Of a stretch of 45,619 bases of DNA, positions 1 to 45,619 are shown in pieces. The notes below the pieces were generated by a model. The model had not been told where the DNA came from, did not search any database, and saw only the letters and a program-made list of their open reading frames with translations. The position numbers were made by a program, and so were the translations under genes. Source of the DNA: Maricaulis sp. (GTDB lineage Bacteria; Pseudomonadota; Alphaproteobacteria; Caulobacterales; Maricaulaceae); the NCBI GenBank assembly GCA_029251785.1, contig JAQXCQ010000042.1:1-45619 (forward strand), in the 5' to 3' direction. Every line of letters starts with the position of its first letter. The stretch's first letter is position 1.

Positions 1-489
1 ATTGCCCTGGTCCGGCTCTCTTCTTTGCTGAGCGAAAGTAATGTGGATGAAATCTCCGCCACATTGGCCAATCTGCGTTCCATCACAGATCGTCTGACAG
101 CGGAAGACCAGCTGGTCGATGACATGCGTGCTGCAATTCAGAGAATTGATACCGCTGCCGCAGACATTTCCAGCGCAGCCGTCGCCATGGAACAATTCGG
201 CGTTACGGCAGAGGCCTTTCTGGTCAATGATATGACACCGGCTGTTTCAGAGACGACGGCGGCGGCAATCGCGGTGAATGTCACTGCTGTGCAAACGAAT
301 GACATGCTGGTCGCCATTCAGCCGTCCCTGGAGGCTTTTGCCGGCGAAGGGTTGGAAGACCTCACCCTGGCGTCTGCAGATCTGCGGCGTCTGATCGATA
401 CGCTGGAGCGTATCGCAACAGAAATCGAGAATGACCCGGGCAGTTTCCTGGCCGGGGGTTCGAATGAAACAGTGGAGGTTCCACGATGA
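1..489 (+). CDS. MCE-family (MlaD/PqiB-type) transporter subunit, C-terminal part
   Basis: The reading frame is open from base 1, so only the C-terminal part of the protein is in the window and its MCE domain lies upstream. What is visible is about 160 residues of alanine- and threonine-rich helical sequence with heptad-like spacing (LANLRSITDRL, LRRLIDTLERIATEIEN), as in the periplasmic helical tail after MCE domains. The family are substrate-binding subunits of ABC systems that move lipids between the membranes. The stop overlaps the next start (ATGA at 486-489), and that next gene is the lipoprotein that usually accompanies MCE operons, which supports the call. The family name rests more on this context than on motifs in the fragment. 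Confidence 0.7.
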   Translation: MALVRLSSLLSESNVDEISATLANLRSITDRLTAEDQLVDDMRAAIQRIDTAAADISSAAVAMEQFGVTAEAFLVNDMTPAVSETTAAAIAVNVTAVQTNDMLVAIQPSLEAFAGEGLEDLTLASADLRRLIDTLERIATEIENDPGSFLAGGSNETVEVPR

Positions 490-1106
490 GTATGCCCCGT
501 TTTGTTAAAGTCCTGCTGGTTGGCGTCAGCGCCATTTCGGTCAGTGCGTGTGTCTCGCTATTGCCTGAGGTTGAGCCGTCAGCGATCTACCGATTGTCGT
601 CTCCGACTCCAGCGAGTTGGACCTCATCGGACGGGGCGATGATCGAGATCAATATTCCAAATGCCCCGCGTGGTCTGTCGAGTGACAGCATTGCGATTCT
701 GACGTCAGATCGTCATTTGGCCTATATGGGCCAGGCAAAATGGATCTCTCCTGCCCCGCGGATTGTACAAAATCTGATTATCGATTCCTTTAATGCCGCG
801 GATGGACAGCTGGTACCCGCACGGCCGTCGGATGGGGTGCGGGCTCAATACGAGCTGCAGCTGGATTTGCGCGAGTTTGAAGCGAGCTATGATCAGGGCG
901 CCGGCAGTGCACCCATGGTAAATGTGCGTATTGCGGCAAGGCTCGTCTCAGCTGAAACAAACGGTTTTATCGGAACGCGTGTGTTCACGGCCCAGGCCCG
1001 AGCGTCGGCAGATCGTCAACAAGCGGTCGTGGATGCGTTTAATCGCGCGGCCGGCGATGCGGCTCGCAATATGGCAAATTGGTCGTCAGAGATGGTTTCT
1101 CGCTAG
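486..1106 (+). CDS. ABC-type transport auxiliary lipoprotein (PqiC/DUF330-like)
   Basis: A 206-residue protein with a lipoprotein signal: basic start, hydrophobic segment and lipobox VSAC, with the modified Cys at residue 22. Motifs typical of the ABC_trans_aux family follow: YRLSSPTP near residue 36, RGLSSDSIAIL near residue 62, and LAYMGQAKWISPAPRIVQ near residue 79. Members are anchored in the outer membrane and partner MCE proteins in lipid transport. The start overlaps the upstream stop by four bases, implying translational coupling as the last gene of the MCE operon. A strong terminator follows 22 bases after the stop. Family assignment is confident; the transported lipid is not known. 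Confidence 0.85.
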   Translation: MSMPRFVKVLLVGVSAISVSACVSLLPEVEPSAIYRLSSPTPASWTSSDGAMIEINIPNAPRGLSSDSIAILTSDRHLAYMGQAKWISPAPRIVQNLIIDSFNAADGQLVPARPSDGVRAQYELQLDLREFEASYDQGAGSAPMVNVRIAARLVSAETNGFIGTRVFTAQARASADRQQAVVDAFNRAAGDAARNMANWSSEMVSR

Positions 1107-1127
1107 CGACCAATTTCCTTCAAACAC

Positions 1128-1170
1128 AAAAGGCCGGACGCGATGTGACATCGCGCCCGGCCTTTTGTTT
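1128..1170 (+). terminator. Rho-independent terminator of the MCE operon
   Basis: A near-perfect 18-bp inverted repeat: the left arm starts AAAAGGCCGG at 1128 and the right arm ends CCGGCCTTTT at 1166, with one A/C mismatch and a TGA loop at 1146-1148, followed by GTTTTG. The A and T tracts at both ends could let it act for the convergent gene ending at 1187 as well. Confidence 0.9.
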
Positions 1171-1186
1171 TGCTCACTTGGCGCGC

Positions 1187-3235
1187 CTAACTCTCTTCGG
1201 TCTCTTCGCGGCTTTGCCGACGCGCGGCGCGTGTTGTGTCGTCACTCTCATCTTCTGGCATAGCGGAAAGCAAGTCCTTCCAGCGCCAGCCGGGCTCGTT
1301 CTTGGCCCGTGGCTTCGACGGTTGGGCACCGCGTTCGGGAAAACCAACCTTGCTTTCGACCGGCCCGCGACTCTTTTGCGTGTCCGGCGTGGTGTCCGGT
1401 TCCAGCGTCAAACCAGAATTTGGAGTGCTCGGCTCTGCGTCCAAACCGGTCGAGGCCGGTGCCCCGGCACGGCGTGATAGCGGAGCGGGCAGCTCGTTAT
1501 TGGCAAGATTTGTCGGCAAGTCCGGTGGGCGACGTCCTCCGGCGACTGTGCCCATGTGGAGCATGAATTCGCTGAGTAATTCGTAATTCTGGCGGATCCG
1601 GGCCTGAAAGGCGGCATCGATTTCCTGCGCTTCTTCCGCCGCGGCAAGCGCGGCTGAATTCAGCCCTTCGAGACCACGACGCAGCGTGTCGGCGGCTTCC
1701 TGGGAGCGTTCGCGGGCCATGACGGGCAGTTCGCCGAGGCGATCTGTCATCGTATCGATATGGCGTTCGACGGTCTGAGTTTCTGCGCGGGCAGAGGCCA
1801 GAACCGCTTCCAGGCGTCGACGCACAGATTCCGCCGCATCATCGGCCGCCTGAGAGGCGCGGGCGGTGATTTTTTCGGCTTCATTCATGCGGACTTCAAA
1901 AGTCTCATCGGAGCGACGCGCCGCGTCAAAGGCCGCCTCATTGGTGCGCTCAACTTTGTCGGCGATGACATCGGCCTGCTGCTCGATCGCTTCAATCGCG
2001 GCTGTGGACACCGATTTGGCTTCCTGCGCAGCGGCGACCAGACGGGCCAATGACGATTCGTGTTCCCGAGCAGCATGTTCGGCTTCGCTGCGGATCTTTC
2101 CAGCCAAATCGCTGGAGCGCTTGAAGGCCGACTCGACCGCGTCGCGAAAGGCGCTGGCTCCGTCGGAGGCCGCTTCATTGAGCGCTTCAGCGCCACCACG
2201 GGCGGTGGTGGCCATGACATCGAGTTCGGCACGATGGAAGTCCAGCGCTGCGGCGATTTTCTCCTGCTCCTTGCGCAGGGCTTCACCGGCATCGGCCAGA
2301 CGTTTGCGGTGGTTTGTGTAGGCGGTGTCGAGACCCTCGGACCGTTCGGTCAGTGAATCGGACAATTCGCGCAGACCGGCGGCTCGGGCACCGAGCTTGT
2401 CGGCGAGAATGTCGCCCCGCTCTGACAGCGCGTCGGAGGCGTCGCTGAGGCCGTCGATACTGGAACGGATACGACGCTCGCTATCGCCAGCCTGGGCAGC
2501 GGCCAGTTCGGCAGCTGCGGCAACCATTTTGGACTGATCGGAAATAGCTTCGGCAATCAGCGCTGCCTTATCGTCAAGGGATTCAGAGACTTCACCCAGA
2601 CGCAGACGTTCTTTACGCAGGCCTGTCAGCAGACCTTCGGTTCGGTCGCGTGCGTCGCCGGCGGATTGCTCAAGTGTATCGGCATGGTGGGTGATGATTT
2701 CTTCCATCGCCGCTAGACGGGCAAGGGCGCTTTCGAGGGCGGCATTGATCCGCTCCACTTCGCTCGTGACGGCCGTAGAGAGCGTTCTTACTTCAGTTTC
2801 TGCACTGCTTGCCGGGGACGACAGGCGCCGTACCGCATGGTCCAGCTGGCCGGCTGTGTCGGCGCTGCGCGTGACTTCACGCGCGAGCATGCCACACATG
2901 GAGAATAATAAGGCCGGCACAAGAATGAAAAGGGCCAGACCGCCGAGCTGTGTGTAGCTCAGGGCCGCGATGGTTTGCAGGAGACCGGGTTCCTGAAAGC
3001 CAATTGCATAGGCAATCGTGGCACCGATCCAAAGGAAGGACAGCGTATTGCCCAACCAGACCATCCACAGACTATCCCTGCTTGTATGGCCTCGGGGCCC
3101 AGCGGGATGGGTTGCGGCGACCGATTCGGTCTGCACGTGATGCCTTGGGGCAGCAGAAAGCGGCGCTGATGAGGCTGTTCCGCCTAATTCCATTTCCGCT
3201 AACGGTATTGAATTTTCTTGTGTTTTTTCTATCAT
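1187..3235 (-). CDS. TipN-like membrane-anchored coiled-coil polarity protein
   Basis: A 682-residue protein. After a low-complexity N-terminus come two membrane segments (about residues 56-78 and 98-118). Then a very long Ala/Glu/Arg-rich coiled coil runs to about residue 555, and a proline-rich, charged tail ends the protein. Two N-terminal membrane helices plus a giant coiled coil is the architecture of TipN, the Caulobacter birth-scar protein that marks the new pole and directs flagellum placement. The coiled coil ends in a distinctive block around RIRQNYELLSEFM that looks like a conserved module rather than generic coil. It is shorter than Caulobacter TipN (about 880 residues). It could instead be an unrelated coiled-coil or chemoreceptor-like protein, since coiled coils are weak evidence of homology. 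It converges on the MCE operon and has no operon partner. Confidence 0.5.
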   Translation of the reverse strand: MIEKTQENSIPLAEMELGGTASSAPLSAAPRHHVQTESVAATHPAGPRGHTSRDSLWMVWLGNTLSFLWIGATIAYAIGFQEPGLLQTIAALSYTQLGGLALFILVPALLFSMCGMLAREVTRSADTAGQLDHAVRRLSSPASSAETEVRTLSTAVTSEVERINAALESALARLAAMEEIITHHADTLEQSAGDARDRTEGLLTGLRKERLRLGEVSESLDDKAALIAEAISDQSKMVAAAAELAAAQAGDSERRIRSSIDGLSDASDALSERGDILADKLGARAAGLRELSDSLTERSEGLDTAYTNHRKRLADAGEALRKEQEKIAAALDFHRAELDVMATTARGGAEALNEAASDGASAFRDAVESAFKRSSDLAGKIRSEAEHAAREHESSLARLVAAAQEAKSVSTAAIEAIEQQADVIADKVERTNEAAFDAARRSDETFEVRMNEAEKITARASQAADDAAESVRRRLEAVLASARAETQTVERHIDTMTDRLGELPVMARERSQEAADTLRRGLEGLNSAALAAAEEAQEIDAAFQARIRQNYELLSEFMLHMGTVAGGRRPPDLPTNLANNELPAPLSRRAGAPASTGLDAEPSTPNSGLTLEPDTTPDTQKSRGPVESKVGFPERGAQPSKPRAKNEPGWRWKDLLSAMPEDESDDTTRAARRQSREETEES

Positions 3236-3496
3236 TGCTCGCTCGATCGGACCCTGAAATCGATGCTTCTCACTGGTCTGTCGCCATGCTCTCGGCGATC
3301 AGGCCGTCGATATTGCGGTAGGATAAGCACACTTGTGTCTGATCAACATAGATAATCTATGCGCAATGCCAGCTTCCGGCGAAGAAAACCGTTAATAAAC
3401 TGTTACCCGGGCGCGGGTTCTCCACCAAAATGCAATGGACTGCAAGGTGTCGATCCATTTGCGGCGGGCAAATACCCAGCCGGCGAAGGCATAGGC

Positions 3497-3721
3497 CTAA
3501 CTTGCGATGCAGCTCGCCGGTATTTTTACCCGTGGCGTCGTGGCTCGGGTTCCGGCAGCTTCCGGTGTTGACGCATCGTCGTCGGCATAAGCGATGATCT
3601 CAGAAGAGGTCTGTTCATAAAACCTCGCGTCGCAATTGATCGCGGGCGTGTAATCAATGCCGAATATGCTCAAGGCAATCGTTGCCAGGAATTCGACCGT
3701 GCTTATCAAAAACTGAACCAT
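3497..3721 (-). CDS. small membrane or exported protein, unknown
   Basis: A 74-residue ORF whose first 25 residues are hydrophobic (MVQFLISTVEFLATIALSIF), like a signal anchor, followed by a polar, threonine-rich tail with three Cys residues in all. It is preceded by a good ribosome site: GAGGGG four bases before the ATG. That is better support than any other ORF in this 640-base gap has. I recognise no family. The rest of the gap (3236-3496 and 3722-3875) shows no gene; a GGGCGAT/ATCTCGCCC-type hairpin lies just before the next gene. Confidence 0.4.
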   Translation of the reverse strand: MVQFLISTVEFLATIALSIFGIDYTPAINCDARFYEQTSSEIIAYADDDASTPEAAGTRATTPRVKIPASCIAS

Positions 3722-3875
3722 GATCCCCTCGCTGATCGTTCGGTCAATAATACGTGTGCGACGCGAATATGATTGCTAAGAGAGTTGGATACAATTCACG
3801 AAGGCGATGAATCGCGTGAAATCTTCGTAACAGTGTGGCGACAATCGGGCGATCTCGCCCAAGAGGGGAATATCA

Positions 3876-5093
3876 ATGCCAACTCAGCCACGCTCTGAAC
3901 GATTTGATTGTCTGGATACCCTGCGCGGTGTGGCGGTGCTTGGAATATTGATGGTCAACATCCAGTATTTCGCCATGGTTTGGGGCGCGGTGGACGTGCC
4001 GATGAACCAGATGGATTTCAGCCCGGGCCTTAATCGAGACGTTTGGATCTTGTCTCAAGTGTTCTTCAATATGAAGTTCATGACGCTATTTGCCGGATTG
4101 TTTGGGGCAGGCGTGGTGTTGATGCTGGGCGAAGAGAGCGCTGGCCATCGCCGCCACTTTAGGCGGATGTTGTGGTTGCTCCTGTTTGGGTTGATCCACG
4201 CTTACTTGTTCACCTTTACCGATGTTCTGGTGCCCTACGCTTTGGCCGGAATGGTCATCGTCACGGCGCGGCGTATGAGCGTCGCGGGCCTGCTCGGGCT
4301 GGCGGCCGGCCTGATCGGCTTTACTGGCCTCATGATGGTGGCGGGCGTTGCGATGGCCGGAATTGGCGGTGACACAATTAGTGCGCAAACATTGCAGGGC
4401 TTCAATCCCGCAAACGTCACTGAAATTACTGAAGCCTATCAAGCGGGTTTCTTCAATCGGCTCCCGTACAACATGGGTCAGGCTCTAATGAACCAGTTGA
4501 TGCAGCTGGTCTTTCTGAGCGGTCGGATATCCGGCGTCATGCTGTTGGGCATGGCTGCCTACAAATCTGGTTTCCTGACTTGCGGCTGGGACGTGCGACG
4601 ATACAGCATCTGGGGCGGGGGTGCTGGCCTGGTCGGATTGTTGTTGTCAGGCTGGGCGGTGTACCTGGTCTTGGACACTAATTTTTCTCTCGTCACAGCT
4701 TGGCAGGCCGTGATGGCACAATATATCGGCAGCCTGCTGGTGGCGTTTGGCTATGCGGCCGGGATCATGCTGGTTTGTAAGTTGGCGCTTGCCAAATTTG
4801 CCCGTCAGCTCCTGGCAGCCGTCGGAAGAATGTCGCTGAGCAATTATTTTTTCCAGTCTGTGATCCTCACAATCCTATTTGTTGGGATGCCCGGCTTCGG
4901 CCTGTTTGGTGAGGTGGAGCGCTCTGGCCAATTGATCATCGTGCTGGTGATCTGGGCAGCGCAATTAGGCGGGTCTTTTCTCTGGCTTAACAAATTTCAC
5001 TACGGTCCGATGGAATGGGCCTGGCGCTCCTTGACCTATGGTCAGCAGCAGGATTGGAAGCGCATCGACAAGGACCCGACGCCTTCGCTTTAG
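3876..5093 (+). CDS. DUF418 (YeiB-like) integral membrane protein
   Basis: A 405-residue polytopic membrane protein of about ten hydrophobic segments. It opens with the family hallmark RFDCLDTLRGVAVLGILMVN (residues 9-28) and has the C-terminal DUF418 block (AAVGRMSLSNYFFQSVI and later FHYGPMEWAWRSLTY). YeiB/DUF418 proteins have no firmly established substrate; their N-terminal part resembles membrane acyltransferases, so an acyl-transfer role is possible but unproven. The start is supported by AGGGG eight bases upstream of the ATG. It stands alone and runs convergently to the maiA operon, with only three bases between the two stops. Confidence 0.85.
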   Translation: MPTQPRSERFDCLDTLRGVAVLGILMVNIQYFAMVWGAVDVPMNQMDFSPGLNRDVWILSQVFFNMKFMTLFAGLFGAGVVLMLGEESAGHRRHFRRMLWLLLFGLIHAYLFTFTDVLVPYALAGMVIVTARRMSVAGLLGLAAGLIGFTGLMMVAGVAMAGIGGDTISAQTLQGFNPANVTEITEAYQAGFFNRLPYNMGQALMNQLMQLVFLSGRISGVMLLGMAAYKSGFLTCGWDVRRYSIWGGGAGLVGLLLSGWAVYLVLDTNFSLVTAWQAVMAQYIGSLLVAFGYAAGIMLVCKLALAKFARQLLAAVGRMSLSNYFFQSVILTILFVGMPGFGLFGEVERSGQLIIVLVIWAAQLGGSFLWLNKFHYGPMEWAWRSLTYGQQQDWKRIDKDPTPSL

Positions 5094-5096
5094 GCG

Positions 5097-5741
5097 CTAG
5101 CCGGCGTCCGGCTGGTTTTCCGGGGCAGCCTTCTCAAATGCCGGGTGTGCGCAGGCGGTAGCGTCCGCGGCAATAAGTGTCGGGCAGGCCGATAGATCGA
5201 CCTCCCACCGTCGTGCATTATACATTTGTGGCACCAGATAAACGTCAGCCATGCTTGGTTGATCGCCCCATAGATACGGGCCGGAGCGTGTCGCGCCCTT
5301 CACTGATTGTTCAAGCGCCTCCAGGCCGGAGCGCATCCAGCGCTGGGCCCAGGCCTTCATACCCTCTGGCCCCTGGCCCAGGTCGCCGGCGACCGTTTTG
5401 AGCACGCGCAAGTTTTGCAGCGGATGAATTTCGCAGCCAATCATCGAGGCCCAACCCCGAACAATGCAACGGTCGATCGGATTGGTTGGGAGCAAGGCGG
5501 GATTTGGCCAGCTTTCATCGATCCATTCCAAAATCGCCGGAGATTGCAGTAGACGCGTGTCCTCGTGTTCCAGAACCGGAACTAGGCCCTGGGGCTGAAG
5601 CGCGCGCCAGGCATCTCCCAATTGCTCTCCATCCTTCAAATTGATCGAGACTTGTTTGTAATCGATCTGTTTGAGGTTGAGTGCGATCCGTAGCCGATAG
5701 GCTGCGCTTGAGCGCCAATATCCATAGAGCGTCGGGGTCAT
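5097..5741 (-). CDS. maiA: maleylacetoacetate isomerase (zeta-class glutathione transferase)
   Basis: A 214-residue soluble enzyme with a thioredoxin-like N-terminal domain and a helical GST C-terminal domain. It isomerises maleylacetoacetate (or maleylpyruvate) to the fumaryl form using glutathione, in tyrosine or gentisate breakdown. The zeta-class signature is present as SSAAYRLRIAL at residues 11-21; the Cys common in this motif is Ala here, while the Ser pair is kept. The cis-Pro region (PQGLVPVLEH) and ESWPNPALLP, resembling the zeta-class IEYL..P block, also fit. Its start overlaps the end of the upstream hydrolase by four bases, so the two are translated from one message and probably act in sequence. 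Confidence 0.88.
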   Translation of the reverse strand: MTPTLYGYWRSSAAYRLRIALNLKQIDYKQVSINLKDGEQLGDAWRALQPQGLVPVLEHEDTRLLQSPAILEWIDESWPNPALLPTNPIDRCIVRGWASMIGCEIHPLQNLRVLKTVAGDLGQGPEGMKAWAQRWMRSGLEALEQSVKGATRSGPYLWGDQPSMADVYLVPQMYNARRWEVDLSACPTLIAADATACAHPAFEKAAPENQPDAG

Positions 5742-6397
5742 GAGTCTCGGTCCTGGCTAAAGCTGAAGTCGAGGGATGGAAGGCCGGCAATACTGGCGCT
5801 GACCTGGTCGCCCGGTTGAAGTGGCCCGACACCGGCCGGTGTGCCGGTGTAGATTAGATCGCCGGGCTGTAGCGTGAAGTATCGCGACAAGGCGTCGAGT
5901 ATTTCATCGGCTGACAGGATCATATCGGCCAAATCACCGACCTGCCTTTGCTCGCCATTGACGCTAAGCTGGATCTGCCCCGCATTGGGTGCATTGCCGC
6001 TTCTTAGCGTACCAATAGGAGCCGACTGGTTGAAGGCCTTGCCAATTTCCCAGGGGGCACTCTTGGCCTTCATTCGGGCCTGCAAGTCGCGACGCGTTAA
6101 ATCGACCCCAACACCACTGGCCATGATCCGCGCATCTGCGCCCAGGGCGAGCACCAATTCCACTTCGTGATGCAAGTCTGACGTGGCAGGGGGGAACGGC
6201 AAGGCGGGCTCGAGGGTGACCGCCCCGGCCGGCTTCATAAAGAAAATGGGTTCAGCCGGAGACCCCATTTCCTTGGCGTGCTCGGCATAATTGCGCCCGA
6301 TGCAAAAAATTCGACCTACCGGAAATCGGGTCAGCTGATCAAGGATCGGCACTGTCGGTATCGGCAGCGGCTGAAAGGCGAGGGGTGTGTCGGTCAT
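5738..6397 (-). CDS. fumarylacetoacetate hydrolase family protein
   Basis: About 219 residues, a short FAH-fold hydrolase. Visible family motifs are GRIFCIGRNYAEHAKEMG near residue 30, HHEVELVLALG (metal-binding Glu pair) near residue 75, and GDLIYTGTPAGVGPLQPGD near the C-terminus. The size matches fumarylpyruvate or acylpyruvase-type enzymes rather than the longer fumarylacetoacetase, so fumarylpyruvate hydrolase in a gentisate-type route is a real alternative. The ATG at 6397 is preferred over an in-frame TTG two codons earlier. The coupled isomerase downstream and the divergent MarR regulator make a compact aromatic-catabolism unit. Confidence 0.85.
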   Translation of the reverse strand: MTDTPLAFQPLPIPTVPILDQLTRFPVGRIFCIGRNYAEHAKEMGSPAEPIFFMKPAGAVTLEPALPFPPATSDLHHEVELVLALGADARIMASGVGVDLTRRDLQARMKAKSAPWEIGKAFNQSAPIGTLRSGNAPNAGQIQLSVNGEQRQVGDLADMILSADEILDALSRYFTLQPGDLIYTGTPAGVGPLQPGDQVSASIAGLPSLDFSFSQDRDS

Positions 6398-6545
6398 GCA
6401 CAATTCCGATGCGACGGTCGATAGTGTAGACTGTTTAACCGAGCTTGTGATTCAAAACAGCTTTTTCCTGCGACCTCACTGACGTTCGGGGGAAAGCGCC
6501 TGAAAATACCGGGTTAGGATGCCCGGCGAGAAAGGCTGGTTTGAA

Positions 6546-6580
6546 TGGCCGGTGAGATTGGCCGGTGAGATTGGCCCGGT
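6546..6580. repeat. 13-bp direct repeat upstream of the MarR gene
   Basis: The unit TGGCCGGTGAGAT occurs at 6546-6558 and 6559-6571, followed by a partial third copy (TGGCC.GGT). It lies between the divergent hydrolase operon and the MarR gene. It could be an operator or a replication-slippage repeat; the sequence alone does not decide. Confidence 0.6.
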
Positions 6581-6624
6581 CGCTGAAATTGCTGAAGCGT
6601 CTGCGATGAAATTGGAGCGCAATA

Positions 6625-7122
6625 ATGTCCGAGGCGAGTAAAAACGGGGAAGCCGGCCGCGTAAGAGACGCGTCGCCCGGTTCGCTGCGACTTGGCGATT
6701 ACTTGCCCTATCAACTCGCCGTGGCCTCCAATCAGGTTAGCCGAATGGTCGCCCGGTCCTATCAGTCGCGCTTTGGCCTGACGATCTGGGAGTGGCGCGT
6801 CATCGCTGTGCTGGCCGAGGAAGCGGGGCACTCGGGGCAATCTCTGGGCGAAGCGGCCGCGATGGACAAAGTCTCTGTTAGTCGTTCGGTTTCGGCTTTG
6901 ATCAAGAGGGGCCTGGTTTCGCGCGCGCGCAATGAGGTTGATCGACGCTCGAGTGTACTCAAACTAACGGATGCGGGCTGGGTCATTTATCGCCAGGTCG
7001 AGCCGGTGGCATTAGCCGCGGAAAACGCACTGATCGAGGATTTTGATGCAGATGATTTAGCGCGAATGGGCCGTCTACTTGAGCATCTGAAGCGCCGCGC
7101 TGGTGTCATTGGCGAAGTTTGA
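6625..7122 (+). CDS. MarR-family transcriptional regulator
   Basis: A 165-residue DNA-binding protein with the winged-helix core of the MarR family. There is an N-terminal dimerisation helix (YLPYQLAVASNQVSRMVARS), a helix-turn-helix around GQSLGEAAAMDKVSVSRSVSALIKRGLV (about residues 72-99), and a wing with the classic DRRSSVLKLTDAG (about residues 106-118). GGAG seven bases before the ATG supports the start. It is divergent from the hydrolase/isomerase operon with about 230 bases between the genes, so it most likely represses that operon until an aromatic intermediate binds. The effector is inference. Confidence 0.88.
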   Translation: MSEASKNGEAGRVRDASPGSLRLGDYLPYQLAVASNQVSRMVARSYQSRFGLTIWEWRVIAVLAEEAGHSGQSLGEAAAMDKVSVSRSVSALIKRGLVSRARNEVDRRSSVLKLTDAGWVIYRQVEPVALAAENALIEDFDADDLARMGRLLEHLKRRAGVIGEV

Positions 7123-7153
7123 ATCTCGCCACAGTCGTTCTTCAAATCGGCGC

Positions 7154-7696
7154 TCAGGCCGGATGATTGACGGATCCGGGTGTTGCGCCCTGATTGTTGT
7201 GCAATTGGCGTATGATGCGCCCTGATGCCAGCATGGCAAGGATAATTGCGATGGAGAACACGTAAATTCCGGGCAGCGGCGAGGCGGAGAAAACCGGATT
7301 TCCGCGATAGCTGAAGACCGCGAGCGCGACGATTAGCACATCTGCCATCGACCACTTGCCCAGCATCTCCAACCATTTGACCTGAGCAGTGCTCAACATA
7401 TTCGAGCGTGAAAATTGCAATCTCCACATCCAGAACAATTTTAGGGTTGGGAAGGCGACGGAAAAGCCGAGAACGACTATCGCCAATAAAAATTCCTCGG
7501 CGCCCAACAGGCCAATACCAAACCCCAAAATGCTGGTTTGCTCACTCCAGAATGCAAATTGCGTGGTCTTCATGGCAGGCAGTAAGAGACCAAGCGGCAA
7601 CAGGCAACTCGCCAATACCAATAATGCAGTGGTCAATTGACCCGCTTGCGTGCTTGCCAGAGCCCGGGGTGCATTCTTGCTGCGTTTTCGAATCAT
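7154..7696 (-). CDS. PqiA-family (paraquat-inducible protein A) membrane protein
   Basis: About 180 residues with four membrane helices. The PqiA domain is recognisable from LLPLGLLLPAM (residues 33-43), the central FPTLKLFWMWRLQF, and the signature LGKWSMADVLIVALAVFSY (about residues 113-131). PqiA proteins work with MCE proteins such as PqiB in lipid transport between membranes. This is a single-domain version standing alone, 6 kb from the MCE genes at the left end. An in-frame GTG start at 7732 would add 12 residues; neither start has a clear ribosome site, and the ATG is chosen because the basic stretch RKRSK follows it directly. Confidence 0.78.
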   Translation of the reverse strand: MIRKRSKNAPRALASTQAGQLTTALLVLASCLLPLGLLLPAMKTTQFAFWSEQTSILGFGIGLLGAEEFLLAIVVLGFSVAFPTLKLFWMWRLQFSRSNMLSTAQVKWLEMLGKWSMADVLIVALAVFSYRGNPVFSASPLPGIYVFSIAIILAMLASGRIIRQLHNNQGATPGSVNHPA

Positions 7697-7732
7697 GACT
7701 GAGGGAGTGCACGTCAATACAGGCGAAAACAC

Positions 7733-8244
7733 GGCATTGCAGATGTTTGTTGAATCAAAACATTATGCCGATGTTTTGGAACCCATCCAAAGACTTGATC
7801 CGGGTGAGTGGGGGGAGACACGGATCGCCCCCAGGGGCATATGATTTGAAGGAAATTTTGCCGCCGCGCAAAAATATCCGCATCAAATTCGGGATAAGAG
7901 TCTGATATCAGGGATTTCGGATTAAGCCTTGAATCAATCCCTTATGTTCCAAATTGCCGGTCGAATTTTCAGTATGACCGGAGGTGCTAAAATAGTACGG
8001 CAGACGTTACGCAAGTGTTCATGGATCGGCTTAAGATTGGTGCGCGACACAGATCTGCATGATGTCGATTTGAAATCAGACACGCACTCGGTCGAGTCCA
8101 TTCTCGATGGAGTTCGCAAAACCGGCTTATCTCCCCCAGATGTCGTTTTGCGATTGCGGAAGCGTCCGGAGCCAGGCTCCGGGCGCTTTAGATTGCCATG
8201 CTTTCGGTAATGACTGGCGAGGCCGGATCTTCGCTTCGCTTGGG
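7733..8244. other. gene-free interval with one hairpin
   Basis: No ORF here has a convincing start site or family. A strong inverted repeat lies at 8160-8188 (AAGCG.CCGGAGCC/GGCTCCGG.CGCTT). It is 57 bases beyond the stop of the minus-strand secreted-protein gene and may end its transcript, but no T-run follows on either strand. Confidence 0.45.
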
Positions 8245-8781
8245 CTATCCCAAAATACGACGGCCTGCGGCGATCAAATTGCGGCATGCCTCTTCGGTAT
8301 CGGCGACGAGATACAGGCCGTAACTGGCGAGCTCGCGAGAACCACGAAAATGGCCATCCTCGGAAAAACCTGCAATTCGAGCATGGTAGCGCCGCGGCAA
8401 TGCAAGTCGTTCCTCAGGCATACACCAGGCATCCGCGTCCAAGCCGCCAAACCGCATGGCTCCGTATCCCGGAATCGCTGAATGGAAGACGGGTGCGCTA
8501 CCGCTACGCTGATTGTCGTGGATCATTGCGAGATTTTCATTGGAGCGTGAATCGGTCGCGTGGACCCAATGATAGCGCATGCCGGTCGTGAAGCGCGCCA
8601 AACCACAATCGCCTGGTGGAAAAAAGGGTTCGTGGCAGAGCTGCAAATGGCCGTCTCGCGTGACCTGCTCCATAAATTGCTCCACTGCATCGATATCTGT
8701 GGCGTGCGCGGCCTGGGACAATGACGATGTCATAAGGGTCAGTACCGTCAGGGAAATCCCTAATTTCGCTGTGTGATGCAT
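8245..8781 (-). CDS. secreted protein of unknown function
   Basis: A 178-residue protein with a clear Sec signal peptide (His/Lys start, hydrophobic LGISLTVLTLMTSSL, cleavage predicted after AAHA at residue 27). The mature part has four cysteines (in LCHEPFF, DCGLARF, AWCMPEE and EACRNLI), which suggests two disulfides in the periplasm. I do not recognise a family. The start has GGGGAC three bases upstream. It is monocistronic, between a gene-free interval and another 450-base gap. Confidence 0.7.
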   Translation of the reverse strand: MHHTAKLGISLTVLTLMTSSLSQAAHATDIDAVEQFMEQVTRDGHLQLCHEPFFPPGDCGLARFTTGMRYHWVHATDSRSNENLAMIHDNQRSGSAPVFHSAIPGYGAMRFGGLDADAWCMPEERLALPRRYHARIAGFSEDGHFRGSRELASYGLYLVADTEEACRNLIAAGRRILG

Positions 8782-9233
8782 TTCGTCCCCAAATTAGCGC
8801 CGCTTTGCTTTTGATATGGTAGGCGGTCCTCGGTGGGTGGCGCAAGTGATCACGGTTAAGCAGAACGCAGTCCGTTTTGAGCATGAAGTGGCAATAACGC
8901 GCTTGCATGTCAGGCGTGTCATTGGTGCAATGTTGATCCTGACATTGCCTGTGGCCAATTGGGCTTGCGACGTGATGGGGCGTAACGTCTAAAGCAATTG
9001 GGCTCCGAGTGCTTAGCGGAGACTACCAAGCATGCGATGGGATTAGCATTGCAATCGACACGCGAATGCGAAAGTATAAATAAATACAGAATGCTGGCCC
9101 AGAATATTGGCTGCGTAACTCTACCAATTGGTCATTTGTTGCGTCGTGCTCCCTGACGAATTGAGGGACAAATTTAGACTTCGGTTATACTTTTCAGATC
9201 TATCTTAACCAGCATTCGATTGAGATTGTTGAG
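8782..9233. other. intergenic region, nothing recognisable
   Basis: This 452-base gap separates the divergent secreted-protein and STAS-like genes. I see no ORF with a ribosome site, no hairpin followed by a T-run and no RNA gene. It must contain promoters for both neighbours but none is clear by eye. Confidence 0.5.
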
Positions 9234-9617
9234 ATGAATTCTCCCTCCGATACGACCATCAAAATGGCTGACTATTACATCGACGTTCGCGTGGGTGGAG
9301 AGTTGTCAGTGGATGTTCTTTTGGATTTGGGGCGTCGTATGAGCGAGGCCATGCGAGAACATCGATGCCCCCGCATATTGATCGATCTGACGGATGTTCA
9401 GGTTATCTATGATGCAGGAGGAGATTTTGGTTTCCTGGATCGTATTTTGTCGGCGAGCTTTGAAGCAATTTCGATCGCAGTTGTGACCACTAAGCAGGCG
9501 ACACAGCATATTGAGGCGACGGTCAATTATCTCGACACCAGCCATGCGACCGCCGAGGTTTTCTCGTCCATCGACGCAGCCAAAAGCTGGCTTTCGACCC
9601 GGGTCACCTCCAAATAA
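9234..9617 (+). CDS. STAS/SpoIIAA-like domain protein
   Basis: A 127-residue single-domain protein with alternating strands and helices: DYYIDVRVGGELSVDVLLDLGRR, then CPRILIDLTDVQ (residues 45-56) and ISIAVVTTKQ. This resembles the STAS/SpoIIAA-like family of small regulatory proteins that have no DNA-binding part. There is no conserved Ser in the usual anti-anti-sigma phosphorylation context (D-S-G), so classic partner switching is unlikely or altered. It lies about 100 bases before an HPt gene on the same strand, so a signalling role is possible. The fold is fairly clear; the function is not. Confidence 0.55.
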   Translation: MNSPSDTTIKMADYYIDVRVGGELSVDVLLDLGRRMSEAMREHRCPRILIDLTDVQVIYDAGGDFGFLDRILSASFEAISIAVVTTKQATQHIEATVNYLDTSHATAEVFSSIDAAKSWLSTRVTSK

Positions 9618-9719
9618 TCATAAGCGCCGGTCAATGCATTGTTTACCATGCGTTCGATTTTTGTGCATTTTTGCTGCGTGTTAAGCGCTGCGTTAAGGCC
9701 TGCGCGGGTAAATGACCGC

Positions 9720-10058
9720 ATGGTTGCCGATACGACACCCAATGAGGCTCTCCTCTTTGATCAAGATCATCTGGCCCGATATATCGGGTCGGATGATGGA
9801 CTGCGGACGGAATTGCTTGGCTTGATGCGAGAGCAGGCGAAGCGCTGTCTCGATCTGATGGCCAATGCGAATGACCGGTCCTCCTGGCGCATTGCTGCTC
9901 ATACCCTCAAAGGCGCGGCACGCGGCGTTGGAGCATTTGCTTTGGCCGATGCTTGCGACGCCGCAGAGGAAATGCCGGAGGAATCCTGGCCCTGTGCGAC
10001 CTTGATGGTCGGCCAGAAAATCACCGAAACTGAAATGGCGATTGCCCAGACGGCCTGA
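9720..10058 (+). CDS. histidine phosphotransfer (HPt) domain protein
   Basis: A 112-residue stand-alone HPt protein that relays phosphate between a hybrid kinase and a response regulator. The phosphorylated His is in AHTLKGAARGVGAFALADAC, at His61 by the chosen start; the HTLKG.ARG.GA pattern is the HPt signature. The remainder is a helical bundle (LLFDQDHLARYIG; LRTELLGLMREQAKRCLDLM). The frame is open upstream to 9639, but that stretch is Cys/Val-rich and unlike HPt proteins, so the internal ATG is preferred although neither has a good ribosome site. Size and motif resemble Caulobacter ShpA (ShkA-ShpA-TacA relay). That match is inference, as no kinase or regulator is nearby. Confidence 0.78.
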   Translation: MVADTTPNEALLFDQDHLARYIGSDDGLRTELLGLMREQAKRCLDLMANANDRSSWRIAAHTLKGAARGVGAFALADACDAAEEMPEESWPCATLMVGQKITETEMAIAQTA

Positions 10059-10062
10059 ACCC

Positions 10063-10081
10063 GGCCGCCTGTTCGGCGGTC
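10063..10081. terminator. possible weak hairpin terminator
   Basis: GCCGCC and GGCGGT pair around a five-base loop between the convergent HPt and chorismate mutase genes. There is no T-run, so this is only a candidate. Confidence 0.3.
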
Positions 10082-10106
10082 GTGGTTGTGCTGCTGCGAT
10101 TGTCGA

Positions 10107-10427
10107 TTAGCGAGTACGGTCCCATACAGCCAATTCGTAGGCAATGGATTGTTCGACCAATTCGCGCCAGACTGGCGTCGCGATTTGTGTTGGGAGGCCA
10201 ACTTTCAGAGCCTCGTGCTCGACCTTTTCCAGCACATCATTGATACGCCATTCATCGCGCACCACTTCGCGATTGGGCTTGATCCGCGCTGCGGCCTCCA
10301 TGTATCCGGCCCGAACCGCAATCAGTGCAACCAATTGCCGGTCCAGTGAATCCACGCCCTCGCGCACATCGCGCATAGTGGAGCAGTCTTGTGGGGCGAT
10401 AATCGGGGCGGCACTAGTCGTGGTCAT
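10107..10427 (-). CDS. chorismate mutase, AroQ type
   Basis: A 106-residue all-helical protein that converts chorismate to prephenate for phenylalanine and tyrosine synthesis. The AroQ pattern is visible: MRDVREGVDSLDRQLVALIAVRAGYMEAAARIK (residues 18-50; Arg/Asp pair and catalytic-site Arg), then VVRDEWRINDVLEKV and a C-terminal helix WRELVEQSIAYELAVW. The spacing also fits isochorismate pyruvate lyase (PchB), a close relative with the same fold; with no siderophore genes nearby, chorismate mutase is more likely. It is monocistronic and convergent to the HPt gene. Confidence 0.8.
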   Translation of the reverse strand: MTTTSAAPIIAPQDCSTMRDVREGVDSLDRQLVALIAVRAGYMEAAARIKPNREVVRDEWRINDVLEKVEHEALKVGLPTQIATPVWRELVEQSIAYELAVWDRTR

Positions 10428-10583
10428 GAGTTGCTTAATCCATGTTCGCGTTACACCCCTTATAGGGGCCGATTGCCGTTATGCCCAAGCGACGAGCTGT
10501 CACAGCTGCAGATGTTGAAATCGAGATATATCGAATGCAAACAAATGACACTACTCTGACCGGGAATTCGAAGGAGCGGATCT

Positions 10584-11207
10584 ATGATGCAATCTCTATC
10601 GGTTTACGGTGATCACCGCAGTGGCAATTGCCTGAAGGTGAAATGGGTCGGTGACCATCTGAATATTCCCTATAATTGGCGCGAAACAGATGTGCTGACG
10701 GGACAGACCCGGACGGCGGAATTCCTGGCGATCAATCCGGCGGGGCAGGTGCCGACCCTCATTGGCGAAGATGGGCGAATTATCGCCCAGTCCAACGCCA
10801 TCATGATGTATCTTGCGAGCGGTTCTGACTTGATACCCGGGGATCGTTTCGATCAGGCCAAGATGCTTGAGTGGATGTTTTGGGAGCAGTACAGCCACGA
10901 GCCCTGCATTGCGGTTCGGCGTTTTAAAAAAGCATTTTTGAACCAGTCCGATGACGATATTGATCCGGAGCTTTTGGCCAAGGGGCGTCGCGCGCTTGGT
11001 GTTATGGAAATGCGTCTCCTGTCGCGCGACTTTTTTGTCGGGGACAAATTGTCCCTCGCCGACATTGCGCTTGTCGCCTATACGCGCATGGCGGATGAGG
11101 GCGGCTACAATCTCGACGAATTTTTGAATGTCCGCAGCTGGGTGGCCCGAATTAATCAGGAATTGGATCTGGATATTAATGAGGGGCGTGTCGTCCCGCT
11201 TGCCTAA
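10584..11207 (+). CDS. glutathione S-transferase family protein
   Basis: A 207-residue protein with an N-terminal thioredoxin-like domain (SLSVYGDHRSGNCLKVKWVG, residues 4-23; cis-Pro in NPAGQVPTL; glutathione gamma-Glu contact in AQSNAIMMYL near residue 72) and a helical C-terminal domain with the GST motif LSLADIALVAYTRM. GGAG lies eight bases before the start. The Ser or Cys of SGNC near residues 12-15 may be catalytic. The substrate is unknown. Its stop codon directly abuts the stop of the convergent VWA gene at 11207/11208, with no base between. Confidence 0.85.
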   Translation: MMQSLSVYGDHRSGNCLKVKWVGDHLNIPYNWRETDVLTGQTRTAEFLAINPAGQVPTLIGEDGRIIAQSNAIMMYLASGSDLIPGDRFDQAKMLEWMFWEQYSHEPCIAVRRFKKAFLNQSDDDIDPELLAKGRRALGVMEMRLLSRDFFVGDKLSLADIALVAYTRMADEGGYNLDEFLNVRSWVARINQELDLDINEGRVVPLA

Positions 11208-12383
11208 CTAGCGGCCCAGCTCTTTCATCGCGCCGTCAACGCCTTCCAGCGTGAGCGGAAACATGCGCTGGTGACCGATCATTTCGCGGATCAGTTTGGT
11301 TGAATAGGAGTGTTCCCACCATTGCTCTGGCTGGGGATTGATCCAGATGACATCGGTCCAGTTTTCGACGATGCGCTTGAGCCAGACTGCGCCGGATTCT
11401 TCATTCCAATGCTCAACCGAACCGCCGGAATGGGTTATCTCATACGGTGCCATCGCGGCATCGCCGACAATGATAACTTTCCAGTCTTGGGGATATTTGT
11501 GGAGGATGTCGAGCGTCGGCACGGTTTCGGCGCGGCGACGCAGATTGGACTTCCACAGCCCCTCATACGGACAATTGTGAAAGTAGAAATATTCCAAATT
11601 CTTGAATGTTGAGCGAGAAGCGGAAAATAATTCCTCGCAAAGTTTCACATAGGGGTCCATCGAACCGCCAACATCAAATAATGCCAACACCTTGATCGCA
11701 TTGCGGCGCTCCGGGCGCATGATGACGTCCAGCCATCCTTGCTTGGCGGTCGCGTCGATTGTGCCGGTTAAATCCAACTCATCCTGCGCACCGTCCCGGG
11801 CAAATTTTCGCAAACGGCGCAGTGCGACTTTTAGGTTGCGCGTCCCCAATTCGCGTTCACCGTCGAGATCTTTATAGCGACGTTGCTCCCAGACCTTGGT
11901 GGCGCGATTGTGCTCGCTTTTGCCACCAATGCGGACTCCGGCAGGGTTATAACTGCCATGACCGAAGGGGCTGGTGCCGCCTGTACCGATCCATTTCGAC
12001 CCGCCCTCATGACGTTTTTCCTGTTCTTCGAGTCGCTTCTTCAGCGTCTCCATAAGTTCATCAAAGGGGAGGGCCTTGAGGGCGTCCATTTCCTCCTGGG
12101 TCAGCATTTTCTTCATCACGGCTTCCAGCCAATCCGGTGGAATGTCGGTTTCCTCAAACAGGGCGCTGATCGAGTCCATGCCCTTGAAGACGTGGGCGAA
12201 GACCTGATCAAATTTATCGAAGTTCTTTTCGTCCTTGATCAAAGCCGTGCGACTGACCGAGTAGAAGTGATTGATGTCGGGTTCAATCACACCCTTATCG
12301 AGCGCCTCAAGCAAGGTGAGGTATTCGCGCGTGGTGACGGGAATACGGGCAGATCGCAGCTCGGTGAAGAAATAGTGCAGCAT
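11208..12383 (-). CDS. VWA-domain protein of the CoxE-like family
   Basis: A 391-residue cytoplasmic protein with an N-terminal helical domain and a C-terminal von Willebrand A domain. The metal-binding (MIDAS) motif is DVGGSM at residues 237-242, the Gly-variant found in CoxE-like proteins, followed by YFYFHNCPYEGLW and IIVGDAAMAPYEI. These proteins work with MoxR-type AAA ATPases in metal insertion or complex remodelling. A MoxR gene lies upstream on the same strand, separated by an acetyltransferase gene. The target of the pair is unknown. Confidence 0.85.
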   Translation of the reverse strand: MLHYFFTELRSARIPVTTREYLTLLEALDKGVIEPDINHFYSVSRTALIKDEKNFDKFDQVFAHVFKGMDSISALFEETDIPPDWLEAVMKKMLTQEEMDALKALPFDELMETLKKRLEEQEKRHEGGSKWIGTGGTSPFGHGSYNPAGVRIGGKSEHNRATKVWEQRRYKDLDGERELGTRNLKVALRRLRKFARDGAQDELDLTGTIDATAKQGWLDVIMRPERRNAIKVLALFDVGGSMDPYVKLCEELFSASRSTFKNLEYFYFHNCPYEGLWKSNLRRRAETVPTLDILHKYPQDWKVIIVGDAAMAPYEITHSGGSVEHWNEESGAVWLKRIVENWTDVIWINPQPEQWWEHSYSTKLIREMIGHQRMFPLTLEGVDGAMKELGR

Positions 12384-12439
12384 GTGCGGGAGTGTAGCGG
12401 GTGCTTACAAGGGGCCAAAGCGAATTTGGCGGGTTGGCT

Positions 12440-13075
12440 TCATCGGGAGTTGGCGATTGCTTCCAGCGCATCCAAATCGGCGTTCATTAGCGCGTCTGAA
12501 GCGGCCTGGATGCGTTCGACGGACCAGTTCCACCAGGACAAACCCTGCATGCGGGCGGCGTCTTGGCGTGACAGACGTTCTTTGATCTGTCGGGCGGGAT
12601 TTCCGCCAACGATCGTGTAGGGTTCGACATCGCTGGCAATGACGGATTTTGCGGCGATAATGGCTCCATTGCCGATCGTCACGCCGGGCATGATTGTGGC
12701 GTCAAAGCCGATCCAGACATCATGACCGATTGTGATTGGGCCCTTATTGGGCCAAGCACCGGGATCTTGCTCGCCCCAGCACCCAAAAATGGGGAAGGGA
12801 TAGCTCGACAGGCGGTCAGCAAAATGATTGCCACCATTGAGAATGAAAGTCGCGCCGTGGGCTATTGAGCAAAACTTGCCAATGATCAGCTTGTCGTCAA
12901 TGAAATCGAACGCGTATTTGACCTGTTCAGGAAAGGTGTTCGGATCGTCGAAGCTGTGAATGTAACTGAAATCACCCGCCTCGACCTTGGGGTGATCAGC
13001 GACCAGGGGTTTAAGATAGGCCATGGACGCCTGATCCGGCAGGGGGTGCAGCGTATCGGGATTGAGCGCGGTCAC
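12440..13075 (-). CDS. Vat/CatB-like left-handed beta-helix acetyltransferase
   Basis: About 211 residues of the hexapeptide-repeat xenobiotic acetyltransferase type. Present are the catalytic-His loop NGGNH (residues 80-84) followed by the family-like SSYPFPIFG, repeat turns (IGHDVWIGFDATIMPGVTIGNGAIIAAKSV), and the C-terminal VGGNPARQIKERLS. Members transfer acetyl from acetyl-CoA to hydroxyls of antibiotics or sugars. The GTG start at 13075 is preferred because GGAGG lies six bases upstream; an ATG five codons earlier would include that ribosome site. It sits between the MoxR and VWA genes on the same strand, an unusual place. The real substrate cannot be told from sequence; drug resistance should not be assumed. 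Confidence 0.82.
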   Translation of the reverse strand: MTALNPDTLHPLPDQASMAYLKPLVADHPKVEAGDFSYIHSFDDPNTFPEQVKYAFDFIDDKLIIGKFCSIAHGATFILNGGNHFADRLSSYPFPIFGCWGEQDPGAWPNKGPITIGHDVWIGFDATIMPGVTIGNGAIIAAKSVIASDVEPYTIVGGNPARQIKERLSRQDAARMQGLSWWNWSVERIQAASDALMNADLDALEAIANSR

Positions 13076-13115
13076 GGGTGACCTCCACATTAAATTTCAA
13101 ATGTCCGGTCCGGCC

Positions 13116-13988
13116 TCAGGCCACGCCCGGCCCGCCACCTGGTCCACCAGAATTGCGCCGTGTCATGAAAGCCAACTTTTCAAACAACATCACATCCTGC
13201 TCATTCTTGAGCAGGGCCCCATGGAGGGGCGGGATCAGCTTGCGCGGATCGCGTTCCGACAGGACAGCCGGGTCGATGTCCTCGATCATGAGCAATTTGA
13301 GCCAGTCCAGCAATTCGGATGTGGACGGCTTCTTTTTCATGCCAGGTACGGACCGTACGTCGTAAAACAGTTTCAGGGCTTCAGCGAGCAGGCGACTTTT
13401 TAGCCCCGGGAAGTGGACGTCGACGATTTGGCGCATCGTGGCTTCGTCAGGAAAGGCGATAAAATGGAAGAAGCAGCGGCGCAGGAAGGCGTCGGGCAAT
13501 TCTTTTTCGTTATTGGAGGTGATGATCACCACGGGGCGCTGGACCGCCTTGATGGTTTCACCGGTTTCATAAACATGGAATTCCATCCGGTCGAGCTCCT
13601 GCAGGAGATCGTTGGGGAATTCGATATCGGCCTTGTCGACCTCATCAATCAGCAAGACAGACCGTTTCTCGGCGGCAAAGGCCTCCCAAAGCTTGCCCTT
13701 ACGGATGTAATTGGCGACGTCGTGGACCTTGTCGTCTCCAAGCTGGCTATCGCGCAGACGTGCGACGGCGTCATATTCATACAGGCCTTGGCGGGCTTTG
13801 GTGGTGGATTTAACGTGCCATTCGATCAACGGCATGCCCATGGCACGCGCCACTTGCTGGGCCAGCTCGGTTTTGCCGGTTCCCGGTTCACCCTTGATCA
13901 ATAAGGGACGCTCAAGAGCGATGGCGGCGTTGACCGCAGCGCTCAGTTCTTCATCAGCAACGTACTGATCTGTGCCTTCAAATCTCAT
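13116..13988 (-). CDS. MoxR-family AAA+ ATPase
   Basis: About 290 residues of AAA+ ATPase. Walker A is GEPGTGKTEL (about residues 33-42), Walker B is VLLIDEVDKAD (about 111-121), and sensor 1 is VVIITSNNEKELPDAFLRRC. The lid domain follows, with SVPGMKKKPSTSELLDWLKLL typical of the MoxR group. These ATPases remodel or activate partner complexes together with a VWA protein, here most likely the CoxE-like protein two genes downstream. ATG at 13988 is chosen; a TTG two codons earlier is in frame. The divergent side is about 50 bases from the gene ending at 14040. Confidence 0.9.
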   Translation of the reverse strand: MRFEGTDQYVADEELSAAVNAAIALERPLLIKGEPGTGKTELAQQVARAMGMPLIEWHVKSTTKARQGLYEYDAVARLRDSQLGDDKVHDVANYIRKGKLWEAFAAEKRSVLLIDEVDKADIEFPNDLLQELDRMEFHVYETGETIKAVQRPVVIITSNNEKELPDAFLRRCFFHFIAFPDEATMRQIVDVHFPGLKSRLLAEALKLFYDVRSVPGMKKKPSTSELLDWLKLLMIEDIDPAVLSERDPRKLIPPLHGALLKNEQDVMLFEKLAFMTRRNSGGPGGGPGVA

Positions 13989-14039
13989 GGGCAAGGCTTA
14001 GCGCGAATGTTTGTGCGTGGGTAGGGGGCAGGCGTGCGA

Positions 14040-14768
14040 TCAGCAGGCCAGGCCCTTGATAATTGAATTTAGGACAGAAAATTCATCCAGCAATTTGCAA
14101 ATATGCAGCATGTCCACGGGCCAATCTCGTTCTTTCAGGGTTGCGTGCATGGCCCGGAGCATTTCCAAATCTTCCGCGCGTCTGACTGCGACACCTTGTT
14201 GGGGCGGGCTGGCACTCATTGCAACGGAGACGCTGTGGGTTCGATATTCATCGCGATGATGGCGTATGAAGTTGAAAATATTTTCGCGATCGGCGCCGGC
14301 AATACGCGCGTCGACATTAAGTTGTTTGAGAACGGGCTGTGAAATCAGCTCCGCAAAAAACCCGTCCGGGAGTGTATTCTCAGACAGTGTCGTAAATTCT
14401 GAATTGTTGGATCCATGCTCGACAACAGATTGCGCGATGATGTCCGGGTCGCAAAACGGTGAGGCCGGGGTGATGTAGATCAATGTGTTGGCCAGCGTTT
14501 GGTCGGCAACATCGAGCAAACTGCTCAAGGTGTCATTGTCTTCGCTGCGAAACACTCGAATGCCTTCGGCATGGGCGATGCTGGCGATACCGTCATCGGT
14601 ATTTTGGGCTGACGTGGCGATGACGAGCTCATCAATGCCGTGGATATTGCGCAAGCGTCGACTCTGGAATTCAAGAATGGAGGTCGTATCGTGTAGCGGC
14701 TCTAGAGCCAATCTTTCGAGCGTGTGGGCGTGGTTGCGTGCGTGGATGACAGCAATTGTCCTGGGCAT
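14040..14768 (-). CDS. degenerate cytidylyltransferase-like (SpsF/PseF-fold) protein
   Basis: A 243-residue GT-A-fold protein aligning by eye with CMP-sugar synthetases such as the pseF product in this window. Shared features are an N-terminal strand ending in HAR, IDELVIATS...DDGIA, GIRVFRSEDNDTLSSLL and SPFCDPDII. The nucleotide-binding signature QAR.GSTRLPGK is replaced by HARNHAHTLERL (residues 9-20), and the SDCP metal site is TPASP (100-104). It is therefore probably inactive as a cytidylyltransferase or has changed substrate. The start is supported by GGAG eight bases upstream. It follows flmG on the same strand after 136 bases, pointing to a role in flagellin glycosylation. The N-terminal extension of the longer frame (to 14831) is unlikely. 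Confidence 0.6.
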   Translation of the reverse strand: MPRTIAVIHARNHAHTLERLALEPLHDTTSILEFQSRRLRNIHGIDELVIATSAQNTDDGIASIAHAEGIRVFRSEDNDTLSSLLDVADQTLANTLIYITPASPFCDPDIIAQSVVEHGSNNSEFTTLSENTLPDGFFAELISQPVLKQLNVDARIAGADRENIFNFIRHHRDEYRTHSVSVAMSASPPQQGVAVRRAEDLEMLRAMHATLKERDWPVDMLHICKLLDEFSVLNSIIKGLAC

Positions 14769-14904
14769 CGAAAGGACTCCAAAAACAGTGTGTCGCCGAT
14801 AGCCGACCCTGGCGCACACAAACGAGATCAACGGTTGGGAGCTAACCCTGCCAGTTGTGCGTTAAAGAAGTATTTTGATCGCCGGCCCCGGTGATGGCGA
14901 TGGG

Positions 14905-16692
14905 CTATCCGGATGCGACGCGTTCCTTGAGTCTGGCGCCGATCTTTCCCATCACATCTCCCCAATTGGCGAAACCTTCGCCCCAGAAAAGTTGGGAATT
15001 GGGGTACCAAAGCAGCTTGTCGCTATTGAAATTGGTCCAATGTCGGCGATTTGCGCTGATGACCCAAATTTCACCGCCGCAAGCGCCTGCCAAATTGAGT
15101 GATGCATTCATCGGTCCAATGGTCAAATCCAGCGCGACACCCATCGCGGCGACTCCGTCGAGATCATCTCTCAAGTCCAGATTTTGGGGTGTGTAAATGT
15201 CGATGCCAAACTTTTCCCGGACATAGGCCATATCCTCTTCGGTTTCACCGTACTGCATGTTGATGAAGTGAGCCCCCTTGGTATCGAGAATGGATTTCCA
15301 GCTGTCGAGCGGCGAGAAATAGCGTTGCCGCTGGGCGTTCATGCGCAGCGACTTCCATAACATGCCGACTTTGGGGCCGGGGCCCAGCGCGTCGAGCTCG
15401 GCCCGGAATTCTGCGACGCGCGCGGCGTCTGGGGTGAGGAAGGACGGGGTGGTCGGGAAGCTCTCCACCGTCGGCCGTAAAGCGCCAAGCTGGTCGCCCA
15501 TCGGGGTCCAAAAATCAGCGTCTTCATCGAGGGTCGGCGCGGCTCGGACATTGCGGCCTTCGATGACCGCTGAAACATGATGATCCACTTTGGCATTCGG
15601 GAAAGAACGCTCGATCAGGGGGATCAAGCGCTTCTCGCAGGCAATGCGCAATTCGCCGTCCGAACCGATGGCCTCGGCAAATTCGTGGGCTGAATTCAGG
15701 AACAAGATTTCATCCCCCAGGCCTTGCTCGCCGACGACCACGACTTTCTTGCCCCGAATATCGTTCAGATCCAGGCTCTCCCAGCGAGGGGCCTTCATTG
15801 TGAAAAGTGTGGCCTGGGTGTGATCCGGGTCGAGTCGAATTTGTTGAGCCCGCCAGCCTTCTTCAAGTCGCCCGGTTTCCAGCAGGGCCAGAGATCGACC
15901 GTGCTTCATGGTGGCGCGATCGGTGGCGTCCTGGGGGTTTTTGAGCGCTTCATCGAAATGCGCGACGGCTTTTACCGGTTCACCGGTTAATTCATAAACA
16001 TTGGCCAGATTATTGTGAGCGCGCGAGAAGTCCGGCTTGATACGTAATGCTTCTAAATAGAAGGGGGTCGCGCCAACCGGATCGCCACTGTCCGCCAGTA
16101 CGGTTCCGAGCGAGTTCCAGAGTTCAACGACTTCAGGCCGTTTGAAAATTTCCAGGCGCAAAATTTCGATCGCGTCTTCAAAGCGTGCCTGATCGCGCAA
16201 GACACTTGCCAGATTGATGATACCGTCGAGGTTTTCCGGCTGGACTTGGTGGCAGAGCCGGTAAAACTTTTCCGCGGCCTCCAACATGTCCAGCTTCCAG
16301 GCAACAATGCCCATGTTGAGATAAATTTCGGCATCGCTGGGATCGGCCTTCCAGGCGCGTTCGTAAAATTCCAGCGCTTTGGACAGGCGCCCGAGCCGAA
16401 AGAGCAACAAGCCGACCGCGTGGTTGGGCATGGCGGCATCGGGTGCCAGATCGAGGGCCTTTAGCGCGTACTTGGCCCCGCCCTGGTGGTCGCCGCCATT
16501 GGACAGTTTCAACGCACGTTTCACAAATCCAAGCGCCTTGCGCATTGAGGCGCGTTCTTCCTTGGGAATGGATGCCAGCTTTATATCGACGGCCATGGAA
16601 TCGGAAACGGATGAGGCGCCGCGGGCGTGGTTTTTTTCGGTTTCCGCCTCGGCGGAGAATTCCTCGATGAGCGCTGTATTGGCTGTCGACAT
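14905..16692 (-). CDS. flmG: flagellin glycosyltransferase FlmG (TPR plus GT domain)
   Basis: A 595-residue protein, close to the size of Caulobacter FlmG. Residues about 45-270 are tandem TPRs (for example AMPNHAVGLLLFRLGRLSKA, DAEIYLNMGIVAWKLDMLEA, FSRAHNNLANVYELTGEPVKA). From about 300 on there is a GT-B type glycosyltransferase domain (VVVVGEQGLGDEILFLNSA; VGMLWKSLRM; DLTIGPMNASLNLAGACGG). In Caulobacter, FlmG binds flagellins through its TPRs and attaches pseudaminic acid in the cytoplasm before export. The setting fits: divergent from flbT-flaF, beside five flagellins, with Pse genes 7 kb away. The start is an ATG with AGGGAC upstream. Other TPR-glycosyltransferases exist, but none with this neighbourhood and size. 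Confidence 0.85.
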   Translation of the reverse strand: MSTANTALIEEFSAEAETEKNHARGASSVSDSMAVDIKLASIPKEERASMRKALGFVKRALKLSNGGDHQGGAKYALKALDLAPDAAMPNHAVGLLLFRLGRLSKALEFYERAWKADPSDAEIYLNMGIVAWKLDMLEAAEKFYRLCHQVQPENLDGIINLASVLRDQARFEDAIEILRLEIFKRPEVVELWNSLGTVLADSGDPVGATPFYLEALRIKPDFSRAHNNLANVYELTGEPVKAVAHFDEALKNPQDATDRATMKHGRSLALLETGRLEEGWRAQQIRLDPDHTQATLFTMKAPRWESLDLNDIRGKKVVVVGEQGLGDEILFLNSAHEFAEAIGSDGELRIACEKRLIPLIERSFPNAKVDHHVSAVIEGRNVRAAPTLDEDADFWTPMGDQLGALRPTVESFPTTPSFLTPDAARVAEFRAELDALGPGPKVGMLWKSLRMNAQRQRYFSPLDSWKSILDTKGAHFINMQYGETEEDMAYVREKFGIDIYTPQNLDLRDDLDGVAAMGVALDLTIGPMNASLNLAGACGGEIWVISANRRHWTNFNSDKLLWYPNSQLFWGEGFANWGDVMGKIGARLKERVASG

Positions 16693-16881
16693 TATCGCGA
16701 AGTCCCTGAGATTGTGCTGTTGCTGCCTACTGAAATGGCAGAAAGAGCGGATTCGCTTAATGCGGCGCTAATGGTTTTCGCTGTTGGCAGTGCCGTGTTT
16801 GCGACCGGTTAAACCCTTTCTTCATTCTGGCTTGGCAGTTTGATGCGAGTTTTATGTATTTCCTGATCGTGGAGTAGCTGG

Positions 16882-17268
16882 ATGCCGTTGAAAATCTCAC
16901 TCAAAGCTGGAGAGAGATTCGTGCTCAACGGAGCTGTTGTGGAAAATGGTGATCGCCGTGCGACCCTCGTGCTCCAGAACCGGGCTTCGGTTTTGCGTGA
17001 AAAGGACATTCTTCAATCTGAAGATGTGACCTCGCCCGCGCGCCACATCTATTTTCCGATCATGATGATGTATCTGTCATCCAAGGATGACTCCAATCTC
17101 TATGACGAGTTTGTTTTGCGTATGAACGAGTTCATGAGCGCTGTGGCGGATCCGGAGGCGTTGGCGAATTGCGTCTCGATCAGCCGGGATGTCATGTCGG
17201 GCGAGTATTACAAGGCGCTCATTCGATGCAAAAAGCTCATTTCCTTTGAGAAGGGGCGTCTCGGGTAA
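16882..17268 (+). CDS. flbT: flagellin mRNA regulator FlbT
   Basis: A 128-residue protein with full-length FlbT features: [44 protein letters not shown] at the N-terminus and [12 protein letters not shown] near residues 54-65. In Caulobacter, FlbT binds the 5' untranslated region of flagellin mRNA and destabilises it until the hook is finished. GGAG seven bases upstream supports the start. The stop overlaps the flaF start by one base (TAATG), so the pair is coupled. The five flagellin leaders downstream each carry a hairpin that could be its target. Confidence 0.95.
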
Positions 17269-17630
17269 TGTCACTTCATGCGTATCAGGCAGCGTCAACG
17301 CGGGATGAAGACCCGCGTTCCACGGAGTATCGTCTATTTGCTCAGGTGACGCGAGCGCTCATGCGGGCCTCTGAGGCGGCTGATGATGATCTTGCGGCGC
17401 GTATTGATGTACTCGATTGGAATCGGCGCGTCTGGACCAATCTGGCCGCGGACTGTGCCAGTAAGGACAATCAACTGCCCGAGCAGGTCAGGGCTTCGAT
17501 CATCTCCTTGTCGATCTTTATTTCCAAGCACACATCTTTGGTCATGCGAGGCAAGGACAGCTTCGACGTGTTGATTGATATCAACCGGACGATCATGCAA
17601 GGGCTCGCGCCACAAGCGGCAGCCAGCTAA
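17268..17630 (+). CDS. flaF: flagellar biosynthesis regulator FlaF
   Basis: A 120-residue helical protein with the FlaF pattern: N-terminal [27 protein letters not shown], central [15 protein letters not shown] and C-terminal [33 protein letters not shown]. FlaF acts opposite to FlbT: it is needed for flagellin accumulation and secretion, probably as a flagellin-binding partner. It is translationally coupled to flbT and followed after 223 bases by the first flagellin gene. Confidence 0.95.
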
Positions 17631-17647
17631 CCTTCCGTACGCCCTCT

Positions 17648-17662
17648 CGGCAAGAATTGCCC
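17648..17662. promoter_or_regulatory. FlbD/ftr-like palindrome upstream of flagellin 1
   Basis: CGGCA-AGAAT-TGCCC, one base off the perfect CGGCA-N5-TGCCG palindrome. It is about 115 bases upstream of the flagellin 1 sigma-54 promoter. Similar elements recur before other flagellar units here. Caulobacter ftr (FlbD-binding) elements have this kind of sequence; that identity is inferred. Confidence 0.5.
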
Positions 17663-17762
17663 TAGTGGCAAAATCGCTCGGCACAATGCCGCGTCGCTCG
17701 CCATGCGTTTTACTGGCTCCAAATAAATCAGCGTCTTTTCAGACCCTTAGTTCGTCTGCAAC

Positions 17763-17779
17763 TCGGCATGCCAATTGCG
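17763..17779 (+). promoter_or_regulatory. sigma-54 promoter of flagellin 1
   Basis: GG at 17765-17766, ten bases, GC at 17777-17778, in the context TCGGCATGCCAATTGCG, close to TGGCACG-N4-TTGC. The expected transcription start is near 17790, about 64 bases before the ATG and immediately before the leader hairpin. Confidence 0.75.
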
Positions 17780-17790
17780 CGGGTCACGGT

Positions 17791-17805
17791 GGGACAAAAC
17801 GTCCT
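17791..17805 (+). promoter_or_regulatory. flagellin 1 leader hairpin (candidate FlbT element)
   Basis: GGGAC-AAAAC-GTCCT: a 5-bp stem (including one G-U pair) and an AAAAC loop at the predicted 5' end of the mRNA, 48 bases before the start codon. Equivalent hairpins occur in all five flagellin leaders. Confidence 0.6.
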
Positions 17806-17853
17806 CGGCCGGAGAATACCGGTTCATTTACTTCCAGAATGGAGGACTAACCA

Positions 17854-18681
17854 ATGACGCTTTCTGTCAACACCAACGCTGGGGCCATGATTGCCCTGCA
17901 GAACCTAAATACGACGAATATGGATATGAGTGAGGTTCAAAAACGTATCAGTACCGGCTTGAATGTCGCCGGCGCAAAGGATGATGGCGGTCGTTATGCC
18001 ATCGCCCAGCGCATGCGTGCGCAAGTCGCAGGATACGGTGTCGTACAACAAAGCCTCAATGGGGTCCGTTCCATTGTAGATGTCGCCTTGGCGGCAGGTG
18101 AAGGTGTTTCGGACCTTATCATTGAAATGAAGGAGAAGGCACTGGCCGCATCGGATGGCTCGCTGGATTCTGCATCGCGAACCGCTTTGAATGAAGATTT
18201 CAAGGCTTTGCGTGATCAGATCAGCAAAATGGTCTCCAATGCGTCGTTCAACGGGACAAATTTGATCAATAACACGCAGACGTCGGTATCTGCCCTGGCG
18301 AACCAGGACGGATCCAGCACGATCTCGATTGTAGATGAAAACCTGAATCTCGGTGGTGCAATCGTCACCCTCGCGGCTACGGCATCATTTGAATCGGCAG
18401 GTGCTGCGACGACGCTTGCGGGTACATTGTCAACGTCTCTGAACAATCTCAACAGTGCCTTGGCGCGACTGGGTACTGCCAGCAAGTCTCTCGAAATCCA
18501 CAAGGGTTTCGTGACCAAGCTGGCGGATGCCCTGGAGCAGGGAATAGGAAATCTGGTCGACGCGGACCTGGCGAAGGAGAGTGCAAGACTCCAGTCTATG
18601 CAAGTTAAGCAGCAGCTGGGCGTTCAGGCGCTTTCGATTGCCAATCAGAACCCGCAGACCATCCTGTCCTTCTTCCAGTAA
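17854..18681 (+). CDS. flagellin 1
   Basis: A 275-residue flagellin of the short alphaproteobacterial type with D0/D1 helices and only a small central domain. The N-terminus reads MTLSVNTNAGAMIALQNLNTTN and the C-terminal block QSMQVKQQLGVQALSIANQNPQTILSFFQ is the conserved D0 helix. It starts with MTLSV like flagellin 5, unlike the MATIN of flagellins 2-4, and is clearly diverged from that trio. GGAGG eight bases before the ATG is the strongest ribosome site among the five. It has its own sigma-54 promoter and a strong terminator. Exported through the flagellar type III system; probable FlmG substrate. Confidence 0.97.
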   Translation: MTLSVNTNAGAMIALQNLNTTNMDMSEVQKRISTGLNVAGAKDDGGRYAIAQRMRAQVAGYGVVQQSLNGVRSIVDVALAAGEGVSDLIIEMKEKALAASDGSLDSASRTALNEDFKALRDQISKMVSNASFNGTNLINNTQTSVSALANQDGSSTISIVDENLNLGGAIVTLAATASFESAGAATTLAGTLSTSLNNLNSALARLGTASKSLEIHKGFVTKLADALEQGIGNLVDADLAKESARLQSMQVKQQLGVQALSIANQNPQTILSFFQ

Positions 18682-18690
18682 GTTCGTTGA

Positions 18691-18724
18691 TCGGGGTTGC
18701 CATCTAGGCAACCCCGATTTTTTT
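18691..18724 (+). terminator. terminator of flagellin 1
   Basis: An 11-bp perfect stem, TCGGGGTTGCC (18691-18701) and GGCAACCCCGA (18707-18717), with a 5-base loop and a seven-T run. A textbook Rho-independent terminator nine bases after the stop. Confidence 0.95.
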
Positions 18725-18768
18725 CTGCTCCGTTGATGGGGGCGGATAGGTTTGCCTGCAATCCGCAA

Positions 18769-18783
18769 TTAACTGTTTATTAA
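18769..18783. promoter_or_regulatory. CtrA-type box upstream of flagellin 2
   Basis: TTAA-CTGTTTA-TTAA, an exact TTAA-N7-TTAA match to the CtrA consensus, 170 bases upstream of the flagellin 2 sigma-54 promoter. Binding is inferred. Confidence 0.5.
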
Positions 18784-18801
18784 GCATAAATTATTGCCGA
18801 C

Positions 18802-18816
18802 CGGCACGGATTGCCG
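18802..18816. promoter_or_regulatory. FlbD/ftr-like palindrome upstream of flagellin 2
   Basis: CGGCA-CGGAT-TGCCG, a perfect palindrome with a five-base spacer. Its centre is about 140 bases upstream of the sigma-54 promoter, a distance typical for an enhancer-bound activator of the FlbD/NtrC type. Confidence 0.6.
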
Positions 18817-18938
18817 GGTGATTGTGGGGTTGGGCGGGCATCTTTTGCCGTGCTGTTTGCTTGGTGGGCAAGGATGGCTAGGCAAAAAGCGCCTTGCGAA
18901 TCAGGCGAGTTAAGAAAAATCGGCAGGTCAAGTCTTTG

Positions 18939-18955
18939 TTGGCACCGCCCTTGCA
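18939..18955 (+). promoter_or_regulatory. sigma-54 promoter of flagellin 2
   Basis: TTGGCACCGCCCTTGCA: GG at 18941-18942 and GC at 18953-18954 exactly ten bases apart, nearly the full TGGCAC-N5-TTGCA consensus. The expected start is near 18966, one base before the first leader hairpin. Confidence 0.9.
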
Positions 18956-18966
18956 GTTTGGTCAGT

Positions 18967-18998
18967 GGGTCAGAAGACCCGAGGGACAAAACGTCCCT
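18967..18998 (+). promoter_or_regulatory. flagellin 2 tandem leader hairpins
   Basis: Two adjacent hairpins at the predicted 5' end: GGGTC-AGAA-GACCC (18967-18980) and AGGGAC-AAAAC-GTCCCT (18982-18998), one base apart. The ATG follows 30 bases later. Candidate FlbT-responsive element. Confidence 0.65.
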
Positions 18999-19028
18999 GT
19001 ACATAACCAGAATGGGAAGGGCCAAGAA

Positions 19029-19853
19029 ATGGCTACTATCAACACCAATGCCGGTGCGATGATCGCACTGCAAAACCTCAATAAAACAAACATGGATATG
19101 CAGCAGGTTCAGACGCGCATCGCGACTGGCCTTTCCGTCGCGACCGCGAAGGATAATGGCGGTATCTATGCGATCGCCCAAAAAATGCGTGCGGATGTAA
19201 AGAGTTTTGAATCTGTCTCCAACTCACTGGATCTTGCCACGTCCACTGTTGACGTTGCTATCGCCGGTGGTGAGGCCATTTCCGACCTGTTGGTTGAGAT
19301 GAAAGAAAAGGCCCTGGCGGCATCTGATTCCTCTCTCGATTCGTCATCGCGTACGGCCCTTAATGAAGATTTCAAAGCGTTGCGCGACCAAATCGGCAAG
19401 ATCGTGTCAAACGCGACGTTCAACGGAACAAACCTGATCAATAACTCAGTGACATCGATCTCAGCGCTGGCGAATGCGGCTGGTTCTTCGACTATCTCGG
19501 TGATTGACGAGAACATGTCCCTTGGTGGCGCGGTTGTGACGCTTGCGGCGACGGCATCGTTTGAATCTGCGGGTGCGGCGACGACGATTGCAGGTACGAT
19601 TTCGACGTCGATTAATAATTTGTCTTCATCGCTTGCACGCCTTGGTACTGGTGCGAAGTCTTTGCAAATCCACAAGGATTTTGTTAGCAAGCTATCTGAT
19701 GCGGTTACTCGCGGCATTGGCAATCTGGTTGATGCTGATCTGGCCAAAGAGAGCGCGAAATTGCAGTCCTTGCAGGTCAAGCAACAGCTGGGTGTGCAGG
19801 CCCTGTCGATCGCCAACCAGGCTCCGAGCACGATCCTCGGCTATTTCCGATAA
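19029..19853 (+). CDS. flagellin 2
   Basis: A 274-residue flagellin, MATINTNAGAMIALQNLNKTN at the N-terminus and LQVKQQLGVQALSIANQAPSTILGYFR at the C-terminus. The true start is the ATG after AAGGGCCAAGAA; the open frame reaches back into the leader to 18894 but carries no start with a ribosome site there. It is nearly identical in protein to flagellins 3 and 4. DNA identity is patchy: 19197-19320 matches flagellin 3 almost perfectly, while 19382-19525 matches flagellin 4 instead, the pattern expected from gene conversion. Probable FlmG substrate; regulated by its own sigma-54 promoter and leader hairpins. Confidence 0.97.
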   Translation: MATINTNAGAMIALQNLNKTNMDMQQVQTRIATGLSVATAKDNGGIYAIAQKMRADVKSFESVSNSLDLATSTVDVAIAGGEAISDLLVEMKEKALAASDSSLDSSSRTALNEDFKALRDQIGKIVSNATFNGTNLINNSVTSISALANAAGSSTISVIDENMSLGGAVVTLAATASFESAGAATTIAGTISTSINNLSSSLARLGTGAKSLQIHKDFVSKLSDAVTRGIGNLVDADLAKESAKLQSLQVKQQLGVQALSIANQAPSTILGYFR

Positions 19854-19864
19854 GTTTTGAGGGG

Positions 19865-19883
19865 GCGGCGGTTTAACCGCCGC
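19865..19883 (+). terminator. terminator of flagellin 2
   Basis: GCGGCGGT and ACCGCCGC pair around TTA 11 bases after the stop, followed by TCTTCTC. The stem is strong but the T-run is poor, so partial read-through into flagellin 3 is possible. Confidence 0.7.
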
Positions 19884-19966
19884 TCTTCTCGCACGCGGAG
19901 ACGGACCTCATCCCCATCCTGGAGGGGGTGTGTCTCAAATCCACGCGAATTCTCCGGGAAATTGAA

Positions 19967-19999
19967 GCGGGTCAAAACGATCTGCGAGGCAAAACGCCT
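19967..19999 (+). promoter_or_regulatory. flagellin 3 tandem leader hairpins
   Basis: First hairpin GCGGGTC-AAAAC-GATCTGC (19967-19985, 7 bp with two G-U pairs), second AGGC-AAAAC-GCCT (19987-19999), one base apart and 30 bases before the ATG, the same layout as flagellin 2. The stems use different bases but still pair. No GG-N10-GC promoter is visible upstream, unlike the other four genes. Confidence 0.6.
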
Positions 20000-20029
20000 A
20001 TCAATGCAACTGTATGAAAGGGCCAAGAA

Positions 20030-20854
20030 ATGGCTACTATCAATACCAATGCTGGTGCGATGATTGCACTGCAAAACCTCAATAAAACAAACATGGATAT
20101 GCAGCAGGTTCAGACCCGTATCGCAACGGGCCTTTCTGTTGCTTCTGCCAAGGATAATGGTGGTATTTACGCTGTCGCTCAGAAAATGCGCGCCGACGTA
20201 AAGAGTTTTGAATCTGTCTCCAATTCACTGGATCTTGCCACGTCCACTGTTGACGTTGCTATCGCCGGTGGTGAGGCCATTTCCGACCTGTTGGTTGAGA
20301 TGAAAGAAAAGGCCCTGGCGGCCTCGGATTCTTCATTGGACGCGTCATCGCGTACGGCCTTGAATGAAGATTTCAAAGCGCTGCGTGATCAAATTGGCAA
20401 GATCGTATCAAACGCGACCTTTAACGGCACCAATATGATCAACAACTCGGTGACATCGATTTCGGCCCTCGCGAATGCGGCCGGCTCGTCGACGATCTCC
20501 GTGATTGACGAGAATATGTCCTTAGGCGGCGGCGTCGTTACGCTCGCGGCGACAGCCTCATTTGAGTCTGCAGGCGCAGCAACAACAATCGCTGGCACGA
20601 TCTCGACATCAATCAATAATTTGTCTTCATCTCTGGCCCGTCTGGGTACCGGTGCAAAGTCCTTGCAGATCCACAAGGACTTCGTTGGCAAGCTATCGAA
20701 TGCTCTCGAGAAAGGTATCGGCAACCTCGTCGATGCGGATCTGGCCAAGGAAAGCGCGAAGCTTCAGTCCCTGCAAGTCAAGCAGCAGCTTGGCGTACAG
20801 GCATTGTCTATCGCCAATCAGGCGCCAAGCACAATTCTGGGCTATTTCCGATAG
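20030..20854 (+). CDS. flagellin 3
   Basis: A 274-residue flagellin differing from flagellin 2 at only a few residues (for example ASAKDN for ATAKDN, SNALEK for SDAVTR). It starts with the same AAGGGCCAAGAA-ATG context. The leader keeps the tandem hairpins, but I find no sigma-54 promoter in the 176 bases after flagellin 2, so it may depend on read-through or another promoter. DNA near 20198-20321 is almost identical to flagellin 2, and a 33-base tract near the 3' end matches flagellin 4. Filament subunit and probable FlmG substrate. Confidence 0.97.
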   Translation: MATINTNAGAMIALQNLNKTNMDMQQVQTRIATGLSVASAKDNGGIYAVAQKMRADVKSFESVSNSLDLATSTVDVAIAGGEAISDLLVEMKEKALAASDSSLDASSRTALNEDFKALRDQIGKIVSNATFNGTNMINNSVTSISALANAAGSSTISVIDENMSLGGGVVTLAATASFESAGAATTIAGTISTSINNLSSSLARLGTGAKSLQIHKDFVGKLSNALEKGIGNLVDADLAKESAKLQSLQVKQQLGVQALSIANQAPSTILGYFR

Positions 20855-20865
20855 TCATAGGTCAA

Positions 20866-20888
20866 GGTGGCGGGGTTTCCCTGCCACC
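20866..20888 (+). terminator. terminator-like hairpin after flagellin 3
   Basis: GGTGGCGGGG and CCCTGCCACC pair around TTTC/TTT with one G-U pair, 12 bases after the stop. No T-run follows. Confidence 0.6.
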
Positions 20889-21191
20889 GATTGGCCCGTT
20901 CGCATTGTATACAGGTCTAGTGAAGGGAGGGCTTGGCCCTCTTTTGTCGTATTGGGGAGGGGGTTCTTGGGCTTGGGGTGCGCCCATTTGATGCTCGATT
21001 GATTGTCGATCCCGTGTTTGTTCTGGGGACTGCAATGGGTGAATCGCCTTGTCTGGCAATGCGAATAAATTTCCCAGCGCGCCGATCATGATTGTTTGAT
21101 GCCAGTTCATTTTTAGACTCTTTATCATGGCATTGGAGCGGAAAGCTCCCTTGCGACGTTAAGTAAATAGAAAAGATCAATATCTGCCGAT
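20889..21191. other. long spacer between flagellins 3 and 4
   Basis: Apart from the terminator hairpin before it and the palindromes after it, I see no gene here: the ORFs are short, lack ribosome sites and match no family. It is the longest spacer in the flagellin array and could be residue from a lost flagellin copy, though no flagellin-like translation is visible. Confidence 0.4.
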
Positions 21192-21206
21192 CGGCAAAAC
21201 CTGCCG
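21192..21206. promoter_or_regulatory. FlbD/ftr-like palindrome 1 of flagellin 4
   Basis: CGGCA-AAACC-TGCCG, a perfect palindrome with a five-base spacer, about 130 bases upstream of the flagellin 4 sigma-54 promoter. Confidence 0.6.
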
Positions 21207-21224
21207 CGCTGAGAGATAAAAACT

Positions 21225-21239
21225 CGGCAATAATTGCCT
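21225..21239. promoter_or_regulatory. FlbD/ftr-like palindrome 2 of flagellin 4
   Basis: CGGCA-ATAAT-TGCCT, one mismatch, 33 bases (about three helical turns) after the first. A weaker third copy (CGGCA-AAATA-CGCCA) follows at 21269-21283, so this promoter carries an array of sites. Confidence 0.55.
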
Positions 21240-21328
21240 ATTAGTGCGCTGGCTGGGCAGTCTCAACTCGGCAAAATACGCCACCGAATCAGGCGAATCA
21301 GAAGATCCCACCCAAGTCAACCCAATCT

Positions 21329-21344
21329 GGTCTTGTTTTTGCAA
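21329..21344 (+). promoter_or_regulatory. sigma-54 promoter of flagellin 4
   Basis: TGGTCTTGTTTTTGCA: GG at 21330-21331 and GC at 21342-21343 ten bases apart. The -12 half TTGCA is perfect and the -24 half is degenerate (TGGTCT for TGGCAC). The expected start is near 21355, one base before the first leader hairpin. Confidence 0.65.
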
Positions 21345-21355
21345 GTTTTCGCTCG

Positions 21356-21386
21356 GGTCAGAAGATCCAATGGGCAAAATGCTCAA
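21356..21386 (+). promoter_or_regulatory. flagellin 4 tandem leader hairpins
   Basis: GGGTC-AGAA-GATCC (21356-21369, one G-U pair) and TGGGC-AAAAT-GCTCA (21372-21386, one G-U pair), 28 bases before the ATG. Positions that differ from flagellin 2 still pair, which supports an RNA structure. Confidence 0.62.
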
Positions 21387-21414
21387 CGAACCAAAAACTG
21401 GAAAGGGCCAAGAA

Positions 21415-22239
21415 ATGGCTACAATTAATACAAATCCCGGCGCGATGATTGCGCTTACGAATCTGAACAACACCAACAAAGAAATGCAGAATGTTCAGAC
21501 TCGCATCGCGACTGGCCTGGCTGTCTCTTCAGCTAAGGACAATGGTGGTATTTACGCGGTTGCTCAGAAAATGCGCGCTGACGTGAAAAGCTTCGAATCC
21601 GTATCCAATTCACTGGATCTGGCGACTTCTACCGTTGATGTGGCGATTGCCGGTGGCGAAGCCATCTCCGATCTGCTGGTCGAGATGAAGGAAAAGGCTC
21701 TGGCCGGTTCCGACGCAAGTCTTGATACTGCTTCCCGCACAGCACTGAACGAAGATTTCAAGGCTCTGCGCGACCAAATTGGCAAGATCGTGTCAAACGC
21801 GACGTTCAACGGAACAAACCTGATCAATAACTCAGTGACATCGATTTCAGCGCTGGCGAATGCGGCTGGTTCTTCGACTATCTCCGTGATTGACGAGAAC
21901 ATGTCCCTTGGCGGTGGTGTTGTGACGCTGGCTGCGACGGCTTCATTTGAATCCGCCGGTGCTGCGACCACAATTGCTGGTACGATTTCAACATCGATCA
22001 ACAATCTGTCTTCGTCGCTCGCCCGTCTGGGTACTGGCGCGAAGTCCATGCAGATCCACAAGGATTTTGTCGGCAAGCTGTCGAATGCTCTTGATAAGGG
22101 TATTGGCAATTTGGTCGATGCAGACCTTGCGAAGGAAAGTGCGAAACTTCAATCCCTGCAGGTCAAGCAACAGCTTGGCGTACAGGCATTGTCTATCGCC
22201 AATAGTGCTCCAAGCACAATCTTGGGCTACTTCCGTTAA
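21415..22239 (+). CDS. flagellin 4
   Basis: A 274-residue flagellin with MATINTNPGAMIALTNLNNTNKEMQ at the N-terminus, slightly more diverged than flagellins 2 and 3 in the first 40 residues and identical over most of the rest. The start is the ATG in the shared AAGGGCCAAGAA-ATG context; the frame continues open upstream to 21244 through the leader but this is not coding. 21768-21911 matches flagellin 2 at all but three silent positions, while neighbouring stretches differ at many silent sites. It carries its own promoter, leader hairpins and a strong hairpin after the stop. Confidence 0.97.
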   Translation: MATINTNPGAMIALTNLNNTNKEMQNVQTRIATGLAVSSAKDNGGIYAVAQKMRADVKSFESVSNSLDLATSTVDVAIAGGEAISDLLVEMKEKALAGSDASLDTASRTALNEDFKALRDQIGKIVSNATFNGTNLINNSVTSISALANAAGSSTISVIDENMSLGGGVVTLAATASFESAGAATTIAGTISTSINNLSSSLARLGTGAKSMQIHKDFVGKLSNALDKGIGNLVDADLAKESAKLQSLQVKQQLGVQALSIANSAPSTILGYFR

Positions 22240-22248
22240 GTACGGTTC

Positions 22249-22275
22249 GAGTGGCGGGATCTATTCCCGCCACTC
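22249..22275 (+). terminator. terminator hairpin of flagellin 4
   Basis: A perfect 11-bp stem, GAGTGGCGGGA (22249-22259) with TCCCGCCACTC (22265-22275), and a five-base loop, ten bases after the stop. No T-run follows, so it may protect the 3' end rather than terminate fully. Confidence 0.75.
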
Positions 22276-22339
22276 ACCCCGTAACTGACGACGGGATCTT
22301 TATGGAGGCGCTGGCGCCTCTTTGTCAGCGAATGAAAAA

Positions 22340-22747
22340 ATGGCAGAAACTGGTTTTAATCCCACGCCCGTCACCGGGATACCTCCCGTTGTTAAACGGG
22401 AAGCGAGTGTCGACAAGCCTCGCGAGGACGATCAACGCGTCCCGCCTGTTCTCAAGCAAGATGCGCCGAATAGGACGCAAAATCGCATTGACGAACAAAA
22501 GAGGGGCCAATCGGAAAAGCAACATTCCGTGGAGGTTCGTGCTGACGAGATTGATGAACTCGCTAAATCGGCTTTGAAAAATTCACGGTTGAGTATCACT
22601 CGCGAGGGTGAAAGCGGTGATTTTATCTATTTGATGGTGGACCAGGATACGGGTGAGACGGTGCGCCGATGGCCGCCGGAGAAGCATTCCGACCTAGTAG
22701 ACTATTTGCGTTCCAAGCGTGCCGGCCTGATCGACAAGACCGTCTGA
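22340..22747 (+). CDS. flaG: FlaG-family protein
   Basis: About 135 residues with a disordered, charged N-terminal half and a FlaG-like C-terminal domain: LSITREGESGDFIYLMVDQDTGETVRRWPPEKHSDLVDYL, matching the family pattern of a beta hairpin followed by TGE.(I/V)R.(I/W)PPE. FlaG proteins affect filament length; the mechanism is unclear. Position between flagellins 4 and 5 fits. ATG at 22340 is chosen; a TTG at 22322 is in frame and the only GGAGG nearby (22304-22308) lies in a small hairpin, so the start is uncertain. No separate promoter is obvious. Confidence 0.8.
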   Translation: MAETGFNPTPVTGIPPVVKREASVDKPREDDQRVPPVLKQDAPNRTQNRIDEQKRGQSEKQHSVEVRADEIDELAKSALKNSRLSITREGESGDFIYLMVDQDTGETVRRWPPEKHSDLVDYLRSKRAGLIDKTV

Positions 22748-22844
22748 TCAACCCGGCAATTTCGACCGGCTGAGCAGCAACGCTCGGCAAACACCGTCCA
22801 ATTCCCCGTGTTGGAATTGAGACGAAGATCGCTACTTCATTGAA

Positions 22845-22859
22845 TTAACTGTAAATTTT
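22845..22859. promoter_or_regulatory. imperfect CtrA-type box upstream of flagellin 5
   Basis: TTAA-CTGTAAA-TTTT: one good half and one weak half with the right spacing, about 27 bases before the sigma-54 promoter. The string TTAACTGTAAAT also occurs at 33631 before the beta-propeller gene and, nearly, at 18769. Confidence 0.35.
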
Positions 22860-22871
22860 GAGATGGCATGA

Positions 22872-22888
22872 CCGGCACGGCATTTGCG
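22872..22888 (+). promoter_or_regulatory. sigma-54 promoter of flagellin 5
   Basis: CCGGCACGGCATTTGCG: GG at 22874-22875 and GC at 22886-22887 ten bases apart; GGCACG and TTTGC match both halves of the consensus. The expected start is near 22899, just before the leader hairpin. Confidence 0.85.
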
Positions 22889-22902
22889 CTACCTGTGGGG
22901 AG

Positions 22903-22918
22903 CGTCGCAAAAGCGGCG
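22903..22918 (+). promoter_or_regulatory. flagellin 5 leader hairpin
   Basis: CGTCGC-AAAA-GCGGCG, a 6-bp stem with one G-U pair and an AAAA loop, 27 bases before the ATG. The stem sequence is unrelated to the others, but loop and position are the same. Confidence 0.55.
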
Positions 22919-22945
22919 AAGCAGACCTTGCGGGAGAACGCCCCA

Positions 22946-23782
22946 ATGACCTTAAGTGTCCACACGAATACATCCGCGATGATTGCGCTGCAAAACCTCA
23001 ACAAGACCAGTGAGGATATGCAAATCGCGCAGAACCGGATTTCGACCGGTTTGAAAATTGCCGGTTCCAAGGACAATGCAGCGATTTATGCCGTAGCGCA
23101 GAATATGCGCGGCGATGTCAGTGCGCTGGGCGCCGTCAATCAAAGCCTCGATCGCGCCGCCACGATGGGCGATGTTGCGATGGCCGCAGGTGAGGCTATT
23201 TCCGATCTGCTGGTTCAGATGCGCGAGAAGGCGACAGCGGCGATGGACGCGTCCATCGATAATTTTTCCCGTGCGGCCTATGACGCCGACTTTAAGTCAT
23301 TATTGGCTCAGGTTCAGGTGATTTTGGCGAATGCTGAGTTTGACGGTGCGAACCTGCTCAATGGCTCGGTCACCGGAGGGATTGCATTCCTTGCTGACGC
23401 GGATGCTGCCCGCACAGTGACGCTCAAGACCCAGGATATGAGTATATCTGGATCGATCATCACGTTGACATCGACGGCGAGTTTAGGGTCTGTGATGCTC
23501 GCGACAAATGTTGTGGCTGATGTGAAGGCCAGTCTGGACAATGTGAACCAAGCGCTCGCGAATATGGGGTCAGACGTCAAGAAGCTCGAGGCGCACAGTG
23601 GTTTTGTGACCAAGCTTATGGATTCATTGCAGGAAGGTATTGGTAATTTGGTCGATGCGGACCTTGCCAAGGAAAGTGCGTCATTGCAGGCCTTGCAGGT
23701 CAAGCAGCAATTGGGTGTTCAGGCGCTGTCGATCGCGAACTCGCAGCCTAATATTATTCTGAGCCTGTTCCAGGGCGGTTAG
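22946..23782 (+). CDS. flagellin 5 (divergent)
   Basis: A 278-residue flagellin, the most diverged of the five: MTLSVHTNTSAMIALQNLNKTSEDMQ at the start, a different central region (VTGGIAFLADADAARTVTL) and a C-terminus ending SLFQGG rather than GYFR. The upstream in-frame ATG at 22868 lies inside the sigma-54 promoter, so translation must start at 22946. D0 helices at both ends are intact, so it should be exported and polymerise. Divergence suggests a specialised place in the filament, such as hook-proximal, as for the minor Caulobacter flagellins; that is inference. Confidence 0.95.
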   Translation: MTLSVHTNTSAMIALQNLNKTSEDMQIAQNRISTGLKIAGSKDNAAIYAVAQNMRGDVSALGAVNQSLDRAATMGDVAMAAGEAISDLLVQMREKATAAMDASIDNFSRAAYDADFKSLLAQVQVILANAEFDGANLLNGSVTGGIAFLADADAARTVTLKTQDMSISGSIITLTSTASLGSVMLATNVVADVKASLDNVNQALANMGSDVKKLEAHSGFVTKLMDSLQEGIGNLVDADLAKESASLQALQVKQQLGVQALSIANSQPNIILSLFQGG

Positions 23783-23825
23783 CCAATCTGACGGATCTCC
23801 ACCACCACGGCCAGACCTACGGCAC

Positions 23826-23855
23826 GACCTTCCCTCGGGAAGGCCGTTTTCGTTT
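23826..23855 (+). terminator. terminator of flagellin 5
   Basis: CCTTCCC (23828-23834) and GGGAAGG (23837-23843) inside a longer imperfect stem, followed by CCGTTTTCGTTT. Confidence 0.75.
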
Positions 23856-23905
23856 GCGCGACTCAATGCATTGATGACCAATGGGGCCTAGCAACAGGGT
23901 GATTC

Positions 23906-25066
23906 ATGGCTGCTGATTTTTTGCCCTATGGGCGTCAATTCATTGATGAGAGCGATATCGAGGCCGTGGTCGAAGTGCTTCGTGGAGACTGGTTGACCAC
24001 AGGTCCAGCTGTCGCCGCCTTCGAGCACGACTTTGCTGCGATGACCGGGGCTCAGCATGCGATTGCCTGTTCGAACGGAACCACTGCGCTGCATCTGGCG
24101 CTGGCCGGCCTTGGCGTCGGTGAGGGCGATGTCTGCATCGTGCCTGCGATCACGTTCATGGCGACCTCCAATGCTGCGATCTATTGCGGTGCTGACGTGG
24201 TGTTTTCGGATGTCGATCCCGATACAGGATTGATGACGCCAGATAATTTACGCGCCGCTTTGATCAAGTCGGGTGGACGGGCGAAGGTTGTCCTCCCCGT
24301 GCATTTGTCAGGGCAATGTGAGGATATTGCTGCACTGGCTGCCATTAGCGGCGATGCAGGGGCGGTGATGGTCGAAGATGCCTGCCATGCACTCGGTACG
24401 AAATGGCGGGGTGCGCCCGTCGGCGCATGTGCTCATTCCGCTGCGTCCTGTTTTTCCTTTCATCCGGTCAAGACGATTGCCGCCGGTGAGGGCGGGATGG
24501 TGACGACGAATGACCCCGCGCTCGCCGATCGTCTGCGGGCATTGCGCAGCCACGGCATCGTCCGCGGCGAGGATTTGCTCGAGCAAAATGCGGATCAGCC
24601 ATGGTGGCACGAGATGCAATCGCTGGGATGGAATTATCGCCTGTCAGATATACAGGCTGCGCTGGCGCGGTCTCAGCTATCAAAGCTGGATGCATTCGGA
24701 GCCAAACGCCGGTCCTTGGCGGCGACCTATGACAGGCTTTTGGATGACCATGCGACGATCCGCCCCCTCGTCCGAACGCCGGATTGTGATCCCTGCCTGC
24801 ATCTATACGCCGTGCGGATAGATTTTGCGGCGCTGGGCACAGACAGGACTCGCGTAATGAACGCTTTGCGCGAACGTGGCATCGGCACTCAGGTGCACTA
24901 CATTCCGGTGCCGTCACAGCCCTGGTATCGGGCCAAATATGGTGACCAGACGCCACCGGGTGCGGCAAAATATTACGAACGAACACTGAGCCTGCCGCTA
25001 TTTGCGGGAATGAGCGATGATGATCCCGCGCGCGTGATTGAAGCGCTTGAGGCGGTGCTGGGCTAG
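23906..25066 (+). CDS. pseC: PseC aminotransferase of pseudaminic acid synthesis
   Basis: A 386-residue PLP-dependent enzyme of the DegT/DnrJ/EryC1 family. It aminates the 4-keto sugar made by PseB to UDP-4-amino-4,6-dideoxy-L-AltNAc. The PLP Lys is K189 in SFHPVKTIAAGEGG; the cofactor-binding EDACHALGT is at 157-165 and SNGTTALHLAL at 56-66. The N-terminal LPYGRQFIDESDIEAV is typical of PseC. The only Pse gene here besides pseF on the plus strand, it converges on the Pse-associated methylase, the two sharing the palindrome CTAG (25063-25066) as stop codons. Caulobacter calls this gene flmB. Confidence 0.93.
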   Translation: MAADFLPYGRQFIDESDIEAVVEVLRGDWLTTGPAVAAFEHDFAAMTGAQHAIACSNGTTALHLALAGLGVGEGDVCIVPAITFMATSNAAIYCGADVVFSDVDPDTGLMTPDNLRAALIKSGGRAKVVLPVHLSGQCEDIAALAAISGDAGAVMVEDACHALGTKWRGAPVGACAHSAASCFSFHPVKTIAAGEGGMVTTNDPALADRLRALRSHGIVRGEDLLEQNADQPWWHEMQSLGWNYRLSDIQAALARSQLSKLDAFGAKRRSLAATYDRLLDDHATIRPLVRTPDCDPCLHLYAVRIDFAALGTDRTRVMNALRERGIGTQVHYIPVPSQPWYRAKYGDQTPPGAAKYYERTLSLPLFAGMSDDDPARVIEALEAVLG

Positions 25067-25695
25067 GAGCCCTTCTTACGGAACAGGGCCCAGGTGACAT
25101 CATCGATGCCACTGGTGCGGCTCCACAAGAATCCGTCATCTACGATCTCAAGATCGTCAAAGCGGTCCATAAAGAAGCCACCGAAATCGCGTTTGAATAA
25201 CAAGTCGTCACGGCCGCGATAGGGGATGGTTTCCGGTTTGGCCGAGAAGTATTCTGCAACCAACAACCAGCGGGATGTCACACGGTGCATCTCATCGGCG
25301 ACGCTTGGTAGATCGTCCGGGTGAACATGAATCAGCACGCCGGCTGAAAAGCTCATCTCGACCGCGCCGTCAGAGACGGGAATATCCTGACCTGTGGCGT
25401 TGAACAAATTCTCCGCTGGCAGGATATCCTCCGACAGCAGGGTCACACGCGCCTTGTCATTGGGCTCGACTGCGAACGGTTCGGCACCGATGAGACGGTC
25501 GATGGCGCGCAGGTTCAGACCGATATTGCAGCCCACTTCGAGGAAGCTTTTGGGCGGGTTGTTGAATGTGCTCTTGAGCATCGCTGCCCACATGCGTGTG
25601 CGCATGCGCAATACGTCGGCGAGCGGCGCGTTACGGTCGACATATTCATTGCCGAAATCGCCTCGCCAGGCATCGAGTTGAGCGGTCTTGGTCAT
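25063..25695 (-). CDS. pseudaminic acid biosynthesis-associated methylase
   Basis: A 210-residue class I SAM methyltransferase. The SAM motif is FLEVGCNIGLNLRAI (residues 51-65), followed by FAVEPNDKA, and MSFSAGVLIHVHPDDL forms the post-motif region typical of Pse-locus methylases. It probably methylates the nonulosonic acid or an attached group. The start ATG overlaps the pseI stop by four bases and has GGAG seven bases upstream; the open frame that continues into pseI is not used. Last gene of the minus-strand Pse operon. Confidence 0.85.
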   Translation of the reverse strand: MTKTAQLDAWRGDFGNEYVDRNAPLADVLRMRTRMWAAMLKSTFNNPPKSFLEVGCNIGLNLRAIDRLIGAEPFAVEPNDKARVTLLSEDILPAENLFNATGQDIPVSDGAVEMSFSAGVLIHVHPDDLPSVADEMHRVTSRWLLVAEYFSAKPETIPYRGRDDLLFKRDFGGFFMDRFDDLEIVDDGFLWSRTSGIDDVTWALFRKKGS

Positions 25696-26774
25696 GATGT
25701 TTCTCCTATTGTCCGCCAGTCCACCATATCCATGGCAAGCGGATCTCCGCGTTTCAGCGCGCGCGCGGCGGGCCGATCGAGAATATCGTAATAATGTTTG
25801 GGCGGCAGTCCGTGTCCGGGCCGAATGGAGCGAACATTGTCTGCGGTGAAGGGCTCTCCCGCGGCGACATCTTTCACCACGTAGAGCGAGCGCCGGAAGG
25901 TGATCGAGCCGCGCTCGCATCCAGCCAAATCGTAGCGCACATTGCCGATCGCCGCCTGGGCATTGTGGCAATCTTCGACCAGGCGCTTGAATTCATCAGG
26001 CTCCAGCGAGAAGTCGCCGTCCGGGCCACCGTCATCGCGTGACAGGGTGAAATGCTTCTCGATGACGCGAGCGCCCAGAGCGACAGCCGCGACAGCGCAG
26101 GCCGTGCCGGGCGTGTGATCACTGAGGCCGGGGACGGTGTTAAAGGCGGTCGCCAGGTGCGGGACGGTCAGCAGATCGGCCTGGTCGATCGGGGCAGGAT
26201 AGGAGGACAGGCAGTGCAAGACCGCCATGCCGCCAACGCCGTTCTCCCGCGCGGTTCGGACCGCCTCGTGGATTTCCGCCAGATTGGCCATGCCGGTCGA
26301 CATGATCATCGGCTTTCCGGTTTTGGCGACGCGCGCGATCAGCGGCAGATCAGTGATCTCAAAGGAGGCAATCTTGTAGGCCGGGGCATCGAGGGATTCC
26401 AGTAGATCCACGGCGCTATGATCAAACGGTGTTGAGAATAGCGGGATGCCGAGCGACTTTGCCTTGGCGAAAAGCTCGGCATGCCATTCAAACGGTGTCT
26501 GGGCCTCGGCGTATAATTCGTGCAGCGAGCGTCCATCCCATAGTCCGCCTTCGATGACAAAGCCTGGGCCGTCATGGTCGATCGTGATGGTGTCGGCGGT
26601 ATAGGTCTGGATCTTGATGGCGTCGGCCCCGCACTGGGCCGCGACCTCCATGGTTTCCAACGCGCGGTCAATCTTGCCGAGATGATTGGCCGACAGTTCT
26701 GCGATCACAAACGGCTTGTGATCGGCACCGATTTTACGTCCGGCAATTTCGAATGTCGGTGTCTCAGCGGGCAT
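25692..26774 (-). CDS. pseI: pseudaminic acid synthase PseI (NeuB family)
   Basis: A 360-residue enzyme that condenses the free 6-deoxy sugar with phosphoenolpyruvate to make pseudaminic acid. The TIM-barrel NeuB domain begins at PFVIAELSANHLGKIDRA (residues 21-38) and contains ADAIKIQTY, GIPLFSTPFD, YKIASFEITD, PMIMSTGMA and GLSDHTPG. A C-terminal SAF (antifreeze-like) domain has RRSLYVVKDVAAGEPFTADNVRSIRPGHGL. SANHLG and the lack of neuraminate-specific features favour Pse over sialic acid, as do the neighbours. It overlaps the WbqC-like gene by 11 bases and the methylase by four. Confidence 0.95.
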   Translation of the reverse strand: MPAETPTFEIAGRKIGADHKPFVIAELSANHLGKIDRALETMEVAAQCGADAIKIQTYTADTITIDHDGPGFVIEGGLWDGRSLHELYAEAQTPFEWHAELFAKAKSLGIPLFSTPFDHSAVDLLESLDAPAYKIASFEITDLPLIARVAKTGKPMIMSTGMANLAEIHEAVRTARENGVGGMAVLHCLSSYPAPIDQADLLTVPHLATAFNTVPGLSDHTPGTACAVAAVALGARVIEKHFTLSRDDGGPDGDFSLEPDEFKRLVEDCHNAQAAIGNVRYDLAGCERGSITFRRSLYVVKDVAAGEPFTADNVRSIRPGHGLPPKHYYDILDRPAARALKRGDPLAMDMVDWRTIGETS

Positions 26775-27519
26775 GATCGTCCTCGGTCAATTCGGCGGTC
26801 GGGATAGACGGGCGTCTTCCGGCGCGGACAGTGGTCAGTGAGTCGGCCAATCCGCAAAAAGCCAGCAGGTCGACAATGCCCAGGTGCGAGAGGAATTCAC
26901 CGCTATCCTGGTCGTAGTTCGGGTGCTCATAGGTCTGGAATTTCAATGTCAGGCCGGCATCGGCGAAGCGCTGCTCGGCATTGTCCTCACGCAAATAATC
27001 GAGTGCGCCAAGGGGAGAGAGGTAGGTGTCGGCCCCGGCATCACTGCACAAGGCGATGAGCCGGCCGGTGCGATCCGTGTGACGGGCGAAATCGGATGCG
27101 GTGTGGAGATCAGTCGAAATTCCGATTTCATCACAGATGGTGGTGATGGCGTTCTGCGTGATAGCTCCCAGCTTGTCTTCGGAATTTTCCAATACCTTTT
27201 GCCAGAGATCGCTGGCCGCAGCGCCATGGGGGGCACGGGCATAGGCCTGCTGGATCGTGCGGCCATGTTTTTTTCGCCAGGGCTGATGGTCATTGACCTG
27301 AACGGTATTCAGCGCCTGGTCGAGTTCGCCGGAATGGCGGACGGGAATGGACAGCATGAGTTCCTTGCCATCGGAGCCGCGTATCTTGTTGCGGGTCTGC
27401 CAGCTTTGACGGGCCAGCTGAACATCATCGAGGAAGATGAAAGTATCCACCTGGTCGATCAGGTCGAAATATCCCATCCAGGGCATATAGGTCGGCTGCA
27501 TCACCGCCAGGGTGGTCAT
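26764..27519 (-). CDS. WbqC-like family protein
   Basis: A 251-residue protein of the WbqC-like family, recognised by its N-terminus MTTLAVMQPTYMPWMGYFDLIDQVDTFIFLDDVQLARQSWQTRN-type block (Q.P.Y.PW.GYF; F.D.V) and TYLSPLGALDYL further on. These genes occur in polysaccharide and nonulosonate loci, often next to amino-sugar genes, but no reaction is established to my knowledge. The ATG overlapping the upstream methyltransferase stop (ATGA) is chosen over one nine codons earlier. Inside the operon between a methyltransferase and pseI, so a role in decorating the Pse precursor is likely. Confidence 0.8.
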   Translation of the reverse strand: MTTLAVMQPTYMPWMGYFDLIDQVDTFIFLDDVQLARQSWQTRNKIRGSDGKELMLSIPVRHSGELDQALNTVQVNDHQPWRKKHGRTIQQAYARAPHGAAASDLWQKVLENSEDKLGAITQNAITTICDEIGISTDLHTASDFARHTDRTGRLIALCSDAGADTYLSPLGALDYLREDNAEQRFADAGLTLKFQTYEHPNYDQDSGEFLSHLGIVDLLAFCGLADSLTTVRAGRRPSIPTAELTEDDHAR

Positions 27520-28391
27520 CGTGCGCGGCCGGCCATTAACAGGCATCGGCCCATGCCAGTATTTGCCAGAGCGCGATAAAGTTGACGGCGCGTTTCTGCA
27601 GGCAAGCTGGTTTCGAAGGCGACGCGCTTGTCGTGGGCGGGTTTGCCCAAGGATGGATCTGCGATGAAGTCATCCCCCATCAAGGCGATCATTTCCATCG
27701 GGAAGTCGGATTGTTTGTAGATCGGCTCGAACCCGGAAGCTTCAAGCAGGCGTTCGACACTGTCGAAGGTGAAATAGTGCTGGTGATCACCCGTGACCCA
27801 GAAATCGCCGTGTCCCTTGTCGTCTGAGAGAACGGTCTGAAGCGGGTTGAAATCATTGCCGGAGCGGATCAGCACGATGCCGCCAGGCGCGAGCAAGTTG
27901 CGCGCGTACTGCAGCATGGCTTGCGGATCGGCGGCGTGAGAGAGCACGTGCATGAAAAGGATGGCATCGAGCGGTTCGTCGACACTGAGCGTTTCGAAGG
28001 CTCCCTCACTGACCGTATGGCCCTTGGCACGAGCGACAGACGCCGCGGCGGGGGCCAGCTCGGCACCACCGGCATCAAAGCCGAGATCCTTCAATTCCGT
28101 CAGCAAGTCGCCTGTGCCGCAACCTGCGTCAAGAATACGCTTTCCCGGGGCAAATTCCGATAGCGTCCAGGCTATGTCTGCGTAGAGGGTTTTCGACATC
28201 CAGTCGCGCTGGGCGTCGGCGGCCTCGCCGCCGTCCATTGAGCGTTTGATGTCGACGCCTTTGTCGCCGCTATCGACGTCGGCGTAATAGGTGTCGCGGA
28301 AATAGTCGTGCACTTGCTCGGCGGTGGAGGAGGCGGCGAGGCGGCGTGATCCGTAGCGCGGATCGAGTTCAGTGTCCGGCCGGGCCGCCAT
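27516..28391 (-). CDS. SAM-dependent methyltransferase (class I)
   Basis: A 291-residue protein with a Methyltransf-23-like fold: RILDAGCGTGDLL at residues 85-97 (SAM motif I), FMHVLSHAADP (motif around 155), and LLAPGGIVLIRSGN. The N-terminal 65 residues and a C-terminal tail (RRQLYRALANTGMGRCLLMAGRA) extend beyond the core. A position within the Pse operon, four bases from the oxidoreductase gene and overlapping the WbqC-like gene by four, implies it methylates a sugar intermediate or substituent. The acceptor is unknown; it is a second methyltransferase in the same operon. Confidence 0.82.
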   Translation of the reverse strand: MAARPDTELDPRYGSRRLAASSTAEQVHDYFRDTYYADVDSGDKGVDIKRSMDGGEAADAQRDWMSKTLYADIAWTLSEFAPGKRILDAGCGTGDLLTELKDLGFDAGGAELAPAAASVARAKGHTVSEGAFETLSVDEPLDAILFMHVLSHAADPQAMLQYARNLLAPGGIVLIRSGNDFNPLQTVLSDDKGHGDFWVTGDHQHYFTFDSVERLLEASGFEPIYKQSDFPMEMIALMGDDFIADPSLGKPAHDKRVAFETSLPAETRRQLYRALANTGMGRCLLMAGRAR

Positions 28392-28394
28392 TTG

Positions 28395-29795
28395 TCATGC
28401 CTCGTCCAGCTGGGCGGTCACGGCGCGAACGGTGCCCGACTTGCCGAAGGTGAAGGGTGCAGACATGTGCACGGCAGGTGTTTCGGCGAGCCAGTCCATC
28501 AGCGGCTGGACGACGGCTTCGGCGCCCTGTTTGGGAAAGCGATAGGTGGCGGGAGCCTTCATGGTCAGCACGTCGTCGGGGGCATCGCCAAAGGCCATTC
28601 CTGCCGCAACGGCTTCGCGCCATATATCGCCGGCAAAGGCGTCAGGGTCCTGAAAGATGTCGGATTCAACTTCGCAGGTCACTTCACAACAGATGAATTT
28701 GCGACCCTCCGGAGCCAGACCCGGGCCGTAATTGGGCGGGATGGAGATGCGGAAGCAGTGATTGTCTGCGGAGGTGTCGATCATGAAGTGACGCTCGCCG
28801 GCGCGATCGCTCGGGACGTCGAAATAATAGAACACCATTGGCAGCTTGTGATAAATCGCATCGGTATCGATATCGATACCTGCGGCCTTGGCTAGGCTGT
28901 CGGGGCCACTTGTCCAGAGCAGATTGTCAGTGCGGATTTCTTCGCCATCGGCGAAGGTCGCAATGACGGCCGTGCCACCGCGTCGGATCGAGGTGACGGA
29001 CTTTCCGGTTTCCAGATGGGCATCTGCGGATTTGAGGCCTTCGACGCAATTGGCGGTGAAGCCGGACAAGCCGTTATGGGACGGATAAAACATCCGTGTT
29101 GGCATGACGTGCTTGGCGTCCTGGTAGAAATCCAGTCCAGTGCCGGTGGACGGTTTGAGAATGCGGTCATCGAGAGCAGGGACCTGTTTGAGCAGGTCTG
29201 CGGAGTCCGGATCGGTCAGCAAGATGCGGCGGACGGGCAGCTGGACAGCCGCCTTCGCGCTGAGATGTTCGGGATCAAGTGTGGTGATTTTCTTGACGAT
29301 CGGGCTGAGCATATCCGTGCCCTTTTGCCCGAAACGCGCCAGAAGCAAATCTTTTAATGAGGAGGACGAGTCTGCCATTACGTCGGCGACGCGATCATCG
29401 GCTGCTGCGGCCAGCACATCAATCAGCATTTCGCCGGCAATCTCGGGACCGTAATGATTGAAGTCCGGATATTCGACGTCGATGGAAATTTCGCCCTTCG
29501 TGATGGCGGCGATTTTCGGAGAGACAGGTATGGCGGAACCGCCGGCCATTTCCAGGATCAAGGCCGTCGTCTCCGGGCTTTCATTGCCAAATAGATGACA
29601 TCCGAAATCGAGCAAAAATTCTTTCCAGGGGCGGGAGTTGTTAATGCCGCCAAAGCCTTTTCCGGCCTCGACAATGTGAACGCCAGCGCCCTCATTTCGA
29701 AGCTTTTTGGCGGCCGCGAGAGCGGCGAGACCGCCTCCGACGATAAGCCAGTCTTTCGGGGCGGGCATGGTTTCGGCCTGGACAGCGTTCGACAT
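28395..29795 (-). CDS. FAD-dependent oxidoreductase (amine oxidase/UDP-Gal mutase-like fold)
   Basis: About 466 residues with an N-terminal Rossmann dinucleotide site WLIVGGGLAALAAAKKLRNEGAGVHIVEAG (Gly motif at 20-26, acidic end at Glu43), a FGGINNS segment like the second FAD contact, DNLLWTSGP near residue 295, and a C-terminal FAD region. It is like phytoene-desaturase or UDP-galactopyranose mutase relatives found in surface-sugar loci. The reaction is unknown: oxidation of a sugar or acyl group is possible. The ATG at 29795 with AGGAG upstream is preferred over a GTG four codons earlier that would overlap that site. Part of the Pse operon, three bases from the methyltransferase. Confidence 0.78.
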   Translation of the reverse strand: MSNAVQAETMPAPKDWLIVGGGLAALAAAKKLRNEGAGVHIVEAGKGFGGINNSRPWKEFLLDFGCHLFGNESPETTALILEMAGGSAIPVSPKIAAITKGEISIDVEYPDFNHYGPEIAGEMLIDVLAAAADDRVADVMADSSSSLKDLLLARFGQKGTDMLSPIVKKITTLDPEHLSAKAAVQLPVRRILLTDPDSADLLKQVPALDDRILKPSTGTGLDFYQDAKHVMPTRMFYPSHNGLSGFTANCVEGLKSADAHLETGKSVTSIRRGGTAVIATFADGEEIRTDNLLWTSGPDSLAKAAGIDIDTDAIYHKLPMVFYYFDVPSDRAGERHFMIDTSADNHCFRISIPPNYGPGLAPEGRKFICCEVTCEVESDIFQDPDAFAGDIWREAVAAGMAFGDAPDDVLTMKAPATYRFPKQGAEAVVQPLMDWLAETPAVHMSAPFTFGKSGTVRAVTAQLDEA

Positions 29796-29848
29796 CTTGC
29801 AAATCACTCCTGAGAAGATGATTGACGCTCACCTGATTTGGTTAAATT

Positions 29849-30511
29849 TCAGTTCGGGTCCGGACGGGCCGATGGGCAGGGGCCCAGCGGGCAGGGACAG
29901 GTCTGATTTTTGGTCAATGTGCTCCACCGGGACGGGTCGACATGTCTGAGCCGATCGACGACGCACGCCCGCTCATTCCAGCCCATGGGAAGGGAATCGA
30001 AAATGCCGACTTTTTCGCGGGCGCGGCGGGCATTGGCGAATGAGCGTTGCGTCCGAGGCCTGATCTTGCCGGCGGCGATATCGGGCCAGGTTTCGGCAAA
30101 CAAATTCTCAACTTCGATGCGCAGGCGTTGATAGCTGCTGGCAAGGGTTTCGATGACCGGGTCGAAGCAGAGTTGCCGTTGAGCGAGCACCGGGCCTGTA
30201 TCCATGCCCGCATCGATCTGGTGGATCGAAACGCCCTTGGGGCTACCTTCAAACCAGGACCAGAAATTTGGATCGGCGCCTCGGCCCCAGGGCAAAAGAG
30301 AGATGTGCAGGTTTATGACCCTTCCGGGCAGCGCATCGAGAACCGGCTGCCGCAGGAGTTGTCGATAGCCATAACTGACGATCCAATCCGGTTTGCGGGC
30401 CAGGATTTGTTGGCTGTCGAGCATGTCGGTGCTCAGGTCAACCTGATCGCCATTGGCCTCGATTGCAGAGGCGATTGCATCGCCATAGGGTGATAGCAGC
30501 AAGATTTTCAT
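29849..30511 (-). CDS. formyltransferase, probably acting on an amino sugar
   Basis: A 220-residue protein with the 10-formyl-tetrahydrofolate transferase core. The catalytic triad is visible as N67 and H69 in VINLHISLLPWGRG and D104 in GMDTGP, exactly as in methionyl-tRNA formyltransferase and sugar N-formyltransferases. It lacks the tRNA-binding C-terminal domain of Fmt and is about the size of sugar enzymes of the VioF/QdtF kind. Its operon makes UDP-4-amino sugar through PseC, the kind of acceptor such enzymes use, and the usual acetyltransferase PseH is absent here. I infer N-formylation of the Pse precursor. The last 25 residues are Pro/Cys-rich and unlike the family. Confidence 0.8.
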   Translation of the reverse strand: MKILLLSPYGDAIASAIEANGDQVDLSTDMLDSQQILARKPDWIVSYGYRQLLRQPVLDALPGRVINLHISLLPWGRGADPNFWSWFEGSPKGVSIHQIDAGMDTGPVLAQRQLCFDPVIETLASSYQRLRIEVENLFAETWPDIAAGKIRPRTQRSFANARRAREKVGIFDSLPMGWNERACVVDRLRHVDPSRWSTLTKNQTCPCPLGPCPSARPDPN

Positions 30512-30559
30512 GCGCTGACACTGCCGCGACTCTCTTAATGAGTCTTGATGATTGTCAAT

Positions 30560-31597
30560 TTATTGGTGTGCTGCGACAAGTTGTAGCAAAGTCATCGCCA
30601 CTCGTTCTGCGCCACGGCCGTCGCAGAGGGCGGCCGCTTGTCGGGACGTTTGTCGTAATTGTTCGCCATCGATGGCGTGAAGGGTCGCGGCGATCTCCTG
30701 CTCGATATTGGGGCCGTTTTCTCTCGCGATCGCCGCGCCACACGCCTGCATTGCCAGGGCGGCCGGGCGCTGATTGTCGGCCAGAATGATGATGATGCTG
30801 GGCAGGCCCAACACGCATCGCTCCAGGGCGGTCCCGCCGCCGGCCCCGATCGCCAAATCGGCAGTCGCCATCTTCAATGCCATATCATCGACATCAATCA
30901 AAACCTCAAGCAGGGCATCGTTTTGAGCCATCGATTGGAGCGCAGCGCGGCTGGCAGCCGACGGGCCGATAATCACCGTTATGTTTGCTTCTGGGAGGGC
31001 GGATCTTGAGGCGCGCGCCATCTTGGCGCTAATGCCGTCAATATCGGTCAAACCCATAGCGATGAGCAGGTTATTAGGCCGGTTAGTTTTCTGACGGCGG
31101 GCAAGCGTGGTTTCGCGCTTGAGCGCAAAATCTGGCCGCAGGGGAATCATATCCGGGCCAAGCATTAGCGCGGTATGAGGCAAAACTCGTTTTCGATAAT
31201 CTGACTCGTCCCGATCAAACCCCTGATCGACCAGGAGGTCGCAATCATGGTGCCTGTCTGGAAGGTCCTCAATGACCGCGATAACGGGCGCGATTCTCCG
31301 AAGCGCTCGCTCGTCGGCAATTTTCGAGGTGTACAAGTCGACAAAGATTGCATCAGGACCCGTGTCCCAGTCCGGCATTTCGGGGATGTCCGCCGTGCCG
31401 GCAGCATCCAAAACGGGAAACCCGGATCGCGCCAGTGCAGGAACGAGATCGGCGCTGCCGGGTGCGCAGGCAAAGGCGATGTTTGCGCCGTGCGCTGACA
31501 GGGCGTTGGCCAATGATAGGCAGCGCATGATGTGCCCACCACCCAGTTCAGGCAGGGCATCCGCGCGAAACAGGATGCGGGGTGGCCGAGAGGTCAT
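30560..31597 (-). CDS. pseG: UDP-sugar hydrolase PseG
   Basis: A 345-residue GT-B-fold hydrolase that removes UDP from UDP-2,4-diacylamido-2,4,6-trideoxy-L-altrose, the fourth step of CMP-Pse synthesis. The family signature is GGGHIMRCLSLA at residues 19-30 with the catalytic His22; the C-terminal nucleotide-binding part has DLAIGAGGGTALERCVLGLPSIII (about residue 248 on), matching the AGGST.WE.C.LG.P pattern with variation. It follows pseB after 28 bases on the minus strand and precedes the formyltransferase gene by 48 bases. Confidence 0.92.
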   Translation of the reverse strand: MTSRPPRILFRADALPELGGGHIMRCLSLANALSAHGANIAFACAPGSADLVPALARSGFPVLDAAGTADIPEMPDWDTGPDAIFVDLYTSKIADERALRRIAPVIAVIEDLPDRHHDCDLLVDQGFDRDESDYRKRVLPHTALMLGPDMIPLRPDFALKRETTLARRQKTNRPNNLLIAMGLTDIDGISAKMARASRSALPEANITVIIGPSAASRAALQSMAQNDALLEVLIDVDDMALKMATADLAIGAGGGTALERCVLGLPSIIIILADNQRPAALAMQACGAAIARENGPNIEQEIAATLHAIDGEQLRQTSRQAAALCDGRGAERVAMTLLQLVAAHQ

Positions 31598-31625
31598 AAG
31601 TGTGGACTCACCTGACCGATCCCGT

Positions 31626-32711
31626 TCATGCAGCCTTGGCGTCGCCCATCATAACCTTGAGTGTCTCGGCGCATAATTGTTCCGGATTGGTGTCAGACAC
31701 ATAGGCCCAGCCGTCGGGAACCTGTTTGGCGCCGTCGGCAAGATACCGCGCCATCAGCTCGCCGGAATATCCCGGCAGGATGGCAAATCGGTCCTCCAGC
31801 TCGACAGTGGAGCGGGCATCATCGACCGGCACCATGATTTCATGCAGTTTTTCGCCCGGGCGGATGCCGATGATTTTATGGGGTAGGTCCGGGGCCATGG
31901 AGTGGGCCAGGTCTGCTGTGCTCATGGATGGAATTTTGGGTACGAAAATTTCCGCGCCACGCGCCAATGCCATACTGGACAGCACGAAATTGACGCCCTG
32001 ATCCAGTGTGATCCAGAAGCGCGTCATGCGCGCATCGGTAATCGGAAGATGGTCGGCACCTTCATCAATGAGCTTTCGGAAGAAGGGAATAACCGAACCG
32101 CGTGATCCGACAACATTGCCGTAACGCACCACAGAGAAGATCGGCCCCTTTTCGCCGCCCATATGCTGGGCCGCGGTGAAGATCTTGTCGGCTGCAAGTT
32201 TTGATGCGCCGTAGAGATTGATTGGGTTGGCAGCCTTGTCGGTCGACAGAGCGCAAACGTTTTTGACGCCGCGTTTAATGGCGGCACGGACGACATTTTC
32301 CGCGCCCATCACATTGGTTTTGATGCACTCAAACGGGTTGTATTCGGCAATCGGAACATGCTTAAGCGCCGCTGCGTGGATAACAACATCAACGCCGCGC
32401 ATAGCCTGATCCAGCCGGGCTTCATCACGAACATCGCCGATGAAATAGCGCAAGAATGGGTATTTCGACGGCGGAAATAGCTGCGCCATCTCGTATTGCT
32501 TAAGCTCATCGCGCGAAAAAATTATGAGCTTGCGGGGTTTGAAATCCCGGCAAATGGTCTCGGTAAACTTTTTCCCAAACGAGCCGGTGCCGCCTGTGAT
32601 GAGCACGACCTTGCCGTTCAGATCAATGCGCGGCTCCTTGAAGTCGCGGTTATTGAATATGTTTTCGATATCCATATTTGGGTCTGTGGCAGAGGAATTC
32701 GTGTCAGACAT
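31626..32711 (-). CDS. pseB: UDP-GlcNAc 4,6-dehydratase (inverting) PseB
   Basis: A 361-residue SDR-type enzyme, the first of the pathway, converting UDP-GlcNAc to the 4-keto-6-deoxy-L-arabino sugar. NAD(P)-binding TGGTGSFGK is at residues 39-47, the catalytic pair is in Y167GASK171, and the family-specific LSTDKAANP is at 155-163. The N-terminal 30 residues before the fold are extra and acidic. It heads the eight-gene minus-strand operon and is divergent from pseF across 125 bases containing a CtrA-like box. Caulobacter calls it flmA. Confidence 0.95.
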   Translation of the reverse strand: MSDTNSSATDPNMDIENIFNNRDFKEPRIDLNGKVVLITGGTGSFGKKFTETICRDFKPRKLIIFSRDELKQYEMAQLFPPSKYPFLRYFIGDVRDEARLDQAMRGVDVVIHAAALKHVPIAEYNPFECIKTNVMGAENVVRAAIKRGVKNVCALSTDKAANPINLYGASKLAADKIFTAAQHMGGEKGPIFSVVRYGNVVGSRGSVIPFFRKLIDEGADHLPITDARMTRFWITLDQGVNFVLSSMALARGAEIFVPKIPSMSTADLAHSMAPDLPHKIIGIRPGEKLHEIMVPVDDARSTVELEDRFAILPGYSGELMARYLADGAKQVPDGWAYVSDTNPEQLCAETLKVMMGDAKAA

Positions 32712-32759
32712 ATCTCATCTCGTGATTCGGTTTTGTGTACCGACGCTGCGCCTGCTTGG

Positions 32760-32774
32760 TTAACGGGGTGTTAG
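32760..32774. promoter_or_regulatory. CtrA-like box between pseB and pseF
   Basis: TTAA-CGGGGTG-TTAG: correct spacing, one base off TTAA-N7-TTAA, in the only divergent promoter region of the Pse genes. Confidence 0.4.
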
Positions 32775-32836
32775 GGCCCGGTGTGGCAAATTAACAATCT
32801 CACAATAATCAGGTCCAGCTCCCCAAGGATCGCACC

Positions 32837-33622
32837 ATGACCCTCGCTGTAATTGTTCAGGCCAGACACGGCTCTACCCGACTTCCAGGCAAGATTTTGA
32901 ATCCACTCGGACGCAAGACTGCCTTGATTCGAGTGCTTGAACGCTGCGAGCGAATTCCAGGTGTGGACAAGGTGATCTGCGCGATTCCCGATACTAAGGC
33001 TGATGATGCGGTGGCCGACAATGCTATCAAGGCCGGTTTTGATGTGAGCCGTGGGTCCGAGCAAGATGTGCTGTCGCGCTACGCCAAGGCGGCGCGCGAT
33101 TTCGACATCAGCCATGTGATGCGCGTGACGAGTGATTGCCCGTTTCTGGACCCGGAAATCTGCGGGCAAGTGATTGATCTGCTGCGGGAGTCGAAAGCCG
33201 ATTACGCGACCAATACCATGCCGGCTCTTTTTCCGCATGGGCTTGATTGTGAAGTGTTTCCTGCTGTTCTTCTCCATGAAGCGGATCGCCTATCTTCAAG
33301 CGCGTTGGAGCGAGAGCATGTCACGCCGTGGCTACGCCAGCATCCCCATCTGCAGCGCGCGAATTTACGGGGGGCAGGCCAGGGGCTTGAGCGTTTGCGC
33401 TGGACTCTGGATTACGCGGAAGATTTGGCATTTTGCGAAGCGGTTTTTGGCGCGATGGGCGAGGCCGCAGCCACTGTTTCTGCCGGTGAATTGGCGGCGC
33501 TTTGTCTTCGCCGCCCGGATCTTGTGTCGATCAATGCCTGCCGACTTGATGAGACCCGTTTGACGGATGCGGAAGCCGCAGAAATCGCCACCGCACCTGT
33601 GTCGCTTTTGAGCGCGGCCTGA
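32837..33622 (+). CDS. pseF: CMP-pseudaminic acid cytidylyltransferase PseF
   Basis: A 261-residue SpsF/NeuA-like nucleotidyltransferase that activates Pse with CTP, the last step before transfer by FlmG. The intact CTP-binding signature QARHGSTRLPGK is at residues 8-19, the metal-binding SDCPFLDPE at 99-107, and FPHGLDCEVF is family-typical. AAGGAT six bases before the ATG supports the start. It is divergent from pseB. The nucleotide-binding motifs are intact, in contrast to the related protein at 14040-14768. Confidence 0.92.
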   Translation: MTLAVIVQARHGSTRLPGKILNPLGRKTALIRVLERCERIPGVDKVICAIPDTKADDAVADNAIKAGFDVSRGSEQDVLSRYAKAARDFDISHVMRVTSDCPFLDPEICGQVIDLLRESKADYATNTMPALFPHGLDCEVFPAVLLHEADRLSSSALEREHVTPWLRQHPHLQRANLRGAGQGLERLRWTLDYAEDLAFCEAVFGAMGEAAATVSAGELAALCLRRPDLVSINACRLDETRLTDAEAAEIATAPVSLLSAA

Positions 33623-33705
33623 AATCTCATTTTAACTGTAAATCGCAACGCTTTGTTCGGATTCATTGGGCACAATGGAATGCTGAGATCATAGGAGTGT
33701 GAGTT

Positions 33706-36453
33706 GTGCCGATTGTGAGTATGGATATGGGCGTTCTGGCGAGCTGGTATCAAGCTCGCAACGACCTGTCTTATGCTTCGCAAGCGGCGCTTGCAGGGAG
33801 TCGCGATTCTCAACTGGCATCCAAGAATGCCGTGATCGCGCCCTGGGATGTCCGCGGTGAAGTTTCCAAGCTCGAAGATATGCGGCGAAGCGTGTTGGCG
33901 ACCGGGGTTTTCTTCAGCGACAAGACGAGCGAGTTTTCACGCATTGATGCCCCGCAGGAACACAAAGACCTGTTTGATATGTATCAGGGTCTCAAGCGCA
34001 TGCTGTCGGTCGCAGAAGAGGCGAAGGACAAAACCACCTCAGACAGTCAGCGACGGTTTTTGAATTCGCGTCTGCAGGGTGGCGTGTCGCAGTTGTCCAC
34101 ATTTTACGACACGCTGGATATGACGGAAGCGCTTCTGCTTAAGGGCGACAAGCTGTCCAAGGCAGAGAGTGATGTCACGATTTCTCGCGGTAAATCTGAA
34201 TATGTAACCGGCACGGTGCATACCGGCGATTTCGATGCAGAAGTTGCCAGTCTGACCGGAGACGTGCAGTTCAACATCGCCGTCAAGAAAAACGGTGTGA
34301 CCACTAATATCGCCATAAATCTGGCGGATATGGGTGCGACCGTACGAAATCTGGATAATATTTCTGCGCACATCAATACCGAGCTGGACGCGGCCGGCAT
34401 GCTAACAACGTTTTCGCGCGGCAAGGTTGGCGAAAAAGATGAAACTGGGGTGATTCCTGGTGCCGATTACGGCTTCAAAGTATCTGGAATCAGCACTGAA
34501 GAAGTTTCGTTTAGTGCCTCTGGAGGCAGTGCCGCCATTTACCTGGCGGGAACATCGGGACTTGGTGACAAAGCCGGCGGTCAAATCGTTAAATTGACGG
34601 ATGTCGACAGTGCCAGCCCGACCACAGCTTATGCCGTTCGCTATGATGCCGATCCCGACACCGAGACCGTTGAGGTCAATGAGTTACTCAAGGACGAAGA
34701 GGGTGCTGAGGCCAGAACCGTCGACAGCCCCAATCCGCTGGAGATCAAATCCAGCGTGACTGCCGCCGATGGAAGTTTGCTGGTTGTTGGCCTGACCACG
34801 GCCAGCACGGACGGTATCTCCATCAAGGGCGAGCAGGACATGGTGCTGGCCAAGTATGATTCGACCGGCAAGCAATTGTGGAGCCGGGTCCTGGGCTCGT
34901 CCGGTGATGCGGAAGGGACGAGTATCGCGCTCGACGATAGCGGCGATATCGTGGTGGCCGGCAAGGTTGAGGGTGTGCTTGGCACGACCTCAGACATTGG
35001 AGGCACAGACAGTTTTGTGGCCAAATATGACGCCAATGGTGTCGAGCAATGGCTGCAGCGGTATGGCGGCACAGGGGATGACAAGACAACGTCGGTGGCT
35101 GTCGCGACTGACGGCACGGTCTATGTCGCCGGCGACGCCAAGACCGCGCTCGGTGGAGAAGCTCATCTCGGCGGAGCGACTGACGGTTATCTCCGTGCGA
35201 TCGATAGCGATGGCAAGACGCTTTACACCCGCCGGGTTGGCAGTACGGGTGATGAAACGATCTCATCCATTTCGGTCGCCAGTGATGGCGCGCTCATTGT
35301 CGCCAGCCAGGAAGATGGCAATGCGGTGATCCGCAAATTTGCCTCGGGTGATGGAAGTTCGGCTGCGATCTGGGAACAGAATCTTGGGAATTTAGAAGCC
35401 GGCCGCATCGGCGATATCGCAGTTGATGGCACAGACATATATATTGCAGGATCCGCGGGTAGCACCTTTGCACCCAGCGCAGCCATCGTGGCCAATTCCG
35501 GCGGAGAGCGGGACGCGTTTCTGGTTAAATTGACCGATGGCGCGTCGGCGACAGTCGACTACACAACATTCCTGGGATCCGACAAGGATGAGACCGCCAA
35601 CTCGATTACGGTTTCGGGCGGCAAAGTATATCTGGGTGGCAAGACCACAGGCGATTTGCCGGGCCAAACAGCGGTGGGTGAGCGCGATGCATTCGCCGCG
35701 GCCTTTACCGCCAGTTCTGGTGCGCTGGACTGGGTAACGCAGATTGGTGGCCGTGAGGGCGTCAATGAGACAACCGGGATTTCAGTGGTTGCGGGCGGTG
35801 ATTCTATCCTCGACTCGCTTGGCCTGCCTGCGGGCAAGCTGGCCTATGCGGATAGCCGTGTTGTGACCGATCGGAGTTCCGCGCGGACCGGGGATCATTT
35901 CTACATTTCGGTTGATGGTGGTCGCCGCAAGAAAATCACCATTGATGGTGATGATACGATGCGGGCGCTGACCTTCAAGATTAATGCGGCCCTGGTGTTG
36001 GACGGCAATGCCGATGTTCGACGTGCATCTGCAGGCGATATGCTGCGGATTACGCCAAAAGAGGGTACGCGGATTGAACTCTTTGCCGGATCCGAGGGGC
36101 AGGATTTACTGAAATCGCTCGGCGTGACCGCGGGCTCCATCATCAATACGCCCTCCTTGCTGGATGATAGTGCGTCGTCTGATGCGCCGAAAATCTTTGC
36201 GATGGGTCTGCCGACCAGTTTTGATCTGACGGACTATAAAAGTGCGGAGAAGGCCTATGAAGCCATCGAAGCGGCCATGGCTGTCGTGCAACGAACGTTT
36301 CGCGAAATCACAACGTCGGATGCGTTGAAGGAATTGACCAGTGGCAAGCCCGGCAAGACTGGCGGCACTGTACCGGCGTATCTCACCGCACAAATCGCCA
36401 ATTATTCTGCCGGCCTTGAGCGGCTGGGCGGAGGCGGCGGAGCCTTCTTCTAG
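33706..36453 (+). CDS. large flagellar filament/hook-associated protein with beta-propeller insert
   Basis: A 915-residue protein. Residues 1-150 are helical and flagellin/FlgL-like in composition (LEDMRRSVLATG; LNSRLQGGVSQLSTFYDTLD). At about 200-240 is a Flagellin_IN-like module (NGVTTNIAINL...NISAHINTELDAAG). About 345-695 holds five or six beta-propeller (SBBP-like) repeats near 57 residues long, of the kind SIALDDSGDIVVAG...FVAKYDANGVEQW. A second IN-like module (GGRRKKITIDGDDTMRALTFKINAA) lies near 740, and a helical C-terminus ends ANYSAGLERLGGGGGAFF. No signal peptide is seen, so type III export is likely. AGGAG precedes the GTG start. It could be a FlaEY-type or cap/hook-associated protein; exact identity is uncertain. 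Confidence 0.6.
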   Translation: MPIVSMDMGVLASWYQARNDLSYASQAALAGSRDSQLASKNAVIAPWDVRGEVSKLEDMRRSVLATGVFFSDKTSEFSRIDAPQEHKDLFDMYQGLKRMLSVAEEAKDKTTSDSQRRFLNSRLQGGVSQLSTFYDTLDMTEALLLKGDKLSKAESDVTISRGKSEYVTGTVHTGDFDAEVASLTGDVQFNIAVKKNGVTTNIAINLADMGATVRNLDNISAHINTELDAAGMLTTFSRGKVGEKDETGVIPGADYGFKVSGISTEEVSFSASGGSAAIYLAGTSGLGDKAGGQIVKLTDVDSASPTTAYAVRYDADPDTETVEVNELLKDEEGAEARTVDSPNPLEIKSSVTAADGSLLVVGLTTASTDGISIKGEQDMVLAKYDSTGKQLWSRVLGSSGDAEGTSIALDDSGDIVVAGKVEGVLGTTSDIGGTDSFVAKYDANGVEQWLQRYGGTGDDKTTSVAVATDGTVYVAGDAKTALGGEAHLGGATDGYLRAIDSDGKTLYTRRVGSTGDETISSISVASDGALIVASQEDGNAVIRKFASGDGSSAAIWEQNLGNLEAGRIGDIAVDGTDIYIAGSAGSTFAPSAAIVANSGGERDAFLVKLTDGASATVDYTTFLGSDKDETANSITVSGGKVYLGGKTTGDLPGQTAVGERDAFAAAFTASSGALDWVTQIGGREGVNETTGISVVAGGDSILDSLGLPAGKLAYADSRVVTDRSSARTGDHFYISVDGGRRKKITIDGDDTMRALTFKINAALVLDGNADVRRASAGDMLRITPKEGTRIELFAGSEGQDLLKSLGVTAGSIINTPSLLDDSASSDAPKIFAMGLPTSFDLTDYKSAEKAYEAIEAAMAVVQRTFREITTSDALKELTSGKPGKTGGTVPAYLTAQIANYSAGLERLGGGGGAFF

Positions 36454-36472
36454 CGCCTGAAGAATGACACAC

Positions 36473-36507
36473 AAAAAAGCGCACTCCTGTCAGGGGCGCG
36501 CTTTTTT
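36473..36507. terminator. bidirectional terminator
   Basis: AAAAAAGCGC (36473-36482) pairs with GCGCTTTTTT (36498-36507) with more pairing inside. A-tract and T-tract let it serve both the beta-propeller gene and the minus-strand flgI operon that ends just after it. Confidence 0.92.
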
Positions 36508-36532
36508 GTTGTTCGGACGGGCGTGTTCGGTG

Positions 36533-36979
36533 TCAGGCGGTCTGATTTATCGCAAGGGCAAAGCCGGTATTACCCGCGGGTTGTCCAGCCCCCGGCCCAT
36601 ATCCGCCGCCCGCGGTTCTTTGGCGAACCGCCTCATCAGCGATGGCTTTGACAACGCCTTCAGTGACTTGTTTGGCGGCGCCGACAGCATGTCCATTCTC
36701 GGTCAGGGCAGAATGGAATAATTCCGTCGCCTTGCGCAGGGAGAGCTTGATCGTCTGGGAGGCGCCTGAAAAACGGGATGGCTCCCGCCCGGCGCGGCTC
36801 ACTTCACTTCTGTAAAGCGCGGCGAGTTCCGACTTCTCCGCCTGCAGGCTGAGAGCGTCTTGCGGCCGGTGAGCCTGAAACATCCGGGTTTCACGAACGA
36901 TAAGGTCTGTCAGGCGTGTCGTGAGGTTAAGGAGAGCCTGGGTGCGTTCGGCACCATTGGCTGCCGCGAGTTCATTCAT
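36533..36979 (-). CDS. FlgN/FlbY-like flagellar protein
   Basis: A 148-residue mostly helical protein with an FlgN-like arrangement: long helices LTTRLTDLIVRETRMFQAHRPQDALSLQAEKSELAALYRSEV (residues 19-60) and a second long helix, then a Gly/Pro-rich tail (GGGYGPGAGQPAG). FlgN proteins chaperone hook-junction proteins; in Caulobacter a FlbY protein is found with basal-body genes. It overlaps the FlgJ-like gene by four bases as the last gene of the flgI operon. Family assignment is moderate. Confidence 0.65.
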   Translation of the reverse strand: MNELAAANGAERTQALLNLTTRLTDLIVRETRMFQAHRPQDALSLQAEKSELAALYRSEVSRAGREPSRFSGASQTIKLSLRKATELFHSALTENGHAVGAAKQVTEGVVKAIADEAVRQRTAGGGYGPGAGQPAGNTGFALAINQTA

Positions 36980-37359
36980 GTTGCGTCTCCTTCCGGGGCT
37001 TGATCCAATTGATCTGTAAATGTGGAGGCGGCTTGATTGGCGGCTTCCTGATAACGCAAAATTTCCGTGGTCAATCGATCGGCAAGGCCCAGTCCTCCGG
37101 ACTGTGCCATGACATTCGCATACTCTTCGTGCAGCAGGCCGCTAAAGGCGCGTTCGCCAGCACCACCACCGAACTCACTGTCCTGCTCAGTCTGGGCGAA
37201 CATTTGCTCGAGCATCTGTGCGAGGAAGAAGGATTCAAATTCCTCCGCGGCCGCGCGTGCGGCTTCCTCAGTGCGAGCGGTTGGGGTGGGAACAGGTGCG
37301 TTGCTACGTGCAGTTTCGACGGCGGAATTGAGCTGAAGTTCGAGCATGCCTTCCATCAC
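36976..37359 (-). CDS. flgJ: FlgJ-like rod-binding protein
   Basis: A 127-residue protein with the rod-binding domain only: EEAARAAAEEFESFFLAQMLEQMF (residues 31-54), then GGGAGERAFSGLLHEEYANVMAQSGGLGLADRL, matching the FlgJ N-terminal domain. The muramidase domain of enteric FlgJ is absent, as usual in alphaproteobacteria. It acts in the periplasm as rod assembly scaffold. The GTG start overlaps the flgI stop by four bases; the adjacent ATG one codon later is equally possible. Confidence 0.85.
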   Translation of the reverse strand: MMEGMLELQLNSAVETARSNAPVPTPTARTEEAARAAAEEFESFFLAQMLEQMFAQTEQDSEFGGGAGERAFSGLLHEEYANVMAQSGGLGLADRLTTEILRYQEAANQAASTFTDQLDQAPEGDAT

Positions 37360-38450
37360 AGCACCACGATATCGGCTTGCAAGGCGCCCGAGGCCTTGAT
37401 GGCTTGCAATATGGTGATCATGTCGCGCGGGCTGACGCCCATGGCGTTGAGACCATCGACAAGTTCTCGCAGTGAGACGCCGCCATCGAGAACGCCCATT
37501 TGCATCTGATCTTCTTCAACCGAAACGTCAGTGCGAGGGAGGACGACGGTCTCGCCATCTGAGAAGGGAGCAGGCTGACTGGCGATCGGGCTCTCACTGA
37601 CACTGATCGTCAAATTGCCCTGGGCAATGGCGACAGTAGAGACGCGGACATCTTCGCCCATCACGATCGTGCCGGTGGCTTCGTCGATGATGACCCGGGC
37701 CGGCAGATCCGGCTGGACACGCAATTGCTCGATTTCCGCGAGTAATACGACCATGTCGCCCTCAAAGTCACTTGGGCGGGTCAATGTGATCGTCGCAGAA
37801 TCGGTTGCGTGGGCCGCGGGGCTTCCAAGATAGGCATTGATCGCCTCAACCATCCGGAGGGCGGTCGTAATATCGGGGTTGCGCAGTGAAAGGCGCAGGG
37901 ATTCCTGTGAGGAGAGAGAGAAACCCGTCTCACGCTCAACAATGCCTCCGTTTGCGATCCGACCATTTGTTGGAACGCCGCGTGTAATCGTGGCACCATC
38001 GCCCTCGGCGGCAAATCCGCCAACGGCGATCCCGCCACTGGCAACCGCATAAACATCGCCATTGGCCGCCCGCAGCGGCGACATGACAAGGGTCCCGCCC
38101 TGCAGGCTGCTGGCATCACCCAGCGCAGAAACGGTGACATCGAGGCGCGTTCCCGGCGTGGCAAAAGCAGGCAGATCGGCGGTGATCAAGACAGCCGCAA
38201 CATTGCGGGTTGTCATCGTTGTTCCGGAGGTCGAGATATTGAACTCTTCGAGCATTGCTTCCAGAGCCTGCTGCATAAACGGCGAATTTCGTGTGGAATC
38301 ACCGGTTCCATTGAGGCCAACGACCAGACCCATGCCGGTTAACTGGTTATCCCGGATGCCCTCGACATTGACGATGTCCTTAATGCGCGAAGAAGCCTGA
38401 ACCGGCGTGGCCAGGCTGAGGGCGGCAAGGAGGGCAATAAAGAAGCGCAT
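37356..38450 (-). CDS. flgI: flagellar P-ring protein FlgI
   Basis: A 364-residue periplasmic protein with a Sec signal peptide (MRFFIALLAALSLATPVQA). The hallmark starts IKDIVNVEGIRDNQLTGMGLVVGLNGTGDS, continues with KNVAAV-like MTTRNVAAVLITADLP, and ends with SLRELVDGLNAMGVSPRDMITILQAIKASGALQADIVVL. It forms the P ring around the rod in the peptidoglycan layer. First gene of a three-gene operon transcribed from a sigma-54 promoter at 38484-38499 and divergent from fliX. Confidence 0.96.
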   Translation of the reverse strand: MRFFIALLAALSLATPVQASSRIKDIVNVEGIRDNQLTGMGLVVGLNGTGDSTRNSPFMQQALEAMLEEFNISTSGTTMTTRNVAAVLITADLPAFATPGTRLDVTVSALGDASSLQGGTLVMSPLRAANGDVYAVASGGIAVGGFAAEGDGATITRGVPTNGRIANGGIVERETGFSLSSQESLRLSLRNPDITTALRMVEAINAYLGSPAAHATDSATITLTRPSDFEGDMVVLLAEIEQLRVQPDLPARVIIDEATGTIVMGEDVRVSTVAIAQGNLTISVSESPIASQPAPFSDGETVVLPRTDVSVEEDQMQMGVLDGGVSLRELVDGLNAMGVSPRDMITILQAIKASGALQADIVVL

Positions 38451-38483
38451 GGATGGTCTCCAGAGAGGTTATGCCTGCTTCCT

Positions 38484-38499
38484 TGCCAATCATGTGCCA
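38484..38499 (-). promoter_or_regulatory. sigma-54 promoter of the flgI operon
   Basis: On the minus strand TGGCACATGATTGGCA: GG (38498-38497), ten bases, GC (38486-38485). Start expected near 38473, about 23 bases before the flgI ATG. Confidence 0.75.
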
Positions 38500-38604
38500 G
38501 AGATACCGTCTCTGCTCCGCATTTTAATCGTTGCAAAACAATGATTTGAGGGATTGAACTTGCCGCCGTAAGGCCGGTAAATAGCGCCGAGGGCTTGTCT
38601 TGCT

Positions 38605-38619
38605 CGGCAGGTATTGCCG
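38605..38619. promoter_or_regulatory. FlbD/ftr-like palindrome between flgI and fliX
   Basis: CGGCA-GGTAT-TGCCG, a perfect palindrome, about 110 bases upstream of the flgI sigma-54 promoter and about 16 bases before the fliX CtrA box. It could activate one side and repress the other. Confidence 0.65.
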
Positions 38620-38634
38620 TGGCTATTGCTAAGG

Positions 38635-38649
38635 TTAAGACTCTGTTAA
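38635..38649. promoter_or_regulatory. CtrA box of fliX
   Basis: TTAA-GACTCTG-TTAA, an exact match to the CtrA consensus, 49 bases upstream of the fliX start. In Caulobacter fliX is a CtrA-dependent class II flagellar gene. Confidence 0.75.
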
Positions 38650-38697
38650 TCGGTCGGGTTCAACTCTTAGAGCACTCCAAAAGGAACGATTCTTGTC

Positions 38698-39108
38698 ATG
38701 AAAGTCACCGGCCCAGGCGCTTCTAGCACCGTCTCAACCGCAAAACGTAAGTCCTCCGCCAGTCGCGCGGGTGGATCGTTCACGCTTGAGAGCGCGGAAA
38801 CAGCCTCTGCCGCCACATCGACAGCGAGCGCGTCAGCCGTGCAATCTGTTGACGCGATTTTGGCGCTTCAATCTGTTGGTGATTTTACCGAAGCCAAGAA
38901 ACGCGCCACGTCGCGTGCTCACAATTTGCTGGATGTTCTGGACGAATTAAAGCTGGCCTTGTTGGAAGGTGGTTTGCCTCGCAACAAGCTGGTTGCATTG
39001 ATGAATTTACTTCAAGACAGGCGTGATGACACCAATGATGCCTCATTGGAAGCTGTGCTCGATGAAGTTGAAATTCGGGCCGCCGTCGAGCTCGCCAAAT
39101 TCGGTTGA
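38698..39108 (+). CDS. fliX: flagellar assembly regulator FliX
   Basis: A 136-residue protein with the FliX layout. After the N-terminal MKVTGPGASSTVSTAKRKS come a low-complexity Ser/Ala region, then VQSVDAILALQSVGDFTEAKKRATSRAHNLLDVLDELKLALLEGGLP (about residues 49-98) and a helical C-terminus. FliX couples basal-body assembly to activation of the sigma-54 regulator FlbD. It is divergent from flgI, as in Caulobacter, and has an exact CtrA box. It is followed by dksA on the same strand after 191 bases. Confidence 0.93.
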   Translation: MKVTGPGASSTVSTAKRKSSASRAGGSFTLESAETASAATSTASASAVQSVDAILALQSVGDFTEAKKRATSRAHNLLDVLDELKLALLEGGLPRNKLVALMNLLQDRRDDTNDASLEAVLDEVEIRAAVELAKFG

Positions 39109-39299
39109 TCGGTAAATCGCAGAGATAATTGCGACAATTCACCATAATCGAGACACTGTTTTTTCAACATTTTTTGCTATTTGCCCCGCATGTTGGTTGT
39201 TGAGCAGCGCCCTGCGTTGACTTGACCGGTTACCTGAATATGCTCCGCAGCGCTTTCTGGGGGAGCATGGGTGTACCGTAAGTAGTTGAATGGAAAGCT

Positions 39300-39728
39300 A
39301 TGAGCGACTCTAACAAGATAGAATTGCCGGCGGATTACAAACCGTCGAAAGACGAACCGTTTATGGACGAGCGTCAGCGCGAGTATTTCCGGCAGAAACT
39401 TTCCAATTGGAAAGAAGAGCTGATCCGCGAAAGCAAGTCCACGATTTCAAATTTGCAATTGGACCATGGCACGTCGCCAGATCTTGCCGATCGTGCGTCA
39501 ACTGAGACTGATCGGTCCTTGGAATTGCGTGCCCGCGACCGTCAGCGCAAATTGATCTCTAAGATTGATGGGGCGCTTCGCCGGATCGAGGACGATTCAT
39601 ATGGGTATTGCGAAGAGACAGGCGAACCCATTGGTCTCGCGCGTCTCGATGCGCGTCCGGTTGCGACCCTCAGCCTGGAGGCGCAGGAGCGCCATGAGCG
39701 CAAGGAACGCGTCCACCGGGATAGCTAG
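39300..39728 (+). CDS. dksA: RNA polymerase-binding transcription factor DksA
   Basis: A 142-residue protein that binds the RNA polymerase secondary channel and acts with ppGpp. The coiled-coil tip is DLADRASTETDRSLELRARDRQRKLISKID (residues 61-90). The zinc-finger region YGYCEETGEPIGLARLDARPVATLSLEAQERHERKE is that of alphaproteobacterial DksA: only one of the four zinc Cys remains (C104), so zinc binding is reduced or lost. Its place beside fliX is conserved in relatives to my knowledge. A hairpin at 39765-39794 follows, oriented for the opposite strand. Confidence 0.93.
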   Translation: MSDSNKIELPADYKPSKDEPFMDERQREYFRQKLSNWKEELIRESKSTISNLQLDHGTSPDLADRASTETDRSLELRARDRQRKLISKIDGALRRIEDDSYGYCEETGEPIGLARLDARPVATLSLEAQERHERKERVHRDS

Positions 39729-39758
39729 TCTCGCACGCTGCCTTTACAAATTGAGATG

Positions 39759-39794
39759 AAAAAATGGGCCGCCATGTCGAAACATGACGGCCCA
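39759..39794 (-). terminator. terminator of the flgF-G-A-H operon
   Basis: TGGGCCG.CATG and CATG.CGGCCCA (39765-39794, one mismatch). Read on the minus strand the stem is followed by a six-T run, 62 bases after the flgH stop. Confidence 0.85.
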
Positions 39795-39856
39795 GTATAC
39801 CCGATGGTGGCGGGAGACTGTGTGAGGCGCCAGGCGCTGGAGTGCCTGGGCTTGCC

Positions 39857-40594
39857 TCAGAACGGCATCAGCAAATCATAGAGCTCCTGACCGTAGCGCG
39901 GGCGCTGCATGTCGGAAATATGTCCCCGACCGCCGTAGGAAATACGCGCTTCCGCGATCTTCGTGTGCTCAATTGTATTTCCAGAGGAAATATCTTCGGG
40001 CCGGATGATGCCACTTATCAAAAGCTCACGAACTTCGTTATTGACCCGAACTTCCTGGCTGCCATTGAGCACTAATAAGCCGTTTGGCAGAACCTGGGTG
40101 ACAATCGCGGCAACGGTGAGCGAGACACTCTCCGTACGGTTGACGGCTCCAGACCCGTCTGTGCTTGATGTTGAGCTTAGATCTGCAAGGCTTGCAGGGT
40201 TGATACTGTCATTGAAAAAACCCGTGAGATCGGCACCAAAAAATTGCTCCATACCGGCTTCTTCAGCAGATGTTCGGCTGCGACTTGTGGAGTTTTGAAG
40301 CTGGGCACTGTCAGAAATATTGATGTTGACGGTGAGAAGATCGCCAACCCGAGAGGCCCGCGGATCACCAAAGAAACTGGATGTATTTGAAGACCAGAGA
40401 GAGTTGGTCGCCTGACGAATTTCTGGCGCGCGCATGGGCATTGGAATTTGTGACGGACCTGTGCCGGCGAGCGCAGCGGGGTTTGCGATTGGTGACATTG
40501 GCGGTGTCTGACCGACCTGGGCGATGCGGCCGGCCGCCGAACAAGCCTGAACGGCGAGAGACAGGGCGATGATAGCGGTAAGTTTGCGGATCAT
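39857..40594 (-). CDS. flgH: flagellar L-ring lipoprotein FlgH
   Basis: A 245-residue outer-membrane lipoprotein (lipobox VQAC, Cys18). FlgH features are SLWSSNTSSFFGDPRASRVGDLLTVNI, a middle region rich in Ser/Thr, VLPNGLLVLNGSQEVRVNNEVRELLISGIIRPEDIS, and the end YDLLMPF. It forms the L ring of the basal body. Last gene of the operon; 15 bases separate it from flgA. Confidence 0.95.
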   Translation of the reverse strand: MIRKLTAIIALSLAVQACSAAGRIAQVGQTPPMSPIANPAALAGTGPSQIPMPMRAPEIRQATNSLWSSNTSSFFGDPRASRVGDLLTVNINISDSAQLQNSTSRSRTSAEEAGMEQFFGADLTGFFNDSINPASLADLSSTSSTDGSGAVNRTESVSLTVAAIVTQVLPNGLLVLNGSQEVRVNNEVRELLISGIIRPEDISSGNTIEHTKIAEARISYGGRGHISDMQRPRYGQELYDLLMPF

Positions 40595-40609
40595 GGTGAG
40601 TTCTCTCTC

Positions 40610-41542
40610 TTAAAAGCTTGCGTTTGAACGCTGTCCGACGCGCGCGCGACCGGGCCCATCAACAACGGCTTCAATGGTGCGGTTGGACTGCAAATTGACG
40701 AAGCGTGCGACGTCACCCTGTGAGGCATTTTCGGTGGCTCGCGCGCTGACACTGAGCTGGATGCCCGGGGATTCGAAAATCAAAGTGACCAATTCGCCGC
40801 GGGTGACCATAAGTGGACGGGTTAGGTCAAAACTGCGCAAGGGTTCTGAAGCCCGCAAAGCCCGGCGCGCTTCAAAACCAATAATGCTGCTTGGATCCAA
40901 GACTGCGTCCGGGCGAACCCGATCGCTACGATGCGTTGTCCAGGCGATCATATCTGCAGTGATTTCCTGGCCCATGGCGACAGGGGCAGCGAGCACCGGA
41001 ATTTCCATCGTCGCATAGGCGCGGCCGGTGACACGAACCGTTTGCGCGCCATCATAGGGGCGGATTTCGGCTGCCAGCATGCCGGAGCGGGGTTCGAAAT
41101 TGACGGAAACAATCTGCGGCCCGCCCGCGCTGCTGACAGGGGCATGCAGAGACAGGGCCTGATTGGCCAGCTGAACCTGATGTGGTCGCCCTTCAATGGC
41201 AAACAATTCACCCTCAAGCATGTCCCGAAGTACGCTGGCTGTTACAGCGCGACTGGCACGACTGACGGTGATCCGGCGAAGCCCATTGGCATTTGACCAG
41301 GTCAAATCGTGTTCCGCGGCGAGATGGCGGACATAATTGACATCAATGGCCGAGCGTTGACCCGGAGCCGGTGCTCTGGCGACGACGACTTGAGCCGTCT
41401 CTCCCCCCACATCGAAGAGGTCACCCAGTGTTAGCTGGGCGCCCTCGACGCTGAGGTTTTCGCGCAAGAAGACATTTTCGTCGGCGTGAGCGGTTGGCGT
41501 GCTGACGAGAAGGGCTAATGCGAAGCAAGTTGAGCGTATCAT
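40610..41542 (-). CDS. flgA: P-ring formation protein FlgA
   Basis: A 310-residue periplasmic chaperone for FlgI with a signal peptide (MIRSTCFALALLVSTPTAHA). The C-terminal SAF-like part contains MEIPVLAAPVAMGQEITADMIAWTTHRSDR, FEARRALRASEPLRSFDLTRPLMVTRGELVTLIFESPGIQLS and the terminal VQSN-like FVNLQSNRTIEAVVDGPGRARVG. It is longer than enteric FlgA (about 220), as usual in alphaproteobacteria, with an extra N-terminal domain. Between flgG (13 bases) and flgH (15 bases) in the operon. Confidence 0.93.
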   Translation of the reverse strand: MIRSTCFALALLVSTPTAHADENVFLRENLSVEGAQLTLGDLFDVGGETAQVVVARAPAPGQRSAIDVNYVRHLAAEHDLTWSNANGLRRITVSRASRAVTASVLRDMLEGELFAIEGRPHQVQLANQALSLHAPVSSAGGPQIVSVNFEPRSGMLAAEIRPYDGAQTVRVTGRAYATMEIPVLAAPVAMGQEITADMIAWTTHRSDRVRPDAVLDPSSIIGFEARRALRASEPLRSFDLTRPLMVTRGELVTLIFESPGIQLSVSARATENASQGDVARFVNLQSNRTIEAVVDGPGRARVGQRSNASF

Positions 41543-41555
41543 TGGCTATCTCCCG

Positions 41556-42341
41556 TTAGCGAAGGTTGGAACTGGCCGCCAGCATTTCGTCGGAGGCGGT
41601 AATGACGCGGGCGTTCATCTCATAGGCACGCTGGGCGGCGATCAGGGCGGTAATTTCGGTGACTGCGTTGACGTTGGAAGTCTCGACAAAGCCCTGCCTG
41701 ATATCGCCGAAGCCGGGGGAGCCACCTGTGCCGGTTGTGGCAGCTCCCGAGGCAGCGGTTTCCAGGTACATATTGCCGCCAACGGCTTCCAGGCCCGCCT
41801 CGTTGAAGAAGGTTGCGAGTTCCAATTGGCCGACAATGGTGGCGGCGGTGCTTCCATCGACGGTGGCTGAAACCTGACCCTGCTCCGAAATCGTTATGTC
41901 TCGAGCGTTCTGCGGGACGGTGATGCCCGGTGAGACTGTGTAGCCGTCGGCCGTTACAATTTGGCCGGTTCCGCTGACGGCAAAAGCGCCGGCACGCGTG
42001 TAGCCAGTATCGCCACTTGGTAGCTGAACCTGGAAAAATCCGTTGCCGGCGATCGCCAGATCATAGGGATTGTCGGTCGCGGCGAGGCCACCTTGCTCAG
42101 TAATTCGGTAAATTGACCCGGTATCGACGCCAAGGCCAACCTGTGCACCGGTTGGAACAATGGTGCCTGTGTCGGAAGAATTGACGCCCATTTGTTGGAC
42201 GTTTTGATACAGCAAGTCTTGAAACTCGGCGCGCTGACGCTTGAAGCCGGTGGTGTTCATGTTGGCCAGATTGTTCGAGATCACCTCGACATTAAGTTGC
42301 TGGGCCTGCATGCCGGAGGCAGCTGTTGTTAGTGAACGCAT
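41556..42341 (-). CDS. flgG: flagellar distal rod protein FlgG
   Basis: A 261-residue rod protein. The N-terminus MRSLTTAASGMQAQQLNVEVISNNLANMNTTGFKRQRAEFQDLLYQ carries the rod/hook motif (NNLAN.NT.GFK), and the C-terminus ends QGFVETSNVNAVTEITALIAAQRAYEMNARVITASDEML. Length matches the family (about 261). It forms the distal rod and is exported by the flagellar type III system, without a cleaved signal. Fifteen bases from flgF. Confidence 0.96.
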   Translation of the reverse strand: MRSLTTAASGMQAQQLNVEVISNNLANMNTTGFKRQRAEFQDLLYQNVQQMGVNSSDTGTIVPTGAQVGLGVDTGSIYRITEQGGLAATDNPYDLAIAGNGFFQVQLPSGDTGYTRAGAFAVSGTGQIVTADGYTVSPGITVPQNARDITISEQGQVSATVDGSTAATIVGQLELATFFNEAGLEAVGGNMYLETAASGAATTGTGGSPGFGDIRQGFVETSNVNAVTEITALIAAQRAYEMNARVITASDEMLAASSNLR

Positions 42342-42356
42342 GGCTGTTCTCCTACC

Positions 42357-43106
42357 TTATGATACTCGACCAAGACGCTCGATGGAGCGCTTGTTGAGGT
42401 CTTCGACTTGATTGATGAATTTGGCGACTGACTGGTAACTGCGCATGACCGACATCATGTGGGTCATTTCGCGGATCGACTGAACATTGGAGGCTTCGAC
42501 ATAGCCTTGCTGAATCGCCGGATTGAGCATGGCTTGCGGCTCAATGGCATCGGGCGCTGAAGTGTCGAGCACGTACTGGCCATCTCCGCTTTTGGAGAGC
42601 TGACTCATATTCGCAATCTCAAATACGCCGATGCGAGCGATCTCTTCGCCGTTTTGCATCACCGACCCACCGTCCTGGATCGTTATGTCGGCAGACGGAT
42701 CAAGAATGATCGGTTGGCGGCCTCCCGCGCTTAGGACAGCTGAGCCGTTTCCGGTTACCAGCTGACCCAGGCTATCGAGCCGGAATCGACCATCGCGCGT
42801 ATATTGTTCTTGCCCGTTCATCTGTGTCGCGAAGAATCCATCGCCATCGATTGCTAGGTCCAGGGGGCGACCAGAATATTCCAGCTGTCCCTGGCTGAAA
42901 TCTCGCCCCATTCCCCACATATTGACGAATTGGAGTTCGCTGGGTCCGTCAACCTGCTGGGCCACAGGTGCAGGCGCGCTCTCAAGCAGGACCGATTCGA
43001 CTTTGAAGCCCGCCGTATTGGCGTTTGCGATGTTGTTTGCCACCACATCCATCGATCTTCGAAGGCTGATTTGGCGAGACAGGCCGATCATTATTGTGTT
43101 GTCCAT
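42357..43106 (-). CDS. flgF: flagellar proximal rod protein FlgF
   Basis: A 249-residue rod protein with the same N-terminal motif (RSMDVVANNIANANTAGFK, residues 13-31) and C-terminal helix (GYVEASNVQSIREMTHMMSVMRSYQSVAKFINQVEDL). First gene of flgF-G-A-H, transcribed from a sigma-54 promoter about 60 bases upstream and divergent from fliL. Confidence 0.95.
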   Translation of the reverse strand: MDNTIMIGLSRQISLRRSMDVVANNIANANTAGFKVESVLLESAPAPVAQQVDGPSELQFVNMWGMGRDFSQGQLEYSGRPLDLAIDGDGFFATQMNGQEQYTRDGRFRLDSLGQLVTGNGSAVLSAGGRQPIILDPSADITIQDGGSVMQNGEEIARIGVFEIANMSQLSKSGDGQYVLDTSAPDAIEPQAMLNPAIQQGYVEASNVQSIREMTHMMSVMRSYQSVAKFINQVEDLNKRSIERLGRVS

Positions 43107-43167
43107 GGGCTAATTCCATTCTGGATGCCGTTTGACGCCATCTTTATGGCGCGTTCGTGAAAACCCG

Positions 43168-43185
43168 TTGCACTGTCCGTGCCAA
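43168..43185 (-). promoter_or_regulatory. sigma-54 promoter of the flgF operon
   Basis: On the minus strand TTGGCACGGACAGTGCAA: GG and GC exactly ten bases apart and a perfect TGGCACG. Start expected near 43158. Confidence 0.88.
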
Positions 43186-43269
43186 GGTTAATGTGCATAT
43201 TTTTCAGTTGGTTAGCTGTTTTTCAAAGCGTCGAAAGAGGCTTTTGACGGCAATCCGCGCCGGTTGACT

Positions 43270-43284
43270 CGGCAGGAATTGCCG
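43270..43284. promoter_or_regulatory. FlbD/ftr-like palindrome between flgF and fliL
   Basis: CGGCA-GGAAT-TGCCG, a perfect palindrome about 85 bases upstream of the flgF promoter and 79 bases before fliL. Two TTAA half sites (43312-43315 and 43326-43329) lie between it and fliL, too far apart for a standard CtrA box. Confidence 0.65.
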
Positions 43285-43362
43285 CTCGTGAAGCAATTGC
43301 TACGGATCGTTAACCGCAAACAGCGTTAATCAGGGAAAGCGATTCCCTATCTGGAGTATGTC

Positions 43363-43935
43363 ATGGCCGATGATCTCGACGACATCGAGGACGACGAAGA
43401 CGAAGACGGCGAAGAAAAGCCGAAAAAAAGTATCGTTAAACTGGCGATGCTGATCGGCATTCCTGTTGTGGTGCTAATTTTGGGTGCGGCAGCCTTTTTC
43501 ATGTTCTTCTCCGGCGGCGATGACGAAGAAGTGGCTCTGGTGTGCGATGAGCACGGCGAGCATTGCGAGGCAGTTGCTGGCAATACGCAAGCAGAGGCAC
43601 CGCCCGAGCATGTGTATTATTACTCTCTCCAGCCAGAGGGCGTGGATAGTAGTATTATTGTCAATATTCGCTCCGCTGACGGCCGTCCGCTGAACCTCAA
43701 GCTGAGCCTGGCCTTCGAATCAACCGATCCTCAGCTCGGACCGATTCTTCAAGAGCACCTCCAGCCCGTGATGGATCAATTCATACCATTTCTCAGTGAG
43801 TTGAGAGAAGACGATTTATATGGCTCAGCTGGGCCACACAGGGTGCGGCTGGAATTGCTGCGCCGGGTCAATCTTGTGATTGAGCCGCACCGTGTTGATC
43901 AGGTGCGGATCACTGAATTGATTATTGCCGATTAG
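43363..43935 (+). CDS. fliL: flagellar basal-body protein FliL
   Basis: A 190-residue inner-membrane protein: acidic cytoplasmic N-terminus, one membrane helix (about residues 27-50, VKLAMLIGIPVVVLILGAAAFFMFF), then a periplasmic domain of stomatin-like FliL fold ending VRITELIIAD. It supports stator function. Just after the membrane helix is C61-x6-C68 with two His between, which is not typical and might be a disulfide or metal loop. GGAG six bases upstream supports the start. Followed by fliM after 11 bases. Confidence 0.92.
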   Translation: MADDLDDIEDDEDEDGEEKPKKSIVKLAMLIGIPVVVLILGAAAFFMFFSGGDDEEVALVCDEHGEHCEAVAGNTQAEAPPEHVYYYSLQPEGVDSSIIVNIRSADGRPLNLKLSLAFESTDPQLGPILQEHLQPVMDQFIPFLSELREDDLYGSAGPHRVRLELLRRVNLVIEPHRVDQVRITELIIAD

Positions 43936-43946
43936 GACGCAGGACC

Positions 43947-45083
43947 ATGTCTGACGAAGATCTTGACCAGGACGAACTTGCCGCCGAGTGGGAGGCAATG
44001 GCAGAGGACGGTGACGACCTCGACCTCGCGTCTGAATGGGAGGCCATGGTTGGCAGCGAGGACGATGAGGGGGAAGACCTTCCCACCGTCGGTAATGGCC
44101 CGGAACGGATCCTCAATCAGGACGAGATTGACAGCCTGCTCGGCTTCTCGCTGTCCGATGATGAAGGTGCGGACAAATCCGGATTGCGTGCCATCATCAA
44201 TTCGGCGCTGGTCTCCTACGAACGTCTGCCCATGCTGGAAATCGTGTTTGATCGACTGGTTCGATTGATGACGACTTCCCTGCGCAATTTCACATCGGAT
44301 AATGTCGAGGTAAGTCTAGACAATATTTCATCTATCCGGTTCGGGGATTATCTGAACTCTATTCCGTTGCCCGCGATTTTGGCGGTATTTCGTGCCAAGC
44401 AGCTGGACAATTATGGTCTGCTGACGGTCGATTCTAATCTAATTTATTCTATCGTGGACGTGTTGCTGGGCGGGCGTCGTGGTACGTCGGCCATGCGGAT
44501 TGAGGGGCGCCCGTACACCACGATTGAGCGGATGCTCGTCAAGCGGATGATCGAGGTGATTCTTGATGATGCCAAACAGGCGTTTGCTCCGTTGACCGAA
44601 GTTGAATTCGATTTGGAGCGGGTCGAGACCAATCCACGGTTTGCGGCCATTGCACGGCCCGCTAACGCGGCGATTTTGGTGAGGTTACGCATTGATATGG
44701 AAGATCGCGGAGGGCGCGTTGAATTATTGCTGCCCTATGCGACGCTGGAACCCATTCGAAAGATGTTGTTGCAGCAATTTATGGGCGAGAAATTTGGTCG
44801 GGACAATATCTGGGAAGGCCATTTGGCCACGGAATTATGGTCCACCAAAATGGAAATCATGGCTGTGCTGGACGAGCAAAAAAAGCCCCTCGGGGAGGTC
44901 ATGGACCTCAAGGTCGGGGATACGTTTTTTCTTGATGCAACACCCACAAGCCCGGTTGAGATTCGATGCGGGACCGTGCCTTTGACACAGGGCCGCATGG
45001 GCAGAATTGGGCACAATGTTGCCCTGCGATTGAACGGACCACTTTCACCGGGCGCAAAGAACGCCATGACGAGGTTAACATGA
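43947..45083 (+). CDS. fliM: flagellar motor switch protein FliM
   Basis: A 378-residue C-ring protein. The CheY-binding motif LNQDEIDSLLGF is at residues 56-67, followed by the middle domain (LPMLEIVFDRLVRLMTTSLRNFT; VELLLPYATLEPIRKML) and the C-terminal SpoA domain. The 50 residues before the motif are very acidic and repeat AEWEAM/SEWEAM (residues 13-18 and 29-34), which looks like a duplicated segment. AGGA precedes the ATG. The stop overlaps the next gene (ATGA). Confidence 0.96.
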   Translation: MSDEDLDQDELAAEWEAMAEDGDDLDLASEWEAMVGSEDDEGEDLPTVGNGPERILNQDEIDSLLGFSLSDDEGADKSGLRAIINSALVSYERLPMLEIVFDRLVRLMTTSLRNFTSDNVEVSLDNISSIRFGDYLNSIPLPAILAVFRAKQLDNYGLLTVDSNLIYSIVDVLLGGRRGTSAMRIEGRPYTTIERMLVKRMIEVILDDAKQAFAPLTEVEFDLERVETNPRFAAIARPANAAILVRLRIDMEDRGGRVELLLPYATLEPIRKMLLQQFMGEKFGRDNIWEGHLATELWSTKMEIMAVLDEQKKPLGEVMDLKVGDTFFLDATPTSPVEIRCGTVPLTQGRMGRIGHNVALRLNGPLSPGAKNAMTRLT

Positions 45084-45469
45084 CGCTTGCCGGATTGATT
45101 TTTGAGGGACTGGTTGCGGTCCTTTTGGTATTTGCCGTGGTGATGTGCTGGCGCGTTGATCGACGATTGCGCGCCTTGAAAGACGGGCAGGACGGTGTCC
45201 GCGATTCCGTCATTGCATTGAATGAGGCAACCGATCGTGCGCGGGCGAGTCTTGTCGCATTGGAGCGGGCGACGACAGAATCCGGGGATATTCTTGAGCG
45301 CCGCATTCAAGAGGCGCGCCGACTTTCTGATGAATTACATTTGATGACAGGCAAGGCGGATCGTACCGCAAATACGCTTGCGCAACGACCGGCACGCCGT
45401 CGTGCATCGGAAGTGTTTCCGGACGGGGTAGGTTCCGGAATTCATAATAACCTCAAGGATGTAAGGTAA
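45080..45469 (+). CDS. small membrane protein downstream of fliM (DUF6468-like)
   Basis: A 129-residue protein with one N-terminal membrane helix (LAGLIFEGLVAVLLVFAVVMCW) followed by a helical cytoplasmic or periplasmic region (VDRRLRALKDGQDGVRDSVIALNEATDRARASL). Translation is coupled to fliM by ATGA at 45080-45083; the longer frame inside fliM is not used. Such proteins occur after fliM in Caulobacter relatives and are of unknown motor function. Confidence 0.75.
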   Translation: MTLAGLIFEGLVAVLLVFAVVMCWRVDRRLRALKDGQDGVRDSVIALNEATDRARASLVALERATTESGDILERRIQEARRLSDELHLMTGKADRTANTLAQRPARRRASEVFPDGVGSGIHNNLKDVR

Positions 45470-45474
45470 GTCTA

Positions 45475-45619
45475 ATGACTGAACCCATTCGTCTTCTAAC
45501 GGTATTGGTCGTCCTTATGGGCGGCCTTTTGGGCTTGAAGACCCTGTCATTGGTCAACGGCACATCCGACTGGTTTGCGGCTCAGGCGGCGACCAATGTG
45601 GTGCAGGATGACGATGAAG
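45475..45619 (+). CDS. membrane-anchored flagellar protein, N-terminal part (MotE-like)
   Basis: The start of a gene running off the window: 48 residues, MTEPIRLLTVLVVLMGGLLGLKTLSLV with a signal-anchor helix and then WFAAQAATNVVQDDDE. It begins five bases after the preceding stop, so it belongs to the fliL-fliM operon. The N-terminus resembles the periplasmic chaperone MotE encoded after fliM in alphaproteobacteria, but too little is present to be sure. Confidence 0.6.
   Translation, partial: MTEPIRLLTVLVVLMGGLLGLKTLSLVNGTSDWFAAQAATNVVQDDDE

Follow-up and report, generated by a model that had tools for sequence, protein, structure and literature searches.

Four of the five flagellin genes (F1–F4) in the analysed stretch of Maricaulis sp. 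DNA (45,619 nucleotides, hereafter the window) carry in their leaders a series of tandem, covarying hairpins with A(A/G)AA loops, a conclusion strongly supported by covariation in relatives. This array is likely to serve as the site at which the translational repressor FlbT binds.

Hairpin arrays in the flagellin leaders

The genes, promoters and hairpins concerned are listed below.

16882..17268, + strand: flbT (PF07378, E 3.1e-43), likely reader of the hairpins
17268..17630, + strand: flaF (PF07309, E 4.7e-35)
17764..17778, + strand: F1 sigma-54-like promoter, predicted +1 at 17790
17791..17805, + strand: F1 hairpin 1, GGGAC-AAAAC-GTCCT, loop AAAAC
17807..17824, + strand: F1 hairpin 2, loop AGAATA, in tandem with hairpin 1
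17831..17845, + strand: F1 hairpin 3, CTTCC-AGAAT-GGAGG, loop AGAAT, Shine-Dalgarno GGAGG inside
17854..18681, + strand: flagellin F1 (PF00669)
18940..18954, + strand: F2 sigma-54-like promoter, predicted +1 at 18966
18967..18980, + strand: F2 hairpin 1, loop AGAA
18982..18998, + strand: F2 hairpin 2, AGGGAC-AAAAC-GTCCCT, loop AAAAC
19007..19015, + strand: F2 CC-AGAAT-GG box, adjoining the Shine-Dalgarno site on its 5' side
19020..19034, + strand: F2 start-codon hairpin, loop AGAAA
19029..19853, + strand: flagellin F2 (PF00669)
19967..19985, + strand: F3 hairpin 1, loop AAAAC
19987..19999, + strand: F3 hairpin 2, AGGC-AAAAC-GCCT, loop AAAAC
20021..20035, + strand: F3 start-codon hairpin, loop AGAAA
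20030..20854, + strand: flagellin F3 (PF00669)
21328..21342, + strand: F4 sigma-54-like promoter, predicted +1 at 21354
21355..21368, + strand: F4 hairpin 1, loop AGAA
21371..21385, + strand: F4 hairpin 2, TGGGC-AAAAT-GCTCA, loop AAAAT
21391..21401, + strand: F4 hairpin 3, CCA-AAAAC-TGG, adjoining the Shine-Dalgarno site
21406..21420, + strand: F4 start-codon hairpin, loop AGAAA
21415..22239, + strand: flagellin F4 (PF00669)
22873..22887, + strand: F5 sigma-54-like promoter, predicted +1 at 22899
22903..22918, + strand: F5 hairpin, CGTCGC-AAAA-GCGGCG, loop AAAA, membership in the element doubtful
22946..23782, + strand: flagellin F5 (PF00669), probably FljJ-like

The predicted +1 was placed 12 nt past the C of the sigma-54 GC element; no sigma-54-like promoter was seen upstream of F3. 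As an earlier sequence-only reading had proposed, the first hairpin lies at or near this position in F1, F2, F4 and F5, beginning 1, 1, 1 and 4 nt past it, respectively. The A-loop hairpin which that reading reported for each of the five genes was found to within one base; F2, F3 and F4 do have a second hairpin directly 5' of it. Its description of an element doubled in this trio was an understatement, as F1 is also tandem, with three hairpins, and the array extends to cover the Shine-Dalgarno site in F1 and the start codon in F2–F4. Hairpins 2 and 3 of F1 had been overlooked, as had the start-codon hairpin of F2–F4 (GGCCA-AGAAA-TGGCT). The F2 box, of 2 bp, is weak and absent from the predicted minimum-energy fold. 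Compared with shuffles, the F2, F3 and F4 leaders fold beyond chance (z −3.3, −3.8 and −3.1), F1 does so weakly (z −1.7; 8 of 200 shuffles equally good) and F5 does not (z 0.02; 103 of 200). Two of the features expected of an FlbT-regulated leader are present here: the hairpins lie in flagellin 5' leaders, whose 5' ends are predicted, and the genome encodes flbT.

Covariation and loop conservation among relatives

Lack of covariation in related genomes had been named beforehand as a potential refutation, and the covariation found is significant. Hairpins were collected using a C-A(A/G)AA-N-G loop as anchor, and 140 of the 190 obtained were drawn at random, pairing not being a selection criterion. 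Their covariation was 0.562, compared with 0.178 (sd 0.015) in shuffles, none of 500 of which reached it, and slid versions gave at most 0.175; 80.5% of the cells were paired, compared with 57.9% after shuffling. At 388 loop anchors within leaders, stem positions 1–4 were paired in 88, 76, 72 and 60% of cases, while the figures for 2500 identical anchors outside leaders were 41–44%. The stems themselves are diverse, with 99 distinct 4-bp stems among 222 sites. Among 287 unique hairpins, G-U was found 45 times and A-C 16 times at stem positions 1–4 when the other three pairs were Watson–Crick (49 other mismatches, 32 of them at position 4); the excess of G-U over A-C points to an element of the sense-strand RNA. 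The start-codon hairpin is nearly invariant across relatives, so that covariation is uninformative on it.

In a census without preselection of the loop, the 235 leaders surveyed in the order yielded 375 hairpins, compared with 154.7 (sd 12.0) over 20 shuffles. The commonest loops were AAAAC (46, compared with 0.2 in shuffles), AGAA (32), AAAAT (20), AGAAC (18) and AAAAA (13), all closed by C-G; 86 of the 235 leaders had no strict hairpin. No Rfam family matched the element, and a two-hairpin model applied to the class sample added no further flagellin leaders. The membership of F1 depends mostly on its relatives.

F5 and the FljJ-like class

The proposal of a common RNA element in all five leaders stands for F1–F4 only; F5 is not a convincing member, since just 2 of 55 F5-like leaders have a strict hairpin and its own folding equals that of shuffles. 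By comparison, 126 of 158 filament-type (F1–4-like) leaders have one, and allowing any closing pair changed the counts to 130 of 158 and 6 of 55. F5 shares 53–54% identity with F1–F4. FljJ of Caulobacter is 49% identical to the structural flagellins (PMC7591256), and F5 resembles this published FlbT co-repressor, with which we tentatively equate the F5-like class. The scarcity of hairpins in this class fits FlbT as the reader, because a co-repressor would be expected mostly to escape its own control; the exemption holds class-wide, yet F5 itself has a hairpin. In Caulobacter endophyticus (locus L269), tandem CAAAAYG hairpins are found on two flagellins and no strict one on the third, FljJ-like flagellin, which has one AGAA-loop hairpin with a different closing pair.

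FlbT and CsrA across Alphaproteobacteria

FlbT and CsrA are almost mutually exclusive in Alphaproteobacteria: among 116 flagellin-bearing genomes, 61 encode only FlbT, 33 only CsrA, one both and 21 neither. Leaders were inspected in 55 of them (27 with FlbT, 20 with CsrA and 8 with neither), and in this set the loop type tracks FlbT or CsrA content, A-loop hairpins being found in 12 of the 27 FlbT genomes and none of the 20 CsrA genomes. The correspondence is incomplete, as 15 of the 27 FlbT genomes outside the order showed no strict A-loop hairpin, one of the eight genomes lacking both proteins (G089) did have one, and two FlbT genomes (G137 and G202) have a CsrA-type loop in one leader each. 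When any closing pair was allowed, hairpins were present in 28 of 60 leaders from FlbT genomes outside the order and in 4 of 31 from the group lacking FlbT, compared with 3–4% in shuffles. The window leaders were rejected as CsrA/RsmA targets, their loops being ARAA, not GGA, and no match to PF02599 (CsrA) was found in the window's genome, the assembly of which is 95% complete.

A distant kinship between the two proteins is only hinted at. The predicted single-chain model of FlbT (pLDDT 92.6) has strands at 3–7, 12–15, 18–21, 27–31 and 37–39, followed by four helices. An hhalign comparison of FlbT with CsrA aligned 38 columns, pairing R39 with R44, at a probability of 20–27% (1 of 300 column shuffles equally good), and other alignments gave 13% and 3.5%. 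The window's FlbT matched only the FlbT and DUF7377 families, not PF02599, which was likewise absent from the best 25 of the 32 families that 103 FlbT sequences matched at E ≤ 10; CsrA was not among the matches listed by Foldseek and VIA for the FlbT model. It is conceivable, though doubtful, that FlbT is a far-diverged CsrA, a five-strand RNA-binding domain joined to a helical bundle, whose loop code shifted from A-GGA to ARAA as FlbT, FlaF and an FljJ-like flagellin replaced CsrA, FliW and flagellin. Such a replacement would fall in one large branch of Alphaproteobacteria, the leaders having been recoded loop by loop with the hairpin architecture retained.

A model for FlbT action and its alternatives

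FlbT was reported in 2000 to act on flagellin mRNA; it binds flagellin 5' UTRs and represses them, with FljJ as co-repressor (PMC3930126, PMC7591256), and FlaF is described as a flagellin secretion chaperone (PMC7591256). From the sequence and this Caulobacter work we infer FlbT as the reader, F5 as the co-repressor and ribosome occlusion as the mode of repression. FlbT would dock onto the loops at the mRNA 5' end and from there be transferred, or form a bridge, to the hairpin or box that lies at the Shine-Dalgarno site or start codon, blocking ribosome access for as long as an FljJ-like flagellin, probably F5, acts as intracellular co-repressor. FlaF-aided export of this flagellin would release the messages, so that FlbT would delay production of the filament until completion of the flagellar base. 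Support for FlbT as the reader is indirect, coming from the relation of loop type to FlbT and CsrA content and from the sparing of most of the FljJ-like class. In Brucella, FlbT has been described as an activator; therefore, occlusion would not be the whole story everywhere.

A hairpin at +1 could also stabilize the 5' end against RNA pyrophosphohydrolase and RNase E, giving a long-lived flagellin mRNA with no dedicated reader. 5'-terminal stems of the ompA type stabilize mRNA, and the first hairpin lies −2 to +6 nt from the predicted +1 in 77 of the 109 leaders with a recognizable sigma-54 promoter. However, the loop of a stabilizer would be free to vary, whereas in the census one loop type predominates and it is the stems that differ; hairpins are also retained in the 32 of 149 hairpin-bearing leaders without a sigma-54-like promoter, F3 included, where the 5' end may differ. 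As loop type also follows FlbT and CsrA content, we regard stabilization alone as unlikely. It is rather improbable, too, that a different RNA-binding protein reads the loops, be it a FlaF–flagellin complex, Hfq through A-R-N loops, or a further factor together with FlbT. The adjacency of flaF to flbT would suit the first of these and the resemblance of Hfq distal-face sites to A-rich loops the second, but Hfq sites are not known to require a hairpin, and the element tracks FlbT versus CsrA in a survey that covered these two proteins.

Readings that dispense with an RNA signal fare worse. Sites of the form GGCA-N-TGCC, which we take to be ftr-like, lie upstream of F1, F2 and F4 and are similar to some of the hairpins, as if the palindromes were DNA sites of a transcription factor such as FlbD. 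A DNA site would need conserved arms, though, and here the arms vary with compensation and favour G-U over A-C; moreover, the palindromes lie downstream of the predicted +1 and recur in the leaders without a recognizable promoter, making this explanation highly improbable. Chance stems in GC-rich leaders would account for F5 alone, which folds like its shuffles, and are scarcely credible otherwise given the census excess, the leader-specific pairing and the covariation; for F2–F4, chance is refuted by covariation and the folding controls. Model R1, searched at E up to 0.001 against the window's own 3.2-Mb genome, matched only the three trio leaders, which are partly in its training set.

Relation to known regulatory systems

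The flg-Rhizobiales RNA (RF01736), found in Rhizobiales (PMC2864571) and composed of three stem-loops (PMC3765529), is listed by Rfam as cis-regulatory, the role proposed for the array, which likewise consists of stem-loops. A search of the window with a threshold of E 5 gave no match to it, nor did 13 related loci at the gathering score, and in two weak matches the loops and layout were unlike those of the window's array.

A close precedent is the FlbT-controlled fljK-type leader system of Caulobacter (Anderson & Gober 2000; Ardissone et al. 2020), which shares the flagellin 5' UTR, the flbT/flaF linkage and a set of several structural flagellins with one divergent flagellin ~50% identical to them. 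Relative to the regulated leader as published there, the element described here is family-wide and covarying, has a fixed loop code and hairpins arranged in tandem as far as the Shine-Dalgarno site or start codon, and is nearly absent from the FljJ-like class. In the table of a 2015 review, no binding site is listed for FlbT and its mechanism is described as unresolved (PMC4347634); a short, countable, covarying loop element offers a concrete RNA target for binding, structural and reporter work. It would also account, from sequence alone, for one flagellin class mostly escaping control.

In the control of hag and flaA mRNA by CsrA and FliW, leader hairpins have short purine loops, one site lies at the Shine-Dalgarno sequence and control is tied to flagellin export. 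The window's leaders share the short purine loops and the Shine-Dalgarno site but differ in the loop, GGA there and ARAA here, and in the lack of a CsrA match in the genome. The Discussion of PMC4894983 proposed that FlaF/FlbT may be analogous to CsrA/FliW, and our results suggest that two proteins, unrelated or only very distantly so, use a common leader architecture to couple filament synthesis with export.

Hairpins in the flagellin leaders of the window

In the window, flbT and flaF are followed by the flagellin genes F1 to F4, then by a flaG-like gene and the last flagellin gene, F5. F1 to F4 are 72–96% identical to one another and 53–54% identical to F5. The genome is close to Maricaulis, whose FlbT is the nearest to the one encoded here among named proteins and loci. 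The five leader hairpins and the three extra ones described in the sequence-only reading are all present where it placed them; the string, however, is longer than it had described, with further hairpins in F1 and at the start codons of F2 to F4. When folded from the predicted +1, the F1 to F4 leaders form a string of separate hairpins, with folding z-scores of -1.7 (F1), -3.3 (F2), -3.8 (F3) and -3.1 (F4). In F1, the loops AAAAC, AGAATA and AGAAT follow one another in tandem, the last of them belonging to the following feature:

17831-17845, + strand: last hairpin of F1, loop AGAAT, with the Shine-Dalgarno GGAGG within it

The start codons of F2 to F4 (the trio) lie under a folded hairpin, GGCCA-AGAAA-UGGCU. 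Just 5′ of the Shine-Dalgarno site there is a weak box in F2 (CC-AGAAU-GG) and a hairpin in F4 (CCA-AAAAC-UGG). F3 keeps its hairpins without a sigma-54-like promoter by the pattern used. Palindromes resembling ftr (GGCA-N-TGCC) were seen upstream of F1, F2 and F4 (window positions 17649, 17680, 18803, 18837, 21193 and 21226) and are possible FlbD sites.

The flagellins are flanked by a 595-aa TPR protein that is FlmG-like and by sugar genes, including those for NeuB and a DegT aminotransferase (14905-16692 and 23906-27546). PMC7591256 gives FlmG a length of 596 residues and places a TPR part at its N terminus. This gene neighborhood suggests that the flagellins may be glycosylated with a pseudaminic-type sugar. 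A sixth flagellin-like gene, with one stop codon within the matched stretch, was found elsewhere in the same genome (G000:C110:23391-23798, locus L006), and no A-loop hairpin was present in the upstream stretch looked at.

Covariation in related leaders

Flagellin leaders of relatives were gathered by profile search, and 348 starts gave 327 leaders after duplicates, runs of N, proteins under 200 residues and starts with fewer than 90-100 upstream bases were left out. A census requiring a stem of at least 5 bp and a loop of 4-5 nt, with no preselection of the loop sequence, counted 375 hairpins in the 235 leaders of the window's order (Caulobacterales), where 20 shuffles gave 154.7 (sd 12.0). 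AAAAC, AGAA, AAAAT, AGAAC and AAAAA were the commonest loops, all closed by a C-G pair. When sites were anchored by their loop alone, 388 leader sites were paired at stem positions 1-4 in 88, 76, 72 and 60% of cases, compared with 41-44% at 2500 sites with the same anchors elsewhere in the same loci. The 222 anchored sites that had three or more additional pairs comprised 99 different 4-bp stems.

The covariation score of 140 of the 190 loop-anchored 17-mers was 0.562, versus 0.178 (sd 0.015) when shuffled and at most 0.175 when slid. It was 0.294 versus 0.168 (sd 0.011) in alignment A5, that is, 40 of 57 trio-type leaders picked for two visible hairpins, a choice that flatters its paired percentage; alignment A8 was likewise selected for pairing and A6 by the loop alone. 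When the other three of stem positions 1-4 were Watson-Crick, the remaining pair was G-U in 45 cases, A-C in 16 and another mismatch in 49, and this excess of G-U over A-C (P 0.0003) argues for hairpins of the sense-strand RNA and against a DNA palindrome. The leader hairpins form an RNA element and, with covariation in relatives well above that of shuffles, the common element proposed from the window alone is strongly supported for F1 to F4.

In the order, 109 leaders combine a sigma-54-like promoter with a downstream hairpin, and in 77 of them the first hairpin starts -2 to +6 nt from the predicted +1, with a peak of starts 1 and 2 nt after the +1 (56/109). The first two hairpins are separated by 0-2 nt in 30 of the 56 leaders with at least two, and the sigma-54-like promoter is absent, by the pattern used, from 32 of 149 hairpin leaders.

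Specificity of the covariance models

R1, a covariance model built from trio leaders, was run with a threshold of E up to 0.001; its only matches in the genome of the window were the three trio leaders. Across the order, the same threshold gave 50 matches, spread over 37 of the 150 genomes and in many cases training sequences or near copies; all 25 of these 50 for which flagellin positions are known are situated immediately 5′ of a flagellin gene. A two-hairpin model (R2) gave 34 matches at E up to 0.1 in 61 relatives. The 19 at E up to 0.021 consist of 6 training sequences, 12 further flagellin leaders (including one of G046) and an unchecked match on contig G051:C8. The other 15, all weaker, divide into 7 upstream of flagellins and 8 at other places. 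The 6 matches of R2 in a sample of the class (Alphaproteobacteria) were 4 flagellin leaders, all from the training set, and 2 stretches inside unrelated coding sequence (loci L300 and L301), and the family was therefore not extended beyond what reading the leaders themselves gives. No Rfam family matched the window leaders at E up to 5, nor any leader of 13 related loci at the gathering score, and RF01736, considered as the same family, was rejected with no match in either search.

F5 and FljJ-like flagellins

A strict A-loop hairpin, in which a C-G pair closes the loop (C-A(A/G)AA-N-G), is present in 126 of 158 leaders of flagellins nearer F1 to F4 versus 2 of 55 nearer F5, one of these two being the F5 leader; relaxing the closing pair raises the counts to 130/158 and 6/55. 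Both sets of counts rest on 213 of the order's 235 leaders, the 22 with proteins above 330 residues being left out. An F5-like class drawn by N-terminal motif gave 7/42, but six of these seven hairpins precede the leader and fall within the promoter region, so the leader-only counts are used. The F5 leader folds without excess (z 0.02), and F5, which had been read as sharing the common element, is rejected as a regular member. Maricaulis leaders of the F5-like type (e.g., L043, L049 and L037) have a hairpin roughly where F5 has its own, but the loops differ (TGAAT and AAAACT, for example).

In Caulobacter endophyticus (L269), two flagellins have tandem hairpins, and a third, FljJ-like and 51% identical to them, lacks a strict hairpin and has the following one:

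Shortly 5′ of the start codon: CGGCG-AGAA-CGCCG, third flagellin of L269, closing pair G-C, not C-G

In C. crescentus, according to PMC7591256, FljJ shares 49% identity with the other flagellins and acts on those five as a FlbT-binding co-repressor. From their divergence and cluster position, the F5-like flagellins would correspond to FljJ, which would make the pattern sensible, the message of the co-repressor being largely without the element.

FlbT and CsrA across the class

FlbT is encoded by 64 and CsrA by 36 of 190 class genomes. Of the 116 that bear flagellins, 61 encode FlbT without CsrA, 33 CsrA without FlbT, 21 neither and a single one (G146) both (Fisher P 1.3e-13, phylogeny ignored). 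Leaders were read in 55 of the 116, at one locus per CsrA genome (20 leaders) and about two per FlbT genome (58 leaders). Strict A-loop hairpins were found in 12 of 27 FlbT genomes versus 0 of 20 CsrA genomes, and hairpins with the CsrA-type loop consensus A(A/G)G(A/U), seen in the census as AGGTA, AGGAT and AGGAA, in 2/27 versus 9/20, with the window's genome and G038 excluded from the FlbT count. One of 8 genomes with neither protein had an A-loop hairpin. By the criterion used, such a hairpin is missing from over half of the FlbT-bearing genomes that fall outside the order; with any closing pair, one is seen in 28 of 60 leaders of all FlbT genomes outside the order, versus 4 of 31 in the FlbT-lacking group and 3-4% in shuffles. 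The FlbT-positive label of the order's leaders rests on L208-L287, G000, G037 and G038, not on all of G001-G060.

Hairpins of similar geometry thus mostly have A(A/G)AA loops where FlbT is encoded and AGG loops where CsrA is. CsrA-bearing Alphaproteobacteria (e.g., L114, L116, L126 and L136) show C-G closed AGG-type loops upstream of flagellins, and such hairpins are likely CsrA sites. In the FlbT-bearing G202 (L095), the leaders of two related flagellins differ in loop type, one having AGAAC and the other AGGAT. No description of the conserved hairpins or of the FlbT-CsrA exclusion was found among the papers listed in searches of the open-licence literature; Anderson and Gober (2000) reportedly dealt with a structure predicted for the fljK leader.

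On flagellin leaders, CsrA uses a docking site upstream and a blocking site at the ribosome-binding region. By analogy, the A(A/G)AA loops would be FlbT sites, the upstream hairpins serving FlbT for docking and whichever hairpin or box sits at the Shine-Dalgarno site or start codon serving for blocking. FlbT has been called an activator in Brucella, and PMC11974857 describes a Phaeobacter flbT mutant as still motile.

Possible relationship of FlbT to CsrA

A structure model of FlbT from a 103-sequence alignment (pLDDT 92.6) has five short strands in residues 3-39 followed by four helices. Profile comparison aligned 38 columns of this N-terminal region, in one register, with 23 alphaproteobacterial CsrA sequences, placing FlbT R39, invariant there, on CsrA R44. 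One of 300 column-shuffled profiles scored as well, a null that loses the strand pattern and so flatters the match. The hhalign probability was 20-27% with the trimmed N-terminal profile, 13% (17 columns) with a first, smaller alignment and 3.5% with the larger one.

Three routes did not place FlbT in the CsrA family: PF02599 was not among the Pfam matches listed for the 103 FlbT sequences, nor was CsrA among those listed in a PDB sequence search or in fold searches with the whole model and its N-terminal 51 residues. Because CsrA is a strand-swapped dimer, comparing single-chain folds is a weak test of likeness. FlbT likely works like CsrA; given the low hhalign probabilities and no CsrA among the listed Pfam and fold matches, that it may be a diverged CsrA is a bold reading. 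The likeness itself is a published analogy, the FlaF/FlbT pair having already been compared with CsrA/FliW in PMC4894983.
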